In this document: one piece after another, positions 1 through 64,000 of the stretch
Layout: the number at the start of each line of letters is the position of its first letter
Numbering within the stretch: the first letter of the stretch is position 1
Source: Streptacidiphilus carbonis
Lineage (GTDB): Bacteria; Actinomycetota; Actinomycetes; Streptomycetales; Streptomycetaceae
NCBI RefSeq assembly: GCF_000787775.1
Contig: NZ_BBPM01000016.1
Span: 1-64,000, forward strand
Direction: 5' to 3'
Length of the DNA stretch: 64,000 nt
Notes under the pieces: model-generated
Told to the model about the DNA's origin: nothing
What the model saw: the letters and a program-made list of their open reading frames with translations, nothing else
The model's database searches: none
Made by a program: the position numbers and the translations under genes

Positions 1-3
1 CTG

Positions 4-978
4 ATGCCGTGGGCACGACTTGATGACCGGTTCCCGTCGAACCGCAAAGTCCGGCCGATATCGGACTCCGCTTTCCGGCTCTACGTCTCGGCGATCTGCT
101 GGAGCTCCGAGAACCTCACCGACGGCGTCATTGCGGCCGGGGAACTCCGCATGGTCTCCGACGTCCGCAACCCGCAGGCGCGTGCCGTGGAACTGGTCAA
201 GTGCGGCCTGTGGGAGGAGATCGCCGGCGTCGGCTGGCGCATCCACGACTACCACGACTACAACCCGACCCGGGACCAGGTGCGCTCGGCGAGGGACTCG
301 AACGCGGCCCGGCAGCAGGCGTTCCGCGACCGCCGGAAGAGCGCCGCGAAAGGCGACCGTAACGCCGTTACGAATCGCGGCCCGGAACGCGAAACCGACG
401 CGAACGCGACGCGAAACGAACATCAACAAGACTTCTACGCGACGGTAACCAACGGTGAAGACGACACATCACCGCAGGTCGCAGCAATTCGTAACGCCGT
501 TAGTAACACTGCCCCGTCCCGTCCCGTCCCGTCCCCAACCACTAATGGTCCCCAGAGAGAGAGTCCTGAACGTAGTACCGGGGCCCAGCCACAGGCGCTC
601 TCACTGATCAACTCCGCCTGGCAACCAAGCCCCGACGACATCCGCACCGCCCAACAAGCCCGCACCGCCGACGGACGCCCCGTCCTCACCGGCCAGCAAC
701 TCGCCGACATGACCCGCCGCTTCGTACGCCGCATGACCAGCGACCAGCGCACCGCCCTCCCCGACGCCTGGGGCGCCCGCTGGCAGGACTGGGCCGAACG
801 CGAACGCCCCGAACCCACCGGCCAGGCCTCCCTCCTCGTCGGCCTACCCGGCGGCAAAGGCCCGCTCTGGCCCCACGAACAGCAGGCAGCCAGCCCCGCC
901 ACACCACTGCCGCCACCCGTCAGCGACCGCCTCGCCCAAATCGAGGCCGCCATCGCCGCCGACGCCGATACCGGTTGA
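4..978 (+). CDS. Phage replication-type winged-helix protein
   Basis: This 324-residue protein opens MPWARLDDRFPSNRKVR, a pattern seen at the start of many actinophage replisome-organiser or winged-helix proteins. Residues 1-110 look like a wHTH domain (AFRLYVSAICWSSENLTDG, then VELVKCGLWEE). Residues 115-200 are a low-complexity, charged linker. Residues 205-265 form a helical C-terminal block (LTGQQLADMTRRFVRRM). I infer DNA binding in replication; it could equally be a regulator. A second wHTH replication protein lies at 21318-22202. The ribosome-binding site would be outside the window, so the start rests on the N-terminal pattern. Confidence 0.75.
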   Translation: MPWARLDDRFPSNRKVRPISDSAFRLYVSAICWSSENLTDGVIAAGELRMVSDVRNPQARAVELVKCGLWEEIAGVGWRIHDYHDYNPTRDQVRSARDSNAARQQAFRDRRKSAAKGDRNAVTNRGPERETDANATRNEHQQDFYATVTNGEDDTSPQVAAIRNAVSNTAPSRPVPSPTTNGPQRESPERSTGAQPQALSLINSAWQPSPDDIRTAQQARTADGRPVLTGQQLADMTRRFVRRMTSDQRTALPDAWGARWQDWAERERPEPTGQASLLVGLPGGKGPLWPHEQQAASPATPLPPPVSDRLAQIEAAIAADADTG

Positions 979-1075
979 GCCCGCAGTCCAACCGGTCCAG
1001 CCGTAGCCCGCTGTCCAGTTGCCGCTTTTGCCCATCCGCCGTCCCCCGACAGTTGCCGCATCCGAACGGAGCAGC

Positions 1076-1462
1076 ATGCCCGCCACCATCACCGCCGCCG
1101 AGTTGAACGTCCGACGCGTCCTGACCCGCCACGCCATCAGCGAGCACTGGCCTGTCACTCCGCAACTGCTGCACCGGATCTCGAAGCTTGCCGCTGCCGC
1201 CGCCATCGCGCCGAGGCCAGCGGATCCGCCTCGGGGGCCGGAGGGTGGTCGGCGCCGGTCGAAGACGCCGCCGGCCGCGAAGGGCAGCGCTGCCGTACCG
1301 GCGCCCGTGAAGGGCACCGTCCCGGTTCCGCCGGCGGCGATGCTCCAGGTGGAGTGCACGCGCTGCGGGGCGTCGGTGAACGAGCGCTGCCGTAACGACT
1401 ACGGGGTGCGGGCGAAGGATTTTCACCGTGCTCGTCGGACGGCTGCGGAGGCTCTGGCGTGA
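1076..1462 (+). CDS. Small protein with C-terminal phage zinc-finger motif
   Basis: 128 residues. The last 45 carry C-x2-C-x6-C and a late H-x3-R (VECTRCGASVNERCRNDY, then HRARR), the pattern of short actinophage zinc-binding domains. The middle is an Ala/Pro/Lys linker and the N-terminus is helical. The ATG at 1076 is preferred over a possible start at 1019 because CGGAG lies just upstream. Its stop overlaps the next gene by 4 nt. Nucleic-acid binding is an inference from the zinc motif only. Confidence 0.65.
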   Translation: MPATITAAELNVRRVLTRHAISEHWPVTPQLLHRISKLAAAAAIAPRPADPPRGPEGGRRRSKTPPAAKGSAAVPAPVKGTVPVPPAAMLQVECTRCGASVNERCRNDYGVRAKDFHRARRTAAEALA

Positions 1463-2058
1463 ATGCCCCCGCCCCGGCGCGCTCTGGCGCCGCCACAGCC
1501 CCCTCAGGCGCTCGTCGCCCCTCCGGTCCGGCGATAGCCCCGCAGGCCGCCACGGGGCCGCCTGAGACCTCTGAGCGCCCCTCTGGCGCCTGGGTCCTCG
1601 TCACCGGCTCGCGTGCCTTCAAGGCCAAGGTGCACCGCGACGTCCTCGACGCCGCCCTCACCCAAGCCTGGGACGAAGCCCGCCACTTCGGCCGCCAACG
1701 CCTGACGATCATTCACGGCACCGCGCCCGGAGCCGACACGCTCGCCGCCAAGTGGGCACTCCAGCACCCCGGCGTGTTCGAAATCGGACACCCCGCCGAC
1801 TGGAACGGGCCCTGCGGACCCAACTGCAAACCCGGCCACCGCAAACCCGGACGCGGCGGCGCCGACTACTGCCCGCAGGCCGGCGCCTACCGCAACCAGC
1901 TCATGGTCAACACCGTGCTGCGCCTGGACGAGCCACGGATCTGCCTGGCGTTCTTCGCCTCGGCGACGGAGGACTCGGCTGGGACCGCGGACTGTCTGCG
2001 CCGGGCCCGGCTCGCTGGCCTGCCGTGGCGGGCTTACGACCCGAGGGGGCCGCGGTGA
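1459..2058 (+). CDS. DUF2493/YspA-like SLOG-fold protein
   Basis: After a 45-residue Ala/Pro-rich N-terminus comes a Rossmann-like SLOG domain: WVLVTGSRAF (about 44-53), IIHGTAPGADTLAAKWA (84-100), a Cys/His-containing insert (CGPNCKPGHRKPG) and YRNQLMV (140-147). SLOG proteins bind nucleotide-like ligands; YspA-type members are common in actinophages with no assigned role. It is coupled to the upstream zinc-finger gene through an ATGA-type overlap. A ligand-sensing or nucleotide-processing role is inferred. Confidence 0.8.
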   Translation: MNAPAPARSGAATAPSGARRPSGPAIAPQAATGPPETSERPSGAWVLVTGSRAFKAKVHRDVLDAALTQAWDEARHFGRQRLTIIHGTAPGADTLAAKWALQHPGVFEIGHPADWNGPCGPNCKPGHRKPGRGGADYCPQAGAYRNQLMVNTVLRLDEPRICLAFFASATEDSAGTADCLRRARLAGLPWRAYDPRGPR

Positions 2059-2156
2059 GCGCCCCGCTGAACCTGACCGGTCGCCGCAGGATCAGCGCGC
2101 GTCGGCATGCCACGGGGCCGGTCCGCGGTGGCGGCCGGCTGGAGGCGGGGGCGGGG

Positions 2157-2438
2157 CTAGTCGACCTGGGTGCGTGTGCTGCTCGCGGTCGGCTCGGCGG
2201 GGATCGGGTCGCTGTCGCCGGACGCTGCTCGGCGACCGTCCACCTCGTCGGCGATCTTGCGCGCCCATTCGCGGCTGTAGGGCACGTGCTTCTCGATGGT
2301 GGTCAGCGGGACGCCGGCTGCACGCGCGTCGGCGACAAGCTCGTCGAGCGCGGTCCTCGTGCTGGCGTGAGCTGCGGCGGCGCGGTCGAGCCTGCGGAGC
2401 CAGGCGGCCATTTCCTTGGGCGGGGGCTTCGGCGTCAT
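2157..2438 (-). CDS. Small helix-turn-helix-like DNA-binding protein
   Basis: 93 residues, convergent with the end of the upstream operon and divergent from the gene at 2583. Residues 30-65 (LVADARAAGVPLTTIEKHVP, then YSREWARKIADEV) look like a helix-turn-helix of the WhiA/RNAP-region-4 style. The C-terminal tail is low complexity. Its position next to an intergenic region with repeated TGCCAACT motifs suggests a local autoregulator. The ATG at 2438 has a weak ribosome-binding site, and an upstream GTG adding eight residues is possible. Confidence 0.6.
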   Translation of the reverse strand: MTPKPPPKEMAAWLRRLDRAAAAHASTRTALDELVADARAAGVPLTTIEKHVPYSREWARKIADEVDGRRAASGDSDPIPAEPTASSTRTQVD

Positions 2439-2460
2439 GGGTGGAATGGTCTCATGGCGG

Positions 2461-2566
2461 ACTGCCAACTGACTAGGCAGTCTTTGTCCATGATTTATTG
2501 CCAACTTTGTTGCGATCAAGAGAGCAGGTCTGCCACTATCGAAGTGCCAAGAAAGTTGGCACTTCG
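2461..2566. promoter_or_regulatory. Divergent control region with repeated TGCCAACT motifs and a hairpin
   Basis: Between the leftward HTH gene and the rightward 114-aa gene there are two direct TGCCAACT copies (2463-2470, 2499-2506). The inverted form AGTTGGCA (2554-2561) sits inside a perfect 11-bp inverted repeat, CGAAGTGCCAA (2540-2550) and TTGGCACTTCG (2556-2566), with a 5-nt loop. The stretch is AT-richer than its surroundings. This looks like an operator cluster for the neighbouring HTH protein; a leader hairpin is the alternative. Confidence 0.5.
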
Positions 2567-2582
2567 AACTCAGGGGGACCCG

Positions 2583-2927
2583 ATGATCGCCAGCAGCCGC
2601 GAAGCCCGCCGGATCGTGAGGGCCCGCTCCACCCAGACCCACCTGACAGCCTCCCTGAACCGCGGCCGATCCCTCGCCACCCACGCCCTCGCCGCCGGAG
2701 TCGACAAGAAGGACGTGACCGGCTTCGTCAACGGCCTGCGGACCGTCGCCAAGCGCCTCCACGTCCAGCCCGTCCGGATCACCCGCACCAACCGCACCAT
2801 CGCCGGACGCGACGGCCACTCCCACCGGGTCCAGCACTTCACCACCGCGCAGGTCCAGCTGCTCGTCAGCGCCTACAAGCCCCGCAAGGCGGCCTACATC
2901 GCCGCAGCCCACGCACTCGCCGCCTAG
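2583..2927 (+). CDS. Hypothetical basic protein (114 aa)
   Basis: A strongly basic, helical protein (SREARRIVRARSTQTH, then RNRTIAGRDGHSHRVQHF). Most of the length has no recognised domain. Basicity and the position directly downstream of the operator-like cluster suggest a nucleic-acid-binding early product. A G-rich ribosome-binding site (AGGGGGACC) precedes the ATG. It starts a run of plus-strand genes continuing to 11363. Confidence 0.65.
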   Translation: MIASSREARRIVRARSTQTHLTASLNRGRSLATHALAAGVDKKDVTGFVNGLRTVAKRLHVQPVRITRTNRTIAGRDGHSHRVQHFTTAQVQLLVSAYKPRKAAYIAAAHALAA

Positions 2928-2938
2928 GAGCCACCGCC

Positions 2939-3232
2939 ATGACCGAGGACGAAGCCCGAGCGATGGTCGAGCAGCACCTCGCCGACCAGGCCCGGCAGCA
3001 GCGCGAGCGCACGGAGGCCGCCAAGTCCGGGCCTGTCCACATCCGCAAGAAGATCGCCCGCAAGCGCGGCGACGGCTTTTACCGAGTGCAGTACAGCGCC
3101 AGCGAGAACGGCTCCCAGACCCTGTGCGGCGCGCCCGCTGGCAACGACAGGACCTGGGCCGAGACCCGCTTCGCGAAGCACCTGGCCACCGTCACCTGCG
3201 ACACCTGCAAGCAGATCCGCACCACCGCCTAG
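2939..3232 (+). CDS. Small protein with C-terminal Cys cluster
   Basis: 97 residues with an AGGAG ribosome-binding site 9 nt before the ATG. The N-terminal half is a charged helix (EDEARAMVEQHLADQARQQR) and the middle is very basic. The C-terminus has Cys residues (TLCGAPAG, then TCDTCKQI) that could bind a metal. Function unknown. Confidence 0.6.
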   Translation: MTEDEARAMVEQHLADQARQQRERTEAAKSGPVHIRKKIARKRGDGFYRVQYSASENGSQTLCGAPAGNDRTWAETRFAKHLATVTCDTCKQIRTTA

Positions 3233-3262
3233 CCACCGCCCACCCTCCCGAAGGAGCTCCAC

Positions 3263-3460
3263 ATGCTGCCCACCTGGTCTGAACTCAGCCCCGAAGCCCG
3301 CGCCGAGGTAGAGCCGCTGATCGGCGACACCACGGTCGCCCGATTCGGCCTCTACCACGCCCGACAGTCCGCCATCGGCCAGTGGGCCAGGCAGAGCCAG
3401 GACCGCACCGCCCGCATCATGCGCGGCACGCCCAGCGCCGCCGACCGCCCCGCCGTCTGA
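3263..3460 (+). CDS. Hypothetical protein (65 aa)
   Basis: A short hydrophilic protein (MLPTWSELSPEARAEVEPL) with a good AAGGAG ribosome-binding site. The pattern is helical with many Arg and Gln residues and no motif. Supported by the ribosome-binding site, strong GC at third positions and its place in the operon. Confidence 0.55.
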   Translation: MLPTWSELSPEARAEVEPLIGDTTVARFGLYHARQSAIGQWARQSQDRTARIMRGTPSAADRPAV

Positions 3461-3553
3461 GTACCGCCCGGGTGCGCGACCTCCCCGCGTGCACCCTGCG
3501 AGGCACCCAGCCAACCGACCCGACCGAACCGCTGACCGACCGGAGAACACGCC

Positions 3554-4465
3554 ATGACCACGCTCACCGCCGTTGACAGAGTCGCTCAACTCCGCAAGCA
3601 GTACGCCATCCAGGGCGAGCCCCTCGATGCCCTGTCCGACCTTGACGTCCTCAACCGGTACGCCGTGGACTGCGAGCGGGAGCGCATCGCCATCAACGAC
3701 CGGTACATGAGCGTCCTCGTCGAACAGCGCAAGCACGGCGACGCCGTGAGGACCGCGGAACGCATCGACCTCGCCCGACGCGCCGACGCCTACGCCCGCG
3801 CCGCGGTGGACCGCTGGATCACCGACCTCACCCGAATCCTGCGCGCAGTCGAGGTACTGCCCGATTGCCCCAAGCCGGAGCGCGTCGCCCTGGTCAAGCA
3901 GATCGCCACAGACACCCGCCACATGATCAGCCTGCGGTCCGGCGCGCGATCTGACAGCGGATTCGACCGCATCGCGGAAGCCGACCGGCTCGCCCTTCAT
4001 AACGTCCGCAGCGTCGTTGGCGTCCTCGGCGCGCAAGACGGCCTCCCCGTGGGCGAGGTGATCCGCATGCTGAAGGCGGCCCTGGATCCCGCGCAGAACA
4101 TCCGCGACCTGTTCATGGTCGCCGACACTGGAACGCCCAAAGCTGAACTGCGACCACAGCCGCCGCTCTTCCTCGGCGACGACTGGTCCGACCGCGTCAG
4201 CTTCTACGCCTATGAGCCCGACGCCGGCACCCGCGGCCGTGTCGTGGCCTACGCCATCGGCGACCAGTGGCACCTCGACGTACAGACATCCACCGGCGGG
4301 CTCGTCGCCTACGGCATCGCCGCGGAACAGGACGTAGCCGCCATGGCACCCCTCCTGGTCGGCCGGGCGCAGGCGTGGGCCAAGGAGCCCGGCTACGCGT
4401 GGCGCCGGTTCCAAGACGCCACCAAGGGCATGGCCACCGACAACCCTGCCGGGGCCGCCGAGTGA
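3554..4465 (+). CDS. Hypothetical helical protein (303 aa)
   Basis: Residues 1-130 are mostly helical and charged (RVAQLRKQYAIQGE, CERERIAINDRYMSV). Residues 195-300 look more globular, with beta-rich stretches (RVSFYAYEPDAGTRGRVVAY). GGAGA precedes the ATG. The stop overlaps the GTG of the sigma-like gene by 4 nt, so the two are probably co-translated. I recognise no family. Confidence 0.65.
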   Translation: MTTLTAVDRVAQLRKQYAIQGEPLDALSDLDVLNRYAVDCERERIAINDRYMSVLVEQRKHGDAVRTAERIDLARRADAYARAAVDRWITDLTRILRAVEVLPDCPKPERVALVKQIATDTRHMISLRSGARSDSGFDRIAEADRLALHNVRSVVGVLGAQDGLPVGEVIRMLKAALDPAQNIRDLFMVADTGTPKAELRPQPPLFLGDDWSDRVSFYAYEPDAGTRGRVVAYAIGDQWHLDVQTSTGGLVAYGIAAEQDVAAMAPLLVGRAQAWAKEPGYAWRRFQDATKGMATDNPAGAAE

Positions 4466-5109
4466 ACCCCACCCGCGAGTCCCTGTGGCACGGCTTCTCC
4501 ATGGACGACCTCGACCGGCTCGCCCGCATCGCCACCCTCCGGGCGTTCGGCGGCCGGAACCTGGACCTCGTCGACCGCTACGAGACCGCCTGGGATGCCA
4601 TCGCCGTAGCCCTCGCCACAGCCGACGAAGCCCCCGCCGGCGGCCTCCTGGTCGTCATCGGTGCCCGCGCCGTCGACCGTGCCGCGCAGGACCACCAGCA
4701 CACCTGGGGCAAGGCCCGCACGTGGGGCTCCGCCGAGGGCGACATCGCCGCCTACCAGCGGTACTGGGAACTCGCCCGCCGTAGTGCTGCATCGCCTGAG
4801 GATGCGGTTGTGGACCGCACGGCGCTGCGCCAGATCTGGCCGCGACTGTCGGTCACTCACCAGCAGGTGCTGTATGCGCTGGCGGTCCACGACGGCGACC
4901 ACGCGGAGGCCGCGGCGACCCTCGGGAAGACGCTGGGCACGTTCCGGACCCACTTGAAGGACGCGCGCGCCGCCTACCGGGTGCTGTGGCACGAGCACGA
5001 GACGCCGTCCCGCATGTGGGGCAAGTCCGGCCAGCGCGGGCGCCGGACGGCTGCGCAGACCATCGCCAACCGCCGTCAGCAGCGCGCCCGCCGGGCCGCT
5101 GCAGCCTGA
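4462..5109 (+). CDS. Sigma-70 region-4-like transcription factor
   Basis: 215 residues. Residues 115-170 (LSVTHQQVLYALAVHDGDH, AEAAATLGKTLGTFRTHLKD) read as a sigma region 4 helix-turn-helix: a helix that decides by number of events, a turn, then a recognition helix. The N-terminal half is helical without a clear region 2, so it may be a degenerate sigma or an RNAP-binding regulator and not a complete sigma factor. The C-terminus is basic. The GTG start overlaps the upstream stop. It is the only RNAP-associated factor recognised here and could drive phage-specific promoters. Confidence 0.6.
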   Translation: MNPTRESLWHGFSMDDLDRLARIATLRAFGGRNLDLVDRYETAWDAIAVALATADEAPAGGLLVVIGARAVDRAAQDHQHTWGKARTWGSAEGDIAAYQRYWELARRSAASPEDAVVDRTALRQIWPRLSVTHQQVLYALAVHDGDHAEAAATLGKTLGTFRTHLKDARAAYRVLWHEHETPSRMWGKSGQRGRRTAAQTIANRRQQRARRAAAA

Positions 5110-5151
5110 CCTCGCCTGGCCGCCCCGGCGGCCACCCCACCAGGAGACACC

Positions 5152-5553
5152 GTGACCGAGCCCACCGCACCCGCCCTGTTCCTCCCGAAGCCCAGCACGC
5201 CCGTCGACCCCGACTTCCGCGAGACGCTCCAGGGCGGCCATGCCCTGGTCCTGGAGCACGCCCCCGGGCATGCGCTGGTGATCGAGTACGGGGACTGCGA
5301 GTTCTGGTTCTCGTGCCAGTGCAGCCATCGCCTGCCCATGCCCTCCCGCCCGAGCGCGTCCTTCGTCGCGCCCATGGAGCGGCTGATCGGACACACCCCG
5401 GACAGCGGGCACCCGCTGGTGCCGCACTGCCAGTGCGGTGAGCGCCTCGGCCGCCCGTTCCTGGCCGACGCCCTGAACGTGCACCTCGACCCGGCCCTGA
5501 CCCGCTGGGAGCAGCACTCGATGAGCCTCAGCACGACGGGAGTCCAGCGATGA
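5152..5553 (+). CDS. Hypothetical Cys-containing protein (133 aa)
   Basis: CAGGAG lies 7 nt before a GTG start. Paired Cys/His motifs (FWFSCQCSHRLP, VPHCQCGERLGRP) suggest one small zinc site. No family recognised. The gene overlaps the next by 4 nt (ATGA), marking an operon. Confidence 0.6.
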   Translation: MTEPTAPALFLPKPSTPVDPDFRETLQGGHALVLEHAPGHALVIEYGDCEFWFSCQCSHRLPMPSRPSASFVAPMERLIGHTPDSGHPLVPHCQCGERLGRPFLADALNVHLDPALTRWEQHSMSLSTTGVQR

Positions 5554-5918
5554 CCGAGCACCTGACCGATGAGCAGCTCGCAGCCGCAGCCCGGAAGGCC
5601 GCCGTCAGCATGGTCGGCGGACTCGCCCCCGGCTTGACCGGCCTGAACATCGCCGCCGAGATCGCCGAGAAGGTCACCGCGCCCTACGCCGCCGAGATCA
5701 CCCGCTTGCGCGCCGCCCTGGCCGAGTACACGCATCCCGTCGCGACCTGCTCCAACTGCCACCACCTCGCCCCGTGGCACGTCGGCAGCCTCGGCAAGAC
5801 CGAGCGCCCCTGCACTCAGCACGCATGCGGCTGCACCGACCTCGCCACCGCGCCCGCCGCCGCCCCGTGCGCCTGCACCACGGAGCCCGTCCACCAGCAC
5901 GGCTGCCCGCGCTTCTGA
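5550..5918 (+). CDS. Hypothetical Cys/His-rich protein (122 aa)
   Basis: The N-terminal 60 residues are helical (LTDEQLAAAARKAAVSMVGG). The C-terminal 55 are a dense Cys/His array (TCSNCHHLAPWH, TQHACGCTD, CACTTEPVHQHGC), probably binding zinc. It lies directly upstream of the cytosine methyltransferase. Function unknown. Confidence 0.6.
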   Translation: MTEHLTDEQLAAAARKAAVSMVGGLAPGLTGLNIAAEIAEKVTAPYAAEITRLRAALAEYTHPVATCSNCHHLAPWHVGSLGKTERPCTQHACGCTDLATAPAAAPCACTTEPVHQHGCPRF

Positions 5919-5959
5919 CCCCGGCGCGGACCGCGCCCACCGACCACCTGAGGAGCACC

Positions 5960-7573
5960 GTGAACCACACCACCGCCGAGCCGACCGGCGTCACCATCGA
6001 TCTCTTCGCCGGTCCCGGCGGCTGGTCCGAGGGCATCCGCCGCCACCTCGGGATCACCGACATCGGCATCGAGTGGGACCGCTCCGCATGCCTCACCCGC
6101 CATGCCGCCGGCCACCTCACCATCCAGGCCGACGTCGCCACCTACCCGACCCGGCACATGGCCCACCTCCTGCGCGGCCTGATCGCCTCACCGCCCTGCA
6201 CCCTGTTCTCCTCCGCAGGCAAGGGCACCGGGCGCCGCGTCATCGACCTCCTCGCCGACGGCATCCGCCGGTTGTTCCGCGGCGACGACTGCCGTGGCGA
6301 AGTCATCGCCGCGATCCACCCCGTCGCCCTGGCCGAACTCCGCGAAGCCAACGCCAAGAAGGCACCCGAGAAGCAGCGCACCGACACCCAGCTGGAAGCC
6401 GCAGCCGGCACGGACGCCGCCTGCGCCGCCCTGGTGATGGAGCCCGCCCGCTGGATAGCCGAACTCCTCGCCGCCGACGGGATCCTGGAATGGGTCGCCC
6501 TGGAGCAGGTCCCCGCCGTCCAACCGCTGTGGGATGTCTACGCCGAGGAACTCCGCCGCCTGGGCTGGTCCGCCTGGACCGGGAAGCTCAACTCCGCCGA
6601 CTACGGCGTCCCGCAGACCCGCACCCGCGCGATCCTCATCGCCTCCCGCACCCGGACCGTCCAGCCGCCAGCCGCCACGCACTACGACCCCCGGCGCGAG
6701 AACGCCCTCGCCGACATCGGCCAGGACTCCCTGTTCGCGCCCGAGCTGCCCCGCTGGGTGTCCATGGCCCAGGCCCTCGGCTGGGCCGCCGAGCAGACCG
6801 TCAACACCCGCGGCGACCGCAAGACGTCCGGAGGCAACGAGTTCTCCGCCGACCGGCCGTCGTGGGCGCTGACCGAGAAGACCCGCTCCTGGATCCTGCA
6901 CACCAACCGTGGCCACTTCCGGGCCGACGGCGAACGCCAGTTGGTGAACCCGGAGTCCCAGCCCGCGCCCACGGTGACCACGAAGACCGGCGAGCAGTGG
7001 ACGCTGCGCAACGGCAACCAGCCCCGGGCCGCTGTTCGTGAGGCTGACGAGCCCGCCCCGACGATGACGTTCGGCAACAATGCGGCCCGCGTCGAGTGGG
7101 TGCTGCGGAACAACACCAACGCCAACGCCTGCGTCCGGGCGATGGACGAGCCCGCAGGCACCCTGTTCTTCGGGCATCGGGGCAACGACGTGTCCTGGGT
7201 GCTGCGCTCCGGTCAGTCCGTCGCCGGCGAAGGTCGAGCCGAGCGCAGCCAGGACGAGCCGGCCGTGACCATCACCGGTCGCGCGGATCTGTGCGCCTGG
7301 ACGCAGGAGCGGCCGGCGACCACGGTCTGCGCCACGAACCGCATCGCCCCACCCGGCCACCGTGACCGCGACCCGGGCGGCGAGTCCCAGTTCGCCAGCC
7401 CGGAGACGGTCCGCATCACCGTCCAGGAGGCCGCTGTCCCGCAGTCCTTCCCTGGCGACTACCCGTGGCAGGGGACCCGCACGAAGCAGTTTGAGCAGGT
7501 TGGGAACGCCGTCCCGCCGCTGCTCGCCGCCCATGTCGCGTCTGCCGCGTCCGGCATCCCCATGCCCGCCTGA
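5960..7573 (+). CDS. DNA (cytosine-5) methyltransferase with repeated EPA-type segments
   Basis: 537 residues. Motifs in order: I DLFAGPGGWSEG (14-25), II GIEWD (36-40), III QADV, IV ASPPC with catalytic Cys80, VI-like LEQVPAV, VIII QTRTRAILIA, and IX/X QVGNAVPPLLAAHVA near the C-terminus. It should transfer methyl from S-adenosylmethionine to C5 of cytosine, as host mimicry or anti-restriction. The insert between motifs IV and VI is long. The target-recognition region (about 300-460) holds at least four related units of the type EPAPTMTF followed by W-V/T-LR, an unusual architecture. No cognate restriction enzyme is adjacent. GAGGAG precedes the GTG start. Confidence 0.9.
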   Translation: MNHTTAEPTGVTIDLFAGPGGWSEGIRRHLGITDIGIEWDRSACLTRHAAGHLTIQADVATYPTRHMAHLLRGLIASPPCTLFSSAGKGTGRRVIDLLADGIRRLFRGDDCRGEVIAAIHPVALAELREANAKKAPEKQRTDTQLEAAAGTDAACAALVMEPARWIAELLAADGILEWVALEQVPAVQPLWDVYAEELRRLGWSAWTGKLNSADYGVPQTRTRAILIASRTRTVQPPAATHYDPRRENALADIGQDSLFAPELPRWVSMAQALGWAAEQTVNTRGDRKTSGGNEFSADRPSWALTEKTRSWILHTNRGHFRADGERQLVNPESQPAPTVTTKTGEQWTLRNGNQPRAAVREADEPAPTMTFGNNAARVEWVLRNNTNANACVRAMDEPAGTLFFGHRGNDVSWVLRSGQSVAGEGRAERSQDEPAVTITGRADLCAWTQERPATTVCATNRIAPPGHRDRDPGGESQFASPETVRITVQEAAVPQSFPGDYPWQGTRTKQFEQVGNAVPPLLAAHVASAASGIPMPA

Positions 7574-7599
7574 CCGCCGTCCCGACCTTGGAGCTGTCC

Positions 7600-7785
7600 G
7601 TGTCCGACACCCCCGACCGCGAGATCCGCCGGCGCGCCCATCAGCTGGTCGCCGCGGCCATCCGAGACGGCCTCAACATGTGGGAACTCGACCGCTACTA
7701 CCCGGACGCAGAGGACCAGGAACGCCTGGCCGTCCAGCTGGAGACCATCGCCCGCCGCCTGGAGAAGCTCGGCGAACCTGCCTGA
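7600..7785 (+). CDS. Hypothetical protein (61 aa)
   Basis: A small helical protein (REIRRRAHQLVAAAIRDG, ERLAVQLETIARRLEK). The GTG at 7600 is preferred over a TTG at 7588 because TTGGAG gives proper spacing. Unknown function. Confidence 0.55.
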   Translation: MSDTPDREIRRRAHQLVAAAIRDGLNMWELDRYYPDAEDQERLAVQLETIARRLEKLGEPA

Positions 7786-7837
7786 CCCCACCCCCCATCG
7801 CGCCCGCTGCGGGCGCATGAACCCCAAGGAGCCCGCT

Positions 7838-8344
7838 GTGCCCGAGCCCGCTGACTGGCCGTTCGGTACCGACGCCGACCGCGACGACCCGCTGACCGCC
7901 CTGCGCGTCGCCGTGACGTCGTCGCACCCGGACTGGTGCTACATCACCTCGTTCGACCGCGAGTCCCCGGTGCGCCCGACCGATGCCGAGGCCGCGATGC
8001 TCGGCTCGTTCAATGAGGAGTACATCGCCTACTGGTACAACGAGCGCTACAAGGCGAAGTTGGCCGAGCGTCTGCTCGATGTGGACGGCGGCGCGAACGG
8101 CGTCACGTTCATCAAGTACGGCGAGGACGACTGGGGCTATCGGCGGCGCACGTGGACGATGGGGCCGAGGTACGTGCCGCAGTCGCCCCGGTTCGCCGAC
8201 CGGCAGGTTGGGCCGCTGTCGCTGGCCGACCTGATGGGTCGCATCCACAACCACGGGGACGACAAGCCGTCGAAGCGGTGGACGGACTGGGTCGCCGCTC
8301 ACCCCGGCGTGTTCCCCGCCGTTGCCGCTGGGGCCGACCAGTGA
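7838..8344 (+). CDS. Hypothetical protein (168 aa)
   Basis: Globular, with many aromatic residues (SHPDWCYITSFDRESP, EEYIAYWYNERYKAKLAE, DDWGYRRRTWTMGPRY). No family recognised. AAGGA at 7826-7830 supports the GTG at 7838 over an ATG at 7817. It overlaps the next gene by 4 nt. Confidence 0.6.
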   Translation: MPEPADWPFGTDADRDDPLTALRVAVTSSHPDWCYITSFDRESPVRPTDAEAAMLGSFNEEYIAYWYNERYKAKLAERLLDVDGGANGVTFIKYGEDDWGYRRRTWTMGPRYVPQSPRFADRQVGPLSLADLMGRIHNHGDDKPSKRWTDWVAAHPGVFPAVAAGADQ

Positions 8345-8529
8345 CCGCCCGCGACTTCGGCCACGAGCCGCTGCTGATCAATGAGCAACGGTGTGGTGGC
8401 TGCGAGGTCTGCGGCGACACCGAGGAGCAGGAGATCTGCGTCCGTTGCACCGTGCATGCGCGACGCGCCGTCCGCTGGCCCTGCGCGACCGCCGTGGTGC
8501 TCGGGCTGGCCAGCAGGAGCGAACAGTGA
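8341..8529 (+). CDS. Small zinc-ribbon-like protein (62 aa)
   Basis: A C-x2-C-x2-C and later C-x2-C pattern (CGGCEVCGDTEEQEICVRC) indicates a small metal-binding fold. GTG start overlaps the upstream stop and its own stop overlaps the next GTG, so it is translationally coupled on both sides. Confidence 0.6.
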   Translation: MTARDFGHEPLLINEQRCGGCEVCGDTEEQEICVRCTVHARRAVRWPCATAVVLGLASRSEQ

Positions 8530-8759
8530 CCGCACGCGATGACCTGCGAGTCCCGTTCGCCCTCGCCGTGGCCATGGCCCACCAGCCGGTATCGATGGTC
8601 GACGAATGCCTCGACGAGTACGAGGCCGCGCATCGCGCCGAGGTGCTCAACGAGGCCGCCGACTGGCTGACGAAGAAGTACGGCGTGACCAACCGCGCCG
8701 CTGGAGACCTGCGCCGCATGGCCGCCGACCCCACCGCCCCGACCGAGAGCAAGGACTGA
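8526..8759 (+). CDS. Hypothetical helical protein (77 aa)
   Basis: Fully helical prediction (DDLRVPFALAVAMAHQPV, EAAHRAEVLNEAADWLTKK). It starts at a GTG overlapping the previous stop. No motif recognised. Confidence 0.55.
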   Translation: MTARDDLRVPFALAVAMAHQPVSMVDECLDEYEAAHRAEVLNEAADWLTKKYGVTNRAAGDLRRMAADPTAPTESKD

Positions 8760-8761
8760 CC

Positions 8762-9226
8762 ATGACCGACCTGCCCACTCTCCGCGCCGCCGCCTACCGC
8801 TACCTCGACGCCGGCCACGACGGCACGACGCCGCGCCGCTGGCGGACCGTCATCACCGACAGCGAGTCCCTCACCGGCTACGGCCCCGTCTGTCCCGACC
8901 CGGGCCATCCCGGCATCCCCGACATCGGCATCGACCGCGACGAGACCGGGGTGTATGACTGCTGCCCGCCGATCACTGAGACGTACTCCGAGGGCGTTGC
9001 CACGTACATGGTGGAGCTACTCAACGCCGACGCGATTGCCGCCCTGGACGCCGACCGGATGCAGCGCTACGAGGCTGCCATCGCCGCGGTGGCCGTGCAG
9101 GCTGCCGAGTGGGCCCGGCTTACTCCTGCCGATCCCGTCCTGTCGGACGTTGGGCGGCAGATCCTGCACCTGCTCGCCGCGCCCGCCGCTGTTGTCGTCG
9201 CGCCGGTCGAGGACGGCGAGCAGTGA
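8762..9226 (+). CDS. Hypothetical protein (154 aa)
   Basis: ATG start 2 nt after the upstream stop. The middle has a DGGH-free, Asp-rich section (GIPDIGIDRDETGVYDCCPP) and the C-terminus is a long Ala-rich helix. A metal-binding guess from the Asp/Cys content would be weak. It overlaps the next gene by 4 nt. Confidence 0.55.
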   Translation: MTDLPTLRAAAYRYLDAGHDGTTPRRWRTVITDSESLTGYGPVCPDPGHPGIPDIGIDRDETGVYDCCPPITETYSEGVATYMVELLNADAIAALDADRMQRYEAAIAAVAVQAAEWARLTPADPVLSDVGRQILHLLAAPAAVVVAPVEDGEQ

Positions 9227-9555
9227 CCGGGGCGGAGGTGCCCGAGCCGCCTGAGGTGTTCGTCAGCGCCTCCCGCTTCACCGTGACGTGCATCCCGGCC
9301 GACAGTGCACCCGATGCCCACGTCTGGGCCCTGCACGTCGAGCAGAAGCGCGACGGGAAGTGGGTCGTCACCGACGGCTTCGGCTACCTCAATGGCGACC
9401 TGACCTTCGAGGACCGCCCGTACTTGCAGTGCCTGTTCGACCTGGATGCGGCTCTCGCGCTGGCGAAGGAGGCGGCGCCACTGATGATCATCAACGGGCG
9501 CACCGTCCCGCAGGCCCTGGCGCTCGCCGCCAAGTGGAAGGAAGACCATGCCTGA
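9223..9555 (+). CDS. Hypothetical protein (110 aa)
   Basis: Short alpha/beta protein (SRFTVTCIPADSAPDAHVWA, KWVVTDGFGYLNGDLTFED). GTG start overlapping the upstream stop; overlaps the next gene by 8 nt. No family recognised. Confidence 0.55.
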   Translation: MTGAEVPEPPEVFVSASRFTVTCIPADSAPDAHVWALHVEQKRDGKWVVTDGFGYLNGDLTFEDRPYLQCLFDLDAALALAKEAAPLMIINGRTVPQALALAAKWKEDHA

Positions 9556-10210
9556 ACCCACCCTGCGTGCCCGTCTCGCCGCCGTGCTGCGTAAGGCCGC
9601 GTTCTTGTGCGACGGCTGCTGCGACCTGGCCGACGAGGCCGCGTGCGATGCCGCGCACCCGATCCAGCCCACCGTGCTGCACTTCGGTGTCGTGGCGGAC
9701 ATCGCCGGGCCGGTCGACGCCATCGCCGAGGCGGTGATGGGCGAGGTCCAGGGCGACGTCGACCGGCTGCAAGAGCGTGCGGAGAAGGCCGAGGCCGAGC
9801 TCGCTGGCGCGCGGGCCACGATCGATCACATGTCCAATGCCATGAGTTGGATCGCGGGCCACGACCGGCAGGGCCTGGACCACCTGGAGGAAGCCCAGTA
9901 CGAGGCCCATGCGCGGGAGGCTGCCGTGGTCCAAGCCCGCCGCTGGGCTGTGCGCGCACGGGCCGCAGAGGCTGCCCTTGCTCCGGTCCGGGCGGTCGAG
10001 TCGGATGACCTGCACGGCTGGTACGCGGCCATGGACGACGACGCGCCCACCCCGGCCGCCGAGGACGTGATCGTCATGCCGTGCTTCTCCACCCTGATGC
10101 GGAGGTTCGGCGGCGAGCCGATGCACCCGCACTCCGCCCACGACTGGGCCCCGCAGCCGGGCATGACGCCCGTCCGCTGCCCCGGCACGACCACCACCCA
10201 GGAGTCCTGA
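9548..10210 (+). CDS. Coiled-coil hypothetical protein (220 aa)
   Basis: Residues 10-45 contain a Cys cluster (CDGCCDLADEAACDAAHP). Residues 60-150 form a long coiled coil (VDRLQERAEKAEAELAGARA). The C-terminus has His/Cys residues (PHSAHDWAPQPGMTPVRC). Proteins of this build are frequent in Streptomyces phages and prophages with no known role. GGAAGGA precedes the ATG. Confidence 0.6.
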   Translation: MPEPTLRARLAAVLRKAAFLCDGCCDLADEAACDAAHPIQPTVLHFGVVADIAGPVDAIAEAVMGEVQGDVDRLQERAEKAEAELAGARATIDHMSNAMSWIAGHDRQGLDHLEEAQYEAHAREAAVVQARRWAVRARAAEAALAPVRAVESDDLHGWYAAMDDDAPTPAAEDVIVMPCFSTLMRRFGGEPMHPHSAHDWAPQPGMTPVRCPGTTTTQES

Positions 10211-10211
10211 C

Positions 10212-10523
10212 ATGCCGATCACCCGTGTCCGCCGCCTGCCCACCGAGAACGACGCCGTCCGCTGGACCGGCAGCAACTTCGCCGAAGTCGAGGCGTTCCT
10301 CGGCAAGGACTTCGCCGGATACCGCCACTGGTTCGACCACGCCACGAAGGCGCCCTCACTCGACCAGACACCGCTGCTCCTGCTGCACACCATGGAGCAC
10401 CGCAACGAGCCCTTCGCCGCACCACCCGGCAGCTGGCTGCTGCGGGGCGTCCTGGGCGAGCACTGGGCCGTCGACGCTGAGGTGTTCGCCCGGACCTACG
10501 AGCCGCTGGAGGCCGCCCGATGA
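10212..10523 (+). CDS. Hypothetical protein (103 aa)
   Basis: A compact globular protein (RVRRLPTENDAVRWTGSNFA, PPGSWLLRGVLGEHWAVDAE). The WTGSN and GSWLLRG pattern recurs in small phage proteins, but I cannot assign a function. CAGGAG precedes the ATG. Confidence 0.6.
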   Translation: MPITRVRRLPTENDAVRWTGSNFAEVEAFLGKDFAGYRHWFDHATKAPSLDQTPLLLLHTMEHRNEPFAAPPGSWLLRGVLGEHWAVDAEVFARTYEPLEAAR

Positions 10524-10589
10524 TCGCCACCATCCTCGCCCTGCTCCTGGCCCTCGCCTGCCCGACGCCGGCCAGCACCAGGAGGAGCC

Positions 10590-11363
10590 GTGACCTGCTA
10601 CTGCCGCCACTACCGGTGGCTGTTCGTCGCCGCGCCGATCCTGTTTGCCGCGGTCGAGCTGCTGATCAAGTTCGTGGCCGCAAACTTCTGGATGGCGTCG
10701 CTGGGCCTGGTCCCGCTCTTCACCTTTCAGGCCGGTCTTATGCTGCGGTCCGAGCATCAGCGGCACCTCGCGCTCCCGGAGTCGGTCGTCGACTGCGCTC
10801 ACTGCGGGAGGCGTATCCGGGACGGCCTCAGCTTCAAGCACACCAACGGCCCGATCGTGCAGCATTTCCACGGCGACCGCCCCGACTGCCGGGCCGCATC
10901 GGAGGCGGCGGCCCGCGAGCCCGCGTTCCCCGGCGGGAGGGGCTGTGCGCCTGGCTGCTGCCCGATCTGCGGCATGGACGACCTGGCGGGCCTGGAGCCG
11001 TGCTGGGGCGGTCTGATGGCGCACCAGGACTGCGCGGAGTGGCTCGACGAGGAACCGCGACTGGATCGGGAGCAGCAGCGGGAGCAGGTCCACCACTTTC
11101 CGTCGCACGGGCCTGCCACGCGCGGCGGCTACCCGGCGGGCAACGTCCCGGTCGAGGACCTCCCGCCGATCCCGGAGGCGTTGATCCAGCGCAGCCCGGT
11201 CGAGGCGTACCGGGCTGCGCGACAGGCCCAGAAGCAGGAGCTGAAATCCATCCGCGCCGAGCTGGATCGGATCAGCGCGCGGGGCGACGGGCTGCGGGCG
11301 CTCCGCGCTGACCTGGATCGAATGCAGGCGGAGCTGGCAGCGCGCCCACCGCTGGCCCCGTGA
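10590..11363 (+). CDS. Membrane-anchored zinc-binding protein (257 aa)
   Basis: Residues 8-50 contain two hydrophobic segments (WLFVAAPILFAAVELLIKFV, then ASLGLVPLFTFQAGLML). Cys/His pairs follow (CAHCGRRI, FHGDRPDC, CCPICGMDDL), suggesting two zinc ribbons on one side of the membrane. The C-terminus is coiled coil (RAELDRISARGDGLRALRAD). AGGAGGAG precedes the GTG. It is the last gene of the first plus-strand operon. Function unknown. Confidence 0.65.
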   Translation: MTCYCRHYRWLFVAAPILFAAVELLIKFVAANFWMASLGLVPLFTFQAGLMLRSEHQRHLALPESVVDCAHCGRRIRDGLSFKHTNGPIVQHFHGDRPDCRAASEAAAREPAFPGGRGCAPGCCPICGMDDLAGLEPCWGGLMAHQDCAEWLDEEPRLDREQQREQVHHFPSHGPATRGGYPAGNVPVEDLPPIPEALIQRSPVEAYRAARQAQKQELKSIRAELDRISARGDGLRALRADLDRMQAELAARPPLAP

Positions 11364-11368
11364 ACCAT

Positions 11369-11407
11369 CGAAGGCGGTCAGTCCCACTCCGGGGCTGGCC
11401 GCCTTCG
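11369..11407. terminator. Bidirectional hairpin between convergent genes
   Basis: CGAAGGCGG and CCGCCTTCG form a stem, extended by CAG/CTG pairs across one mismatch, between the end of the plus operon and the end of the minus gene at 11416. There is no long T tract, as is usual in high-GC actinomycetes. Position supports termination from both sides. Confidence 0.6.
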
Positions 11408-11415
11408 TCGCGCGG

Positions 11416-11796
11416 TCACAGCGGCATGATCCTCCCGGCGGCGGTGAGTGCCGCCTCGACCTCCACGAACTGTGCCCGCAGCGCGCTCAACCGTTCGGCT
11501 TCGGCGGTGTGGGCGGCGAGGTACGGGGCCAGTTCGGCCGGTCCGAGGACGGGGCCGTACACGTCGCGGGTCTCCCGGTAGGACTCCCGCAGCGACTCGA
11601 TCATCCGATCGATCACGAACACGGACTGCCCGACCAGCTCCCACGGCCGGCGCCGCAACGCTTCGACGCGCCACTCCTCCGCGGGCAGGGCCTCCCGGAC
11701 CCAGGCGATGACGCGGACGGGCAGGTCGGGGTCGCTGGGCGGGGGCAGGCGCTTGGGCCAGTTGTGGGGTTGGATTCCGCGACGTCGTTCGGGCAT
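11416..11796 (-). CDS. Hypothetical protein (126 aa), probably leaderless
   Basis: Helical protein (PVRVIAWVREALPAEEWRVE, SLRESYRETRDVYGPVLG). No family recognised. There is no Shine-Dalgarno before the ATG; instead a CATAAT box lies 7 nt upstream, matching leaderless transcription. The gene is insulated by hairpins on both sides, so it looks like an independently expressed moron. Confidence 0.6.
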   Translation of the reverse strand: MPERRRGIQPHNWPKRLPPPSDPDLPVRVIAWVREALPAEEWRVEALRRRPWELVGQSVFVIDRMIESLRESYRETRDVYGPVLGPAELAPYLAAHTAEAERLSALRAQFVEVEAALTAAGRIMPL

Positions 11797-11803
11797 GTGT
11801 TCG

Positions 11804-11809
11804 ATTATG
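11804..11809 (-). promoter_or_regulatory. -10 box CATAAT, 7 nt from the ATG
   Basis: Read on the minus strand, CATAAT sits 7 nt before the ATG of the 126-aa gene, the spacing expected if transcription begins at the start codon. No convincing -35 box was seen. The short lower-GC stretch stands out from its surroundings. Confidence 0.45.
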
Positions 11810-11857
11810 CGACTACGGGGAGGAACGTACCACCCAGCCCACCAGCCACGACGTGAC

Positions 11858-11886
11858 GACGCCCCTGCCGCAGCAGCAGGGGCGTC
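11858..11886 (-). terminator. Hairpin terminator of the leftward operon
   Basis: Perfect 11-bp stem GACGCCCCTGC / GCAGGGGCGTC with a 7-nt loop, just past the stop of the gene at 11899. It separates the long leftward operon from the moron-like gene at 11416. Confidence 0.65.
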
Positions 11887-11898
11887 GGCGGTGCAGTC

Positions 11899-12072
11899 CT
11901 ACACGGAGGAACCAAACGCGGCGACCTCGATGCTCTTCCGCCCGGTCTCTCGCAGCACCCGGCCCAGCATCGTGGTGGCGGACTGGCCCTCGCGCATCTT
12001 GTCGTCGGCGAGACGGATCAGCGAGCGTCGCCCGGCGGCCGGCGCGGTCTTGGTCTTGAAGTTCGTGTCCAT
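11899..12072 (-). CDS. Hypothetical basic protein (57 aa)
   Basis: A small Lys/Arg-rich protein (MDTNFKTKTAPAAGRRSLIR). GAGGAG lies 8 nt before the ATG at 12072, which decides this start over one at 12114. Last gene of the leftward operon; function unknown. Confidence 0.6.
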   Translation of the reverse strand: MDTNFKTKTAPAAGRRSLIRLADDKMREGQSATTMLGRVLRETGRKSIEVAAFGSSV

Positions 12073-12110
12073 CGTGAGTCTCCTCGGTCGTGGGCCGGTC
12101 GGCCCGTTGA

Positions 12111-12515
12111 TCACAGCCGGGTGGGCTGCGAGTCCGCCCCGGAGGCGGAAGTCATGGGTGTTGCCGGGGTAGGCGGCCCGGTCGGCAGCATCTGCCAGGG
12201 CCCGTGGTCGGCGTGGCCAGCCGGACCGATACAGCGGTCATCCATGCGGTACGGGCCGTCCCAACGCCGCCGGACGTAGCCGCACTCGCCGACCAGCTGG
12301 CGGCCCTCCGTGGTCTGCTCGTCTGCCCAGACGACGCGGGCCAGCTTGCCGTGCGTCATCTGCGCGGCGGTCTCCGGGCTGCCCCAGGTGGCACCCAGGT
12401 AGTGGTTCCGGTTGCGGATGGACACGGTCCCGTCTGGCCACTGCACGCCGTCGTGGGTGATGACGGAGCCGTCCGAGGCGTCGAGCCAGATCACGAACAG
12501 GCGCGACTCAGTCAC
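12111..12515 (-). CDS. Hypothetical protein (134 aa)
   Basis: Beta-rich N-terminus (SRLFVIWLDASDGSVITHDG) followed by a globular section and a Pro/Thr-rich tail. GTG start overlaps the stop of the preceding gene by 4 nt. No family recognised. Confidence 0.55.
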   Translation of the reverse strand: MTESRLFVIWLDASDGSVITHDGVQWPDGTVSIRNRNHYLGATWGSPETAAQMTHGKLARVVWADEQTTEGRQLVGECGYVRRRWDGPYRMDDRCIGPAGHADHGPWQMLPTGPPTPATPMTSASGADSQPTRL

Positions 12516-12727
12516 TTCTGCCTCCCAGCCAGTGCCGCGGCCTCGGCTGCCGCGCACGCCTTGCACACGTCCTCGACGAAGCCACCCGGCAGCGGGTTGA
12601 GCTGATCGCGGGTGCAGTAGTCGAAGCACAGTGCGCACATGACCCGGCCGTCCGTGAGCCGGTCCAGGCGCGTCCACGTCCCGCCGTCGGCGAGCTCCAC
12701 GGTCAGGAAGTCTGCGGGCTCGGTCAC
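12512..12727 (-). CDS. Small Cys-containing protein (71 aa)
   Basis: Two C-x2-C motifs (CALCFDYC, CKACAAAEAAA) suggest one zinc site. GGAGGAG is placed for the GTG at 12727. Translationally coupled to both neighbours. Confidence 0.6.
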   Translation of the reverse strand: MTEPADFLTVELADGGTWTRLDRLTDGRVMCALCFDYCTRDQLNPLPGGFVEDVCKACAAAEAAALAGRQK

Positions 12728-13080
12728 GTCTCCTCCTTCGGCGCGGCCCACGTGCTGCCGGGTTGCTGCGGGAAGCAGATGCTGTAGCCGCCGGGGTAGT
12801 GCACCCACCGTGGCGGTCGTGGGCCTCCCATGGCGGGCTCGGCCTTGTCTTCGATCTCCCGGTCGCACCAGCGGCAGTGCTCCGGCCGCCAGCCGACGAT
12901 CAGCCGGGCAAGTTGCAGGACGCTGTCGCTGGTCGCGTCCTCGATCACGCCCTCCTCCTGCACGCACTCCGCCACCGAGGCGACGACCGTGGCCAGGGCC
13001 GCGTTACAGGACTGAGGCAGGCCGGACGGGCGCTCGCGGAGTTCCCGCACGGCGGCGGTCAGGACTTCGAGATCAGTCAC
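12724..13080 (-). CDS. Hypothetical protein (118 aa)
   Basis: Helical N-terminal half (VLTAAVRELRERPSGLP) and a C-terminal section with CRWCDREIEDKAEP and many aromatic residues. No family recognised. GTG start overlaps the upstream stop. Confidence 0.55.
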   Translation of the reverse strand: MTDLEVLTAAVRELRERPSGLPQSCNAALATVVASVAECVQEEGVIEDATSDSVLQLARLIVGWRPEHCRWCDREIEDKAEPAMGGPRPPRWVHYPGGYSICFPQQPGSTWAAPKEET

Positions 13081-13382
13081 AGCTTCACCCACCCAGCGCG
13101 CGGGCCTTTGAGGCGCGCACCCATGTCCCCGTGCTCGCCGTCGACCGGGCGCAGGTCCTCGCGGCTGCGGTCGTTGGCCAGCAGTTCCAGCGCTTCCCGA
13201 AGCGACGGGAGACTCACGGCGATCATCGCCTTCTCCTTCTGGCGGCTCTCCTTCGCGTCGACCTCCGTGTACTTCTCGACGGCCACGAACACCGTGTCGT
13301 CGACGACGGCCAGCGTGAGGATCTGGTCGGGTGGCCGGGCTCCGTCGAGGCAGTCGGCGAGGCTGATCTGAAAGACGGCCAT
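13077..13382 (-). CDS. Hypothetical protein (101 aa)
   Basis: Alpha/beta (MAVFQISLADCLDGARPP, LTLAVVDDTVFVAVEKYT). No motif recognised. The ATG overlaps the stop of the upstream gene by one base. Confidence 0.55.
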   Translation of the reverse strand: MAVFQISLADCLDGARPPDQILTLAVVDDTVFVAVEKYTEVDAKESRQKEKAMIAVSLPSLREALELLANDRSREDLRPVDGEHGDMGARLKGPRAGWVKL

Positions 13383-13900
13383 CAGGTCTCCGTGGTCTCA
13401 GGCAGCAGCAGCGCCAGGTAGGCGCGGACACGCTCATCCCGGCCGCACTGGCAGGCGGCGCTCGTCCCCCGGCGCGGGCAGTCGTAGCCGCCAGCACCGT
13501 CGTCGACGAGACCGTGCGGCTCGGCGAGCATGCGGGTGACGAGGGTGCGCAGCCGGCCGACCCGCGCCAGCGTCGTAGCGGGATCCTGTCGCGCGGCGTG
13601 CCGGAACTGGGCCCGCAGACCCCAGCCCTCGGCGTCGGAATGGTCGGAGCCGTCCTCGCACACGACACCCCAGTAGCCCGAGGTCACCTGCGGCGGCCGG
13701 GGCAGTCCCGGGCGCAGGGCCACGAGCAGCTCCACGTCGCCCTGGTAGTCCGACGCCACCCACTCGTCACCGTCGGGGGCAGGCGTCCAGTGGCCGGGCG
13801 TGCCGACGACGGTGTCTCCGCTGGCTTCTCGGGCGAGGCTCTCGTCCTTGTCGAGCTGCTTTCGGATGGCGTCGGCCAACTCTGCGATCGAGGCGGTCAC
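13382..13900 (-). CDS. DUF6221-like protein (172 aa)
   Basis: The pattern SIAELADAIRKQLDKDESLA at the N-terminus and a C-terminal C-x-C with RAYLALL resembles the DUF6221 family, frequent in Streptomyces and its phages and of unknown function. I make the family call from memory of this layout. It is coupled by 4-nt overlap to the gene upstream. Confidence 0.6.
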   Translation of the reverse strand: MTASIAELADAIRKQLDKDESLAREASGDTVVGTPGHWTPAPDGDEWVASDYQGDVELLVALRPGLPRPPQVTSGYWGVVCEDGSDHSDAEGWGLRAQFRHAARQDPATTLARVGRLRTLVTRMLAEPHGLVDDGAGGYDCPRRGTSAACQCGRDERVRAYLALLLPETTET

Positions 13901-14121
13901 TGGCTGGTCTCCTTCATGGCGCTGTGCTGCAAGCAGTGGGCGCAGTCGACGTTCGTGTTCTCGGGCAGTTGGGTGTCGTCCGGGCTGAAGAGGATCCGGC
14001 AGGCGGTCATGCCTGCTCCGTCGACGTAGAGGCCGTGGGTGTAGGCGGCGTGCACGATCCGGCCGCTGGCGAGACGGACGCGCAGCGGGAAGTCGCGAAC
14101 CGGCGGCGGCTTGCGGCTCAC
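13897..14121 (-). CDS. Hypothetical protein (74 aa)
   Basis: Beta-rich (FPLRVRLASGRIVHAAYTHG) with C-terminal CAHC and a His, a possible zinc site. GTG start, coupled to both neighbours. Confidence 0.55.
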   Translation of the reverse strand: MSRKPPPVRDFPLRVRLASGRIVHAAYTHGLYVDGAGMTACRILFSPDDTQLPENTNVDCAHCLQHSAMKETSQ

Positions 14122-14564
14122 AGGTCGACCTCCGTGAGCATCGCAGCGACGGTCAGCGCCATGGCCTGGTATTCGCCGCCGGACAGGGTGACGGTTCCGC
14201 CGCGCTCCAGGATGCCGACCGCGTTCGGGCCCAAGGTGATCTTGACTTCCCGCAGCGCGGCCTCGATCTTCGCGGCCATCTCGGTCAGCGTGAACGATGT
14301 CGTCCCGATCGACATCTCGCCGTCGACGTCCAGGTACGTCCCAAGCAGGCTGATCCGGGGCTCGGGCCGGGCCGACTCCGGGGCATGCGCGCACAGGCCC
14401 CACGCGAAGGTGTGCTGCCAGGGCTTGTTGCGGGGACGGCAACTGGACGAACTGCAGCCGTCGAAGTCCTCGGGAGCGGGCACCAGCGGTCGCCTCGCCC
14501 CTGCGGTCGGGTCGCCCTGCGGCGGGTTGGCAGCCAGCCGTCGGCGGGCCTCTTCGATGTCCAT
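14118..14564 (-). CDS. Hypothetical protein (148 aa)
   Basis: N-terminal helix with RRRLAANPP, then a Cys/Ser stretch (CSSSSCRPRNKPW) and an alpha/beta C-terminal half (MSIGTTSFTLTEMAAKIEAA). No family recognised. CTGGAG precedes the ATG. Confidence 0.55.
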   Translation of the reverse strand: MDIEEARRRLAANPPQGDPTAGARRPLVPAPEDFDGCSSSSCRPRNKPWQHTFAWGLCAHAPESARPEPRISLLGTYLDVDGEMSIGTTSFTLTEMAAKIEAALREVKITLGPNAVGILERGGTVTLSGGEYQAMALTVAAMLTEVDL

Positions 14565-14583
14565 CGGGTCTCCAGGGTGAGGG

Positions 14584-15399
14584 TCAGAACAGGGCGGAGT
14601 CGTCGGTGCGCGCCGGAGCCTCAGCGCCAGCCAGGCACCAGCACCACTCCGCCTGCGGGAAGCGGTCCCGATGCTCGGGGTGGTGCCATTCCCGGGAGCG
14701 GTGGGACACGTCGCCGGGGCATTCGGCCATCTCGGTGCACGAGGTGCTCTTGTCCAGGTGGACCGTCATGTGGCCGCCGCAGTAGAACCGCCGCTTGTTG
14801 CCGGTGGCCTTGGCCCAGCGTTCGTCGTAGCGGACAGCGGAGCCGCTGCAGGAGTTGCGCTGGTGGAAGATTACCGAGCCGTCGGGCAGGTCGGGGCGGA
14901 TCAGGTTCGGGCCGGTGAACACGATGGCCTTCTGCCGCCGGGTGATCGGTTCGCGGCAGGCGTGGCAGCAGCCCGGCATGATCGCCATCTCTTCGGCCAT
15001 GCGCTCCGCCGCCCGTGCCATGACAGCGTTGGTGTGGACTTCCCGGCAGGGCGGCAGTTCACCGCACAGGCGGCACACCCAGTAGTGCTCCGGGATGACA
15101 TCCCAGTGGGCGTCGGCAGGGCCCATCAGGTGCAGCGGCTTGGCGGTGGGCTGGTCGATGTCCTGGAGGACGACGACCATCGGCCGCCGGTACCAGGTTG
15201 CCGGGTTGGGCATGTTCGCCTCGACCCACATGTCGCGGAAGCGCTCGGGCCAGTCGGTCTGATCGCGTTCGCGGACCTCGACTACGCGGTACGGGCGGCG
15301 CTCCCAGACGGTGATCTGACCGACTTCGAGGCTCTTGTAGGTGTGGTAGCCGGTGCCTTGCTGGGGTGTCCACTTGTCGGGGTCGTAGCGGATGAACAC
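14584..15399 (-). CDS. Zinc-rich hypothetical protein (271 aa)
   Basis: Beta-rich N-terminal 100 residues (LEVGQITVWERRPYRVVEVR) followed by three Cys/His groups (CRLCGELPPCREVH, CCHACREPITRR, CSGSAVRYDERW with CGGH). It probably binds several zinc ions and may contact nucleic acid. AAGG precedes the GTG. The 77 nt upstream are AT-richer (GATAAT on the minus strand) and may hold an internal promoter. Confidence 0.6.
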   Translation of the reverse strand: MFIRYDPDKWTPQQGTGYHTYKSLEVGQITVWERRPYRVVEVRERDQTDWPERFRDMWVEANMPNPATWYRRPMVVVLQDIDQPTAKPLHLMGPADAHWDVIPEHYWVCRLCGELPPCREVHTNAVMARAAERMAEEMAIMPGCCHACREPITRRQKAIVFTGPNLIRPDLPDGSVIFHQRNSCSGSAVRYDERWAKATGNKRRFYCGGHMTVHLDKSTSCTEMAECPGDVSHRSREWHHPEHRDRFPQAEWCWCLAGAEAPARTDDSALF

Positions 15400-15478
15400 G
15401 GCACTGCCTTCCGGTATCTAATGGTTCGTCACATTATCTCGCGGTTTGCCCATGATCGGGCGGCTTTACCGGAGTTGA

Positions 15479-15727
15479 TCAGGTCGAATCCCGCAGGTCA
15501 GCCTGGGTCGCCCCGCTCGGCATGATCCGCTCCAGCACCCAGTCCGCCACCCACGCCCCGGCCGCCGACAACACCGCCAGCACCCCGACGAACATCCCGG
15601 CCGCCGTCCACCAGCGGCCGTCCATGCCCGACGCCACCATCACCACCGCCGCGACCGGCAGGTTGACCGCGGTGACGACCATGGCCGTGCAGAGGATCAC
15701 GGCGCGCTCCGACAGGTAGACCGTCAC
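15479..15727 (-). CDS. Small membrane protein (82 aa)
   Basis: Two hydrophobic segments, residues 8-32 (ILCTAMVVTAVNLPVAAVVM) and 43-66 (AAGMFVGVLAVLSAAGAWVA). GTG start overlaps the stop of the upstream wHTH gene. Function unknown; a role in superinfection exclusion is possible but unsupported. Confidence 0.6.
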   Translation of the reverse strand: MTVYLSERAVILCTAMVVTAVNLPVAAVVMVASGMDGRWWTAAGMFVGVLAVLSAAGAWVADWVLERIMPSGATQADLRDST

Positions 15728-15969
15728 TCGCTGCCCCCGTCGAGCGTGTAGAACACCCGCCGCCCGCCATCCACCGCCCGCCACCCACGCACGACCCGCC
15801 CACGCTCCTCCAGGCGCCCCAAAGCCGCGTACACCGCACCCGGCCACCCGCCGACACCCTGCACGATGTCGTCGCCCAGGCAGCCGCCCGGGTGGGCCGC
15901 CAGCCACGCCACAATGCGGGCCTCGCGGGCCTGCTGACGGCGGACGGTGAAACGGGTGAAGGCGATCAC
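15724..15969 (-). CDS. Winged-helix (PadR/MarR-like) regulator (81 aa)
   Basis: Residues 14-80 show a compact wHTH: GDDIVQGVGGWPGAVYAALG as helix-turn-helix and RLEERGRVVRGWRAVDGGRR with VFYTL as wing. It is shorter than typical PadR proteins (100 or more residues), lacking the dimerisation helix. GTG start overlaps the upstream stop. Confidence 0.65.
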   Translation of the reverse strand: MIAFTRFTVRRQQAREARIVAWLAAHPGGCLGDDIVQGVGGWPGAVYAALGRLEERGRVVRGWRAVDGGRRVFYTLDGGSE

Positions 15970-16427
15970 TGCGCACCTCCGCGGCAGTCCATGTGCCTCA
16001 GCCCGGGCTCCCCGCGCCACCACGGCCCACGCGGCCCGTTCCAGGTACCGAGGTTGACCGGACGCGCCTTCGTCGACCGGCCGCCGCACTCCGAGCAGCG
16101 CGTCAGCAGCCTGCGCCGGGCCTCCTGCAAGGGCCCGACCTGCACACGCCAGTGATGGACGTGGGCAACCCACAGGCGCGACCGGCGCCAGGTGCCGTCG
16201 GCCCGCTGGGTGCGTCGCCCGCAGACGGTGAGGCTGTCGTGGCCGCCGGGCTCCCGATGCCACACCGTGATCATGCAGGGCCAGTACAGGCCGCGACCGG
16301 CGACCACGGAGTACGTGCCGCCGAACCTCCAGCGGACGCCCTGACGGGCGGCCAGCTCGGTCTTCCAGGAGTCCTGCCTCGGCCACGGGCGGCGGATCTC
16401 GAACGCGACAACCAGTGGATCATGCAT
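15966..16427 (-). CDS. Hypothetical protein (153 aa)
   Basis: Trp/Arg-rich basic protein with one clear C-x2-C (RCSECGGRSTKARP) and a later Cys, so possibly zinc- and nucleic-acid-binding. It starts at ATG 16427, overlapping the upstream gene by 8 nt. Confidence 0.55.
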   Translation of the reverse strand: MHDPLVVAFEIRRPWPRQDSWKTELAARQGVRWRFGGTYSVVAGRGLYWPCMITVWHREPGGHDSLTVCGRRTQRADGTWRRSRLWVAHVHHWRVQVGPLQEARRRLLTRCSECGGRSTKARPVNLGTWNGPRGPWWRGEPGLRHMDCRGGAQ

Positions 16428-16977
16428 GGGCGCCGTCCTCGGCGAGGAGTCCCACGATGCCCCGGGCCTCGGGCGGGTCAACCTTGACCGAGCCCGTCAG
16501 GAACCGGTAGTAGGCGGCGTCCAAGTCCACGGCGGCCATGACCTCCAGGATCCCCGTGGCGTGCTCCCGGGCGTCCTGACAGGTCCACTGGCCCATCTGC
16601 TCACCGTTGATGTACAGGGCGAGGAACGGCTCCATCTTGGCGTTCACGCCCGGCTCCAGGCGCAGCGGCGCGGTCGCAGCGTCGTCCAGCGGCGGCCGGT
16701 CCGCGCGCAGGTCCCCGACGCAGGCCAGGTCCAGCGCCATGCCGACCTTCCCGGCCAACTGCCTAATCACCAGGGCGTCGTGCTCGGCCTGGGCTGCTGC
16801 CGTGAGGACGGTGCTGGCCCAGGCGATGCCCTGGTCGCGGTTCAGGGTGCGGGCCGTGTCGCCGTCGAGGTGGATCGTGGCGACGTAGGTTCGGCCGTCG
16901 GGGGCCAGGTCGGACACGATGCTGATCACCGCGTCTGGTTCGCGGCGGGGCTTGGGCTTCGGGCGGCGCTTGGTCAT
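16420..16977 (-). CDS. Hypothetical protein (185 aa)
   Basis: Basic N-terminus (MTKRRPKPKPRREP), then an alpha/beta domain (YVATIHLDGDTARTLN, AWASTVLTAAAQAEHDALVI). AAAGGA ribosome-binding site. No family recognised. Confidence 0.55.
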   Translation of the reverse strand: MTKRRPKPKPRREPDAVISIVSDLAPDGRTYVATIHLDGDTARTLNRDQGIAWASTVLTAAAQAEHDALVIRQLAGKVGMALDLACVGDLRADRPPLDDAATAPLRLEPGVNAKMEPFLALYINGEQMGQWTCQDAREHATGILEVMAAVDLDAAYYRFLTGSVKVDPPEARGIVGLLAEDGAHA

Positions 16978-17019
16978 GCGGGTGGTCCTTTCGTTGGCCC
17001 GGCGGCCGGGCGGAGAAGG

Positions 17020-17352
17020 TTAGGAGGTGCGCTGGGCTGCGAGGCTGCGGGCGATGTCGGCGATCACGTCGGCCTGGGTATCCACGCGCTTCCGCTCGGC
17101 CTCGTAGTCCCGGCGCAGCGCCCGACTGTCCTCCGCGCCGTGGTAGTACCGCATCAGCGAGTCGAGGAGCGCGCGGGCTTCCTCGCCGCCGAGGGTGATC
17201 GACGGCTCGACGTCGGCGCTGCCCTCGGTGATCTCCTGCATGGACGGCTGACCGCCGGGCCGGTGAAGGTACCGGCCGCCGGGGCCCTCGTTGAGGATGA
17301 AGACGCGGACGCCGTCGCCGAACGGGCCGTCCGTGACGTGAACGTTGATCAT
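17020..17352 (-). CDS. Hypothetical protein (110 aa)
   Basis: N-terminal beta section (MINVHVTDGPFGDGVRVFIL) and C-terminal coiled helix (SRALRRDYEAERKRVDTQAD). CTGGAG precedes the ATG. Unknown. Confidence 0.55.
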   Translation of the reverse strand: MINVHVTDGPFGDGVRVFILNEGPGGRYLHRPGGQPSMQEITEGSADVEPSITLGGEEARALLDSLMRYYHGAEDSRALRRDYEAERKRVDTQADVIADIARSLAAQRTS

Positions 17353-17423
17353 GGCTTACTCCAGCGTGGTCGGGGTGGTTGCTGCCTGGCCGGCGCGACC
17401 AGGCAGCAAGCGGGCGGGGTGGG

Positions 17424-17900
17424 TCAGCCTCGGCAGGCGGTGAGCAGCCACGCGGGCCGCTCCTCCAGCGGCGTGAGGCCCAGCACGGCCAGTGCGGCGC
17501 GGAGCCTCTCGTCGGCCTCCGCGTTGGCCTCGGCCGCCAGTACGGCCGGGTCGATGACCGTCAGCTCGCCCAGATAGGCCGAGTGCTTCTTCGCGGACAG
17601 GAACAGGTCCCCGAACTGGTAGCCGCCGTGCTCGAACTCGACGCCGATCCTGGCCTCGGCGTCGCGGCGGCGCTGACGCCACGCGTCCGGGTCGGCGTCG
17701 AAGTCGCCTTCCTCGTAGCCGACGGCGGCCATCAGCCGCTCCTCAGCCTTGTCCTGGAACTCGTCGTCCTCGCCGAGCCAGTCGAGATTCAGGCCCCACA
17801 GGTCGCTGTCCTTGGGGTGGATCTCCTTAACCTGCCAGCCGTCCTCGTCGGCGCGCAGACGGTAGCCGTAGATCAGCTTCGCGGTGGTGCTCATTCCCAT
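17424..17900 (-). CDS. Acidic hypothetical protein (158 aa)
   Basis: Strongly acidic (DLWGLNLDWLGEDDEFQDKA, YEEGDFDADPDAW). Acidic small phage proteins can be DNA mimics, but nothing here specifically proves that. GGAGA precedes the ATG at 17900; a second ATG at 17894 is possible. Confidence 0.55.
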   Translation of the reverse strand: MGMSTTAKLIYGYRLRADEDGWQVKEIHPKDSDLWGLNLDWLGEDDEFQDKAEERLMAAVGYEEGDFDADPDAWRQRRRDAEARIGVEFEHGGYQFGDLFLSAKKHSAYLGELTVIDPAVLAAEANAEADERLRAALAVLGLTPLEERPAWLLTACRG

Positions 17901-17926
17901 GGTGATCTCCGATCGGTGAGGGCGGG

Positions 17927-18139
17927 TCAGGTGTCGGGGCAGCTGTGCCCGTCGCAGCTGTTGCAGTGGTGCCAGGCGAGCGGGTTGCCGACGAAGGCGG
18001 CTGCGGCGAGCGTGGCGCGGGCTGCGAGGGCGGCGAGGAACTCGGGGCGGAGCATCAGCGCGCCGGGTTCTTTGGTCATCTCGGCGTTGATCTTGCGGAT
18101 GAGCGGGTTCAACTCCGACAGGTCCAGGTCGTCAGGCAT
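17927..18139 (-). CDS. Hypothetical protein (70 aa)
   Basis: Starts MPDDLDLSELNPLIRKINAE; the C-terminus has HHCNSCDGHSC, a likely metal site. It overlaps the upstream gene by 8 nt. Unknown function. Confidence 0.5.
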   Translation of the reverse strand: MPDDLDLSELNPLIRKINAEMTKEPGALMLRPEFLAALAARATLAAAAFVGNPLAWHHCNSCDGHSCPDT

Positions 18140-18677
18140 CGTCGGCGACCTCGGTCCACTCGCCACCGGGAACGTCCCGGTGCAGCAGTGCGACGCAGGC
18201 CCACGACGGGTCCTTGACGAAGAACTCGGCCCCCTGCCGGGACTTGCAGGTCAGCACGTTGCCGTTCTGGGCACGCGCACCCCACAAGCAGGCGTCATCG
18301 CGCCGCTGCCGGGCCTCGTCGACGTGGTTGTTGTGCAGGTCGACGGCCTCCTGCGTGCCAACAGTCTCGGCCCAGATCTCGACCGCATCGAAGTACCGGT
18401 GGTACAGGTCGCGCAGGTCGTCGCCGTCCACCGGCAGGCCCGTGTCCTCGAAGTCGGGGCTGTAGTTCTCGGCGGCGTACTCGTAGCCCTCGTTCTCGAC
18501 CTTCCAGACGAAAGCGACGAACTCCAGCCAGTCGTAGTCGGACAGGCCGGTCGGGTTCTGGATGTCGGACATGGTCGGGCCCTCCTGGCAAGGGCTGAGG
18601 TTGGAGTGGGCGTCACGGCCGCAACCGCAGCGGACACCGCCAGGGCCGTAGGTGATCGCGGCGTCGAGGTCAGGCAT
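18132..18677 (-). CDS. Hypothetical protein (181 aa)
   Basis: N-terminal CGCGRDAH and SPCQEG motif, then a helical acidic domain (YDWLEFVAFVWKVENEGYEY) and a C-terminal part with CKSRQGAEFFVKDPSWAC. A strong AGGAGG before an in-frame ATG at 18572 offers a shorter 146-aa product; the upstream start overlaps the preceding gene by 8 nt, as is usual in this operon. Confidence 0.55.
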   Translation of the reverse strand: MPDLDAAITYGPGGVRCGCGRDAHSNLSPCQEGPTMSDIQNPTGLSDYDWLEFVAFVWKVENEGYEYAAENYSPDFEDTGLPVDGDDLRDLYHRYFDAVEIWAETVGTQEAVDLHNNHVDEARQRRDDACLWGARAQNGNVLTCKSRQGAEFFVKDPSWACVALLHRDVPGGEWTEVADDA

Positions 18678-18969
18678 CCTCGGCCTCCTCGACGTAGCCG
18701 CTGATGGTGCGGTACAGGTCGGGGTTGCTGAGGCAGGCCTCGATGACCGTGGACAGGATCCAGCTGTCCTTCGGGAAGTCGTCGCCCTTGGGGTGCCTGG
18801 TGCCCTGGACGTAGCCCATGACGGCGGCTTCCTTCATCAGCACCCGCTCCCGCTCGGTGAAGGTGCCGAAGCGTTCGGCTGCCTGCTGGCGGCGTTCGGC
18901 CGCACGGTTGGCGAAGAGGGTGAGCAGGGCGTCGGGCAGCGGCGGGTCGACGGCGGTGGGTTCGGGCAT
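18670..18969 (-). CDS. Hypothetical protein (99 aa)
   Basis: Helical (LPDALLTLFANRAAERRQQA, FTERERVLMKEAAVMGYVQG). It starts in an ATGA overlap with the upstream gene. The GxVQGTRHPKGDDFPKDS section recurs in small Streptomyces phage proteins of unknown role. Confidence 0.55.
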   Translation of the reverse strand: MPEPTAVDPPLPDALLTLFANRAAERRQQAAERFGTFTERERVLMKEAAVMGYVQGTRHPKGDDFPKDSWILSTVIEACLSNPDLYRTISGYVEEAEDA

Positions 18970-19388
18970 CAGCCGGCCGCCTTCGCCACGGGCTTGCGGT
19001 CGCGTGCGCCTTGGGCGACGCCGATGGCGAAGTTGATGCCCGCCACGCGCGCGGGGTCGGGGGCGATCCGCAGTGACGTCAGCAGGGTGTCGAGGACGTC
19101 GTTGATGCCGTCGGCGCGCACGTCGGCCAGGTACGGGGCGAGGGCGGCGTTCATCTCGGCGTCGGTGCCCTGCATGGCCTGCCACACGGCGAGGATCTTG
19201 GGGAGGGCGATGGCGAACGCGTCGGTGTCCCACTCGCCCTTCCGCAGCCGGGACTGGCACTTGGCGGGCCAGGTGGAGCAGGCGCAGGCGCGGTCGTGGT
19301 AGTAGTCCGCGAGCGTCTGGTTGCCGACGTCGATCAGGGCTTCGAGGGTCGCGGTGGGGAGGTCGAGAGGGTCGGCGGGCTCAGACAT
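18969..19388 (-). CDS. Hypothetical protein (139 aa)
   Basis: Helical protein with a CACSTWPAKC cluster near residue 35. AAAAGGA ribosome-binding site. Probably the first gene of a transcription sub-unit, given the AT-rich region at 19389-19460. Confidence 0.55.
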   Translation of the reverse strand: MSEPADPLDLPTATLEALIDVGNQTLADYYHDRACACSTWPAKCQSRLRKGEWDTDAFAIALPKILAVWQAMQGTDAEMNAALAPYLADVRADGINDVLDTLLTSLRIAPDPARVAGINFAIGVAQGARDRKPVAKAAG

Positions 19389-19433
19389 GAGGGTGATCCT
19401 TTTGGGATAGTTTGTGTGGGTTTATCATCTCAT

Positions 19434-19455
19434 CCTGACGCATGATCAGGTCAGG
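19434..19455. promoter_or_regulatory. Inverted repeat CCTGAC-n10-GTCAGG upstream of the 19388 gene
   Basis: A 6-bp dyad lies in an AT-rich gap (19389-19460) between two leftward genes. On the minus strand GATGATAAAC follows it, a possible -10 region. A promoter with an operator is plausible, but no clear -35 box was found. Confidence 0.35.
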
Positions 19456-19510
19456 GAACGGCCCCATCCGCCCCGCCAAAACCGCACGCCGGAGAGGGCG
19501 GTGGGGCAGG

Positions 19511-19954
19511 TCAGCCCTGGGCCGGCTCGTCCACGACTGCAATCTGGAAGCCGTAGCCGTAGTAGAACGGGTTGCCGCTCGACCAGCCCACGGTCAGCTC
19601 CAGCACGTCGCCCATGTCCGCGTAGATGTGCCAGCGCGTGAACTCGTCCGTCGTGCCGACGCCGGTGATGACGTGGTCGATGCGCTCCGGGTGCAGCAGG
19701 AACGCCTCCAGCTCTGTGAACGCGCAGCAGTCGTCGGTATCGACGAGGAAGACCCGCTTGCCGCTGTCGAGCGTCAGAGCCGTGCCCCGGCCGCGCCAGC
19801 TGTTCGCCGACTCCGGGATTACGGCGTCCCTCTCGATCATTACGATCCGGTGCCCAACGACCGCGTCAGCGAGCGCGCTGACGTTCCTCGGCATCGTGCC
19901 GTCGTCGACCTCGTCGGACAGGGTCTCGATCTCGTAGCTCACTGCTTCGGACAT
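19511..19954 (-). CDS. DUF7448-like protein (147 aa)
   Basis: VVGHRIVMIERDAVIP, GTALTLDSGKRVFLVDTDDC and the CCAFTELE block resemble the DUF7448-type phage proteins with a conserved D-x-DCCA motif. Function unknown. It sits between the helicase and the small-gene run. Confidence 0.6.
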   Translation of the reverse strand: MSEAVSYEIETLSDEVDDGTMPRNVSALADAVVGHRIVMIERDAVIPESANSWRGRGTALTLDSGKRVFLVDTDDCCAFTELEAFLLHPERIDHVITGVGTTDEFTRWHIYADMGDVLELTVGWSSGNPFYYGYGFQIAVVDEPAQG

Positions 19955-19983
19955 GGTGGGACTCGCTTTCGGTTGAGGGTTGA

Positions 19984-21321
19984 TCAGACGAGCGTGACGA
20001 GCCGGGCGTAGTGGCCCTGCTGCTCGAGGTCGACTTCGCGTCCGCGCGGCCCGTTGCGGTTCTTGCCGACCTCGAGGTGGCGGACGCCGTTGTCGGGGCC
20101 CGGGTTGGCGGGGTCGTCGGGGATGTCCTTGGAGATCAGCAGGATCACGTTGGAGTCCTGCTCGATCTGGCTGGAGTCCTTGAAATCGGACACCAGCGGC
20201 TTGCGGCCGACCTGCCCCCGGTTGAACTGGGCCAGTGCCATCACGGGGACCTGGAACTCCATGGCGAGGAGCTTCAGGCCGCGCGAGATGTCGGCGACTT
20301 CCTGGGTGCGGTTCCTCGAGCCCGGCCCCTCGGGTGCGATCAGTTGGAGGTAGTCCGCGACGACGAGGGCTGGCGGGTTGCCCGTGGAGTGCATCCACCG
20401 GACCCGGGCGCGGATCTTGGACAGGGACAGGCCGGGTGAGTCGTCGAGGATGAAGTTGGTGGCGTTGCGGAGCCGGTCGGCGACCTTGGCGATGCGCTCC
20501 CAGTCCGGTTCGATCAGCTTGCGGTTGACGAGCCTGGACAGGTTCACGCTGGCTTCGGCGGCGGTGAGGCGGGCCAGCAGTTCGGTGCCGCCCATCTCCA
20601 TGGAGGCGACGAGGACGGGCCGGTTGCGGCGCAGTGCCACGTGCGCGGCGCAGTTGAAGCCGAGGAGCGACTTGCCGCCGGAGGTCTCCGCGCCGACCGC
20701 GATCAGGTCGCCGGGCTTGAAGCTGGTGACCTCATTCAGGTCCTTCCACGGGGTGTCGAGGGCGTTGGGGTCCTCGCCTGCCTCGAGCTGGTCGATGAAG
20801 TCGTCCCACCGCTCCCCTACGGACAGCTTGGGTGCGTCCTTGGGCGAGCCGAGGATCAGGGCTTGGAGGTCGGCGATGGTGGTGTCGAGGATGTCGTCGG
20901 GGTTGTCGCGCTCGAGGCTGCGGCGGACGGTGCGGGCGGCGATCTCGTAGATGCGGCGGAGCTTGGCGGTGTCGCGGACGATGCCGGCGTACCAGTCGGC
21001 GTTGGCGCTGACCGGCACAGCGGCGACGAGGCGGTGCAGGTATTCGCTGCCGCCGATGCGGTCGAGCTCTCCGACTTTGAGGAGCTGCGCGCCGACGGTG
21101 ATCGGGTCGGGTGTGATGCCGGGTTGTCCGTGGACTTCGAGGATTGCGGTGTGAATGGTGGCGTGGGCGGTGCGGTAGTAGTCGCCGGGGCCGGCGAGGG
21201 TGTCGGTGGCGTCGTCGATGGCTCGTTCGCCGAGGAGCATGCTGCCGAGGAGTGCCCGTTCGGCGGAGAGGTCACGCGGACGCGGGTCCTCTTCCTCGAG
21301 GTGCTCGGGCTGGTCGTTCAT
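19984..21321 (-). CDS. dnaB: Replicative DNA helicase, DnaB-like
   Basis: 445 residues, normal for phage DnaB proteins. An N-terminal DnaB_N domain (17-115, SAERALLGSMLLGERAIDD) is followed by a RecA-like ATPase: Walker A GAETSGGKS (210-218), Walker B LVVADYLQLI (319-328, Asp323), and a later Gln/Arg region (MALAQFNRGQVGRKPLVSDF, DSSQIEQDSNVILLI). It should unwind DNA 5' to 3' at the replication fork as a hexamer. Its ATG overlaps the stop of the winged-helix replication protein, which likely loads it. Confidence 0.95.
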   Translation of the reverse strand: MNDQPEHLEEEDPRPRDLSAERALLGSMLLGERAIDDATDTLAGPGDYYRTAHATIHTAILEVHGQPGITPDPITVGAQLLKVGELDRIGGSEYLHRLVAAVPVSANADWYAGIVRDTAKLRRIYEIAARTVRRSLERDNPDDILDTTIADLQALILGSPKDAPKLSVGERWDDFIDQLEAGEDPNALDTPWKDLNEVTSFKPGDLIAVGAETSGGKSLLGFNCAAHVALRRNRPVLVASMEMGGTELLARLTAAEASVNLSRLVNRKLIEPDWERIAKVADRLRNATNFILDDSPGLSLSKIRARVRWMHSTGNPPALVVADYLQLIAPEGPGSRNRTQEVADISRGLKLLAMEFQVPVMALAQFNRGQVGRKPLVSDFKDSSQIEQDSNVILLISKDIPDDPANPGPDNGVRHLEVGKNRNGPRGREVDLEQQGHYARLVTLV

Positions 21322-22202
21322 GCGGCGGCGTCCTTGGTGTGGTCGGGGTGGCAGGTTCGGCATGGCGCGGAGCTGCGGAATCCGTCGGCGTCTTCGGTGG
21401 TGCGACGCCGGGTGGCGGGGTTGCAGTCCTCGTCCTCGCACCACGGGGTGGTTGGGCCGCCGGGCGAGGCGCGGGTCTTGGCGGTGGGCTTCTTGATCAG
21501 GTCGGCGATGCGGACGGGCAGGACGGTGATGAAGTTCTTGATCCCACCGGGGTTCTTCGTCAACTCGGTGGCGAGGTCGTCGTCCAAGTCCCAGCCCTGT
21601 GCGTGGATGGCTTCCAGGAGCTGCGGGGCGAGCTTGGCGGCCGTGGCGCGTCCGACGGCCCAGGGTCCGGGCAGCGACTGGAGGAAGGTCTCGGCTGCTT
21701 GTTGCTGGTCTCCTCCGCCTCCTCCTGGGGTGGTGGAGGCAGGCGGGTCGGCAGGTGCGGAGGTGGTGGTCTCTGGTGGGGTGGTGGTGATGTGGTCGGG
21801 TGAGCCGACCGATTCCGCTTCGGATTGGTCGGGTGAGCCGACCACCCCTGGTCGGGTAGGCCGACCGATTTCAGATTTGGGATCGGTCGGGTGAGCCGAC
21901 CGATTGGTGGTCTCGGGTCGCCGGTGGCCGACTGCTCCACGGAGCCGATACACGCTGGCTCCGTAGCGGCCTTTCTCGCCCTCAACGACTTCCAGTTCTC
22001 CGGCTTTCAGGAGCACCTGGATCGCGTCGGTGACGGCCTCGCGGGTGCAGTTCGCCCGCTGCTGGAGAAAGGTCACGGACCCGTAGGCCTTGCATTCTCT
22101 GGCGGCCGGCAGAGCCTTGTCGGCGAGGGCCAGCAGCACGAGGCGGCCCACCCCCTTGGAGCTGGAGTGGTTCCACACCCAGTCCATCGCATCAAGGCTC
22201 AC
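21318..22202 (-). CDS. Winged-helix replication initiator / helicase-loader candidate
   Basis: 294 residues. Residues 1-90 form a wHTH (AMDWVWNHSSSKGVGRLVLL, then VTFLQQRANCTREAVTDAIQ). Residues 95-170 are a Pro/Thr/Ser-rich linker. Residues 170-245 are helical and the C-terminus has CEDEDC and CRTCHPDH. The order initiator-then-DnaB matches lambda O/P-type modules. The linker DNA carries four iteron-like repeats. GAAGAG precedes the GTG at 22202. Confidence 0.75.
   Translation of the reverse strand: MSLDAMDWVWNHSSSKGVGRLVLLALADKALPAARECKAYGSVTFLQQRANCTREAVTDAIQVLLKAGELEVVEGEKGRYGASVYRLRGAVGHRRPETTNRSAHPTDPKSEIGRPTRPGVVGSPDQSEAESVGSPDHITTTPPETTTSAPADPPASTTPGGGGGDQQQAAETFLQSLPGPWAVGRATAAKLAPQLLEAIHAQGWDLDDDLATELTKNPGGIKNFITVLPVRIADLIKKPTAKTRASPGGPTTPWCEDEDCNPATRRRTTEDADGFRSSAPCRTCHPDHTKDAAA
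21794..21901. repeat. Four iteron-like 17-bp dyads; candidate replication origin
   Basis: GGTCGGGTGAGCCGACC occurs at 21794-21810, 21827-21843 and 21885-21901. A variant GGTCGGGTAGGCCGACC lies at 21850-21866. Each is itself a dyad (GGTCGG/CCGACC), and three of the four are followed by GATT. Start-to-start spacing is 33, 23 and 35 bp. The copies fall in different reading frames of the host gene, so the DNA and not the protein sequence is conserved. An origin inside an initiator gene is known for lambda O. Confidence 0.75.
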
Positions 22203-22248
22203 GTGCTCTTCTCTCGAACGTCGCGTCAGGAGTCGCTGGCCGGGCGCG

Positions 22249-22479
22249 TCAGTCCGCGAGCATGAACTTGTCGACGGTGAGCTTGTAGGCAGTGGCGAGT
22301 TGGCCGAGCGTGGCGAGACTGGGGCGGTTCTCCTGCCGGGTGATCCGGGAGAGGACGCCGGGGTCGACGCCGGAGCGGCGGGAGATTCGTGAGAGGTGCA
22401 GCCGGCCGTCGTTTCGGACATCTCCGGCGAGGGTGGCAGCAGCTTGGAGGGTGGCGAGGTTGAGCTTGTAGGTGGCCAC
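22249..22479 (-). CDS. XRE-family Cro-like regulator (76 aa)
   Basis: HTH_XRE pattern: LSRISRRSGVDPGVLSRITR, then RPSLATLGQLATAYKLTVDK. The small size matches Cro-type repressors. GAAAGG precedes the GTG at 22479. It is first in the leftward operon and divergent from the larger XRE protein at 22720, so the pair likely forms the lysis-lysogeny switch. Confidence 0.8.
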   Translation of the reverse strand: MATYKLNLATLQAAATLAGDVRNDGRLHLSRISRRSGVDPGVLSRITRQENRPSLATLGQLATAYKLTVDKFMLAD

Positions 22480-22538
22480 AGATGGCCTTTCGATGTGGGT
22501 GCGTTTTGGCAGGGAGGTGCAGTGCGAGCACCGTGTGC

Positions 22539-22577
22539 CGCTACACAAAGCATACCCCATTTGCTGTGGCGCTACAA
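22539..22577 (-). promoter_or_regulatory. Leftward early promoter with CGCTAC operator half-sites
   Basis: On the minus strand -35 TTGTAG (22577-22572) and -10 TATGCT (22554-22549) are separated by 17 bp. CGCTAC half-sites at 22570-22575 and 22539-22544 overlap the -35 box and the expected start point. They should let a regulator block transcription of the Cro-like/initiator/DnaB operon. Confidence 0.6.
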
Positions 22578-22650
22578 CGAGACTGGTGCGCGGCACCCCC
22601 TGGCAGGCGACCGAATTTGGCCACGACCTGCACGAATGTGACCCCGATCA

Positions 22651-22679
22651 ACGACAGCGGGTAGCGCGCACGCTACGAT
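22651..22679 (+). promoter_or_regulatory. Rightward promoter of the repressor-like gene with GTAGCG-n4-CGCTAC operator
   Basis: -35 ACGACA (22651-22656) and -10 TACGAT (22674-22679) lie 17 bp apart. The dyad GTAGCGCGCACGCTAC (22661-22676) fills the spacer and touches the -10. It carries the same CGCTAC half-site as the opposed leftward promoter, consistent with cross-regulation. Confidence 0.55.
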
Positions 22680-22719
22680 CTGCACGTATTGATGGGCGCG
22701 CACACGAAACGGACGGGGC

Positions 22720-23172
22720 ATGAGCGGCGAACACGACGACTTCGCCCGCTGGCTGCGCGAACGCGCCCGCATCGCCGGCTTCGACCTCGACCAGCGCGGC
22801 ATGACCTCACGCCTCGCCGAAGCCTCCGGCATCGACCCCGCCCAGATGAGCCGAGCAGTACGCGGCCTCAGCGTCCCCGCCATCGAAGGCCAGCGCGGCC
22901 TCGCCAAAGCGCTAGGCCTCAAGCTGCCCGAGGTCATGATCCGCGCCGGATCAGCCACACCCGACGACTTCCCGCCCCAGTGGGACCTCGACGACTCCCC
23001 GGCCCCGCCGCTCTCCTCGCGGGACATCGAGAGCGTCTACCTGACCATGTACGCGTCCCGCTTCAGAATCACCGACCAGGACACACGGCGCTTCATCCGG
23101 ATGGTCAAGGCGCTCGCCACCGAGCTGGGCCACGGCCACATCGAGGATGAGCAGCCCGCCTCGGACGGCTAG
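22720..23172 (+). CDS. XRE-family repressor candidate (150 aa)
   Basis: HTH at residues 28-65 (MTSRLAEASGIDPAQMSRAV, then RGLSVPAIEGQRGLAKALGL) and a helical C-terminal part (SRDIESVYLTMYASRFRITD) that may dimerise. No S24 protease domain is visible, so any inactivation would not be by LexA-like cleavage. Divergent from the Cro-like gene with shared half-sites. A GGACGGGG sequence precedes the ATG. Confidence 0.75.
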   Translation: MSGEHDDFARWLRERARIAGFDLDQRGMTSRLAEASGIDPAQMSRAVRGLSVPAIEGQRGLAKALGLKLPEVMIRAGSATPDDFPPQWDLDDSPAPPLSSRDIESVYLTMYASRFRITDQDTRRFIRMVKALATELGHGHIEDEQPASDG

Positions 23173-23287
23173 CCTGTCCCCGGCGCGCGTCTGCCAGCGA
23201 AGGGACCCGGCGCGCGCCTTCTACACGCCCACGTCCCTCGCCCGGGTGGTTTCACCCGCACCCACCACACCCGGCCGCCCGCGCCCG

Positions 23288-23293
23288 TACCGT
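23288..23293 (+). promoter_or_regulatory. -10 box TACCGT, 7 nt from the ATG
   Basis: TACCGT fits the actinobacterial TANNNT -10 pattern and lies 7 nt before the ATG at 23301, which lacks a Shine-Dalgarno. This fits a leaderless transcript. No -35 was found. Confidence 0.4.
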
Positions 23294-23300
23294 GCCAGGC

Positions 23301-23516
23301 ATGACCGGCATCAGCGCGTTCACCGTTTCGACCGCGGCAGGCCAGCCCACACCACCCTGCCTCGTCTGCGGCCACCCGACCGAGAAGGTCACCGAGTACG
23401 CCGACAACGGGCGCGTCGAGGTCCACTACGAGCCGTGCGGGCACCGCGAATGGGTCGGCGGCACACCCCTCCTGGAAATGTGGCTGCTCCTCGCCGCGAT
23501 CAACGGAGGCGACTGA
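23301..23516 (+). CDS. Hypothetical Cys-containing protein (71 aa), probably leaderless
   Basis: CLVCGHPTEK and a later EPCGHREW suggest a zinc ribbon, and the C-terminus is hydrophobic (LLEMWLLLAAING). Without a Shine-Dalgarno the ATG is best explained by leaderless translation. Followed by a strong hairpin, it looks like a monocistronic unit. Confidence 0.55.
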   Translation: MTGISAFTVSTAAGQPTPPCLVCGHPTEKVTEYADNGRVEVHYEPCGHREWVGGTPLLEMWLLLAAINGGD

Positions 23517-23538
23517 GCGGGCGCGCCACCGGCGTACC

Positions 23539-23579
23539 GTGAAGGCCACCTTCCAGTGCGCCCGGCAGGTGGCCTTCAC
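23539..23579 (+). terminator. Hairpin terminator
   Basis: Perfect 13-bp stem GTGAAGGCCACCT / AGGTGGCCTTCAC with a 15-nt loop, 20 nt past the stop of the 71-aa gene. No T tract. Confidence 0.65.
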
Positions 23580-23622
23580 CACCAACCCTAGCCGTCGTCG
23601 CCCCAGCGCTCGAACCTGCCGC

Positions 23623-23628
23623 TAACGT
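23623..23628 (+). promoter_or_regulatory. -10 box TAACGT, 6 nt from the ATG
   Basis: TAACGT sits 6 nt before the ATG at 23635. GGAGG overlaps this gap but is only 1 nt from the ATG, too close to act as a Shine-Dalgarno, so leaderless initiation is favoured. Confidence 0.4.
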
Positions 23629-23634
23629 GGAGGC

Positions 23635-24129
23635 ATGCGCCCGGACCGATTCCAGACCCTGCTCGCCAACCACCTCCCCGCATTGCCCGGCATCACCAAA
23701 ACCGAGACCTTCGCCGACGCCGGACACGACCGCTCCCCCTACGGCCTCGTCATCCACCACGACAACGGGGCTCGCACCTGGTGGCAGATCACCGCCACCT
23801 CCCGCCCCGGCGACGTCTACAGCCAGCCCGAAGGCGAACCCGTCACCGGCGAGCGGCAGGCCGAACTGCCGATGCCGAACCTCGCCGGGGAGCGAGTCGA
23901 CACCGCGGCCGTCGAAGGCGCCATCGCCGCCGTGCTGCTCCAGGCCGACGCTGCCGGGGAGGTCGCCGCGATGCTCCGCTACTCCCAGCGGGAGAACCCC
24001 GGTGCGATCAGCCACGGCCTGACCGTCCACTTCCACGACGGATCGAAGATCTTCGTCAACGGCCTCGCCGCCTCCCGCGGATCCGAACCCCGGCCGTCTT
24101 CGTACTTCAAGCTCGACGCCCACGTCTGA
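23635..24129 (+). CDS. Hypothetical protein (164 aa)
   Basis: A beta-rich protein (YGLVIHHDNGARTWWQITAT, HGLTVHFHDGSKIFVNGLA) with two similar halves, each ending in an HxDG segment. No family recognised. Probably leaderless; coupled to the 43-aa gene 10 nt downstream. Confidence 0.6.
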   Translation: MRPDRFQTLLANHLPALPGITKTETFADAGHDRSPYGLVIHHDNGARTWWQITATSRPGDVYSQPEGEPVTGERQAELPMPNLAGERVDTAAVEGAIAAVLLQADAAGEVAAMLRYSQRENPGAISHGLTVHFHDGSKIFVNGLAASRGSEPRPSSYFKLDAHV

Positions 24130-24139
24130 GGGAGTCACC

Positions 24140-24271
24140 ATGGCACCGAACGGCAAATGCCCCAGCTGCGGGCAGCGCATCGGCTCCAAGCCCGGCCAGC
24201 CCACCACCCCGCACAGCCTGCCCGACAACCCCAACAAGGCATGCAAGGGCGGCACCACGCTGCCGCTGTAG
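24140..24271 (+). CDS. Tiny zinc-ribbon-like protein (43 aa)
   Basis: Sequence begins MAPNGKCPSCGQRIGSKPGQ and later has a single Cys (NKACKGG). GGAG precedes the ATG. It is short but has a ribosome-binding site, coding-like codon use and a terminator 12 nt after its stop. Confidence 0.55.
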   Translation: MAPNGKCPSCGQRIGSKPGQPTTPHSLPDNPNKACKGGTTLPL

Positions 24272-24282
24272 CCGAGCACGAC

Positions 24283-24317
24283 GAAGCGCCCGCCACCTCC
24301 ACGGTGGCGGGCGCTTC
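24283..24317. terminator. Bidirectional hairpin terminator
   Basis: Perfect 15-bp stem GAAGCGCCCGCCACC / GGTGGCGGGCGCTTC with a 5-nt loop, between convergent genes. Confidence 0.75.
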
Positions 24318-24330
24318 TGCATGTCCGGGG

Positions 24331-24837
24331 CTACTCGGCCGGCGGGTCGGCGGCGACCAGGCTGTAGTAGCGCGCCTCGGACCACTTTGGCGCGCCAACG
24401 ATCTCGGCACGACCAGCGGCAACCAGTGCCCGCAGCGTGTTGTGGGCCGAGGTTGTCGAGAACCCGCTCTCAAGAGCCAGTTCAAGCGCCGAGAAGCGCC
24501 GCCCCCCGTAGCCGTTGAGCACGATTCCAGTCAGGACGGGCGACCCGCATGCGCGCTTGCGGCCCCGGTTGAACACCACGTTGTGCTTCGGCCGCTCGGC
24601 GGCAATGGCCTTGCCTTCGGCAAGCGCAGCCTCGCTGCGAGACGGGTACCAGGTGACCTTGTAGCTAGTGACGTTGCGCCACCAACTCCGGTCGGCGTGC
24701 GAGTACCAGCGCTTCGCAGGCTCCAGGCATATCCCGATGTACAGGACCTGCCCCTCCCGGTCGAAGAACCGGTAGAGGGCGACCTCCTCGTCATTCGTTC
24801 GGTTGATCATCTCGCCGCTGGTTGAGCGCTGCGTCAT
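24331..24837 (-). CDS. GIY-YIG domain protein fused to a winged helix
   Basis: Residues 20-90 match the GIY-YIG nuclease layout: ALYRFFDREGQVLYIGICLE, then RWYSHAD, with a downstream Glu (EGKAIAAERP). Residues 105-165 form a wHTH (FSALELALESGFSTTSAHNT). GIY-YIG enzymes cut DNA using Tyr, Arg and Glu. The first Tyr is in an LYRF context, so activity is probable but not certain. It overlaps the HTH gene upstream by 47 nt. Confidence 0.7.
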   Translation of the reverse strand: MTQRSTSGEMINRTNDEEVALYRFFDREGQVLYIGICLEPAKRWYSHADRSWWRNVTSYKVTWYPSRSEAALAEGKAIAAERPKHNVVFNRGRKRACGSPVLTGIVLNGYGGRRFSALELALESGFSTTSAHNTLRALVAAGRAEIVGAPKWSEARYYSLVAADPPAE

Positions 24838-25129
24838 TCGCGCCGGTCTCTCTCTTGCTGCGGTGGACGCCGTGCACGGGCTTCCGATTCCGGAAGTACT
24901 CCTCGATGGGCGGCCACGGGATCTGGAAGTACGGCCCGAGCTTCTTCCACGACTCGCGCGGGACGGGCCAGTTCGGGTCGGTCTTCGAGAGCTGGCTCAC
25001 GCGCTCCCTCGTCATCGTCTGCGCGTAGCCCAGATCGACGACGCGACGGGCGATCTCAGCGAGGGTCACCAACTCCTGCACCTCCCCTGTGGGTCCGCCG
25101 TTTTCGGGCACACCGGTAGTATCTCCCAT
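24791..25129 (-). CDS. HTH DNA-binding protein (112 aa)
   Basis: LVTLAEIARRVVDLGYAQTM and TRERVSQLSKTDPNWPVPRE form an AlpA/MerR-like HTH with the typical DPxWPxP turn used to recognise short operators. GAGGTC before the ATG at 25129 gives a plausible ribosome-binding site. It is divergent from the transfer-module operon, with dyads between, so it may regulate both sides. Confidence 0.65.
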   Translation of the reverse strand: MGDTTGVPENGGPTGEVQELVTLAEIARRVVDLGYAQTMTRERVSQLSKTDPNWPVPRESWKKLGPYFQIPWPPIEEYFRNRKPVHGVHRSKRETGANDAALNQRRDDQPNE

Positions 25130-25153
25130 GACCTTGACCTCAAGTCAATATCA

Positions 25154-25172
25154 GTGCTTCCATGGGAAGCAC
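25154..25172. promoter_or_regulatory. 19-bp dyad operator candidate GTGCTTCC-atg-GGAAGCAC
   Basis: A perfect 8-bp inverted repeat around ATG lies in the gap between the leftward HTH gene and the rightward operon that leads into the transfer genes. It is centred 34 bp upstream of the HTH start codon, a typical autoregulatory position. Confidence 0.5.
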
Positions 25173-25192
25173 GCTCTTCCGACAGAGAGCGA

Positions 25193-25229
25193 CCCCCGTT
25201 CCGCGGTTTCTGAGGCGGCGGAACGGGGG
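25193..25229. repeat. 12-bp inverted repeat CCCCCGTTCCGC / GCGGAACGGGGG
   Basis: The perfect stem with a 13-nt loop lies between divergent starts, so it should not simply terminate an upstream gene. It could be an RNA leader structure of the rightward operon or a protein-binding site. Confidence 0.5.
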
Positions 25230-25268
25230 CCTAGAGCAAGCCCTTGACCTTGACGGGAAGGCAAGCCC

Positions 25269-25610
25269 ATGGTTTCGCATGGTACAGACGGTGCGATCTC
25301 CAGCACAGACCCGACGCGGCTGATCGACTCCGGCTCCCACAGCGTGGCTCTGTCGCTGCCGACCGACTTCGACGTCGACCACGCCCTCGGCGCCTACGGT
25401 GACGCCGCCCCGCTGAGCCCCCGCGACTGGCGCGGCCACATCGACCCCGCCTCCATCCCCACCGCGCCGCACACCGCCCCGTCCATGACCGCGCAGCAGG
25501 TCACCGAGGCCTTGCGCGGCAGCGACGTCGACGACGGCTGGCACGGCAGCATCGAACGCCCCGCAGCCTGGGCCGCGTTCGGCGACGGGGACGGAGGCAA
25601 CGCGGCATGA
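25269..25610 (+). CDS. Hypothetical protein (113 aa)
   Basis: Acidic, mostly unstructured N-terminus and a section WHGSIERPAAWAAFGDGDGG. GGGAAGG precedes the ATG. It is the first gene of the rightward operon that includes the transfer module. No family recognised. Confidence 0.6.
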   Translation: MVSHGTDGAISSTDPTRLIDSGSHSVALSLPTDFDVDHALGAYGDAAPLSPRDWRGHIDPASIPTAPHTAPSMTAQQVTEALRGSDVDDGWHGSIERPAAWAAFGDGDGGNAA

Positions 25611-25855
25611 GCTGGGACGCCTTCACCATCACCCTGACCAACGGCACCACCATCACCGAGGCACCCGAGGCCGACGGCCCCGGTGCCCCCGAGTGCGTGT
25701 ACATCGAGCCCTACGGCGTCGAGATCCACGGCGACCACGCCGACATCGTCACCGACCACCCGCACTACAAGGGCGTCGAGCGCGTCAACCGGCGCCCCGA
25801 CGGCACCTTCTCCCGGCCGAAGAACGGCGACGGCTTCTCCCGCCGCTACCGCTGA
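25607..25855 (+). CDS. Hypothetical protein (82 aa)
   Basis: Beta-rich small protein (DAFTITLTNGTTITEAPEAD, VYIEPYGVEIHGDHADIVTD). ATGA overlap with the upstream gene. Unknown. Confidence 0.6.
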   Translation: MSWDAFTITLTNGTTITEAPEADGPGAPECVYIEPYGVEIHGDHADIVTDHPHYKGVERVNRRPDGTFSRPKNGDGFSRRYR

Positions 25856-25934
25856 ACCCCCCCAGATCGGCCGGGCTGTCCTGCAACCCCCACGCGGGAC
25901 GGCCCGGCCCCACGACCGACCGAAGGAGCCCCCG

Positions 25935-26120
25935 ATGGACCTGTTCAAAATGCTCCACCCCGACGCCCCCGCCGAGATCGTCGACGGCAACGGCGACACC
26001 TGGAAAGGCACCACCGTCCACCCGCCCCGCAACGGCGAACCCATGTACTACAACGCCACCGGCCCCGACGGCTACGCCCTCACCCCCACCGAGATCGCCA
26101 ACGAACTGGGAACCCGGTGA
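25935..26120 (+). CDS. Hypothetical protein (61 aa)
   Basis: Begins MDLFKMLHPDAPAEIVDGNG. AAGGAG ribosome-binding site. Small beta-rich fold, unknown function; overlaps the next gene by 4 nt. Confidence 0.55.
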   Translation: MDLFKMLHPDAPAEIVDGNGDTWKGTTVHPPRNGEPMYYNATGPDGYALTPTEIANELGTR

Positions 26121-26326
26121 CCAGGGCCACCACGTGCAGCTGCGGAGGCACCAGCTTCCTCACCTCCACCGTCGGCTACACCAAACTCGCCGCCGGGATC
26201 CTCACCACCTGCGTCAACATCCGCTTCAAAGGCCGCTGCACGAGCTGCGGAACAACCCACTCGGAGATCGTCGCCCGCAACGTCCCCGCCGACACCGACC
26301 CGCTCACGTACTGGAAACAGCACTAG
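26117..26326 (+). CDS. Zinc-ribbon-like protein (69 aa)
   Basis: TTCSCGGTSF and GRCTSCGTTH give two C-x-C/C-x2-C knuckles about 35 residues apart, typical of a zinc ribbon. GTG start overlaps the upstream stop. Unknown role. Confidence 0.6.
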   Translation: MTRATTCSCGGTSFLTSTVGYTKLAAGILTTCVNIRFKGRCTSCGTTHSEIVARNVPADTDPLTYWKQH

Positions 26327-26356
26327 CCGCACCACCCAACCCGGAAGGAGCCCGTC

Positions 26357-26563
26357 ATGGGCCTGTTCAGCCGCCAGCCCAGCAACACCTCGTCCGACGA
26401 GAAGCCCTACGCCACCGACGCCCAGATCCGCGAGATCGCCCGCCTCGTCAATGCCGGGGACCACAAGGCCGCCACGAAGATCACCCAGTCGACGGCCGAC
26501 CCTCGCGGCGCAGCGTTCGAGGCATTCCGCTACATCGACGTCGCCCCGCCCGAAAGCAGCTGA
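26357..26563 (+). CDS. Hypothetical protein (68 aa)
   Basis: Begins MGLFSRQPSNTSSDEK, with a C-terminal helix (QIREIARLVNAGDHKAATKI). GAAGGAG ribosome-binding site. The pattern of a short N-terminal linker plus a ribosomal L7/L12-like helix pair is seen in conjugative-element proteins, but I cannot name it. Confidence 0.55.
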   Translation: MGLFSRQPSNTSSDEKPYATDAQIREIARLVNAGDHKAATKITQSTADPRGAAFEAFRYIDVAPPESS

Positions 26564-26589
26564 CCCAGCCCCCAGAGAGGAGCCCGGCC

Positions 26590-26901
26590 GTGAACACCAG
26601 CCCAACGACCGCACTGATCGCCCTGCTCGCCGTAGCGGCCGGACTCCTCACCGGGTACTACACGCCGGCCCTGATCCCGGGGCTGGTGTTCGGGGTGATC
26701 GCCTACGTCGCCGTCGTCCTCGGCGCCATCCGACTCCTCCACCTCAACCGCGACACCACCCTCATCAACACCACCCGCTGCGTCCTCGTCGCCGCCTGCC
26801 TCACCCTCCACGCCATCCTCCGCGGCTGCATCGCAGGCCTCAACGCCCTCAACCGCTGGGACATCAACGCCATCGCACGAACGGGAGCATCCACGCCGTG
26901 A
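26590..26901 (+). CDS. Small membrane protein of the transfer module (103 aa)
   Basis: Two or three hydrophobic segments: residues 7-38 (TALIALLAVAAGLLTGYYTP, LIPGLVFGVIAYVAVVLGAI) and 60-80. GAGGAG precedes the GTG. Small membrane proteins are typical neighbours of Spd/Tra genes in Streptomyces conjugative elements. A role in plasmid-like spread is inferred from context. Its stop overlaps the DUF2637 gene. Confidence 0.6.
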   Translation: MNTSPTTALIALLAVAAGLLTGYYTPALIPGLVFGVIAYVAVVLGAIRLLHLNRDTTLINTTRCVLVAACLTLHAILRGCIAGLNALNRWDINAIARTGASTP

Positions 26902-27749
26902 CCGAGGACAAGCCGATGGCCTCACCCGCGACACTGCGCCGCATCGCGCTGGGCACCGTCATCGCCACCATCGCCCTGACCGGTACCGCGTTCTGGCTCT
27001 CCTACGAACACCTGCACGACGTCGCCAGGCACTACGGACTCGACGGCAGCCGCGCCTGGGCATGGCCCGCGACCGTCGACCTGTTCATCGTCATCGGCGA
27101 AGCCCTGATCCTCAGCGCATCACTGCAGCGCCTGACCGACAGGGCCGCCATCGTCCTGGCCGTCATCGGCTCCACCGGATCCATTGCCCTCAACGTCGCC
27201 GGCGTCGGCAGCCACGCCCCCGGCATGACCTACGTCGTTGCCGCCGTGCCACCGTGCGCGGCGCTTCTGGCGTTCGGCGCGCTGATGCGGCAGATCCACG
27301 AGAACCTCTCAGGTGGCAGCCGGGCGGAGACTGGCAGTGGCAGCAGTGCGCCTGCCAGCGCACCGCCAGAGCCTGCCAGTCGAGCGGCTGCCAGCGCCCC
27401 TGCCACCCCTGCCACTCCCCCGGCTGCCACCCCTGGCAGGACCGTGCCAGAGCCCGGCGCGGCCCCCGCTGGCACGCCTGCCAGCCCGCGGCCCGCCACC
27501 CCTGGCAAGGCGCCCGCGGCAGCCGCTGGCACTTCGGACAGCACCCTCGCTGCCGCCAGCGAGGCCCGGGATCTCGACGAGGTCGCCGACACCTACCGCA
27601 AGCTCGCCGCAGCCCTCGGCCGCGCCCCATCGGACAAGGCACTCGCCGACGCCCTCGGCGTGGGCCGCTCCCGCGCGCAGCAGTTGCGCTCCGCCGCCGC
27701 CGAAGCAGGGCACGCCGATCTGGCCAAAGCGCTCCGGGCGGCATCATGA
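26898..27749 (+). CDS. SpdB-like DUF2637 membrane protein with C-terminal HTH
   Basis: 283 residues. Four hydrophobic segments (about 17-37, 59-80, 88-108, 112-132), with WAWPATVDLFIVIGEALILS matching DUF2637/SpdB2 proteins. These help intra-mycelial spread of Streptomyces conjugative plasmids and AICEs. Residues 140-215 are a low-complexity Ala/Pro/Ser linker. Residues 220-280 are a helical HTH-like end (DKALADALGVGRSRAQQLRS). The linker DNA is unusually rich in TGGCAG/CTGCCA. The gene overlaps the DNA translocase by 4 nt. Confidence 0.8.
   Translation: MTEDKPMASPATLRRIALGTVIATIALTGTAFWLSYEHLHDVARHYGLDGSRAWAWPATVDLFIVIGEALILSASLQRLTDRAAIVLAVIGSTGSIALNVAGVGSHAPGMTYVVAAVPPCAALLAFGALMRQIHENLSGGSRAETGSGSSAPASAPPEPASRAAASAPATPATPPAATPGRTVPEPGAAPAGTPASPRPATPGKAPAAAAGTSDSTLAAASEARDLDEVADTYRKLAAALGRAPSDKALADALGVGRSRAQQLRSAAAEAGHADLAKALRAAS
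27314..27507. repeat. Cluster of TGGCAG/CTGCCA hexamers (copy 1)
   Basis: About a dozen copies occur in 170 bp: TGGCAG at 27314, 27332, 27338 and 27434; CTGCCA at 27352, 27373, 27388, 27400, 27409, 27424 and 27478; plus shorter TGGCA cores. Within the Ala/Pro linker, CCT and GCT codons that are rare elsewhere in the window are used, as if DNA sequence were under selection. Confidence 0.55.
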
Positions 27750-29704
27750 CCGCCCCCAGTGACGTGACGCCGACCCCGCAGCTCTCGAAAACGCTCCGGC
27801 CTGCACCGATGCTCCCAGCCGTCACCACGTCACGTCACGGCGCTTCCCTCGCGGGCAGCCTGGAGACGTTCGCCGCCTGGTGCTCCCGACGCCGCTACGA
27901 GGCCGCTCCGCTCGCCGGGAACGCCGCCCTGACCGGCATCGCCTGGACCGAGAACCTTTCCGGCGTCGGCCTGGGAACCGGCCTGGCCTACGGTGCGGCC
28001 ACCGCAGCCTCCGGGGCACTCGCCGGCTTGGCCCTCAAGCACAAGCACCAGCACCTCGCCTCCGCCGGAGCCGGACTGACCGCGATCCTCGCCGACGCCG
28101 GCATCAACGCCATGGCCGGCCCGTCGACCGCCGGCCTGATTGCCAGTGCTATTGCCACCGCTGCCAGCTACGCCGTCTACATCCCCTGGTTGACCCGGCA
28201 CCGGCACGAGCGGTTGGCACTCCACGTCCAGGCCGCCAAGGCTGGCACCCTGGCAGGTGGCATGGGGCTGGCAGCGCAGGCCCCTGGCATCACGGGTGGC
28301 AGCGCGGAGGAGACCGCGATCTACCGGGCCCTGGCAGCCCTGGGTGCCACGCCGCTGTCCATCGACGCGTTCCAGTCGAACGCCAGCGGCTGGGTCGCCC
28401 TGGTGACCCTGCCGCCGGGCCGGGCCACGAGCCCGGGTGCGGTGTCCGCGAAGCGCGAGCAGCTGCGCACCAACCTCGGTCTGCCCGGACGGCTCACGCT
28501 GGGCCAGGGCCCGCAGGGCAACCAGCTGATCATCCGGATGCAGACCGTCGACCCGCTCGCCGACCCCATCCCGTGGCCCGGCCCGTCGATCACCTCCGTG
28601 AAGCAGGCCATGACAGTGGGCCTGTTCGCGGACGGCACCCCGATCCTCCTCGACGTCATGGCCGACCACATCCTCGTCGCCGGGGCCACCGACAAGGGCA
28701 AGTCGGGTCTCCTCAACGTCATCATCGCCAACCTCGCAGGCTGCCCCGACGTCAAGATCCTCGGCATCGACATGAAGCCCGGCGCCCTGGAACTCGGCCC
28801 CTGGCAGGCCGTCATGCACGCCCTGGCCTCCGGGGCCGAGGGTGCCGAGGCCGTCGCGGACTACGTCGTGCGTGAGATGGAACTCCGCGGCGAGCACCTC
28901 GCCACCCTGCGCGGCCCGGACGGTGAGCCGGTCCGCAAGTGGATCCCCGGCAACCCCGACGCCGACCCCGACTCGCCCGAGTGGGGCCACGGCGACGCCT
29001 GGGTGCTGGTCATCGACGAGCTGGCCGAGTTGGTCCGGCAGACCCCGAAGGTCGCCGACCGGCTCATCACCCTCAACCAGGTCGCCCGCGCCATGGGCAT
29101 CCGGATCCTCGCCGCCACCCAGTCCCCGTCCGAGCGCGCGTTCGGCGGCAAGGGCACCGACGCCCGCCAGCAGTACGGCACCCGCATCGGCCTGGGCGTC
29201 AACGAGTCCGTGACCGTGAACCTGATCCTCGGCGCCGGTGCGCTCGGCGCCGGCTGGCGGCTGCAGGACCTGGACGCCCCCGGCAAGCTGATGATCTCCT
29301 CGAAGCGGTACGGGCAGCCGCAGGAAGCCCGCGCCTACTGGATCGGCGACGGCCAGATCGCCGCGACCGCGCGCCTCAACGCCACCCGCAAGGCCGACCC
29401 GGACGGAACCCCGCCGGACGGCGGCGGCACGAAGCCGCGGCTGCTGAAGTCCGTGCCCTGCTTCCCTGACGGCTCCGAGATCCCCGCGAACCGGCAGTCC
29501 CTGTGGCAGGCCCTGGACCGGCGCGGCGCCGAGGGCGCGACGATCCTCGAACTCCTCGCCGAGGTCGCCGGGACGGGCCTGAACCAGCGCACGTCGATCT
29601 CCGACCCGATCCAGTCCTGGAAGGCCCGCGGCTGGGTCGTCGACGGCGGTCGCCGCGACGCCTCCAAGGTCTTCATCCTCGCCCGCCACGCCGAAGCAGC
29701 CTGA
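27746..29704 (+). CDS. FtsK/SpoIIIE-type DNA translocase (TraB/TraSA-like transfer protein)
   Basis: 652 residues. An N-terminal membrane region (about 55-150) has Gly/Ala-rich helices. A RecA-like motor follows, with Walker A-like GATDKGKS near residue 312 (Asp replaces the usual third Gly) and Walker B WVLVIDELAEL near 420. ATQSPSERAFGG follows as the FtsK-type sensor. A C-terminal wHTH-like domain (ATILELLAEVAGTGLNQRTS) parallels the gamma domain that reads DNA repeats. In Streptomyces TraB or TraSA alone moves double-stranded DNA between cells. Here it could serve transfer or prophage DNA segregation. Confidence 0.85.
   Translation: MTAPSDVTPTPQLSKTLRPAPMLPAVTTSRHGASLAGSLETFAAWCSRRRYEAAPLAGNAALTGIAWTENLSGVGLGTGLAYGAATAASGALAGLALKHKHQHLASAGAGLTAILADAGINAMAGPSTAGLIASAIATAASYAVYIPWLTRHRHERLALHVQAAKAGTLAGGMGLAAQAPGITGGSAEETAIYRALAALGATPLSIDAFQSNASGWVALVTLPPGRATSPGAVSAKREQLRTNLGLPGRLTLGQGPQGNQLIIRMQTVDPLADPIPWPGPSITSVKQAMTVGLFADGTPILLDVMADHILVAGATDKGKSGLLNVIIANLAGCPDVKILGIDMKPGALELGPWQAVMHALASGAEGAEAVADYVVREMELRGEHLATLRGPDGEPVRKWIPGNPDADPDSPEWGHGDAWVLVIDELAELVRQTPKVADRLITLNQVARAMGIRILAATQSPSERAFGGKGTDARQQYGTRIGLGVNESVTVNLILGAGALGAGWRLQDLDAPGKLMISSKRYGQPQEARAYWIGDGQIAATARLNATRKADPDGTPPDGGGTKPRLLKSVPCFPDGSEIPANRQSLWQALDRRGAEGATILELLAEVAGTGLNQRTSISDPIQSWKARGWVVDGGRRDASKVFILARHAEAA
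27759..27838. repeat. 11-bp inverted repeat GTGACGTGACG / CGTCACGTCAC at the start of the translocase gene
   Basis: Arms at 27759-27769 and 27828-27838 are separated by 58 bp, and each holds two GTGAC units. The second arm uses rare TCA and CGT codons, suggesting DNA-level constraint. It could be an operator for autoregulation or part of a transfer locus. Confidence 0.45.
28140..28349. repeat. Cluster of TGGCA-core motifs (copy 2)
   Basis: Inside the translocase gene: TTGCCA at 28140 and 28152; CTGCCA at 28161; TTGGCA at 28214; TGGCAG at 28251, 28269, 28297 and 28332; additional TGGCA at 28243, 28258 and 28285. The codons chosen (GCA, GGT, GCT, CCT, GGG) depart from the GCC/GGC norm of the gene. 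Confidence 0.5.
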
Positions 29705-29713
29705 GAGGCCGTC

Positions 29714-30124
29714 ATGTCCGACTACCTGGATGCCCTTGAGGGCCGCGCCGAGTGGGATCCGGTCGCTGCCGCGCTCGCCGAGGCCGACCGCCAGCGCTTC
29801 CTGCCGGTCCCGGTGGAGCGCCTGGCCGCGCCGGCCCCGGTCGTGGTGCATCAGCCCGAGCCGCTGCCCGCGCCCCAGCGCCGCGGCCTGGACCCGTGGG
29901 TGGTGCGCCCGCTGGCCCTGGGCGGCTGCGTTGCGCTGTGCGGCCTCGGCGTGGACCTGGCCGGCATGGGCATCCGGGCGGCGGGCCCGTACCTGTGGGG
30001 CCTGGCCGCGGTGCTGGGTGCGTTGGCCGCCCTGGTGGCGTTGATCAAGTCGAAGTCGGCGCCGGTGTCCGGCGGTACGAACGTGACGATCCAGGACAGT
30101 CGGCACGTCAAAGTCCGACTGTGA
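29714..30124 (+). CDS. Membrane protein of the transfer module (136 aa)
   Basis: Soluble N-terminal half (MSDYLDALEGRAEWDP, PVPVERLAAPAPVVVHQPEP) and two hydrophobic segments around residues 66-115 (PLALGGCVALCGLGVDLAGM, LWGLAAVLGALAALVALIKS). It resembles the small Spd-type proteins that follow tra genes in Streptomyces elements. Coupled by GTGA overlap to the next tiny gene. Confidence 0.6.
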   Translation: MSDYLDALEGRAEWDPVAAALAEADRQRFLPVPVERLAAPAPVVVHQPEPLPAPQRRGLDPWVVRPLALGGCVALCGLGVDLAGMGIRAAGPYLWGLAAVLGALAALVALIKSKSAPVSGGTNVTIQDSRHVKVRL

Positions 30125-30225
30125 GGCGCCGGACCGTCGGCCGCCGGATCTCTGTCTGGACGGGCCGCGTCATCTTCTGGTCCTGCCTGATCGGCACGGT
30201 CCTGCATTCCATCCACCACCACTAA
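30121..30225 (+). CDS. Tiny membrane protein (34 aa)
   Basis: Basic N-terminus (RRRTVGRRISVWTGR) then one hydrophobic segment (VIFWSCLIGTVLHSI) and a His-rich end. The GTG overlaps the upstream stop, and a good ribosome-binding site for the next gene follows 4 nt later. The overlap pattern supports translation. Confidence 0.5.
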   Translation: MRRRTVGRRISVWTGRVIFWSCLIGTVLHSIHHH

Positions 30226-30234
30226 GGAGTCACC

Positions 30235-30435
30235 GTGTCGTTCCGCTTCCGCAAGTCCTTCAAGTTGCTGCCGGGTGTCCGGCTGAACCTCGGCAGCAAG
30301 TCGATGTCGATCACGCTTGGCTCCGGTCGGCTGCACGAAACCATCTCGACGACCGGTCGGCGCACCACATCGGTCCGGGTCGGCAAGGGCCTGTCCTGGC
30401 GCAGTACCAGCGGCAGCCGACGACGGAGAGGATGA
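30235..30435 (+). CDS. DUF4236-like protein (66 aa)
   Basis: The opening SFRFRKSFKLLPGVRLNLGS and later TTGRRTTSVRVGKGLSWR match the DUF4236 family, small beta proteins found in Streptomyces conjugative elements and phages. Function unknown. AAGGAG precedes the GTG. Confidence 0.75.
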   Translation: MSFRFRKSFKLLPGVRLNLGSKSMSITLGSGRLHETISTTGRRTTSVRVGKGLSWRSTSGSRRRRG

Positions 30436-30668
30436 TGGCGGCCATGACCGTGCGCCCGTACCCGAGTGTCACCCGCGCCTGCCACCAACTGGAGCGCCAC
30501 GCCCAGCCGGAGCCCGAGCCGGTGCCGTTGGTCGCGGTGGACTGGGATGCGTTCGCCAAGACCGTCGGCTACAGCAATGCCAGCATCACGCGGGCCTTCG
30601 CTCGCCTCCAGGCGGCGTTCACCCAGCGGCCCGTGATCGACGTGACATTGTCGTCACGCCCCGGCTAG
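30432..30668 (+). CDS. Hypothetical protein (78 aa)
   Basis: Helical with a possible HTH (WDAFAKTVGYSNASITRAFA). GGAGAGG precedes tandem ATGs. Last gene of the transfer operon; a terminator follows. Confidence 0.55.
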   Translation: MMAAMTVRPYPSVTRACHQLERHAQPEPEPVPLVAVDWDAFAKTVGYSNASITRAFARLQAAFTQRPVIDVTLSSRPG

Positions 30669-30702
30669 CCTGACGGGACCTCAGCTGCCCGCTGACGCAT
30701 CC

Positions 30703-30736
30703 CGGAGCCCCGCCGAACGCACACGGCGGGGCTCCG
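30703..30736 (+). terminator. Hairpin terminator of the transfer operon
   Basis: Perfect 13-bp stem CGGAGCCCCGCCG / CGGCGGGGCTCCG with an 8-nt loop, 35 nt past the last stop. The following 127 nt up to the convergent gene at 30864 hold nothing else recognised. Confidence 0.7.
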
Positions 30737-30863
30737 GCGCGTCCGGGTGCAGGTCTGGTGATTCCGCCTCGTCGTGCCCGCCTCGGGTGCATCCTGATCT
30801 CAGGCGGGAAGACGCGCCTGCCCCGGCCCCGCCGCATCCCCCGTCGGCGGGGCCGAGGCGCGT

Positions 30864-31043
30864 CTACGACGCTTCGCGTTCCGGCCGGGGTTCGGCGCGG
30901 CCCATCCACCGGTCGTCGCGACCCAGCACCTGCGAGACGCGTCCGCCCGCGACGGGCAACAGGTCGTTGTTGGCGCACAGTTCGGCGAGGAGCTTCTCGG
31001 CCGCTTCACGAGTCTTCGCGTGAACCGTCACCATGGTGTCCAT
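30864..31043 (-). CDS. Hypothetical protein (59 aa), probably leaderless
   Basis: MDTMVTVHAKTREAAEKLLA then ELCANNDLLPVAGGRVSQVL, a compact alpha/beta protein. CACGAT lies 6 nt before the ATG and there is no good Shine-Dalgarno, matching the leaderless pattern of other single genes here. A longer form from 31160 would add a possible Cys/His motif. Confidence 0.55.
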   Translation of the reverse strand: MDTMVTVHAKTREAAEKLLAELCANNDLLPVAGGRVSQVLGRDDRWMGRAEPRPEREAS

Positions 31044-31198
31044 GGGCCTATCGTGACGCTCCGTTCGCACGCGTGCACGGCATTCCCGGCAATCCGTCAC
31101 GCCACGCAGGTCACCCCGCTGATGGTTACACGCAGCGACCGTCACAGGCGCATACTTCAAGCAGCCCCTGCCACTCCTGTCACCCGGGAGCCTGCGTC

Positions 31199-31912
31199 AT
31201 GCCCTCAGTCATCCCCCAGCCGTGCCCAGGTCGATGCAACGCCCCCTGGCGGCGAGCCGAAGAAATCGGCGACCCGCACACCCTCCAGCCCATCCCCGGT
31301 GAGCCCGTCCACTGCTGGGCCTGCTACTCCACCGCGCACACCCAACTCCAGCAGCTCCCCGAGCTCCTGCAGGCGATCTACCTCGAAGGACTCGACGGCA
31401 CCCACGCGAAGTTGGTCGGCACGATCGGCCGCGTCGGCCTCCAATCGCCGCCCTGGCCCGGGCAGGCCGCCCGCCTGTTCGCGGACGGCCTCGGCGAAGG
31501 CATCCTCATCCTCGCCAACGACGTCCGCGAGTACATGGACGAACCCGTCGAGGACCCCGACACCACCGGCGTCAGCGTTGGCCGCGCCATCGGGACCCTC
31601 GTCATCCACCTGCGCTGGCTCCTCGCCGAGCACCCCTGCGCCACCGAGTCCCACGGCGGGCGCTCCGGCAACCCGGCGTGGCAGATCCACGGCTGGCACC
31701 GCTCCGCCGAGGTGTTCTGCAAGCAGGACGAGCAGCCGGCGGCGAAGCGCCTGGCCGCCTGCCGGTCGTGCGGCGGCCCGTGGCTGCGGTCGGTGAACGG
31801 CGTGGTGGAGTGCGTGGATCCGGGCTGCCGGACCGTCATGACGAACGACGAGTACGCCGCCTACGTGGAGCGACTCACCGCCGCGGCAAAGTTCGCGGGC
31901 ATCGCCGCTTGA
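31199..31912 (+). CDS. Zinc-binding hypothetical protein (237 aa)
   Basis: N-terminal C-x3-C and C-x2-C (PCPGRCNAPWRR, HCWACYSTAH), a helical centre, and a C-terminal ribbon (CRSCGGPWL, CVDPGCRT) followed by TNDEYAAYVERL. This layout recurs in Streptomyces phages upstream of late genes; function unknown but DNA or RNA binding is plausible. GGGAG precedes the ATG. Confidence 0.65.
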   Translation: MPSVIPQPCPGRCNAPWRRAEEIGDPHTLQPIPGEPVHCWACYSTAHTQLQQLPELLQAIYLEGLDGTHAKLVGTIGRVGLQSPPWPGQAARLFADGLGEGILILANDVREYMDEPVEDPDTTGVSVGRAIGTLVIHLRWLLAEHPCATESHGGRSGNPAWQIHGWHRSAEVFCKQDEQPAAKRLAACRSCGGPWLRSVNGVVECVDPGCRTVMTNDEYAAYVERLTAAAKFAGIAA

Positions 31913-31938
31913 CCAGGGACTTTGGACATGTCTAAAGT
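31909..31938 (+). promoter_or_regulatory. Probable late promoter overlapping a 20-bp palindrome
   Basis: -35 TTGACC (31909-31914) and -10 TAAAGT (31933-31938) are separated by 18 bp. The near-perfect palindrome ACTTTGGACATGTCTAAAGT (31919-31938, one mismatched pair) covers the spacer and the -10. It is the best sigma-70-like promoter in the late half and sits immediately before the morphogenesis genes. Confidence 0.6.
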
Positions 31939-31977
31939 TCTCGCGGGAGATCATGCCCACTCGTAGAGCTTTCGAGG

Positions 31978-32007
31978 GCCTCGGAGTCGCTGACTTCGAG
32001 GCCTTTT
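31978..32007 (+). terminator. Leader terminator/attenuator before the late operon
   Basis: Stem GCCTCGGAGTC / GACTTCGAGGC (one G-U pair) with a 3-nt loop and a CTTTT tail. It ends the upstream zinc-protein transcript and lies about 35-60 nt after the expected late start, so late transcription would need read-through. Confidence 0.65.
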
Positions 32008-32026
32008 GCGTACCTGGAGGTGCCCG

Positions 32027-32260
32027 GTGATTGATGTCGCGGCCACCTTGCAGAAGGACGTCTGGACGGTTGCTGAGGCTGCCGAACTCGCCGAAGTTAC
32101 GGTCGATGCGGTGCACAAGTGGCGTCGCCGCGGGCTGCTGGAAGACGCCGGCCGGGACTGGCGGGGCCGGGTCCTGGTGCGCGCCGTCGACGTGATCCGG
32201 GCCGAGAAGGCCACCCGCGAGCGGGCCCGCCGGGTGTATCCGGTTCACCAGGCAGCCTGA
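32027..32260 (+). CDS. MerR/AlpA-like HTH protein (77 aa)
   Basis: VWTVAEAAELAEVTVDAVHK then WRRRGLLEDAGRDWRGRVLV gives a clear HTH_17/MerR-type motif. TGGAGG precedes the GTG. At the head of the late operon it may act as a packaging or regulatory DNA-binding protein. Confidence 0.7.
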   Translation: MIDVAATLQKDVWTVAEAAELAEVTVDAVHKWRRRGLLEDAGRDWRGRVLVRAVDVIRAEKATRERARRVYPVHQAA

Positions 32261-32291
32261 CCGAGCTGTTGCGCCATCGCATGGAGGACCC

Positions 32292-32585
32292 TTGAAGCCC
32301 GGCCCCACCCTCCCCGACCGGCGCGAGTCCTCGTCTCGGATGACGATGCCGCGCCCTGGCTTTGAGGCCGACCGCATCGCCGCCGGCCTCTACGGCCGCA
32401 GCGACCTGACCGACGATCAGCTGTGGGCTGCCCTGGAGTACGCACCACTACTGCGCTCCGAGGGGCGCCTTGCCGCTGAGATGCGGGTGCCGATGGTCGT
32501 CTATCCAGAGCGCCCGCGGGCTGGCTACTGCCTGTGTCGCACGACTCTGAGCCGGGACAGTTCCCGGCGCCAGAACGGTCGCTGA
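32292..32585 (+). CDS. Hypothetical protein (97 aa)
   Basis: Helical centre (DRIAAGLYGRSDLTDDQLWA, LRSEGRLAAEMRVPMVVYPE). TTG start after GGAGG; an ATG at 32340 would give an 81-aa protein. Coding support is moderate. Confidence 0.45.
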   Translation: MKPGPTLPDRRESSSRMTMPRPGFEADRIAAGLYGRSDLTDDQLWAALEYAPLLRSEGRLAAEMRVPMVVYPERPRAGYCLCRTTLSRDSSRRQNGR

Positions 32586-32664
32586 GGCCGCCTGATCTCC
32601 CTGATGGCCTCGCCCTGGCGGCTGTCGGGGTGGGCTCGTGTGCGCCGAGGGTCGCCGCGGGCCT

Positions 32665-32705
32665 GTCGCGGCCCGGTCGACTTCCCCGTCCAGCCGGGCC
32701 GCGAC
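32665..32705. repeat. 12-bp inverted repeat in a 208-bp non-coding gap
   Basis: GTCGCGGCCCGG (32665-32676) and CCGGGCCGCGAC (32694-32705) are perfect arms around 17 nt. The gap 32586-32793 has no convincing gene. Options are a terminator or part of a packaging (cos/pac) locus, since terminase and head genes follow. Confidence 0.5.
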
Positions 32706-32793
32706 ATCAACCCTCTGCCTCCGCGGAGGGGTGGCGTCTAGCAGTGGCGCCTTAATCGAGGCTGCTCAAGCCGACGCCCCAGCTTCGAAGGCG

Positions 32794-33177
32794 GTGACCG
32801 TGCCTGAGCTTCCGCTACACCACGACATCACCGTCACCTGCGGATCCCAGTGGAACGACGACGCCTACGAGCTCAAGAACGACAACGGCAGCCTGATCGA
32901 CATCAGCACCGCAGAGTTCGAGTTCGTGATCCGCCCCAACACCGTGGACCGCACCCAACCCGGCATGGTCACCGTCACCAGCACCCAGGCCACCGCCCAG
33001 GGCTACATCACCGTGACCGCCGCGACCTCCACGATCCTCGTGGTCCTGTCGCCCACCGCCACCGCGCTCCTGGCCGGCAACGCGTACCCGTACGACCTGT
33101 GGATGAACCCCGGCGGCCCGACCGCCATGGTCTGGGTTCGCGGCGTCGTGTTCTCCGAACTCGCCCCTGCGGCCTGA
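32794..33177 (+). CDS. Virion-associated beta-rich protein (127 aa)
   Basis: ITVTCGSQWNDDAYELKNDN then FEFVIRPNTVDRTQPG, a beta-sandwich pattern resembling small phage tail or baseplate proteins. It directly precedes a fibre gene and may be its chaperone or adaptor. AAGG precedes the GTG; a second GTG at 32800 is also possible. Confidence 0.6.
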   Translation: MTVPELPLHHDITVTCGSQWNDDAYELKNDNGSLIDISTAEFEFVIRPNTVDRTQPGMVTVTSTQATAQGYITVTAATSTILVVLSPTATALLAGNAYPYDLWMNPGGPTAMVWVRGVVFSELAPAA

Positions 33178-33188
33178 GAGGGGTGACT

Positions 33189-35150
33189 GTGCCCAACGTC
33201 ATCGTCTCCGCGGCTGGCGTCCAGGGTCCGCGCGGCAACACGATCCTGTCCGGTATCGGCGCGCCCACCAGCGCGGTGGGCGTCGACGGCGACTTCTACT
33301 TCGACAAGACGAACTTTCCGTCGAGCGTGGTCCTGTACGGGCCGCGCGTCGCCGGACTGTGGCCCAGCTCGGGCGTGACCGTTGGCGGCACCGCGGGCGC
33401 GCTGGTTGCGGCGAACAACTTGTCCGACGTTCTCAGCGCGAGCGTGGCCCGCACGAACCTCGGGCTCGGCTCGGCGGCCACTCAGGCGGCGGGCGCGTTC
33501 GACGCGTTCGGGGCCGCGAGTGCTGCGCAGTCCGGTGCGATCGCTGACGCGGCCACGAAGTACCAGCCCCTGCAGCCGTGGGTGTTCGACGTTGTTCGGG
33601 CGTACGGCGCGAAGGGTGACGGGCAGATCGTCACCGACGGCGTCATGGCGTCGGGAAGTGCCGTAGTCACCTCGGCCAGCGGCAAGTTCGGAAACGTCAC
33701 AGCCAACATGCTCGTCATGGCCAAGGGCGCCGGTGCGACCGGCGTGACGACCCTGGTCGCGACCGCCGCCAGCAAGCAGTCCAGCAACCAGATCACCCTG
33801 AATGCCGTCAACGCCACCGGGACGGCCCTGACCGGTCTGACGATCATGTGGGCGAGCGACGACACCACGGCGATCCAGAGCGCCATCAACGACGCCGTCG
33901 CCTACGCACAATCCCACGGCGGCGCAGCGACGGTGCTGATCCCCGCGGCCCTCGGCGAGTTCTACGGCATCGGCGGCCCCCTGGTCACCACCGCATCGGG
34001 CAACGCGCAGCTGACGATCCCCGTCGTCTCCAGCACCGGCAACAAGCTGGTGCTGACGTTCCAGGGTGCTGGCGACGGTGCGGCGGTGCAGTACTGGCAG
34101 CAGGTCCCGCCGCAGATGAGCGGCAGCACCCTCGTGTCCTTCGGCGTGTTCGCGGGTCCGTCGGCGCAGGCCACGAGCATCACGAACCACGGCAACCCGT
34201 CGCTGCTCGGCGGACCGTCGCAGCCCGGCGGCTATGGTGTCGCACCCGGCGTGTACACCAACGTCGACGTCGTGATGCGGGGCCTGTCGCTGCGCACCAC
34301 GCACTCCGCAGACGGTCTGGGCTACACCGCGATGGACTTCGACGGCTGCGCGAACGCCGCCCTCCACGACGTCGGCTACGGATCCCTGGGTACGGTCGCG
34401 AACGGCGACTTCGGCAACCCGGGAGTGTTCGGCACCGGCCTGTCCATCGGGCTGCTGATGCCAGCGTCCGGCAACAACGACCTGTGCATCCTCGACAACG
34501 TCACCTGCCACGGCGGGTACACGTACGCCGCGTTCGTCACCGAGCACACTGACATGTTCGGGGTGCGACTGCTGTACTGCTGGGCCGGGCTGTGCCCCGT
34601 GGGCCTGTACTTCGGCTCCGTCGGGTCGGTCCATGCGATCCGTGGGTTCGTGTCGGTGGAGGCGTGCCACTACCACCTGTACATCGTCGGCGGCGGTTCC
34701 GGTGGCGTGGGCCCGTTCCTGCACCTGCTGCTGGACACCGAGGGCACGGTCCTGTTCGGCGACAACGGCGCTGGCGCCCCGTCGGCGGCGGCCAAGGGTC
34801 AGGTGATCCTGACCGGCGAGGTCACCCTGCCGATCACGATCGACCATCCGCCGGGCTTCGACATCGTCAACGACCAGGTTTCGTTCGCGACTGCGGCGGT
34901 CAGTAGCGCCTACACGCTGACGCCGCTCGACGAGGTCGTAGAGGTCACCGGTACGACCACGGTGACGCTGCCGACCGCTGTCGGCCGCGCCCGGCGCGTC
35001 GTGATCGTCAACGTCGGCACGGGCACCGTCACCGTGGCCACGACGGGCGGCCAGACCATCAGCGGCTCTGCGACGAAGACCCTCGCCTCGCAGTGGAGCT
35101 CGCTGGAAGCCGTGCCGTCGCCGTCGGGGAACTGGACCCAGATCGCGTGA
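33189..35150 (+). CDS. Tail fibre/spike with pectate-lyase fold
   Basis: 653 residues. An N-terminal collagen-like hint (GVQGPRGNT) and linker are followed near 130-270 by the Pectate_lyase_3 entry motif (VRAYGAKGDGQIVTDG, then DDTTAIQSAINDAVAYA). A right-handed beta-helix and a C-terminal beta domain (VEVTGTTTVTLPTAVGRARR) follow. Such proteins bind or cleave surface glycans during adsorption. GAGAGGG supports GTG 33189 over 33183. Its place upstream of terminase is unusual. Confidence 0.8.
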   Translation: MPNVIVSAAGVQGPRGNTILSGIGAPTSAVGVDGDFYFDKTNFPSSVVLYGPRVAGLWPSSGVTVGGTAGALVAANNLSDVLSASVARTNLGLGSAATQAAGAFDAFGAASAAQSGAIADAATKYQPLQPWVFDVVRAYGAKGDGQIVTDGVMASGSAVVTSASGKFGNVTANMLVMAKGAGATGVTTLVATAASKQSSNQITLNAVNATGTALTGLTIMWASDDTTAIQSAINDAVAYAQSHGGAATVLIPAALGEFYGIGGPLVTTASGNAQLTIPVVSSTGNKLVLTFQGAGDGAAVQYWQQVPPQMSGSTLVSFGVFAGPSAQATSITNHGNPSLLGGPSQPGGYGVAPGVYTNVDVVMRGLSLRTTHSADGLGYTAMDFDGCANAALHDVGYGSLGTVANGDFGNPGVFGTGLSIGLLMPASGNNDLCILDNVTCHGGYTYAAFVTEHTDMFGVRLLYCWAGLCPVGLYFGSVGSVHAIRGFVSVEACHYHLYIVGGGSGGVGPFLHLLLDTEGTVLFGDNGAGAPSAAAKGQVILTGEVTLPITIDHPPGFDIVNDQVSFATAAVSSAYTLTPLDEVVEVTGTTTVTLPTAVGRARRVVIVNVGTGTVTVATTGGQTISGSATKTLASQWSSLEAVPSPSGNWTQIA

Positions 35151-35398
35151 CCGACCCGTTCGACGACTGGCCTCCGATCCTCGGCCGCTGCTCCAACTGC
35201 AACGGACCGGCGCTGCTCAGCGACCAGCGCTGGTGGCACGACGGGCGCCGTTGTGATCCGCGCCAGTACGCCGAATTCCTGCCCGACCCACCCCATGGAG
35301 TACCCGCATGCCGCAGCCCTCTGTCGGCCGCATCGTTCACTACGTCAGCTACGGCACACCGGGCGGCGAGTACAGCAAGGAGTGCCGCGCTGCCGTGA
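35147..35398 (+). CDS. Small Cys-containing protein (83 aa)
   Basis: GRCSNCNGPALLSDQRWWHD has one C-x2-C and a later Cys (RRCDPRQY). GTG overlaps the fibre stop. The last 30 codons overlap the next gene in another frame, an unusually long overlap that could mean the C-terminus is not real or that a frameshift has occurred. Confidence 0.5.
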   Translation: MTDPFDDWPPILGRCSNCNGPALLSDQRWWHDGRRCDPRQYAEFLPDPPHGVPACRSPLSAASFTTSATAHRAASTARSAALP

Positions 35399-35760
35399 TC
35401 ACCGAGGTGTCGCCGGAGAGCAAGGGCGAAGGTCGGGAGATCGTCAGCCTCGCCGTACTCAACCCGACCGGCTTCTTCTTCAACCGAGGCTGCGAGCACC
35501 ACGAGGTTGCCGTCGAGCCCGACCCGATGCCTCCCCAGCCCGGCGGCGGCGCGCTCAACCACCCCGGCGGCTCGTGGCACTGGCCCGAGCCAGACGAAAG
35601 CCCCACATCGTACTCAGATGGTCCGGCGCTGCCGTGCCAAGACTGCGGCGGCGGCCGAGAGTGCGCGCGCTGCGAAGGCCGCGGCCACCTCGACGGCGAA
35701 CGCTGCCCCGCCTGCGAAAGCCTCGGCGTCTGCGCCACCTGCCGCACGGACAACGCGTAA
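35308..35760 (+). CDS. Phage protein with C-terminal zinc ribbons (150 aa)
   Basis: SVGRIVHYVSYGTPGGEYSK opens a beta domain common in actinophages (GRIVHYV). The C-terminus has four Cys pairs (CQDCGGGREC, CARCEGRG, CPACESLG, CATC) in a DnaJ-like arrangement. GGAG precedes the ATG. Likely a virion-associated or assembly protein; role unknown. Confidence 0.65.
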   Translation: MPQPSVGRIVHYVSYGTPGGEYSKECRAAVITEVSPESKGEGREIVSLAVLNPTGFFFNRGCEHHEVAVEPDPMPPQPGGGALNHPGGSWHWPEPDESPTSYSDGPALPCQDCGGGRECARCEGRGHLDGERCPACESLGVCATCRTDNA

Positions 35761-35785
35761 CCAACCCTCACCTGTAGGAGTCACC

Positions 35786-36082
35786 ATGTCCATCCAGATC
35801 CTCACCGAAGCCAAGGTCCTTCTCCACGAGGTCATCGCCAAGCTGGAGTCCATCGGCCACCCCCTGGCCGCCAAGCTCCACGGCGACGCCACCCAGCTGG
35901 AGACCGAGGCCGTCGCCGACGCCCGGCAGGTCGAGCACGACGCCGCACCCGTCGTCGCCGAAGCCGAAGCCGACGCCAAGACCCTCACCAGCGAAGCCGT
36001 CGCCGACGCCAAGGACCTCACCAGCACCGAGCAGCCGCCCATCGACCCCGCCGGACCGGCCGCCCCCACCACCTCCGCCTGA
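35786..36082 (+). CDS. Helical acidic protein (98 aa)
   Basis: EAKVLLHEVIAKLESIGHPL then repeating EAVADA heptads, a coiled coil ending in a Pro-rich tail. TAGGAG ribosome-binding site. Possibly a small assembly protein; unknown. Confidence 0.6.
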   Translation: MSIQILTEAKVLLHEVIAKLESIGHPLAAKLHGDATQLETEAVADARQVEHDAAPVVAEAEADAKTLTSEAVADAKDLTSTEQPPIDPAGPAAPTTSA

Positions 36083-36113
36083 CCCCGACACCAACCCAGG
36101 GGAGGCGAGCACC

Positions 36114-36587
36114 ATGGCCCTAATCCCTGACGAGAAGCGCGACGCGGTCCTCGCCGACATCCGGGCCGGGCAGAAAGCCCGCAACCAGATCGCCCGCGAC
36201 CACGGCGTCAGCGCCGCCAGCGTCACCGGCATCGCAAAGCGGGCAGGCATCACCGACGCCTTCGACCGGTCCATGACAGAGAAAGCCACCCGCGTCAAGG
36301 TCATCGACGCCAAGGCGGCGCGGATCCAACTGTCCCTGGACCTCCTCGACGATGCCCAGCGGTTCCGCAAGCGCGCCTGGGAGCCCTACCAGGTCGTTGT
36401 CAGCACCCCGCAGCGCACCGAAATCGTCGACGTTGATCTGCCGCCGCTGCAGGAGGCCCGCGCCGCCTACAACGCGGTGGGCATCTGCGTGGACAAGAGC
36501 CTGCGCCTGGAGCAGCACGACGCCGACACCGGCGGCGTCAACGCGGTCGACGACTGGCTGCGCGGAATGCTCGGCGAGACCGGCTAA
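36114..36587 (+). CDS. terS: Terminase small subunit
   Basis: 157 residues. An N-terminal HTH (KRDAVLADIRAGQKARNQIA, then RDHGVSAASVTGIAKRAGIT) as in small terminases, then a helical oligomerisation part and an acidic end. It should bind the packaging site and recruit the large subunit, whose gene starts 3 nt downstream. Confidence 0.8.
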   Translation: MALIPDEKRDAVLADIRAGQKARNQIARDHGVSAASVTGIAKRAGITDAFDRSMTEKATRVKVIDAKAARIQLSLDLLDDAQRFRKRAWEPYQVVVSTPQRTEIVDVDLPPLQEARAAYNAVGICVDKSLRLEQHDADTGGVNAVDDWLRGMLGETG

Positions 36588-36590
36588 CCC

Positions 36591-37901
36591 GTGTCCATCG
36601 CACCACTGACCGGCAAGGGCCTGGAGTCAGTGCGGCTCGCCGACGCCCGCATCAACCTGTGGGAAGGCTCGGTGCGGTCCTCCAAGACCGTGTCGAGCCT
36701 CATGCGGTGGCTCAAGTTCGTTCGCGAGGCGCCGCCCGGCAACCTCCTGATGACGGGCAAGACCGAGCGCACCCTCAAGCGCAACGTCATCGACGTACTC
36801 ACGGAGTGGCTCGGCCCCTCACGCTGCAAGCTCATCGCGGGCAGCGGCGAACTGTGGCTCCTCGGCCGGCGGGTGTACGTGGCCGGCGCGAACGACGAGC
36901 GCGCCCAGGAGAAGATCCGGGGCCTGACCCTGGTGGGCGCGTATGCCGACGAGGTGTCGACGCTCCCCGAGTCGTACTGGTCGATGCTGCTCACCCGCCT
37001 GTCCGTCGACGGCGCGAAGCTCTTCGGCACCACCAACCCCGACTCGCCGGCGCACTGGCTCCTCAAGGACTACCTGCAGCGGTCCTCCACCTGGCTGGAC
37101 CATTCCGGGCAGCTCCTGCGCAGCGAGGGCGAGGACCGGCTCGACCTGGCCCGGTTCTCGTTCCGCCTCGCCGACAACCCGTACCTATCCACGGCCTACA
37201 TCGACGCCCTGTCCTCCGAGTTCACCGGCCTGTGGCGGAAACGGTTCATCGAGGGCCTGTGGGTCGCCGCCGAAGGCGCGATCTACGACATGTGGGACGA
37301 GCAGCGGCACGTCGTCGACATCATCCCGCCGATCTCGCAGTGGCTGTGCGCCGCGATCGACTACGGCACCAGCAACCCGCTGCACGCCGTCCTGCTGGGC
37401 CTGGGCACGGACTCGCGCCTGTACGTGGTCTCCGAGTGGAGGCACGACTCCCGCCAGGCGCACCGGCAGATGACCGACGCCGAGTACACGGAGCGGGTCC
37501 GCGAGTGGCTGCAGGAAGTACCCGTGCCTGCCAGCCGTCGCCCCGACGGGACGTGGCTGCGCGGCGTGCAACCGCGCTACATGATCGTGGACCCGTCGGC
37601 CGCCTCGTTCCGGGTGCAGCTGCACCGGGAGGGCATGAACCCGGTCGCAGGCAACAACGCGGTCCTGGACGGCATCCGAACCGTGTCGAGCCTGATGGCC
37701 GCCGGACGCCTGAAGGTCAGCCGCGACTGCCCGGCGCTCCTCGCGGAGATCCCCGGCTACGCCTGGGACGACAAAGCCGCCCGCAAGGGCGAAGACAAAC
37801 CGATCAAGATGGCCGACCACGGCCTGGACGCCCTCAGGTACGCCGTGATGACCACGCGCTCCCTCTGGCACTCCTCGATCCCACTTGCCATAGCGGCGTA
37901 A
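36591..37901 (+). CDS. terL: Terminase large subunit (ATPase/nuclease)
   Basis: 436 residues. Walker A GSVRSSKT (26-33), Walker B LVGAYADEV (about 112-120), adenine-binding region at the start (LWEG), and an RNase H-like nuclease with acidic motifs AAIDYGTSN (near 254), YMIVDPSA (near 330) and DHGLDALRYA (near 408). It powers DNA packaging into the procapsid and cuts concatemers. GTG start. Confidence 0.95.
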   Translation: MSIAPLTGKGLESVRLADARINLWEGSVRSSKTVSSLMRWLKFVREAPPGNLLMTGKTERTLKRNVIDVLTEWLGPSRCKLIAGSGELWLLGRRVYVAGANDERAQEKIRGLTLVGAYADEVSTLPESYWSMLLTRLSVDGAKLFGTTNPDSPAHWLLKDYLQRSSTWLDHSGQLLRSEGEDRLDLARFSFRLADNPYLSTAYIDALSSEFTGLWRKRFIEGLWVAAEGAIYDMWDEQRHVVDIIPPISQWLCAAIDYGTSNPLHAVLLGLGTDSRLYVVSEWRHDSRQAHRQMTDAEYTERVREWLQEVPVPASRRPDGTWLRGVQPRYMIVDPSAASFRVQLHREGMNPVAGNNAVLDGIRTVSSLMAAGRLKVSRDCPALLAEIPGYAWDDKAARKGEDKPIKMADHGLDALRYAVMTTRSLWHSSIPLAIAA

Positions 37902-37917
37902 CGAAAGGCCGGTGACC

Positions 37918-39699
37918 ATGACCGTGCCTATGCCGTCGATGCCGCTGCTGCAGGGAATGCCCGTCACCGACGCCCGCGCGCAGAACATGCTGCCGACTAC
38001 CAACCAGCCGTGGCCGCCGGTCCGCTTCAACCCGGTCAACTACGACCAGCGCATCTGGTCCGCGTGGTGGTCCGGCAGCCCCGACGAGCTGATGCGCGCC
38101 TACTACTCGATCGGCGCGAACAGTCCGCTCGGGCGCCAGTACTTCGCCACGACCGGCGAGGCGGGCATGCCCTCCCCGCGGCCGGGGCAGTTCCGCGGCG
38201 GCCTGCTCGGCAGCATCCGCCGGTTTTTCTGGGGCCAGCCCACCCCGCCCGGGGAAAAGCGCACGAACTACCACGTGCCGATCGCAGGCGACTTGGCGTC
38301 GACCTCGGCGAGCCTGCTGTTCGCGCAGCCGCCCACGCTGAAGTGCGATCAGGACTCCGGCGCCCAGGACTACCTTTCCGAGCTGCTGGACGACGGCATG
38401 CACTCGACGCTGCTGGAGGCGGCGGAGTGCGCGTCGGCCCTCGGCGGGGTGTTCCTGCGGGTCGTGTGGGACACCGACATCGCCGACCATCCGTGGATCG
38501 ACATCGTGCCGCCGGACTGCGCCGTGCCGGAGTTCCGGTACAACCGTCTGGTCGCGGTGACGTTCTGGTCGGTGATCCGCGACGAGGGCAAGGACGTTGT
38601 CCGGCACCTGGAGAAGCACATCCCGTCGCAGAACGTGATTCTGCACGGCGTCTACCAGGGCACCCAGAAGGACCTGGGGCGCCCGGTGGCGCTCACCGAC
38701 TTCCCCGAGACCGCCCCGTACGCGCAGGCCATGTCCACGGGCGACGGAATCTCGTTCCCCGACGCCCCGTTCGACGCCTCCACCGTCGTGTACATCCCCA
38801 ACATGCGGCCGAATCGGATCTGGCGGGACATGGGCCCCCAGGCCGCACCGCTCGGCCGCAGTGACTTCTCGGGCCTCGAAGGCATGATGGACGGCCTCGA
38901 CGAGGCCTTCTCCTCCTGGATGCGGGACATCCGGTTGGGCAAGGCCAGGCTGATCGTGCCGCACTCCTACCTGGACAACATCGGCCGGGGCAAGGGCGCG
39001 GTGTTCGAGCCGGAGCGCGAGGTGTTCGTTCCGGTCGGCGGCCTCATCTCCGGCGAGGGCTCCATCGGCGACCAGATCATGCCGCAACAGTTCAACATCC
39101 GCTGGGAGGAGCACCAGCAGACCTGCCAGAGCATCATCGAGCAGATCGTCACGCAGGCCGGCTACTCCGGCCAGACCATGGGGCTCACCGGTGACATCGC
39201 GCAGACCGCGACGGAGGTCGTGGCGCGGGAGCGGAAGTCGCTGACCACCCGCGGCAAGAAGATCAACTATTGGCGGCCTGCGCTCGCGGACATCGTCTAC
39301 GGCCTCATGGCCATCTCCAACTCCGAGTTCGGCCAGGCCATCACGCCCGTGCGGCCCGATGTCGACTGGCCCGACGCGGTCCTCCCGGACCAGCTCGAAC
39401 TCGCGCAGACCGTCGCGGCGCTGCGCGGCGCCGAATCCGCCTCGATCGAGACCGCCGTCGCGACCGTCCACCCGGACTGGACCCCGCAGGACGTTGCCAA
39501 GGAAGTCCAGCGGATCTACCAGGAGATGGACATCAACATCCTGGCCCGCGCCAAGGTCGCCATCGGAGGCCAGCCCGGCGAGTCCGTCGCCGACGCGCTC
39601 GCGGAGATCCCAGACGCGATCGGCGCAACGGACGTCGCCCAACAGGCCGAGGCCCTGGCGAACGTGTCCGACATGTACGAGTCCCAGGACGAATCCTAG
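37918..39699 (+). CDS. Portal protein
   Basis: 593 residues of SPP1 gp6/A118-like portal type: RFNPVNYDQRIWSAWWSG, NYHVPIAGDLASTSASLLFA, FSSWMRDIRLGKARLIVPHS, and TQTATEV-type clip region (IAQTATEVVARERKSLTTRG). It forms the dodecameric ring at one capsid vertex. GAAAGG spacing favours ATG 37918 over GTG 37912. Confidence 0.9.
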   Translation: MTVPMPSMPLLQGMPVTDARAQNMLPTTNQPWPPVRFNPVNYDQRIWSAWWSGSPDELMRAYYSIGANSPLGRQYFATTGEAGMPSPRPGQFRGGLLGSIRRFFWGQPTPPGEKRTNYHVPIAGDLASTSASLLFAQPPTLKCDQDSGAQDYLSELLDDGMHSTLLEAAECASALGGVFLRVVWDTDIADHPWIDIVPPDCAVPEFRYNRLVAVTFWSVIRDEGKDVVRHLEKHIPSQNVILHGVYQGTQKDLGRPVALTDFPETAPYAQAMSTGDGISFPDAPFDASTVVYIPNMRPNRIWRDMGPQAAPLGRSDFSGLEGMMDGLDEAFSSWMRDIRLGKARLIVPHSYLDNIGRGKGAVFEPEREVFVPVGGLISGEGSIGDQIMPQQFNIRWEEHQQTCQSIIEQIVTQAGYSGQTMGLTGDIAQTATEVVARERKSLTTRGKKINYWRPALADIVYGLMAISNSEFGQAITPVRPDVDWPDAVLPDQLELAQTVAALRGAESASIETAVATVHPDWTPQDVAKEVQRIYQEMDINILARAKVAIGGQPGESVADALAEIPDAIGATDVAQQAEALANVSDMYESQDES

Positions 39700-39714
39700 A
39701 GAGAGGACGCGGAG

Positions 39715-39966
39715 ATGGCGGACAGCAAGAGCAAGGGCAAGCAGACCATCAAGTCGCCGGGCAAGAAGGCAGTCACCTTCAAGAAGGGCGCGCTCCACAA
39801 GCAGCTCGGCGTGCCCGCCGACAAGCCCATCCCGCCCGGGAAGATGGCCGCCGCACAGCGCGGCGACTTCGGGCCGACCGCGGCCAAGCGGGCGAACTTC
39901 GCGGCGAACGTCCTGGGGCAGGGCCAGAAGACCGCCGCCGCGAACCGCTCCAAGAAGGGCAAGTAG
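39715..39966 (+). CDS. Small Lys-rich protein (83 aa)
   Basis: Very basic, low complexity (DSKSKGKQTIKSPGKKAVTF, AAANRSKKGK). GGAG near the ATG. The position between portal and minor capsid suggests a DNA-associated or assembly role; unknown. Confidence 0.6.
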   Translation: MADSKSKGKQTIKSPGKKAVTFKKGALHKQLGVPADKPIPPGKMAAAQRGDFGPTAAKRANFAANVLGQGQKTAAANRSKKGK

Positions 39967-39968
39967 CC

Positions 39969-40310
39969 ATGGCCGCGACCCCGCAGGACGCCCAGCGCCG
40001 CACCCCCGGCGCACCCGACAGCACCAAGCCCGCACATCTGGCCGCGAGCTCCGCGCGCACCCCCACGCACGCGGTCACCGGGCCCGCCGCGTGGGAGAAC
40101 GGCCGCGACGCGACCTCAACGCCCGCCGGACCCCCGTCACTGCGCGGTACCGCAGCCAGCGACGCCGACCCGACGTGTCAGGTCACGCAGACCGTCGGCA
40201 TGAACCCGAACCCGCCCGACGTTCGGTCGGCGTCGACTCCCGCTGACACCAACACGCCGGTGGTCGCCGGCAGCCCCACCGGCTTCACCCCGTTCATGAA
40301 CCAGTACTGA
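39969..40310 (+). CDS. Low-complexity hypothetical protein (113 aa)
   Basis: Rich in Ala, Thr and Pro with little predicted structure (AATPQDAQRRTPGAPDSTKP). ATG 3 nt after the upstream stop. Coding support comes from position and codon bias. Confidence 0.5.
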   Translation: MAATPQDAQRRTPGAPDSTKPAHLAASSARTPTHAVTGPAAWENGRDATSTPAGPPSLRGTAASDADPTCQVTQTVGMNPNPPDVRSASTPADTNTPVVAGSPTGFTPFMNQY

Positions 40311-40321
40311 GGAGAGTCGCG

Positions 40322-40498
40322 ATGGCCAAGCAGATGCCGCCAGCCGGCCGCCCGCACAGGACTCCCGGCGCCCAGCCCCCGCCCCGTACCCCAGGCGCTA
40401 CCCAGGGAACTGCGCTGGAGCGCGCCCAGCTCGCCAAGCCCGGCCTGAGCAAGGCGCCGGACGCGAAGCCCACCCCGCAGGGCGGCTCCGGGTCCTGA
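40322..40498 (+). CDS. Low-complexity small protein (58 aa)
   Basis: Begins MAKQMPPAGRPHRTPGAQPP and is Pro/Gly-rich. GAGGAG precedes the ATG by 8 nt. The three consecutive small disordered genes between portal and minor capsid may be internal virion or scaffold-like proteins. Confidence 0.5.
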   Translation: MAKQMPPAGRPHRTPGAQPPPRTPGATQGTALERAQLAKPGLSKAPDAKPTPQGGSGS

Positions 40499-40512
40499 CC
40501 GCAGGGGGTGCG

Positions 40513-41439
40513 ATGGCCACGCCACTGCCGTCCACCTCTGGCGATGCCCGGGAAGACCACGCCCAGCAGATCGGGGCGCACGTCGGTGCCGCTGTCGCGC
40601 AGGCGGAGCTCGCCGTGATCGCGACCGTCGCCATGCTGGCCAAGCGCGTCGCCACCGGATCCCTGCTGCCGACCGTGGCACGAAAGCAACTGGCCAGGAC
40701 CACCGACACCGTCCTCACGGCGGCGGTCCACCGGGCGCTCCTCGCCGACCGCCAACTGCCCGCCGATCTCGCCCCGTCGTTCGAGGCCGCCGTACAGTCC
40801 GCTGCCGTGTCGGCGCAGGACGCGCTCGCCGCCGCAACCGCATCCCCCCAGCAGCCGGCCGCGTCGGTACCCCGCATCCGCGTCGCGCAACTGGCCCTCG
40901 ACGCCCTTGCCGCGCAGGGCCTGGTCGGGTTCGTCGACCGGGCCGGGCGACGCTGGAACCTCGCCGGCTACGCGGAGATGGCCACCCGCACCGCCGTCTC
41001 CAACGCGTGGGACGAGCGGCAGGCCGACGAGCTCACCCGCATCGGCGTCGACCTGGTCGTCGTAGGAACGCACAGCACCGAAGGCTCTTGCAGGCTGTGC
41101 CGCCCCTGGCTCGGCCGCAGTCTGTCGCTGACCGGTGCGACCCCGGGATTCCCAACCCTGGCCGACGCCAAGGCCACCGGGTTCAGGCACCCGAACTGCC
41201 GCTGCTCCTGGGGTACCCCGGGGATGCTCACTGCCGTGCCGAGCCCGACCGACCTGGCCCGGTCCGCCGCGGCCTACACGGCAGCGCAGCGCCAGCGGAC
41301 CCTCGACCGCCGCCAACGCGCCGCACACCGGCGCATGGCGGCAGCGGTGACGCCGCAGGCCCGCACGACAGCCCGCCGTGAACTGGGCCTGATCCGCCTT
41401 GACCTCAGGCGCCGTCAGCACCCGTTCCGGGAGCGCTGA
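40513..41439 (+). CDS. Minor capsid protein (Phage_min_cap2/SPP1 gp7-like)
   Basis: 308 residues. A helical N-terminal half is followed by the conserved core: LAGYAEMATRTAVSNAWDER, HSTEGSCRLCRPWLGRS and the signature FRHPNCRCSW near residue 228. Such proteins sit near the portal and help DNA delivery. Its 3' end overlaps an antisense gene by 35 nt. Confidence 0.85.
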   Translation: MATPLPSTSGDAREDHAQQIGAHVGAAVAQAELAVIATVAMLAKRVATGSLLPTVARKQLARTTDTVLTAAVHRALLADRQLPADLAPSFEAAVQSAAVSAQDALAAATASPQQPAASVPRIRVAQLALDALAAQGLVGFVDRAGRRWNLAGYAEMATRTAVSNAWDERQADELTRIGVDLVVVGTHSTEGSCRLCRPWLGRSLSLTGATPGFPTLADAKATGFRHPNCRCSWGTPGMLTAVPSPTDLARSAAAYTAAQRQRTLDRRQRAAHRRMAAAVTPQARTTARRELGLIRLDLRRRQHPFRER

Positions 41440-41725
41440 CCAGACGGCGCGTCGCCCGAAGCGACGCTGCGATCTGCGGGCCCCACGCGTCTGCAACGAG
41501 TTTCCCCGCAGGCGAGAGCTCGACACGGGCGGGGATCGGCTGCCGCTGGCCATTGCAGGCCGCCAGGTGCTCCTCGGCGACCGCCAGCACCTGCAACAGA
41601 TTCAGGCCGTCGATACAGGGCGCCCAGTCGCACTTCTCGAAGTCGTGGGCGAGTTCCGAGCCGCCGCCGTACGCGCCCTCGTTCGAGACCAGGAATCGCT
41701 CCATGCCGTTCGCCTGCTCACTCAT
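41405..41725 (-). CDS. Antisense moron-like protein (106 aa)
   Basis: Begins MSEQANGMERFLVSNEGAYG and continues as a helical protein (LQVLAVAEEHLAACNGQRQP). Third codon positions are GC-rich on this strand, supporting true coding. TACCGT lies 6 nt before the ATG with no Shine-Dalgarno, so it is probably leaderless. It is the only minus-strand gene in the late cluster and could be expressed during lysogeny. Confidence 0.6.
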   Translation of the reverse strand: MSEQANGMERFLVSNEGAYGGGSELAHDFEKCDWAPCIDGLNLLQVLAVAEEHLAACNGQRQPIPARVELSPAGKLVADAWGPQIAASLRATRRLVSAPGTGADGA

Positions 41726-41731
41726 GGCCCA

Positions 41732-41737
41732 ACGGTA
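41732..41737 (-). promoter_or_regulatory. -10 box TACCGT of the antisense gene
   Basis: Read on the minus strand, TACCGT lies 6 nt before the ATG. It has the same sequence and almost the same spacing as the -10 box at 23288. Confidence 0.4.
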
Positions 41738-41852
41738 ACCCCATAGACCACCCGCCCCGCGTGGGCGGGTTCGGCTGCCAGCCGGCCTGGCAGCCACGCA
41801 CACCCCAACGCGACCCGCCCGGTGCGGGCCACGACGCCCCCGGAGGGCAGCA

Positions 41853-42716
41853 ATGCAGCACCGAACCCTGTCGACACCGCCTGGCGTGGTACTCGGCTAC
41901 CGCAGGAACGGCCAGCCCATCTACCCCATCGCGGGCGGATCCGAACCGGCCGTAGAAACACCGCCCGCCCCCGCAGCGGACCCCGCCCCGGAAGCACCGG
42001 CCGCACCCGTCGAGACCCCGCCGGCACCCCAGCCGGAGGACCCCGGCGCCGCGTCGACCGATGCGGACAAGACCGCGCGGACGATCGCCGCGATCCGCGA
42101 CGACTTCAAGGGCGAGCGCGCCAAGCGGCAGGCCGCCGAACAGCAGCTCACCGCACTGCAGCAAGCCCTGGACGCCGACAAGGCCGACCGCGCGAAGCGC
42201 GACAAGGCCCTCGCCGTCGCACTCGGCCTCGCCGCCGACGAACAGCCGCCGGACCCGGCCAAGCTCGCCGCCGACCTCCAGGCCGCCCAGGAACAGGCCC
42301 GCACCGACCTCGCCCAGCGCGACACCGCGATGCGGGCACAGCAGGTCGAACTCGCGGTCCTGCGCAACGCCGCCAAGCACGGCGGCAACGGCGACGCACT
42401 CCTGGACTCCCGCACCTTCATGACCGCGGTCCAGGGACTCGACCCGGCCAGCGACGACTTTGCCGAGCGCCTCGGCGAAGCAATCAAGACCGCAGTTGAG
42501 GGCGGCACCCAGTTCAAGGCCCCCGCCGCCGAACCTGCCGCGCCGAAGCAGCCCGCCGTGGCGCGCTCCGGCGGCGAGTTCAACGGCTCCCCCGGCGGAA
42601 ACCGCCAGTGGACCCTCGACGACGTCACGCGCGCCAGCGCCGACGAGGTCGTCACCGCACAGAACGCCGGGCTCCTGATCGACCTCGGCTACGCGCCTCA
42701 GAAGAAGCGCCGCTAA
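41853..42716 (+). CDS. Scaffold protein
   Basis: 287 residues. A Pro/Ala/Glu-rich acidic segment (25-70) precedes a long coiled coil (85-180: DFKGERAKRQAAEQQLTALQ). A helical C-terminus ends in basic KKRR. This layout and the position before the coat gene are typical of phage scaffolds, which direct procapsid assembly and then leave. GGAGGG ribosome-binding site. Confidence 0.8.
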   Translation: MQHRTLSTPPGVVLGYRRNGQPIYPIAGGSEPAVETPPAPAADPAPEAPAAPVETPPAPQPEDPGAASTDADKTARTIAAIRDDFKGERAKRQAAEQQLTALQQALDADKADRAKRDKALAVALGLAADEQPPDPAKLAADLQAAQEQARTDLAQRDTAMRAQQVELAVLRNAAKHGGNGDALLDSRTFMTAVQGLDPASDDFAERLGEAIKTAVEGGTQFKAPAAEPAAPKQPAVARSGGEFNGSPGGNRQWTLDDVTRASADEVVTAQNAGLLIDLGYAPQKKRR

Positions 42717-42722
42717 CCCATC

Positions 42723-42778
42723 GCGCACGGAAGTCCCCGTGCGCCTGTGACGCAACGCCCCGGCGAGTCCGTCGGGGC
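42723..42778 (+). repeat. Two hairpins between scaffold and coat genes
   Basis: GCGCACGG/CCGTGCGC (42723-42744) and GCCCCG/CGGGGC (42757-42778, followed by ATTT) lie in the 88-nt gap. They may attenuate transcription or protect the 5' end of the highly expressed coat mRNA. Confidence 0.45.
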
Positions 42779-42804
42779 ATTTACATGCGCAGAAAGGGAC
42801 AGAC

Positions 42805-43719
42805 GTGTCGTTTGTCAACTTTATCCCCGCAATTTGGTCGAAGGTCATCCTGGCCGCGCTCCAGAAGAAGCTGGTCTACGGCTCCCCCATGGTCGTCAAC
42901 AGCGACTACGAGGGCGAGATCAGCGGGCCCGGGAACACCGTCCACATCACCCAGTTCGGCGACCCCACCGTGTCGGACTACAAGCCCGGCGGCACCATCA
43001 CCTACGAGCAGCTGTCCGACGCCGGACTGACCCTGCTCATCGACCAGGCCAAGAGCTTCTCCTTCGCCATCGACGACGTCGACCGCCGCCAGGCCGCCGG
43101 CGACATGCAGGCCTACCTGGAAAGCCGCGCCGCGTACCGCCTCGCCGACGCCGCCGACCAGTACATCGCCTCCAAGTACACCCAGGTCGCCGCAGGGAAC
43201 GTCCTCGGCTCCACCGGGGCACCCCTCACCCCGCTGCCCTACGCCATCGGCGGCTCCAGCACCTGGCACCCCGCCGACTTCTACACCCAGGTCACCGAGC
43301 CGCTGAAGGTCATCCTCGACCAGAACAACGTGCCCGACGACGACCGCTACCTGATCGTGCCCCCGTGGGCCGAGAGCCTGCTCTCCCAGACCCAGGCGTT
43401 CGTGTCCGTCACCGACATGCAGGGCCAGCCCTCGGAGACGTTCCAGCGCGGCTTCATGGGCCAGGTGTCCAACTTCAACGTCCTCAAGTCCAACAACGCC
43501 CCCCAGCCCGTCGCCGGCGGCGCCGGCACCGGCGTGTGGGCCATCCAGGCCGGACACCCCATGGGCATCACGTACGGCGAGCAGATCACCGAAACGGAAG
43601 CACTTCGCCTACAGACTACGATAGCTGACGGCGTTCGTGGTCTGCACGTCTACGGCGCGAAGATGGTTCGCCCCGACGCTACGGCCGTGGCCTACGTGCA
43701 GCGCCCGACTGGCATCTGA
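42805..43719 (+). CDS. Major capsid protein, P22 coat-like
   Basis: 304 residues. The opening SFVNFIPAIWSKVILAALQK, then GEISGPGNTVHITQFGDPTV and SFAIDDVDRRQAAGDMQAYL match the P22 gp5/actinophage coat family (HK97 fold). AAAGGG precedes the GTG. From about codon 267 the codon usage changes (CTT, CTA, ATA, ACT, GCT, GTT), exactly upstream of a homing-endonuclease cassette. Confidence 0.9.
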   Translation: MSFVNFIPAIWSKVILAALQKKLVYGSPMVVNSDYEGEISGPGNTVHITQFGDPTVSDYKPGGTITYEQLSDAGLTLLIDQAKSFSFAIDDVDRRQAAGDMQAYLESRAAYRLADAADQYIASKYTQVAAGNVLGSTGAPLTPLPYAIGGSSTWHPADFYTQVTEPLKVILDQNNVPDDDRYLIVPPWAESLLSQTQAFVSVTDMQGQPSETFQRGFMGQVSNFNVLKSNNAPQPVAGGAGTGVWAIQAGHPMGITYGEQITETEALRLQTTIADGVRGLHVYGAKMVRPDATAVAYVQRPTGI

Positions 43720-43826
43720 CCTGCGGCGTTGCAAGTCAGGCAGCCTCCCGACCGTGCTCTCGTCGCCGCTTTCCTGGGCTCGGCCGCGCGTTCTCGGAAA
43801 TGCATTCCTGGTTTTACAGAACGCGG

Positions 43827-43832
43827 TATTAT
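43827..43832 (+). promoter_or_regulatory. -10 box TATTAT of the first homing endonuclease
   Basis: TATTAT, unusual in this GC-rich DNA, ends 6 nt before GTG 43839. This is the spacing for leaderless transcription and lets the gene be expressed apart from the late operon. Confidence 0.5.
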
Positions 43833-43838
43833 CAGAGG

Positions 43839-44852
43839 GTGGATATCCTCTGTGAGATCGACCGCTGCCCGGATCCGGCGGAGGCGCGCGGCTGGTGCCG
43901 GATGCACTACCAGCGGTGGTACCGCCACGGTGACCCGCTCGCGCTCGTGAGGGCGCCGGAGACCGGTGGCATCTACGAGATCACCGGCCCGGAAGGGTGC
44001 ATCTACATCGGCTCGTCGGACAACGTCCGGCGGCGATGGAAGGCACACAAGGCTCGACTGCGGCGCCGCGACCATCACAACCGGCTCCTCCAGGCCAGTT
44101 GGGACGAGCACGGCGAAGCCGCCTTCACCTTCGCCTTGCTCGAAGAGATCGCGGATCCGGCCCAGCTGATCCCCGCAGAACAGCGCCATCTCGACACGGC
44201 CAAGGAAGCCGGCCGGGCGGTCTTCAACCTGACCTCCGACATACGGAGCCCCGCGCGGGGTCTAGTCCACACACCAGGGGCTCGCCTCAAGATGAGCGAC
44301 GCCGCCAAGGCCGCCTGCCTCAAGCCGGACAACCTGGCAGGGAAGCGCCGCCGCGTGCAGGGCGACCGCAACCCGGGCAGCAAGTTGGACGAGTCGACGG
44401 TTCGGGGGATCTGCGATCGGCTTCTCGCTGGCGCGCATCCCGCCGAGTTGGCGGCTGAGGTGGGCGTTTCGGAGAGCGCGGTCTACCAGATTCGGCGCGG
44501 GCAGATCTGGACTCACGTGGTGACTCCGGAGCTGGCGGCGGCGATGAAGGCGGTTCGTCAGAACGGTTGGGCGAAGCGCGAGGTGACTGACGAGCACCGT
44601 GCCCGGTTCGCGGCGGTCGGTCGGGCCAATCGGGGGAGTGCTCCTTCGGCTGCGCGTCGTGAGCAGATCTCGCAGCAGTCGCGGGGCGCTGGGAATCCGA
44701 AGGCGAAGCTCACCGAGGAGCAGGTTGCGGCGATCAGGCGGCTGCTGGCCGCGGGGGCGCGGAACAAGGATCTGGCCGGTCAGTTCGGCGTGCATCCGAA
44801 CACCATCTCGAAGATCAAGAGCGGCGTGATCTGGCCGCACGTCACCACGTAA
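43839..44852 (+). CDS. GIY-YIG homing endonuclease with zinc finger and tandem HTH repeats
   Basis: 337 residues. N-terminal CEIDRCPDPAEARGWCRMHY is a zinc motif common in HNH-type phage nucleases. GIYEITGPEGCIYIGSSDNV and RRWKAHKARLRRRDHHN form a GIY-YIG domain with the later Glu. Two tandem HTH modules follow (KLDESTVRGICDRLLAGAHP and KLTEEQVAAIRRLLAAGARN, each ending IW-x-HV). It should cut an intronless coat-gene region of a related phage. An ATG at 43800 is an alternative start. Confidence 0.8.
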   Translation: MDILCEIDRCPDPAEARGWCRMHYQRWYRHGDPLALVRAPETGGIYEITGPEGCIYIGSSDNVRRRWKAHKARLRRRDHHNRLLQASWDEHGEAAFTFALLEEIADPAQLIPAEQRHLDTAKEAGRAVFNLTSDIRSPARGLVHTPGARLKMSDAAKAACLKPDNLAGKRRRVQGDRNPGSKLDESTVRGICDRLLAGAHPAELAAEVGVSESAVYQIRRGQIWTHVVTPELAAAMKAVRQNGWAKREVTDEHRARFAAVGRANRGSAPSAARREQISQQSRGAGNPKAKLTEEQVAAIRRLLAAGARNKDLAGQFGVHPNTISKIKSGVIWPHVTT

Positions 44853-44866
44853 ACGGGCAGGGCTCT

Positions 44867-44893
44867 CTCCTGCCTTCGTCCTTAAGGCAGGAG
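44867..44893 (+). terminator. Hairpin after the endonuclease that includes the next gene's ribosome-binding site
   Basis: CTCCTGCCTT / AAGGCAGGAG, a perfect 10-bp stem with a 7-nt loop. The right arm carries the AGGAG used by the ATG at 44904. It can terminate the nuclease transcript or hide the ribosome-binding site. Confidence 0.55.
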
Positions 44894-44903
44894 AAGCCCT
44901 TCC

Positions 44904-45347
44904 ATGGCTCGTACCGCACTCACTCCCGTTCAGCTGGCCTACGACGCCGGTATCGCCCAGGGTGCCACCGGCACCGTGGACGCCACGAACGGCAACGTCG
45001 TCGCGCTCAACGTTGCTGGCAGCCCGGCCACGTTCGGACCGTTCCAGGTCGTTCTGGTCGTCACCAACGCCGACACCGCCTCGCACAGCGTCATCGTGCG
45101 CGGAGCCGGCTACACCGGTGCCGCGAACGGCGCGGTCAACAGCGGCATCCCGGCTCCGGCGAACACGGTGTTCACGCAGGGAACCCTCGGGGACCTGTCC
45201 GTGGCCGTGGCCGCCAGCACCACGCAGGTCATCGGCCCGTTCACCACGGACCGCTTCATCAACACGGGCGGCGCCCTGTGGCTGGACTGGACCGCGGCGA
45301 CCTCGATGTCGGTGTGGGTCTACCAGATCCCCGTGACCGTCAGCTGA
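44904..45347 (+). CDS. Capsid decoration-type beta protein (147 aa)
   Basis: Small, almost all-beta (GTVDATNGNVVALNVAGSPA, FQVVLVVTNADTASHSVIVR). It lies two genes after the coat once the endonuclease is ignored, the usual place of decoration or head-fibre proteins. It shares a C-terminal pattern (IGPF, then a G-L core, then T-x-V) with the protein at 47894. Confidence 0.6.
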   Translation: MARTALTPVQLAYDAGIAQGATGTVDATNGNVVALNVAGSPATFGPFQVVLVVTNADTASHSVIVRGAGYTGAANGAVNSGIPAPANTVFTQGTLGDLSVAVAASTTQVIGPFTTDRFINTGGALWLDWTAATSMSVWVYQIPVTVS

Positions 45348-45356
45348 GGCGCACCC

Positions 45357-45716
45357 ATGACCGAGTTGATCCATTTCAAGGCGCCCAGTGGCCATGTCAT
45401 CGCGATGACGCTCCCGCTGCACTCGACCATCGAGCAGCAGTGGGAGCACGGCGACCTGCAGCGGGTCGCCGAGGACGGCAGCCCGTGGGTCGAGGCAGTC
45501 GAAGTGGCCGAGGTGGTCGAGGGGCCCTCTGGGGCTCCGGCCGGCGACGTTGAGGCCCCGGTGCGCCCGAAGGCCGCTGCGAAGATCGCAGAGTGGCAGG
45601 AGTTCGCCGTCGCGATCGGCGCCTGCACCGCGGACGAGGCGGCAGGCCTGACGAAGGCGCAGCTCGTGGAGCTGACGACTCCGCCGGAGATGCAGCCGCC
45701 CGTCCCGGAGGTGTGA
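45357..45716 (+). CDS. Head protein with C-terminal helix-extension-helix motif (119 aa)
   Basis: Beta N-terminus (LIHFKAPSGHVIAMTLPLHS) and a C-terminal SAP/Rho-N-like fold (FAVAIGACTADEAAGLTKAQ, LVELT). The combination is frequent in small actinophage head genes. Function unknown. Confidence 0.6.
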   Translation: MTELIHFKAPSGHVIAMTLPLHSTIEQQWEHGDLQRVAEDGSPWVEAVEVAEVVEGPSGAPAGDVEAPVRPKAAAKIAEWQEFAVAIGACTADEAAGLTKAQLVELTTPPEMQPPVPEV

Positions 45717-45719
45717 CAG

Positions 45720-46457
45720 GTGACCGTCCCCTACAGCAGTGACCTGTACAAGGCTGTCCTGCCGGGTGGGGCGGTCACCTTCCAGGTGATGTTCGAGACG
45801 TTCTACGCGTCGGGGCTGCCGCAGGCCGTGACGGGCGTCACGATCACCATCACGGCCAACGGCAGTAGCACGCCGGTCCTGGGGCCGACGTCCGTGGGGG
45901 TTGTCGCTGCGGGCAACTCCAACTTCAGCTACGAGTGGCTTCCAGCGGCCACGGTGCCGCCGGGCGACTATGCGGTGCTGTGGTCGGCCACCGGGACGGC
46001 GGGGGCGGTCACCTACGCGCAGGCCGTGACCGTGTCGGCGTTCCCGGCGACGCTGCCCGCGCCGGGCGTTTATGCGAGCGCCGCCCAGTACCGGGACTGG
46101 TCTGCGGACATGTTCACCCCGGACGACCTTGTGACGGTCGCTCTGCGCCGTGCCACGGAGGTCATCGACCGGGTCCTGGTCGCCGCGGTGTATGCCACCG
46201 ATGCGGACGGCATGCCCATCGACGCGGGTGTCGTGAACGTGTTCATGCGGGCGACGTCGGCTCAGGCGCAGTTCATCCTCGCAAACAACGACTTCGCGAA
46301 CGTGAAGTCGCAGTACTCCAGCACGTCGATGGGCGGCGTCTCGCAGACGCGTGCCGCGTCGGCGCAGAACCAGATGTTCCCTCCGCTCGCACCTCAGGCC
46401 GCGGCGATCCTCCAGGTTGCCGGCGTGCTGCCGTCCGCTCCGCTGATCAACTGGTAG
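45720..46457 (+). CDS. Head-tail connector protein with N-terminal Ig-like domain
   Basis: 245 residues. Residues 1-110 are a beta domain (SNFSYEWLPAATVPPGDYAV pattern). Residues 115-200 are the helical adaptor part (YASAAQYRDWSADMFTPDDL, ATEVIDRVLVAAVYATDADG) resembling gp6/gp15-type connectors that bind the portal. The fused beta domain resembles the N-terminus of the distal tail protein at 54672. Confidence 0.7.
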   Translation: MTVPYSSDLYKAVLPGGAVTFQVMFETFYASGLPQAVTGVTITITANGSSTPVLGPTSVGVVAAGNSNFSYEWLPAATVPPGDYAVLWSATGTAGAVTYAQAVTVSAFPATLPAPGVYASAAQYRDWSADMFTPDDLVTVALRRATEVIDRVLVAAVYATDADGMPIDAGVVNVFMRATSAQAQFILANNDFANVKSQYSSTSMGGVSQTRAASAQNQMFPPLAPQAAAILQVAGVLPSAPLINW

Positions 46458-46464
46458 GTGCGCT

Positions 46465-46821
46465 GTGATGCAGATGGCGAACACCCGGCTGACGATCATG
46501 CGCGGTACGCAGGCGAACGCCTACGGCGACCTGTCGGACGTCGGCACCGTGCTCTACGAGCGGGTCCCGGCGGGGGTCGTGGAGTCCTCGAAGCAGGTCT
46601 TCGACCCGGCGACGCAGACTCCGCGCACGGTCCGCACCTCGACCGCAGTCGTCGCGGGATGGGTCGATGTCCTCACCTCGGACACGATCATGGACGAGTC
46701 CACGGGCAACTACTACATGATCAACGACATCCAGTTGCAGCCCACCGGCCCCACGGGCATCACCCCCGACAAGCTCCTCACGCTGCGGTGGCGCTCCGGC
46801 GTCACACCCGGCTCCGACTAG
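46465..46821 (+). CDS. Head closure (stopper) protein candidate
   Basis: 118 residues, beta-rich (MANTRLTIMRGTQANAYGDL, TAVVAGWVDVLTSDTIMDES, YYMINDIQLQPTGPTG). Order in the cluster and the typical beta-barrel pattern fit a gp16-like stopper sealing the capsid after packaging. GTG at 46465 or ATG at 46468. Confidence 0.65.
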   Translation: MMQMANTRLTIMRGTQANAYGDLSDVGTVLYERVPAGVVESSKQVFDPATQTPRTVRTSTAVVAGWVDVLTSDTIMDESTGNYYMINDIQLQPTGPTGITPDKLLTLRWRSGVTPGSD

Positions 46822-46831
46822 GAGGCCATCC

Positions 46832-47209
46832 ATGGCGACCCGCGTGGAGGTCGACGACGACTGGCGCGAGAACGTCGACGCCGCCATCGAAGAGTTCTTC
46901 GAGACGCGCCTCGGTCCGGACATCGCCACCGACGCCCGCCGCTACTGCCCCGAACGCACCGGCGACCTGCGGGAATCCATCGAGAGCCACGTCGAAGGCG
47001 GCAACCTCATCGTGTCCGCGACGGGCAGCGAAGAGAAGTCCTACGCCTACTACGTGGAGATGGGCACCCACGCCCACGTGATCGAGGCGAGCAACAAGAA
47101 GGCCCTGTTCTGGGCCGGCGCTCTCCACCCTGTCCGCAGGGTCACCATCCCCGACATCGCCGCCCAGCCATTCCTTCGGCCGGCGGTCTACCAGCAACGG
47201 GGCGAGTAG
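46832..47209 (+). CDS. Tail completion/neck protein, HK97 gp10-like
   Basis: 125 residues: RRYCPERTGDLRESIESHVE and YAYYVEMGTHAHVI are the hallmarks (P-x2-TG-x-L and VE-x-GT). GGAGG precedes the ATG. It joins head and tail. Confidence 0.85.
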   Translation: MATRVEVDDDWRENVDAAIEEFFETRLGPDIATDARRYCPERTGDLRESIESHVEGGNLIVSATGSEEKSYAYYVEMGTHAHVIEASNKKALFWAGALHPVRRVTIPDIAAQPFLRPAVYQQRGE

Positions 47210-47227
47210 TCGGGAGGAGGTGGGCCC

Positions 47228-47728
47228 GTGTCCACTCCTGCGGTGCCGCTTGAGGCGAACGACGAGAACGTGGCCGCTGCGTGGCTGGCGTCGATCACGG
47301 GCCTGTCGGCGGACATGGTGGGCACGGTGCTGCCGCCGGACGTCAACGCGGACGGCTCGGTGGCGTCGTGGATCGAGACGGGGTTTGTGACCGTCGCGGT
47401 CGTGGGCGGCAACCCGGACCCGATGCTGCCCGTGTCGCGCCCGGTGGTGCAGGTCGACTGCTGGGCGACGACTCCAGGCAGTAACAAGCCGCCCTGGAAC
47501 CAGGCCCTAGCCCTGTCGCGCGCCGTGCTGCGGGCCACGTGGGACCGGTACCGGATCCCGCGCCCGCTGACGCCGGTCGTCAACGGCGTGGCCTACCCGC
47601 TGGCCGTGGTGCAGTCCGCGACGGTCGCCACGGCGTTCCGGCGCATGTACGACGACCAGGCCGACTACGCCCGGGTGACGGGCGACGTACAGCTGTCGTG
47701 GGTGATGGCCCACGACACCCTCCCCTGA
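47228..47728 (+). CDS. Tail terminator candidate
   Basis: 166 residues. Alpha/beta layout (VTVAVVGGNPDPMLPVSRPV, VQVDCWATTPGSNKPPWNQA, then DQADYARVTGDVQLSWVMAH) matches DUF3168/gpU-type tail terminator proteins by order and pattern. GGAGG precedes the GTG. Confidence 0.7.
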   Translation: MSTPAVPLEANDENVAAAWLASITGLSADMVGTVLPPDVNADGSVASWIETGFVTVAVVGGNPDPMLPVSRPVVQVDCWATTPGSNKPPWNQALALSRAVLRATWDRYRIPRPLTPVVNGVAYPLAVVQSATVATAFRRMYDDQADYARVTGDVQLSWVMAHDTLP

Positions 47729-47741
47729 CAAGGAACTGCCC

Positions 47742-47897
47742 ATGCCCATGGTCAAAGTGACTCTCTTCCAGGAGCCGATCGAGGTGCCCGACGACGAGGT
47801 TCCGGTGCTCCGCGCGCAGGGCCTCCTCGTTGAGGAGCCCGCCGAGACGCCCGCCAAGGCCGTCAAGGCCCAGCCCAGGAAGGACGAGCAGCAGTGA
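47742..47897 (+). CDS. Small acidic/basic protein (51 aa)
   Basis: MPMVKVTLFQEPIEVPDDEV, then EEPAETPAKAVKAQPRKDEQ. AAGGAA ribosome-binding site and a 4-nt overlap with the next gene. Similar tiny genes occur before tail-tube genes in actinophages. Confidence 0.6.
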   Translation: MPMVKVTLFQEPIEVPDDEVPVLRAQGLLVEEPAETPAKAVKAQPRKDEQQ

Positions 47898-48259
47898 CTC
47901 TTCTGTCCCTGAATGCCACGCCGCAGCCGCGGACCGGATCGGCCGCGCCGGTGAACCTCACCGCCCTGCTGGCCGCCGGAACCCTCGGATCCAACACCGG
48001 GGTGTCGTTCGTCAACACCGGCCGCGAGGTGCTGCTCGTCAACGTCACCTCCGGCGGGTCGACGTGCTCGGTCGCGATCGGCACCACCATCGAAGGCCAG
48101 GCGGTGAGTCCACTCACGCCAGTGCTGACATCGTCGGCGATCAACGCGATCGGGCCGTTCCCGGCCGACGAGAACCAGCCCGGGGGCCTGATCCAGGTCA
48201 CGTTCGGCACGACCGCGAACGTGACCTGCGCCCTGCTGCAGAACACCGGCGTCCTCTAG
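47894..48259 (+). CDS. Beta-rich virion protein (121 aa)
   Basis: TGVSFVNTGREVLLVNVTSG and IGPFPADENQPGGLIQVTFG show a jelly-roll-like pattern similar to the decoration-type protein at 44904, suggesting a paralogue used on head or tail. GTG overlaps the upstream stop. An intrinsic terminator follows. Confidence 0.6.
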   Translation: MTLLSLNATPQPRTGSAAPVNLTALLAAGTLGSNTGVSFVNTGREVLLVNVTSGGSTCSVAIGTTIEGQAVSPLTPVLTSSAINAIGPFPADENQPGGLIQVTFGTTANVTCALLQNTGVL

Positions 48260-48283
48260 CGGTCCCCGCAACGCCAAACCGTC

Positions 48284-48306
48284 GCCCGCCATGTGCGGGC
48301 TTTTTT
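48284..48306 (+). terminator. Intrinsic terminator with T6 tail inside the late cluster
   Basis: GCCCGC-n5-GCGGGC followed by TTTTTT. It is the clearest factor-independent terminator in the window and lies between the neck genes and the tail-tube gene. Confidence 0.75.
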
Positions 48307-48354
48307 CATGCCCGCGCCCGGCCTTGGGCGCCCTGACCCAAGGAGACGATTCCG

Positions 48355-48945
48355 ATTTCGGTCAATGCAGGCAATCTCGTCATGGGGCCGGCGCGGCTCT
48401 ATGTCGCCCCGTTCGGTTCCGCGGAGCCGCTGGACTCGGCGGTGACGCCGAACGGCACGGTCACGCCTCCGTCGTCTCCGTGGACCGATGTGGGCGGCAC
48501 TGACGGCGGTACCACGTACGAGGTCGACAACACGTACACGGCGCTGCAGGTCGACCAGATCATCATGGAGGTCGGTGCGCGCCTGACGGAGATGAAGTTC
48601 TCCGTGACCACGAAGCTGAGCGAGATGACGCTGGCGAACCTGAACACGGCGCTGAACAACATCGCGACGGTGGCCACGAACTCCGGGTACTCGACGATGG
48701 ACATCAACGTCGGGTCGTCAGCGTCGCAGCCCACCTATGCGGCGCTGATCATCGACGGGTGGGCGCCGATGCTGTCCACCGGCGCTCCGGCGCTGCGCCG
48801 CGTCATCGTCCGCAAGGTCCTGTCGCAGGTCAAGGCGACTCTGGCGTTCGACAAGAAGACCCAGCAGAGCATCGACTGCACTTTTCAGGCATATTTCGTC
48901 AGCAGCAGCATCGCACCGGTGCACATCGCCGACCAAACGAGCTGA
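48355..48945 (+). CDS. Major tail (tube) protein, apparent ATT start
   Basis: The core MGPARLYVAPFGSAEPLDSA, then TYEVDNTYTALQVDQIIMEV and ARLTEMKFSVTTKLSEMTLA match actinophage tail-tube proteins. Related proteins usually begin with the NAGNLVMGPARLY segment. Here that segment is in frame but preceded by ATT at 48355, 9 nt after AGGAG (48341-48345). The first ordinary start is ATG 48382, which would remove nine residues. The last 25 or so codons use lower-GC choices (ACT TTT, GCA TAT) next to an HNH gene. Confidence 0.85.
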   Translation: MSVNAGNLVMGPARLYVAPFGSAEPLDSAVTPNGTVTPPSSPWTDVGGTDGGTTYEVDNTYTALQVDQIIMEVGARLTEMKFSVTTKLSEMTLANLNTALNNIATVATNSGYSTMDINVGSSASQPTYAALIIDGWAPMLSTGAPALRRVIVRKVLSQVKATLAFDKKTQQSIDCTFQAYFVSSSIAPVHIADQTS

Positions 48946-48995
48946 TTTCGCAGGTCAGTTGACCTAAGCGCATAACAAATAGGATGTGCTACGGG

Positions 48996-49001
48996 TAGAA
49001 T
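48996..49001 (+). promoter_or_regulatory. -10 box TAGAAT of the HNH gene
   Basis: TAGAAT ends 7 nt before ATG 49009, with a weak -35 (TAACAA at 48973-48978, 17-bp spacer). No Shine-Dalgarno, so the gene is probably leaderless. The dyad AGGTCA-gt-TGACCT (48952-48965) lies upstream. Confidence 0.5.
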
Positions 49002-49008
49002 TGGGCCT

Positions 49009-49584
49009 ATGGCGAGGCCCAAAAATCCCGAGCACGAATACCTTCCCGACGGTCGCGGACGCCTCAAGGCACATGTCCGAATAGTCTGCGAGTCCTGCAG
49101 CAAAGAAGCCCTTGTCCGCGCAGACGGCAGCAAGCGCTTCTGCTCGAAGAGTTGCTCCACCACAAGGCAGCACCTCGAAGGACGCAGCAGGCAACTGCGC
49201 GGCGAGGAGCACTACGCTTGGAAGGGCTCGGACGCGAAGTACCAAGCCCTTCACCAGCGAGTGAGCCGAGCGCGAGGCCGCGCCGATCGCTGCGAATGGC
49301 GGCCATCGGTCGGCTGCGCAAGTCGCAAGTACGAGTGGTCGCACATTCATGGCACTGACACCGGAAACGTCGCGAACTATCGGTCGCTGTGCAAGACCTG
49401 CCATCAGCGATACGACGGCCAGACCGGGGCGGATCACGCGAATGCGAAGCTGACCGCCGAACAAGTAGCTGAGGTGCGAAGGAGATACGCCGCAGGAGGC
49501 GTGAGCCAGCAGGCTCTCGGCGACGAGTACGGCGTCCACCAGGCCACCATCAGCGCAGTGGTGCTGCGCCAGACGCACCGCTAG
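49009..49584 (+). CDS. HNH homing endonuclease
   Basis: 191 residues. Zinc-binding Cys pairs (CESCSKEALV, FCSKSC), an HNH core (EWSHIHGTDTGNVANYRSLC, KTCHQRYDGQ) and a C-terminal HTH (KLTAEQVAEVRRRYAAGGVS, DEYGVHQATI) related to the modules in the GIY-YIG protein at 43839. It sits directly behind the tail-tube gene with its own promoter and terminator. Confidence 0.85.
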   Translation: MARPKNPEHEYLPDGRGRLKAHVRIVCESCSKEALVRADGSKRFCSKSCSTTRQHLEGRSRQLRGEEHYAWKGSDAKYQALHQRVSRARGRADRCEWRPSVGCASRKYEWSHIHGTDTGNVANYRSLCKTCHQRYDGQTGADHANAKLTAEQVAEVRRRYAAGGVSQQALGDEYGVHQATISAVVLRQTHR

Positions 49585-49593
49585 CCACACCTC

Positions 49594-49626
49594 GGAAGCC
49601 CGGCACTCCCCGAGTGCCGGGCTTCC
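49594..49626 (+). terminator. Hairpin terminator after the HNH gene
   Basis: Perfect 14-bp stem GGAAGCCCGGCACT / AGTGCCGGGCTTCC with a 5-nt loop, 10 nt past the stop. Confidence 0.7.
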
Positions 49627-49666
49627 GCATGTCCACCCTCACTCTCACACCCTCGGAGTATCACCC

Positions 49667-50068
49667 ATGGCTGCACGGGTCACGGCCCCCACCAAGAAGA
49701 CCGCTGCGAAGAAGGCTCCTCCCGTGGTTGCGCTGCCTGCGCGCACCGCGGCGGGGGTTCCGTTCGAGCCGCTGCGACTGTCCTCGGCGGAAGCGGAGCC
49801 GCAGGAGACCGTCGACCTGTTCGAGATCGACGACGTCATGTACTCGGTGCCGCGCAAGCCGCGCGCGAACATCGCCCTGCAGTACCTCGACGCGGCGGAG
49901 CGCCTCGGCCCGGCCGCGGCGGACCTGTTCCTGCTGCGGGCGATGCTCGGCGAGGACGGCTACACGGCGCTGAGCCACTGCGAGTCCCTCACGCAGGAGC
50001 ATGTGGCGTGGGTGCTGGAGACCGTTCAGGGTCTGACGTTGGGGACGATCGAGGCCCCAAAAGCCTGA
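49667..50068 (+). CDS. Tail assembly chaperone (short form)
   Basis: 133 residues: a basic Ala/Lys N-terminus then a helical domain (NIALQYLDAAERLGPAAADL, FLLRAMLGEDGYTALSHCES). This is the lambda-gpG equivalent, bound to the tape measure during tail assembly. GGAG precedes the ATG. A slippery heptamer lies four codons before the stop. Confidence 0.85.
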   Translation: MAARVTAPTKKTAAKKAPPVVALPARTAAGVPFEPLRLSSAEAEPQETVDLFEIDDVMYSVPRKPRANIALQYLDAAERLGPAAADLFLLRAMLGEDGYTALSHCESLTQEHVAWVLETVQGLTLGTIEAPKA

Positions 50069-50388
50069 TGGTCGGCAGTGACCGCTGGCATCAGTTGCGG
50101 TGGGTGGTGCACTGCCTGGACGACATCGCCTCGGACATGTCGGTGTTCCATCGCGTCGACGACATCACGGCGCTGGACGGTCCGACGCTGATGCGCCTGG
50201 CGTGGCGGCTGCCCGCCTACGAGGGCGCGATGCGGTCCCGGGTGATGGCCGAGCAGGAAGAGAACCCGTCGCCGTCACCGCAGGGTCGGGTCTCGGCGCC
50301 GCGGGGTGAGAGCCGTGAGTGGAACCCGGGAACGCAGGCCACGTTGCAGGCCGACCCGGCACTCAAGGGCATTTTCAGCTTCAACTGA
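49667..50388 (+). CDS. Tail assembly chaperone, -1 frameshift product (240 aa)
   Basis: Slipping -1 at C CCA AAA joins the short form to the downstream frame (SLMVGSDRWHQLRWVVHCLD, MRLAWRLPAYEGAMRSRVMA), the lambda gpGT equivalent. The downstream part also has ATG 50068 overlapping the short-form stop, so reinitiation is a second possibility. The size before the tape measure is normal. Confidence 0.8.
50056..50062 (+). other. -1 ribosomal frameshift site CCCAAAA
   Basis: The heptamer C CCA AAA fits the X XXY YYZ rule exactly in the zero frame of the short chaperone, with the stop 4 nt downstream. After slipping, reading continues AGC CTG ATG GTC. Confidence 0.85.
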
Positions 50389-50428
50389 TCGGGCTTGCGC
50401 CCCCTGGTGTGGTCGGAGGTGACTTCCG

Positions 50429-53400
50429 ATCCCCGAAGGTTTCCGCGTCGCAAAAGCTTGGGTGGAGGTCACTCCGGACACGGAGGGCTTCAAGGAGAAG
50501 GTCCAGGCCGCGGTCGACGAGGCGCTGGCCGGGGTGCGCGGGCGTGCCCGCGTGGACCTGGACACCGCCGCGTTCGACGCCAAGCTCGACGACGCGAAGG
50601 CGCGCCTGGACGAGTTCGGCGGCGACCGGTCCGAGGCGTCGCTGCACCTGAACAGCGAGCAGTTGTCGGCCGCGGCCGACGAGGCGCACGAGAAGCTCGA
50701 CGAGCTCGACTCCCGGTCCGCGCGGCCCGATGTGGCTCTCGGGACCGATGACCTCGACGCGAAACTCGACGAGGCCCGCGAGAGGATCCAGGAGCTCGAC
50801 GCCGAACACGCCCGCCCCGACGTCACCCTGAACACGGGCGAGTTCGACGCCAAACTCGACGAGGCCAGGGCCCGACTTGCCGCCCTGAACGAGGACTCCG
50901 CCTCACCGCGGGTCTACGCGCGCGACGCCCAGGGCCGCTTCGCCGGCGGGGGCAGCGGGGAGGGCGAAGGCGGCGTCGGCCGGTCCTACCTGCGGGACAG
51001 CCGCGGCCGGTTCATCGGCGCCGGCGGTCACGGCGAGGAGCCCGCCGCGGAGCCGGCAGAGGAGCGGGCCAGCCGGTTCCGTGCCCTGCTCGGCGGTGTC
51101 ACCCGCCGCCTGCAGGGCGCCGGCGACCAGGGCGGCCAGTTCCTGAGCAGTGCCGGCGGCGGTGTCATGTCGTTCCTGGGCGAGCACGCCCTGGGCGCCA
51201 GCCTGACCGCGGGCGTCACCGCTCTGGCGCCGGGCATCGCCGGTGCGGGCATGGGCCTGGGTCTGCTCGGTGGCGCGGGGATCCTGGGCCTCGGCGGGAT
51301 CGGCGAGGCCGTGTCGGCGGCGCACCAGGCGTCGATGAACATCGGCATGACGCCGCAGCAGAAAGCCGCGACGCAGTTCTCGAACCAGGTCGCGGTCCAG
51401 CAGGCGCAGAACCAGGTCGGCCAGGCGCACATGCAGGCCGCCCAGGACGCGATCACGTCGGCGGAGTCCATCGAGTCCGCGGAGATGAACCTCGCCTCGA
51501 CGGAGCGGAACGCCGCCGAGCAGCAGGTCCAGGCGTTGCAGTCGGTGCGGCAGGCCCAGCAGGGCGTCGAGGAGGCCAACTACGGGCTGTCGGAGGCGCA
51601 GTACAACCTGACGCAGGCGTGGGAGACCGCGCGGGAGCAGATCCGGCAGCTCAACGACCAGCTCGCGGACTCGAAGCTGAACGTGCAACAGGCACAGTTG
51701 GCGATCAAGCAGGCCATCTACCAGCAGCGCCTGGTCGACCAGAACGCCTATTCGACGCTGCTGGACCGCCAGCAGGCGTCCCTGGCTGTGGCGCAGGCCC
51801 AGCAGCAGCTCACCGACGCGCAGGACCAGCAGACCGCGGCGCAGTACAAGGCGAACCTGGTCAACAAGGAGGGCGTTGCCGGGCAGCAGACCGTCATCCA
51901 GGCCAAGCAGGGCGTCACGGCGGCGCAGTACCAGCAGCTCGACGCGCAGGCGCAGTATGCGGATGCGCAGCGGCAGTTGACGCTGACGGAGCTGAACAAC
52001 GCCTCGCAGGTCAAGCAGGCGCAGATGCAGTTGTCGGCGGCGCAGGAGCAGGCAGCGTTCCAGCGGCGCATGGATGCGCGGACCGTTGCGATCGCCGAGC
52101 AGAACGTGTCGAACACCATCAAGGAGCAGCAGCTCCAGTGGGCTGCGACGATGTCGACGGAGAACCAGGCCGCGCTGCTGTTCCAGAAGGACATGTCGCG
52201 CCTGACCCCGGCGGCGCGCGCGGTGGTCGAGCAGATCCTGTCGATGCGTACCGCCTTTCATGCGATGGCGGGGGTGGCGCAGAACGCGATCGCGCCGGGC
52301 GTGTCGCTGATGCTTACGGGCCTGATGGCGGGCATGCCGAAGCTGACCCAGGGTGTGGGCCAGGTCGGCAATGTGATCTCGGGGGTGTTCGCGAAGGTCG
52401 GCCGGTCGCTGCAGTCCGCGTCTGGGGCCAAGGTGTTGGACGGGCTGGTCGCCAACGGCGTCCGGTTCGCTCAGATCGTTGTGCCCGCTCTGACGGGGTT
52501 CGTGGGGGCGCTTGCGAAGGTCGGTTCGCAGAAGGGCGCGGTCGACGGGCTCGCGAACCTGATCGGCGGACTGGCCGGCGGTCTGACGAACGTCGTCACC
52601 GCGGTCGCCCCGTTCACCAGTTCCTTGTCGCTGCTGGGCACGGTCCTGGGTAAGGCCTTGGGGCCGGTCGGAACACTGCTGGGCGGTGTCGTCGGGCAGC
52701 TCGCGAAGACCCTGGCTCCGCTGCTGGTGCAGCTCCTGCCGTCCTTCCGGATGCTGGTCGGCCTGCTGGGCGCGCAGCTCACGCAGGCGCTCCAGGAGGC
52801 GGCTCCGGCGCTGGTCCAGCTGGTCACCGTGGCGGTGCAACTGCTGCCCGCGGTGACGCCGCTGGTCAGCATCTTCGGCTCCGGGCTGGCGGGCGCGCTG
52901 CGGGTGGTGAGCGCTGTCCTGCAGGGCCTGAACACCTTCCTGGCCGCGAACATCAGCTGGGTGCGCCCGCTGGCGTCGATCGTGCTGGGGATCATCGCCG
53001 CGATGAAGATCTGGACGATCGTGCAGGGCGCGTTCAACCTGGTCATGGACGCCAATCCGATCTCGATCGTGGCACTGGCGATCGCGGCCCTGGTCGGCGG
53101 AGTGGTCTACGCCTACGGGCACTTCACGTGGTTCCGCCAGGGCGTGCAGGCCGCGTTCTCCGCGATCTCGGCTGAGGCGCTGTTCCTGTGGCACAACGTG
53201 TTCGACCCCATGTGGCACGGCATCGAAGCGGGGGCGTCCTGGCTGTACAACAACGGGATCAAGCTGTACTTCGAGATGATCCGCCAGGAGTTCACGGTCC
53301 TGGAGTCCGTGGCCCTGTGGATGTGGCACAACGTCTTCGATCCGCTGTGGCACGGGATCGTGGCCGGCGCGTCCGGGTTCGTTTCGATGTTCAAGACGAT

Positions 53401-54604
53401 CTGGTCGTCCCTGGAGACCACGTTCAAGACGCCCGTAAACTTCTTGATCAACACCGTCTACAAGGGTGGCATCGAGGCCCTGTGGAACAAGGTCGTCGGC
53501 GCCGTGGGCCTGAGCAGCCTCAACCTGCCTGACATCACGCCCCTGGCCGCCGGCGGTGTTCTTCCCGGGTACGCGCCGGGGCGCGACTCCGTCCCCGCGG
53601 TGCTGTCGCCGGGTGAAGGCGTCCTGGTGCCCGAGGCGGTCCGGGCCATCGGCCCGGGTACCGTCAACGCCCTCAACGCGAAGTACGGCGGCGGACGCGG
53701 GTCCGGCGGCGGCCACTACTCCGGCGGCGGTATCGCTGGTCTGGCCGGGTCGATCTGGCACGGCGTCACCTCGGCGGCGAGCAAGGCCGTCGACATGGCG
53801 AAGATCACTGCTGCACTGGCGACGGGCAACACCACGGCGCTCAGCAACGCGCTGACTGCCCTGGTGGGCACCAATGCGGTCGGCAACTACGCCAAGATGA
53901 TGCTCGGGGTGCCGACGACGCTGATCGGCCACCTGACCAAGGCCATCGTGTCGATGTTCACCGGCAGCAGTGGCGGCTCCGGCGGCACGTCCACCCCGTC
54001 CACGCCATCTGGAACCGTTGCACAGTGGTTCCAGCAGGCCGTCCAGCTCACCGGTGTGGGGGCCGGGTGGCTGCCGGACCTGGAGACGATCGGGCACTAC
54101 GAGTCGGGCGACAACCCCAACGCGATCAACAACACCGACTCCAACGCCATGGCCGGGGATCCGTCCCGCGGCGTCATGCAGACGATCATGTCGACGTTCC
54201 AGGCCTACCACCAGGCCGGAACCAGCAGCAACATCTTCGACCCGGTCGCGAACATCGCGGCGGCGATCAACTACATCAAGTCGCGATACGGGACGGTCGG
54301 CAACGTGCCCGGCATCCGCTCCCTCGCCTCCGGGGGCAGCTACGTCGGGTACGACTCCGGCGGCTGGCTCATGCCGGATTCGATGCCCGTCAACCATCTC
54401 GGGAAGCCCGAGGCGGTCCTCACCCCGCAGGAGTCCGCGGCGTTCGTCGCCATCGTGCGCCAGCTCACCTCCCAGGGTGTCGGGGCCAGCGGGCTGGGAC
54501 GAGGGGTCAACGTCGTACAGAATTTCAATGGCACGATGTGGCCCAATCCCGAACAGCAGGCCGCAATGCGTCGTGACCTTGCACTCGCATTGGGTGGGGC
54601 CTGA
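50429..54604 (+). CDS. Tape measure protein with transglycosylase domain; start possibly ATC
   Basis: About 1391 codons, the longest gene, setting tail length. The N-terminus repeats a DAKLDEAR unit (38-residue period). Long Gln/Ala coiled coils span 290-570. Hydrophobic segments follow at 220-290 and 590-880 (tail-tip membrane interaction). C-terminal residues about 1190-1300 resemble an SLT lytic transglycosylase (ETIGHYESGDNPNAINN, then RGVMQTIMSTFQAYH). The family-like opening FRVAKAWVEVTPD lies before the first GTG (50462). GGAGG at 50415-50419 points 9 nt ahead to ATC 50429. Confidence 0.9.
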   Translation: MPEGFRVAKAWVEVTPDTEGFKEKVQAAVDEALAGVRGRARVDLDTAAFDAKLDDAKARLDEFGGDRSEASLHLNSEQLSAAADEAHEKLDELDSRSARPDVALGTDDLDAKLDEARERIQELDAEHARPDVTLNTGEFDAKLDEARARLAALNEDSASPRVYARDAQGRFAGGGSGEGEGGVGRSYLRDSRGRFIGAGGHGEEPAAEPAEERASRFRALLGGVTRRLQGAGDQGGQFLSSAGGGVMSFLGEHALGASLTAGVTALAPGIAGAGMGLGLLGGAGILGLGGIGEAVSAAHQASMNIGMTPQQKAATQFSNQVAVQQAQNQVGQAHMQAAQDAITSAESIESAEMNLASTERNAAEQQVQALQSVRQAQQGVEEANYGLSEAQYNLTQAWETAREQIRQLNDQLADSKLNVQQAQLAIKQAIYQQRLVDQNAYSTLLDRQQASLAVAQAQQQLTDAQDQQTAAQYKANLVNKEGVAGQQTVIQAKQGVTAAQYQQLDAQAQYADAQRQLTLTELNNASQVKQAQMQLSAAQEQAAFQRRMDARTVAIAEQNVSNTIKEQQLQWAATMSTENQAALLFQKDMSRLTPAARAVVEQILSMRTAFHAMAGVAQNAIAPGVSLMLTGLMAGMPKLTQGVGQVGNVISGVFAKVGRSLQSASGAKVLDGLVANGVRFAQIVVPALTGFVGALAKVGSQKGAVDGLANLIGGLAGGLTNVVTAVAPFTSSLSLLGTVLGKALGPVGTLLGGVVGQLAKTLAPLLVQLLPSFRMLVGLLGAQLTQALQEAAPALVQLVTVAVQLLPAVTPLVSIFGSGLAGALRVVSAVLQGLNTFLAANISWVRPLASIVLGIIAAMKIWTIVQGAFNLVMDANPISIVALAIAALVGGVVYAYGHFTWFRQGVQAAFSAISAEALFLWHNVFDPMWHGIEAGASWLYNNGIKLYFEMIRQEFTVLESVALWMWHNVFDPLWHGIVAGASGFVSMFKTIWSSLETTFKTPVNFLINTVYKGGIEALWNKVVGAVGLSSLNLPDITPLAAGGVLPGYAPGRDSVPAVLSPGEGVLVPEAVRAIGPGTVNALNAKYGGGRGSGGGHYSGGGIAGLAGSIWHGVTSAASKAVDMAKITAALATGNTTALSNALTALVGTNAVGNYAKMMLGVPTTLIGHLTKAIVSMFTGSSGGSGGTSTPSTPSGTVAQWFQQAVQLTGVGAGWLPDLETIGHYESGDNPNAINNTDSNAMAGDPSRGVMQTIMSTFQAYHQAGTSSNIFDPVANIAAAINYIKSRYGTVGNVPGIRSLASGGSYVGYDSGGWLMPDSMPVNHLGKPEAVLTPQESAAFVAIVRQLTSQGVGASGLGRGVNVVQNFNGTMWPNPEQQAAMRRDLALALGGA

Positions 54605-54671
54605 CCCTCCCGGCGCCGTGGCCGCCCTCGTTTCCCTGACCGTGATCCATGGGTGAGACGGAGGTGATCGC

Positions 54672-55925
54672 TTGTCCGGCGCGGTCGCGGGCCAGCCGTA
54701 CGTGCTCTACCTCAACTTCTACAACGAGGAGTCAGGAACCCTCACCGACCCCACCAACGTCACCCTCGACATCACGTACGGCTCCGAGATCGGATTCGTG
54801 CCCGACACGGCGGGCCCGTTCACCTACCAGGGGGCGTCCAGTCCGACGCCGGGCCAGGTGTGGCGCACGGGGGTGGGCCAGTACGCGTGCACGTGGTACA
54901 TCCCCGCCAGCACCGCGCAGGGCGTCTACGTCGCGAACTGGACGTGCCCGTACGGCCCCGATGTGTTCCTCGGCGTCGAAAACTTCCCCGTCGCGGGAGG
55001 CTTCCAGCCGTCCGCCCCGGCGCGCGACACCGGCTACTGGACCGGCGGCCTGATCTACGGCGCCGCGGGGCTCGACATCGAGTTCGGGCAGGTCGACGCG
55101 AACGGCATCTGCTGGCTATGGCAGAAGCTGGAGGGCTGGGACGGCCCGGACGTGCAGGGCGCCGGGGTCATCGCCCGCTCGGGCGACCACGGCGCGTGGG
55201 CGTCCCCGCAGTACTACGCGGCCCGCCAGTTGACGCTGACGGTCACCGCGTCGGCGCCCACCCAGGCGCTGCGGGACACCGCCCGGGCGCTGCTGCAGCA
55301 GGCGGTGCCGATCTCCGACCTGGCGAAACTGCGCTACGACGAGCCGGTCCCGAAGTTCGCGTGGGTACGGCGCTCCGGCAAGGTCACCGAGGCGTACCCG
55401 ACATTGGGTGATGTCACGTTCACGATCGGCCTGGTGGCGCCCGACCCGCGCAAGTACGCGGTGACGCAGCGCTCTCTGGCTATCGGCCTGACTCCGGCCG
55501 GTGTCGGCGGCGGCATGATCGAGCCGTTCACCGTCCCGTTCACCCTGCAAGCCGCCGCCGCACCCGGCGCCGCAACAGCCACCAACGGCGGGAACTTCCA
55601 GACCCCGGCGGTGGCCGTGATGACGGGGCCGGTGGTCGCGCCGACGCTGTCGAACACCACCACCGGGCAGACCGTGTCCTGGTCCACCCTGTCGCTCGCC
55701 GCAGGGCAGGTCCTGGTCGTGGACTTCCTGAACAAACAGGGATACGTCAACCCGACCATGACGTCCACCAGCCCCGGCATTCCCTCCACCGGCGGCACGT
55801 ACTGGCCCGCCGACGCCGCGTCCAGCTGGTGGCAACTGGCACCGGGCAGCAACCAGGTGCAGTTCGGCGGCATCGCCGCCAGCGGAGCCACCGTCACGTA
55901 CTACTGGGCCGATTCGTGGGTCTGA
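54672..55925 (+). CDS. Distal tail protein with N-terminal Ig-like domain
   Basis: 417 residues. Residues 1-110 form a beta domain (GQYACTWYIPASTAQGVYVA) like that on the connector at 45720. Residues 120-260 are a Dit-type core (LDIEFGQVDANGICWLWQKL, SPQYYAARQLTLTVTASAPT, with ALRDTARALLQQAVP). The rest is beta-rich. It caps the tail tube and carries the baseplate. TTG start after GGAGGTGA. Confidence 0.8.
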   Translation: MSGAVAGQPYVLYLNFYNEESGTLTDPTNVTLDITYGSEIGFVPDTAGPFTYQGASSPTPGQVWRTGVGQYACTWYIPASTAQGVYVANWTCPYGPDVFLGVENFPVAGGFQPSAPARDTGYWTGGLIYGAAGLDIEFGQVDANGICWLWQKLEGWDGPDVQGAGVIARSGDHGAWASPQYYAARQLTLTVTASAPTQALRDTARALLQQAVPISDLAKLRYDEPVPKFAWVRRSGKVTEAYPTLGDVTFTIGLVAPDPRKYAVTQRSLAIGLTPAGVGGGMIEPFTVPFTLQAAAAPGAATATNGGNFQTPAVAVMTGPVVAPTLSNTTTGQTVSWSTLSLAAGQVLVVDFLNKQGYVNPTMTSTSPGIPSTGGTYWPADAASSWWQLAPGSNQVQFGGIAASGATVTYYWADSWV

Positions 55926-55941
55926 AAAGAGGACTGCTGCT

Positions 55942-57024
55942 GTGACGACCTCGGTGACCACGAGCCTGCCGCTGTGGCTCACAGGCTGCACGTACGACGC
56001 CAACGGCGGCAACGACCTCCGCAACTCCGGCGTCAGCGCCTACTTCTACGACCAGGGCATCGTCACGGGCACCAGCATCGGGCTGCTCGCCGGCGTGGTG
56101 GGCGGCGCCGGCCTGCAGGCGACGGCGGGGACCGGTATGACGGTGCTGGTGCAGCCGGGTTCGTTCGTGGTGCCGAACTCGGCGACGCCGACGGCCGGGG
56201 GTTATGCGTCGACGCTGTCCACGCAGGCGACGCTGACGGTGCAGACGGCGGATCCGTCGAATCCGCGGATCGACATTGTGGTGGCGAACGTTGTCGACAA
56301 CGGCAACAGCACTTCGTTCGGGCAGGTGCAGATCCTCACGGGGACTGCGGCGCCGTCGCCTTCCGCGCCGGGTGCACCGGCGAACTCCCTGATCCTGGCT
56401 CAGTTGTCGGTGCCTGCGGGGACGAGTTCGATGACCGGTGGCCTGGTCACGGACAAGCGAAGTTTCACGACGACGACTGGCGGGGTGCTGGTCGCGCCGA
56501 AGGGCTCGGCGACGGGCTACGTAGGTCAGGTCGCGTACGACGGTGCGAGCGGGTCGTTCTACCACAACACGAACGTGGGCGGTGCGCAGCAGCTCAAGGT
56601 GCTGCCGTGGCCGCCGCAGACCCTGTTCAAGACGTCGCCGACGATTTCGACGAGCGGCTCGGTCGTCACGGTGCTGTCGACGACGATCACCGTGGACGGC
56701 AGCACCGACATTTCGATCTACGTGAAGGCCACCGGCCTGGCCATGCTGGCCAGTCACGGCGAGTTCGGCGCGAACCTGCAGGCCATGGTCGACGGCAGCC
56801 TGATAGACCAGATGGTGGTGCTGAACACGGCCTCGGACGGGGTGGTGCGCGGCGGCGGCTCGTTCACCGCCTACACCTCGGCGTCGCAGGGCACGACACC
56901 GTCGGCGGGCACGCACACCGTGTCCTTCAAGTTGCAGGGCATCGACTCGTCGGGGGTCCAGGTGACCCTGTATGCGTCCAGCGGGTCGCCGTCGGTGATG
57001 CGGGTCTCCCCGGTCGTGCTCTGA
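55942..57024 (+). CDS. Baseplate/minor tail protein (360 aa)
   Basis: Opening LPLWLTGCTYDANGGNDLRN then VLVQPGSFVVPNSATPTAGG, with a conserved DPSNPRIDIVVANVVDNGNS segment, as in many actinophage minor tail proteins. The C-terminal half is a beta domain that may bind receptors. AGAGGA precedes the GTG; the stop overlaps the next ATG. Confidence 0.7.
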   Translation: MTTSVTTSLPLWLTGCTYDANGGNDLRNSGVSAYFYDQGIVTGTSIGLLAGVVGGAGLQATAGTGMTVLVQPGSFVVPNSATPTAGGYASTLSTQATLTVQTADPSNPRIDIVVANVVDNGNSTSFGQVQILTGTAAPSPSAPGAPANSLILAQLSVPAGTSSMTGGLVTDKRSFTTTTGGVLVAPKGSATGYVGQVAYDGASGSFYHNTNVGGAQQLKVLPWPPQTLFKTSPTISTSGSVVTVLSTTITVDGSTDISIYVKATGLAMLASHGEFGANLQAMVDGSLIDQMVVLNTASDGVVRGGGSFTAYTSASQGTTPSAGTHTVSFKLQGIDSSGVQVTLYASSGSPSVMRVSPVVL

Positions 57025-58232
57025 TGGCCACGTACACGTATGTGGCCACCGACCTGGTGTCGGGCCGGGTCCTCGCGGACTCGCTGCCGCTGACGGTGCA
57101 GTCGTTCGGGATGCAGCTCAACGGCAACGGGTCCCTGTCGGGGTCGCTGGCCCTCAACGAGCTGTACTCCGTGAACGGCCCGGCGGTCGCCGCCCTGGAG
57201 TGCCGCCGCTGCGTCCTGTGGGTGCTGCAGGACGGCTACCCGGTGTGGGCCGGGGTGGTGTGGGACTGGCCGGACATGTCCCGCCAGTCGGGGACGCTGC
57301 CGATCAGCGCGCAGACCCTGGACAGCATCTGGTCACACCGCCTGATCACGGACACGCTGGAGTATCCACAGGTCGACCTGTTTCAGGCGTTCATCGACCT
57401 GGTGCGCTACGGCATGAGCAAACAGTCGTCGTACATCGAGGTGGGGGTGTCACCGCCGGCGACCCGCAACGCCGCCTACCTCGCGCTCGTTGCTGCGACC
57501 GGCGGTGTGGCGCGCCTGGTGGTGCCGTCGGGTCCGGCGGCGTTCTCGGGGATTCCGTGGACGGCGTCGTACACCTATTCGGATCTCACGCAGGTCTCCA
57601 GTACGTGGCAGGACATGTGCGCGTCGGGGAACCTGGAGTACGCGTTCGTGCCCGGCCTGGACTCCACGGGCAACCTGGCGGTGTTCCTGCGGCTGGCGTA
57701 CTTGCAGATGGGTCGCACCGCCGCCGCGTCGGGCTACACACTGACGTATCCGGGCAACGTCCTGGACTACGGCTACCAGCGCACCGGATCGCAGAGCAGC
57801 AACCTGGTGTGGGCGACCGCCCCACCGAACGGCGGACCCCTGCAGTGGCAGTCGCAGTACCCGCACGGCGCGGACCTGCCGGATTTGGACGCCGGGTATC
57901 CGCTGATGGAGTCGACGGTGACGTGGCAGGGCTCGGTGGTGCGGTCGCAGGCGCAGGTCGACGCGTTCGCCGACGGGCAGGTCGTGCTGCGGTCGCAGGC
58001 GATGACGCTGCCGACGATCAACGTGGGTGGCGGCGGTCATCCGATGCTGCGCGACATTGTGCTGGGCGACACCACGACCCTGATGGCGACGTCGCCGTTG
58101 CATCCGCCGCGGTCCGACGGTTCGCCCGGGTTGCAGCAGCAGGTGCGGGTTGTGGGCTGGACCTGCTATCCGCCGGGCCCTCAGCAGTCTGAGTACACCC
58201 AGTTGTCGACGAGCGCCGCGATTGTCGGCTAG
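57024..58232 (+). CDS. Tail protein, Gp37/tail-lysin-like baseplate hub (402 aa)
   Basis: YTYVATDLVSGRVLADSLPL then GSLSGSLALNELYSVNGPAV and VLQDGYPVWAGVVWDWPDMS match the baseplate hub proteins of Streptomyces siphoviruses (gp27/gp44 fold). Cys positions (CRRC) are unusual. It should form the tail tip hub. ATG overlaps the upstream stop. Confidence 0.75.
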   Translation: MATYTYVATDLVSGRVLADSLPLTVQSFGMQLNGNGSLSGSLALNELYSVNGPAVAALECRRCVLWVLQDGYPVWAGVVWDWPDMSRQSGTLPISAQTLDSIWSHRLITDTLEYPQVDLFQAFIDLVRYGMSKQSSYIEVGVSPPATRNAAYLALVAATGGVARLVVPSGPAAFSGIPWTASYTYSDLTQVSSTWQDMCASGNLEYAFVPGLDSTGNLAVFLRLAYLQMGRTAAASGYTLTYPGNVLDYGYQRTGSQSSNLVWATAPPNGGPLQWQSQYPHGADLPDLDAGYPLMESTVTWQGSVVRSQAQVDAFADGQVVLRSQAMTLPTINVGGGGHPMLRDIVLGDTTTLMATSPLHPPRSDGSPGLQQQVRVVGWTCYPPGPQQSEYTQLSTSAAIVG

Positions 58233-58240
58233 GGGGCACG

Positions 58241-58546
58241 GTGGCGCTGTATCCGCGTTCGATCCAGGACCGGTTCGCGGCCACGGTCGCGGACATGCTG
58301 CGCCGCCTGCGTGTCCTGGAGTCGCGTACCGCGTGCATCGATTCGGGGTTTCCGCTGGCGGCGCTGCCTGCGGTGATCGACCCGGCGTACACCTCGGGCG
58401 ACCCGAGTGTGCTCATCAACGGGGCGACGACTCTGTCCGGGCCCTACCAGCATGTTGCCGCCTACACGCCGGTGGCGTCCGATGCGGTGCTGGTGCTGCC
58501 GGTGGGTGCCACACAGACCTATGTGATCTTGGGGAAGTTGACATGA
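58241..58546 (+). CDS. Minor tail protein (101 aa)
   Basis: N-terminal helix (YPRSIQDRFAATVADMLRRL) and a beta C-terminus (VASDAVLVLPVGATQTYVIL). AGGGGG precedes the GTG. Such genes link hub and spike genes. Overlaps the spike by 4 nt. Confidence 0.65.
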   Translation: MALYPRSIQDRFAATVADMLRRLRVLESRTACIDSGFPLAALPAVIDPAYTSGDPSVLINGATTLSGPYQHVAAYTPVASDAVLVLPVGATQTYVILGKLT

Positions 58547-60018
58547 CGGCAAGCACGTTCGGGGCGCAGAGCAAAGTCAGCAAGACGGGGGACACGATGA
58601 CCGGCCCACTGGTACTGCCCGCGATACAGGTGACGACGGGCCCGGCAATGGGCAGCGTGCTGACGTCCGACGCGGCGGGCAACACGTCCTGGCAGGCCGC
58701 CGACACGGTACCCGTCACCGCGTACCACGCCGACCCGACCGGTGCCACGGACTCGACCACTGCGATCCAGAACGCCGTGAACGCCGCCGTCGGACCGGTG
58801 TACTTCCCGCCCGGCACCTACCTGATCAGTGCGGCGATCACCCTGCCCGACAAGGCCGTGCTCGTGGGTGCCGGGTCCGGCACCTACACGCACGACACCG
58901 GCGCCATGGTGTCGATCATCAAGTTGGCCAACGGCGCGAACTCCAGCATGTTCACGATCCCGACCGGCCACGGCTCCGGCCGGATCACGGACCTGCAGCT
59001 GAACGGCAACAAGGCCAACCAGACGGGTGGCGGCTCGGCGATCCTGTTCACCGCCGGGAGTTCCGCCGAGGAAGCCCAGTGGCACCTGACACGGCTGTAC
59101 GTCCACGACGCGTTCAGTTCGGGCATCGAAACGCAGCAGTTCCGCCAGAACAACAAGATCACCGAGTGTGTGGTGTACAACTGCGGCGGCTACGGCGTCA
59201 ACTGCTCCGGCTCGGACAGCCTCGTCGCGAACTGCACCATCGGCCAGAACACCCTCGACGGCATCCTCACCAGTTTCGTCACCCACGTCCAGGGCTGCGA
59301 CGTGTGGGGCAACCGCACCGGCATCAACGTCCCCGCCGCCATACGCGGCGTGGAGATCAGCAACTGCGGCGTGGACCGCAACCTGCAGCACGGCATCTAC
59401 ATCGCCGGATCCAGCGTCGACGTGGTCGCGTGCACGCTGCACAGCAACGGGCAGGCCGCGAACAACACCTACGGGTCGATCACCGTCGACGACACGTTCG
59501 GGGCCGTCGACTCGGTCACGATCGGGCACTGCAATTTCTGGCTCGACGCCGGGTACACGAACCTGCCGAACTACCACATCGAGCTGAAGACGGTCACGTC
59601 GCTGGCGCAGGTCACGGTGTGTTCGTTCAAGTCGGGCAGCTACGCCAGCGGAACGATCAACACCCCGGCCCAGGCCGCAGTGACACTACCCGGCGTGGTG
59701 TCCACGGGCCTGCTGTCGGCGAACGGCGGCACCACCACCGCCGGGTCCGCGCCCACGCTGACGCCGACGTTCGCGAACGGCACCGCCGCGCAACTGTCGG
59801 ACACAACCCGCGACTACATGGTGTACCTGACGGTCGGCACCGCGGGCACGGCGAACACGCTGGCGATCGGCCCGACCAGCACCCCGTCCCACACCCTGAT
59901 CAGCAGCTCCACGGCGACGGCGGGCCAGATGATGGTCGTGCGCCTGCCTGCCGGCTGGTTCCTGAAGTGGTCCGCGACGACGGCGACCCTGGCGACGCAG
60001 ACCGCGGTCGGCTGCTGA
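58543..60018 (+). CDS. Tail spike with pectate-lyase-type beta-helix
   Basis: 491 residues. N-terminal SKTGDTMTGPLVLPAIQVTT resembles the fibre DTMTGPL motif. Then VTAYHADPTGATDSTTAIQN and AVGPVYFPPGTYLISAAITL (Pectate_lyase_3 entry), a parallel beta-helix with CVVYNCGGYGVNCSG rungs, and a C-terminal beta domain. Probably the main receptor-binding or glycan-degrading spike. Distinct from the fibre at 33189. Confidence 0.85.
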   Translation: MTASTFGAQSKVSKTGDTMTGPLVLPAIQVTTGPAMGSVLTSDAAGNTSWQAADTVPVTAYHADPTGATDSTTAIQNAVNAAVGPVYFPPGTYLISAAITLPDKAVLVGAGSGTYTHDTGAMVSIIKLANGANSSMFTIPTGHGSGRITDLQLNGNKANQTGGGSAILFTAGSSAEEAQWHLTRLYVHDAFSSGIETQQFRQNNKITECVVYNCGGYGVNCSGSDSLVANCTIGQNTLDGILTSFVTHVQGCDVWGNRTGINVPAAIRGVEISNCGVDRNLQHGIYIAGSSVDVVACTLHSNGQAANNTYGSITVDDTFGAVDSVTIGHCNFWLDAGYTNLPNYHIELKTVTSLAQVTVCSFKSGSYASGTINTPAQAAVTLPGVVSTGLLSANGGTTTAGSAPTLTPTFANGTAAQLSDTTRDYMVYLTVGTAGTANTLAIGPTSTPSHTLISSSTATAGQMMVVRLPAGWFLKWSATTATLATQTAVGC

Positions 60019-60066
60019 CGACCCTGCCGTGTCTGAGCGGGCTGGCACCACAAGCGAGGGGGCGAA

Positions 60067-60435
60067 GTGGCCGATGACCCCACGGCTAATGAAGTCGCCT
60101 GGCGGTTGCAGAACCACGAGCAGCGCACGGACCGGATCCACGGCGAGCTCGACACCAGGATCACGAACCTGGCCCGCGACACCGTGTCGACGACGGCGTT
60201 CGCGGAGGCGCAGCGGATCCGGGACGTTGAGGCACAGCGCCTGGAGCGGGAGCACGACGAGGACCTGCGCCAGTTGCGGGACGACGTCATCAAGCCTCTG
60301 CGGGACGACGTGGAGACGCTGAAGAAACGCCCCGGGATGACGCGCCGGGAGCTGTGGCTGGTCCTGGGCGTGGTGGTCGGCTTCATCGGGGTCGTCGTGA
60401 CCGCGTGGGCAGCGTCGAAGGGGGCGGGTAAGTGA
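60067..60435 (+). CDS. Membrane-anchored coiled-coil protein (122 aa)
   Basis: Coiled coil (NHEQRTDRIHGELDTRITNL, EAQRLEREHDEDLRQLRDDV) and a C-terminal TM segment (RELWLVLGVVVGFIGVVVTA). GAGGGGG precedes the GTG. The layout is like small holin-associated or tail-adjacent proteins near lysis genes. Confidence 0.7.
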   Translation: MADDPTANEVAWRLQNHEQRTDRIHGELDTRITNLARDTVSTTAFAEAQRIRDVEAQRLEREHDEDLRQLRDDVIKPLRDDVETLKKRPGMTRRELWLVLGVVVGFIGVVVTAWAASKGAGK

Positions 60436-61235
60436 CAGGGGCCGCCGAGGATAAGCCGCGCTGGATGCCGCAGCTGCAGGCCCTGATTGCCGTCGTGGTG
60501 CTGTTGGGCTGCGCATATGTGGTGCTGCAACTGCTGTCGATGCGGTCGACGTTGAATTCGTATGAGCGGTCTCAGACCGCGCAGTCGACGGCGATCACGC
60601 AGCTGTCGACGGCCCTGGACAAGACCCGCACCCAGTTGCAGCAGCACGGCGTGACCCCGTCGGCCCCGCCCGCGACCACGATCGTCAAGAACGTCCCCGG
60701 AGCGACAGGCGCCGCCGGCCAGAGCGTCGTCGGACCGCAGGGACCGGCCGGCAAGGACGGTGTCAGCCCCGACCCGCAGGCGATCGCGGCCCTGGTCGCC
60801 ACGATGATCCACCCCTCGCCCGGTCCGTCCGGTCCTCCGGGGAAGGACTCAACCGTGCCTGGGCCGCAGGGTGTTCCCGGGCCGGCGTCGACCGTGGCCG
60901 GCCCCCAGGGGGCGCAAGGCGTCCCGGGCAAGGACTCGACGGTTCCCGGGCCGCAGGGGGCCAAGGGAGATCCCGGGGCCGCTGGATCGCCGCCGTCGTC
61001 GTGGACGTGGATGTGGACCGATCCGTCGGGGACGACGCACACCTACACGTGCGTGCCGGATTCGCCTGGTGCGACGTCGTTCCACTGCCCGGAGTCGGGC
61101 ACCTCGACGCCGCCGTCCTCGCCGCCGCCCAGCCCGTCCCCGTCTCCGTCGCCGTCGACGTCGGCCGCGGCGCTGAAGCAGCAGTCGACCTCGAAGTCCC
61201 GCACGCCGTCGGCGACGGGGACTGGCCCGAGGTGA
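60432..61235 (+). CDS. Membrane-anchored collagen-like protein (267 aa)
   Basis: One TM at residues 15-37 (ALIAVVVLLGCAYVVLQLLS), a coiled coil (45-70), two Gly-X-Y runs (about 90-110 and 130-180: GPQGPAGKDGV, GPQGAQGVPGKD), then a Cys pair (YTCVPDSPGATSFHC) and a Ser/Pro tail. Signal-anchor plus outside collagen-like stalk is the likely topology. A role in virion structure or host envelope is unclear. Confidence 0.75.
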   Translation: MTGAAEDKPRWMPQLQALIAVVVLLGCAYVVLQLLSMRSTLNSYERSQTAQSTAITQLSTALDKTRTQLQQHGVTPSAPPATTIVKNVPGATGAAGQSVVGPQGPAGKDGVSPDPQAIAALVATMIHPSPGPSGPPGKDSTVPGPQGVPGPASTVAGPQGAQGVPGKDSTVPGPQGAKGDPGAAGSPPSSWTWMWTDPSGTTHTYTCVPDSPGATSFHCPESGTSTPPSSPPPSPSPSPSPSTSAAALKQQSTSKSRTPSATGTGPR

Positions 61236-61243
61236 GGAGCAGC

Positions 61244-61687
61244 GTGACTCGTCTTCGCCGTTTCACCCGGCCTGCGATTTTCGGCTTGTCGGACGGCATG
61301 ATGTCGCTGATCGGCGTGCTCCTGTACCTGCTGGGCCACCAGAATCTGATCTTTCCGGCCGCACTGTCGGGTGCGATCAGTTCGGCGCTGTCGATGGCGG
61401 GCGGCGAGTGGCTGTCGGAGTCCGACAGCGGGCTCGGGGCGTCGTGCGTCATGGGCGCCGCAACGGGCTTCGGGGCGGTACTGCCCGCCCTTCCGTATGC
61501 GGTGGCGACGGGCACGGCAGCGCTGGTGTCGTCGGTGGTGATCTGCGCGGGCATCGGCGTTCTCGTCGCCCTGATGCGCACCGGCCGCAGCCGACTGCGG
61601 GCGCTGGCGGAGACCGGCGCGGTACTCGCCCTGATTTTCGCGGTCGTGCTGATGTGCGGCCTGTTCCTGCCCGGGAGCGCGGCATGA
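61244..61687 (+). CDS. VIT1/CCC1-like membrane protein (147 aa)
   Basis: IFGLSDGMMSLIGVLLYLLG and SGAISSALSMAGGEWLSESD match the N-terminal half of the VIT1/CCC1 Fe/Mn transporter family (DG-x3-S and SMA-GE motifs). Four or five TM segments are visible. It is shorter than cellular members (about 230 residues). In a lysis block it could act as a holin. GAGGAG precedes GTG 61244; GTG 61232 overlaps the upstream stop. Confidence 0.65.
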   Translation: MTRLRRFTRPAIFGLSDGMMSLIGVLLYLLGHQNLIFPAALSGAISSALSMAGGEWLSESDSGLGASCVMGAATGFGAVLPALPYAVATGTAALVSSVVICAGIGVLVALMRTGRSRLRALAETGAVLALIFAVVLMCGLFLPGSAA

Positions 61688-61705
61688 AGAGAAAGGCGGC
61701 CAACG

Positions 61706-62137
61706 GTGGTTGAGACAGGCAGGCACCTGTGGGCTCGGCACCCCCACGTGCGCACCGGCACGGAACTGTCGATCGGAGAGCGCGCCGCCGACGGACTGAA
61801 GCACTGGTTCGGCACCTGGACGATGCTCGGTTTCATCATCGCCTCCATCGGGGTGTGGATGGCGCTTGTGGTTGACCCTGGGGAGCTGAAGCTGAACCTG
61901 GGGTTGAGCTTCGTGGCCTCTGTGCAGGGCGTGGTCCTGCAGATCGCGGCGAACCGCGGCGACCGCATCAACAGCGAGTTGGCGCTGCACACGTTCCAGA
62001 ACGGCGAGCAGTTGCTGGAGATCAACCGGCAGCAGTCGGAGATCCTCGCAAAGCTGGCCGACACGCGCCAGCAGGTCGCCGAGCTCCACGCCTGGCACCT
62101 TCAGGGGAAGCTCCCGCCGGACACCCTCCAGCCCTGA
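61706..62137 (+). CDS. DUF1003-like small membrane protein (143 aa)
   Basis: Two TM segments (WTMLGFIIASIGVWMALVVD, LNLGLSFVASVQGVVLQIAA), an NRGDRIN turn and a C-terminal coiled coil (LLEINRQQSEILAKLADTRQ) match DUF1003-type proteins. Holin or holin-partner role possible from its place before endolysin. AAAGG precedes the GTG. Confidence 0.7.
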   Translation: MVETGRHLWARHPHVRTGTELSIGERAADGLKHWFGTWTMLGFIIASIGVWMALVVDPGELKLNLGLSFVASVQGVVLQIAANRGDRINSELALHTFQNGEQLLEINRQQSEILAKLADTRQQVAELHAWHLQGKLPPDTLQP

Positions 62138-62151
62138 CCCTTTCCCCTTCC

Positions 62152-62175
62152 GCCCCCGCGCCACCGCCCGGGGGC
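62152..62175 (+). terminator. Hairpin terminator
   Basis: GCCCCCG / CGGGGGC stem with a 10-nt loop followed by TTCGTCTT, between the DUF1003-like gene and the HNH gene. Confidence 0.55.
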
Positions 62176-62209
62176 TTCGTCTTGCTCACCCTCACCCTGG
62201 AGGCCGTTG

Positions 62210-62662
62210 ATGGCCGCACCCGTACCGGACCATGTCGTCGTCGCGCACGACCAGGCCGAGTCTCACCGCTACACCGTTCACTACCCGGAGCACGGTTCGC
62301 GCCCGGGCGACCCGCACTACCGGGACTTCAACCACTACCACCAGGCCACGAAGCACGACCCCGAGGTGTACCAGTGCGCGGTCGGGAAGCGGCGCGGTGA
62401 CTTCGCGGACTGCGTCCTGGACAAGCCGCTGGAGTTGCATCACACGCACATCGAGTGGGCGCTGCAGAACGAGGTCGACCTGGCTGCGCTGGAGCGCCAG
62501 TACCCGGGTGTGTCGACGCCGGACGAGGTCGGGGCGTGGGTTGAGACAGCGGCCAACCTGGAGTGGCTCTGCCAGTTCCACCATCGCGGGCACGGCGGCG
62601 CGCATGTCGCGTCTGCCTCCGATTTTGAAGGTCAGCACTTCGTGAAGGGGCTGATCTCGTGA
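62210..62662 (+). CDS. HNH-type nuclease (150 aa)
   Basis: CAVGKRRGDFADCVLDKPLE then LHHTHIEWALQNEVDLAALE and NLEWLCQFHHRGHGGAHV form an HNH core with two zinc-ligand pairs. HNH proteins near lysis/terminase genes can aid cos cleavage; a homing role is less likely because it lacks the HTH modules seen in the other nucleases. GGAGG precedes ATG 62210. Confidence 0.75.
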   Translation: MAAPVPDHVVVAHDQAESHRYTVHYPEHGSRPGDPHYRDFNHYHQATKHDPEVYQCAVGKRRGDFADCVLDKPLELHHTHIEWALQNEVDLAALERQYPGVSTPDEVGAWVETAANLEWLCQFHHRGHGGAHVASASDFEGQHFVKGLIS

Positions 62663-63552
62663 CTGCCGAGCTCGGCGTAGACATCGCGTGGGCGCGCCCG
62701 ACGGTGGCCCAGATCCAGGCGACCGGCGCGAAGTGGGTCGCCCGCTACTTCTCCACGGACTCGTCGAAGAACCTGACCCCGTCGGAGGTCCACGCCTACT
62801 CGGCGGCCGGTCTGGGCACGGTGGTGGTCTGGGAGACGACGACGGGCCGGGCGACGCAGGGCTATGCGGCTGGCGTGTCGGATGCGCGGGCGGCTGAGTC
62901 TCAGCGGCAGACGGACGGGCTGCCGTCGAACATGCCGATCTACTTCGCCGTCGACGAGGACACCAGCTGGTCGTCGGTCGCGCAGTACTTCGCCGGTGCG
63001 GCCTCGGTCGTGGGCAGGGCCCTGACCGGCGTCTACGGCGGCTTCACGGTGATCGAGGGCGCTCACACCGCGGGCTACACCTACCTGTGGCAGACCGTCG
63101 CCTGGTCGGGCGGCCGGTGGTCGTCGCACGCCTCGATCCGTCAGACCGGCGCCATCGTCCTCGGCGGCAACGCGGACATCGACTACGCGGAGACGGCCGA
63201 CTTCGGCGAGTACCCGCGGCCCATCACCCCCACCCCGACTCCTCCGGAGGACGTTGTGACACCCCAGGACAAGCAGGACATCATCGACGGCGTCGCCGCG
63301 AAGCTGGAGTCGGGTTCGACCGGCGGCCAGTTCGACCGGGACCGCATGGCAGGCGCCACGGTGTACTGGCTGCGCCGCGCCCTGGACCCGTCGATCCCGC
63401 TGCCGACGGGCAAGGACCTGCCGTCGGTAGTGGGTGAGGTGGCGGCTCTGCGGGCCACGCTGGCGGCGGAGCGGGCGGCTGCCGCGGCGCAGATCGCGAC
63501 GCTGGAGAAGGCGGTCGCGGCGCTGACGCCTGCGCCCGTGAAGACGAAGTGA
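62659..63552 (+). CDS. Endolysin, Rv2525c-like glycoside hydrolase domain (DUF1906)
   Basis: 297 residues. ELGVDIAWARPTVAQIQATG, KWVARYFSTDSSKN, IYFAVDEDTS and WQTVAWSGGRWSSH match the DUF1906/Rv2525c-like GH25-related fold with Asp residues on the strands. A linker (205-215) and a coiled coil (260-290: LRATLAAERAAAAAQIATLE) follow. It should cleave peptidoglycan glycan strands. GTG overlaps the HNH stop. Confidence 0.8.
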   Translation: MTAELGVDIAWARPTVAQIQATGAKWVARYFSTDSSKNLTPSEVHAYSAAGLGTVVVWETTTGRATQGYAAGVSDARAAESQRQTDGLPSNMPIYFAVDEDTSWSSVAQYFAGAASVVGRALTGVYGGFTVIEGAHTAGYTYLWQTVAWSGGRWSSHASIRQTGAIVLGGNADIDYAETADFGEYPRPITPTPTPPEDVVTPQDKQDIIDGVAAKLESGSTGGQFDRDRMAGATVYWLRRALDPSIPLPTGKDLPSVVGEVAALRATLAAERAAAAAQIATLEKAVAALTPAPVKTK

Positions 63553-64000
63553 CCGCGCCGGTTCTGCCAGGCGACTTCGGCCTGATCCCCGTCTCGGGCG
63601 TGGGCGGCGGGGCGCTTCGCGTGGCGGAGTTCCTGGACGAGGTGGCGCAGGGACATTGGCGCAGCGCGGATCGGGACTCGCTGTACCGGCATGTCTTCCT
63701 GGTCGAGCGGGTGGACGCGGACGGGACGGTGCACGCCTTGGAGGCGTGGCCGGGCGGCGCGCGCCGGAACACCTACCGACTGGACGACCCGCGCATCCTG
63801 TGGTCATCGGGCCACTTCGCTCTGACCCCGGAGCAGCGGCAGATCATCGTCGCCTGGGGTGTCGATCATCTCGGCGACGGCTACGCGTGGGACGTGTACC
63901 TGCGGCAGGCTGCTGTCCGGCTGCACGTCCCGTTCGCGGCGGCTGCGTTGAAGCGGCAGGTCGAGGACCGCAACGAGTACATCTGTTCGCAGTATCAAGA
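63549..64000 (+). CDS. NlpC/P60-like (permuted) peptidase, cut by the window edge
   Basis: At least 150 residues. LYRHVFLVERVDADGTVHAL gives the catalytic His strand and the truncated end YICSQYQ the nucleophile Cys pattern of permuted papain-like amidases (YaeF/YiiX type). GTG overlaps the endolysin stop, so glycosidase and peptidase are co-translated. The 3' part is missing, so the fold call is tentative. Confidence 0.65.
   Translation, partial: MTAPVLPGDFGLIPVSGVGGGALRVAEFLDEVAQGHWRSADRDSLYRHVFLVERVDADGTVHALEAWPGGARRNTYRLDDPRILWSSGHFALTPEQRQIIVAWGVDHLGDGYAWDVYLRQAAVRLHVPFAAAALKRQVEDRNEYICSQYQ

Follow-up and report, generated by a model that had tools for sequence, protein, structure and literature searches.

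The region of dyad repeats described here is, at a probability that we put at roughly 0.83, the replication origin of a Streptomyces-type prophage, embedded in the gene for its own initiator. The DNA analysed (hereafter the window) comprises bases 1-64000 of a 156-kb contig from a genome of 8.46 Mb, most probably that of a streptomycete to judge by its relatives, and family matches identify among its phage genes those for terminase, portal, major head and tape-measure proteins. The principle of an embedded origin is already known from lambda O and pSK41 Rep, and pSLA2 is reportedly another instance of it. The new elements are this family and the many iteron sequences it contains, their covariation with the protein, and the link to plasmids; the portions of the literature searched yielded no mapped origin for this Streptomyces phage family.

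Results

Four dyads lie in the coding linker of an initiator gene

The layout of the locus is given in Table 1. A sequence-only reading of this DNA had placed four 17-bp dyads, one of them a variant, inside the initiator gene, and their positions are as it described: iterons 1, 3 and 4 are identical copies of GGTCGGGTGAGCCGACC, and iteron 2 is GGTCGGGTAGGCCGACC, which has two mismatches. Read along the coding strand, the dyads begin at nt 302, 337, 360 and 393 of the gene (frames 1, 0, 2 and 2, respectively), and translation in these frames returns the peptides that had been reported from three codon frames (V-G-S-P-D twice, G-R-P-T-R and R-S-A-H-P-T). The dyads were also said to fall in the flexible linker of a winged helix-turn-helix (wHTH) initiator just upstream of dnaB. 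AlphaFold agrees, with a wHTH over residues 1-98 and predicted disorder over residues 101-160, and the next gene encodes DnaB.

Table 1. Features of the initiator locus, in coordinates of the window
Feature	Position	Strand	Basis
Initiator gene, 294 aa, GTG start; wHTH, linker and C-terminal domain	21318..22202	-	
Predicted wHTH, residues 1-98	21909..22202	-	AlphaFold, pLDDT block means 84-98; generic wHTH fold matches
Predicted recognition helix, codons 54-67	22002..22043	-	AlphaFold and family covariation (R54, E55, T58)
Iteron 1 (dyad), frame 1, encodes RSAHPT	21885..21901	-	
Iteron 2 (variant dyad), frame 0, encodes GRPTR	21850..21866	-	
Iteron 3 (dyad), frame 2, encodes VGSPD	21827..21843	-	
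Iteron 4 (dyad), frame 2, encodes VGSPD	21794..21810	-	
Linker with iterons, codons 99-163, predicted disordered	21714..21908	-	pLDDT block means 44-51, residues 101-160
C-terminal domain, codons 164-294, common to plasmid proteins encoded beside DnaB	21321..21713	-	
DnaB-type replicative helicase	19984..21321	-	PF03796 4.8e-57, PF00772 6.3e-22, phrog_19 6.8e-90
HTH_3 regulator, immediately upstream of initiator gene	22249..22482	-	

Among PHROG families the initiator protein matches 'replication initiation protein' (phrog_6643, 3.7e-24) and 'replication initiation O-like' (phrog_391, 2.5e-10; phrog_8540, 6.2e-10); a Pfam search at E up to 0.1 matched no family, including RepA_N. The AlphaFold model has a helix at residues 43-50 and the recognition helix at 54-67. 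When the predicted wHTH was searched with Foldseek, 4pql, 5kbj and 4pt7 were among the top matches, all weak (E 0.015-0.14), and the top titles were 'N-terminal domain of DNA binding protein' and 'Rep-DNA complex' (E 0.015-0.057), structures that we take to be staphylococcal Rep domains. VIA Z values of 7.6 (4pql) and 7.5 (4pt7) are level with or below those of unrelated wHTH proteins. In this fold search the absence of a match carries no information.

The repeats exceed shuffled sequence

The window contains eight matches to the dyad at three or fewer mismatches, against 1.29 expected, and 0 of 100 shuffles reached eight. Besides the four dyads themselves, these matches comprise three of the dyads counted a second time on the opposite strand and a weak site at 40923. 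We then compared the initiator gene with codon shuffles, which preserve both protein sequence and codon usage. A 12-mer present three times in the gene was not found in three copies in any of 2000 such shuffles; the longest exact repeat was 21 nt, compared with at most 18 nt in the 2000 shuffles; and a 17-mer occurred twice in 16 of the 2000. The dyad score of the gene was reached by 0 of 100 codon shuffles. The repeats are independent of the protein sequence, and we reject chance as their source on the window shuffles and the codon shuffles.

The same scores were applied to controls. For lambda O, the repeat score recovers exactly the four annotated iterons (0/20 shuffles) and the stricter dyad score finds three sites (0/60 shuffles). 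Among 27 other open reading frames of the window, the long ones trimmed to 1200 nt, the dyad score of two exceeded all 60 shuffles and that of four was reached by three or fewer of 60; for the repeat score, one exceeded all 20 shuffles. Because some control frames also beat their shuffles, the result for one gene is only suggestive, and the weight is therefore borne by the comparison across the family.

Linker repeats keep their position across the family while their sequence varies

Homologues were collected from viral contigs, species genomes (among the matches listed), 394 family genomes, three phages and one plasmid record. A match to the initiator was present in 63 of the 394 family genomes, and 70 of the 72 rows from this source were used (30 loci and 40 stretches); the two unused rows both belong to a split gene in G083. 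The domain was present in 120 of 129 sources, which gave 110 distinct genes, the window's included.

Each gene was scored against 100 of its own codon shuffles with a dyad model in which 6-bp arms flank a 5-bp spacer. The score exceeded all 100 shuffles in 44 of the 110 genes and was reached by five or fewer in 70; 75 genes had at least three linker dyads with a score reached by no more than 10 of 100 shuffles. Three of these (L078, L084 and L125), whose best half-site appeared doubtful, were excluded from the covariation set, leaving 72 genes in 38 clusters at 80% identity. A second repeat test found another linker repeat family in 24 of the 38 remaining genes, L078 among them. Repeats thus follow the wHTH, within the linker, in 96 of the 110 distinct genes, the window's included. 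Significant linker repeats were absent from 14 (L084, L113-L115, the truncated L117 and L120-L128), and these include all nine homologues with the weakest domain match (L120-L128). In L121, L124 and L126 the linker has a sequence like GGTGGTAATACTCC and its complement, below significance.

The 72 genes carry three to eight dyad copies, mostly four to six, often at regular spacing (for example 17-17-23-22-23 in L015-L018 and L021). The half-site is GGTCGG in the window gene, in its nearest relative L008 and also in L049, and GGTCCG or GGGCCG in many other relatives; further half-sites include GGTGCA, GGGTCA, GGTTCA, GCCCCG, GGTAGC and GTGCCG. The position of the repeats is therefore kept across the family and their sequence varies by clade. 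A DnaB open reading frame was seen at only 15 of the 110 homologous loci, which counts against the origin reading, but many of these loci cover only about 1.5 kb downstream.

These data bear on whether the repeats might arise secondarily, from selection on the amino acids of a repetitive linker peptide. V-G-S-P-D does occur twice in the window linker, G-P-x-S-G-P repeats occur in many relatives, and the twice-present 17-mer does arise in some codon shuffles. However, the DNA repeats surpass shuffles that preserve the protein, and 67 of the 72 genes read them in two or three frames (three in 30, two in 37; one in 5). We consider this explanation scarcely credible, and reject a peptide-repeat origin on the codon shuffles and frame usage.

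Searched with tblastn against phages, the window protein (P0001) gave no match. With the relative L028 as query, 10 related phage records were found, of which SV1, ToastyFinz and Eklok were looked at. With L050 as query there were 204 phage records, all below 60% identity, with hosts including Mycobacterium, Arthrobacter, Pseudomonas and others; these form a broader set of O-like genes. One 68059-bp IMG/VR contig (L040/L041) encodes an identical initiator protein at ~8.6-8.9 kb and at 66.1-66.4 kb; its double occurrence suggests terminal duplication, or else two passes around a circular genome.

Half-site bases covary most with the first residues of the predicted recognition helix

Mutual information was calculated between the half-site bases and 92 columns of the wHTH alignment. 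Columns 53, 56, 52 and 42 ranked highest, and correspond to E55, T58, R54 and T44 of the window protein; the recognition helix predicted by AlphaFold begins with R54 and E55 as its residues 1 and 2 and has T58 as residue 5. The top pairs were base 2 with R54 (column 52), base 3 with T58 (column 56) and base 4 with E55 (column 53). The family-wise p was 0.005 for each in 400 tree simulations, and 0.005, 0.005 and 0.002 in a second run. Under this null, characters were simulated on a tree from which columns 42, 52, 53, 56 and 60 had been left out, a set picked after the mutual-information ranking was known. Bases 5 and 6 had no significant column against the tree-simulated null, and base 1 was too invariant.

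The underlying counts, which ignore relatedness and are descriptive, are as follows. Base 3 is G in 37 of the 72 genes, and in all 37 column 56 is R or K; base 3 is T in 28 genes, where column 56 is V, I, L, T or S in 24 and R in four. Base 4 is G in six genes, with R at column 53 in five of them.

Control positions outside the dyad arms were also significant, so the null is too lenient and the covariation p-values are too small. Flanking controls gave family-wise p of 0.012, 0.022, 0.125 and 0.042 at columns 80, 92, 19 and 65, of which column 65 is the last residue of the recognition helix; the inner spacer controls gave 0.002 at column 51, the residue directly before the helix, and 0.010 at column 18. 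In the second run the arm signals had Z of 6.1 to 7.1, compared with 4.0 to 5.0 for the flanks, and one spacer position was as strong as the arms. Sign tests on independent pairs had two to five usable pairs, too few to decide; they were never opposite in sign and not significant. Despite the lenient null, we find it persuasive, as a pattern in aligned sequences, that the three arm signals each land within the opening turns of the predicted recognition helix. The start of this helix appears to match half-site bases 2-4, and the N-terminal domain is the putative iteron binder.

The sequence-only reading had called the region a strong candidate origin, and had tied that proposal to conservation of the repeats in relatives. 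Both the breadth of linker repeats in the family and the helix covariation support the proposal. What is conserved is the presence of repeats, their sequence diverging in step with the recognition helix.

The C-terminal domain and DnaB recur with other N-terminal domains

Residues 165-286 of the initiator have counterparts among plasmid proteins from Streptomyces, Kitasatospora and Frankia (48 records); among the best 30 of the 48, 28 match through the C-terminal domain and two through the N-terminal domain. The core of the C-terminal domain matched 43 plasmid records, and the domain is 45% identical over 134 columns to one plasmid protein. Besides the window, 20 loci carrying this domain were analysed: five hand-picked plasmid matches (L129-L133) and all 15 matching genome loci apart from the window's own (L135-L149). 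L132 and L135 are identical in sequence, leaving 19 distinct loci.

By the A2 profile, none of the 20 loci has the initiator wHTH; a DnaB open reading frame lies nearby in 18. Repeats within the open frame exceed all 30 codon shuffles at 12 of the 20 loci (11 of the 19 distinct), and at three more the repeat score was reached by 1-3 of 30; in L129, L130, L141, L142 and L147 the repeats were not above their own 30 codon shuffles. All 12 repeat-bearing loci have at least four sites within the 420 nt before the C-terminal domain; more than one frame (two or three) is used in 11 of them, and a single frame in L145. The repeats differ among replicons, for example AATCGGGGAAAACCCC in a plasmid of S. 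mobaraensis and GGGTCCAGCTCCC in Frankia pFQ12.

The layout looks modular, because the C-terminal domain and DnaB recur with other N-terminal domains and with their own linker repeats. As judged from these loci, one plan (DNA-binding domain, iterons in a coding linker, C-terminal domain, DnaB) seems to have been built with differing N-terminal domains, and the C-terminal domain is a probable helicase partner.

This arrangement also bears on the possibility that the dyads are sites of some other protein, for instance a ParB-type centromere or targets of neighbouring HTH regulators, two genes for which lie within 1 kb. The half-site bases, compared with the columns of the initiator wHTH only, vary together with the recognition helix of the protein whose own gene contains them, and replicons with other N-terminal domains have other repeats in the same spot. 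We therefore regard another protein as a very unlikely reader of the dyads, and retain the initiator as the candidate.

A low-GC stretch follows the iterons in most relatives

In 75 genes, the 45 bp past the last iteron have a mean GC of 0.572, compared with 0.704 for the whole gene. The lowest-GC 40-mer starts between -20 and +60 of the end of the last iteron in 60 of 72 genes and in 28 of 38 clusters, the expected fraction being 0.098; in lambda O it starts directly after the last iteron. The window has no AT-rich block adjoining the iterons: GC is 0.667 in the next 45 bp, and the lowest-GC 40-mer is 227 bp beyond the iterons. The spacers between its iterons have a GC of 0.475. No DnaA boxes were found in 18001-25500 at one or fewer mismatches to three 9-mer box sequences.

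The missing AT-rich element is one reason to ask whether the same protein binds the dyads in order to repress its own operon, as at an internal operator or roadblock, with the origin elsewhere; another is that covariation indicates a match between protein and site, not what the sites are for. Against this, the sites lie ~300-410 nt into the gene, in the linker and not at a promoter, and several regularly spaced copies with a low-GC stretch after them in most relatives are origin-like, as in lambda O. Autorepression as the sole role of the dyads is therefore unlikely, and an origin within the gene remains our preferred reading.

Comparison with known embedded origins

Lambda has four iterons and Stx phages six, in the middle of O beside an AT-rich region (PMC7466680). 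The sequence-only reading had likened the placing of the dyads to that of lambda ori in gene O, and in several respects this stands. Dyad iterons lie mid-gene, at nearly matching positions (nt 349-433 of 900 in lambda; 302-409 of 885 in the window), three reading frames are used in both, and the window initiator matches O-like PHROG families. The iteron number, four in lambda and in the window, is six in Stx phages and in many relatives. The likeness fails in that the next gene in the window encodes DnaB itself, without a gene for a P-type loader, and in that the window lacks the adjoining AT-rich block, where 60 of the 72 family genes have their low-GC stretch; the iteron sequence is also unrelated. 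Because two lambda-defining features are missing, we regard the window as a variant of the embedded-origin kind and not as a lambda-type member.

The staphylococcal plasmid pSK41, whose initiator is of the RepA_N type, has four Rep boxes centrally in rep, the origin encoding the linker between the DNA-binding and C-terminal domains; in the related pPR9 the N-terminal domain and origin differ and the C-terminal domain is kept, and the pSK41 Rep C-terminal domain interacts with DnaG (PMC5703833). The window gene likewise has its iterons in a coding linker between two domains, and pPR9 and pSK41 form a close precedent for the exchange of N-terminal domain and origin on a kept C-terminal domain. 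The window initiator differs in having no RepA_N match and a C-terminal domain that sits beside DnaB.

The nearest Streptomyces precedent is the linear plasmid pSLA2, which reportedly has iterons inside rep1 plus a DnaB-like rep2, and whose origin is called phage-like in the title of a 1996 paper. The window has a layout of this kind, an iteron-bearing initiator followed by DnaB.

In the phages SV1, ToastyFinz and Eklok the homologues are annotated 'replication initiation protein', 'DNA binding protein' or 'helix-turn-helix', and linker dyads are present in all three. Their half-sites are GGGCCG (SV1, ToastyFinz) and GTCCGG (Eklok, perhaps a register shift), compared with GGTCGG in the window. 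Their next annotated gene encodes a hypothetical protein, where the window has DnaB. In a mycobacteriophage study, the repA origin was suspected inside or just upstream of repA, and repeated motifs were not found (PMC7157519). The Streptomyces plasmid pWTY27 has an iteron beside its rep genes (PMC3583192).

Discussion

We envisage that a dimer of the N-terminal wHTH would occupy each 17-bp dyad, and that bases 2-4 of each 6-bp half-site would be read by the start of the recognition helix. The four bound dyads, whose starts are 23 to 35 bp apart, might then form an O-some-like complex that shapes the origin, and the strands would open near the bound iterons. The C-terminal domain, held beyond the disordered linker, may bring in and load the DnaB encoded by the next gene, with no need for a separate loader like lambda P.

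More broadly, actinobacterial phages and plasmids may share a swappable origin cassette, in which a DNA-binding domain is fused to its own iterons on a common DnaB-recruiting C-terminal domain. In the wHTH branch, three helix residues would then be a readable code for half-site bases 2-4, the iteron copies being rewritten together with those residues within an open frame, and new origin specificities, or compatibility types, would repeatedly arise in this way. We consider the chances of this wider proposal to be evenly balanced.

If the embedded-origin reading is true, the family provides about ninety predicted origins together with a testable rule that relates three protein residues to three DNA bases, and a case in which a DNA site inside a coding region is rewritten as the protein that recognises it changes. 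The recognition rule is directly testable because protein and DNA sites change together in relatives. The family would also supply new, mutually compatible replicons for Streptomyces vectors.

Other features of the contig

A gene for a DUF2637 protein followed by one for an FtsK/SpoIIIE-type translocase lies at 26601-29704 of the window, beside phage head and tail genes, and gives this part the look of a phage-plasmid mosaic; such a pair is the arrangement of Streptomyces conjugative plasmids. A C-5 cytosine DNA methyltransferase of 599 aa is encoded at 5774-7573. The C-terminal part of the tape-measure protein (50462-54604) also matches the endolysin family phrog_971, with the best stretch at residues 975-1325. 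Two proteins are possibly receptor-binding proteins or depolymerases, a pectate-lyase/beta-helix protein at 58150-60018 and a protein with tail-fibre and pectin-lyase family matches at 32850-35150. Beyond the window on the same contig, one serine-recombinase and two tyrosine-recombinase matches, of integrase type, lie within 16 kb (70872-71381, 72651-73088 and 85995-86513), downstream of the phage genes.
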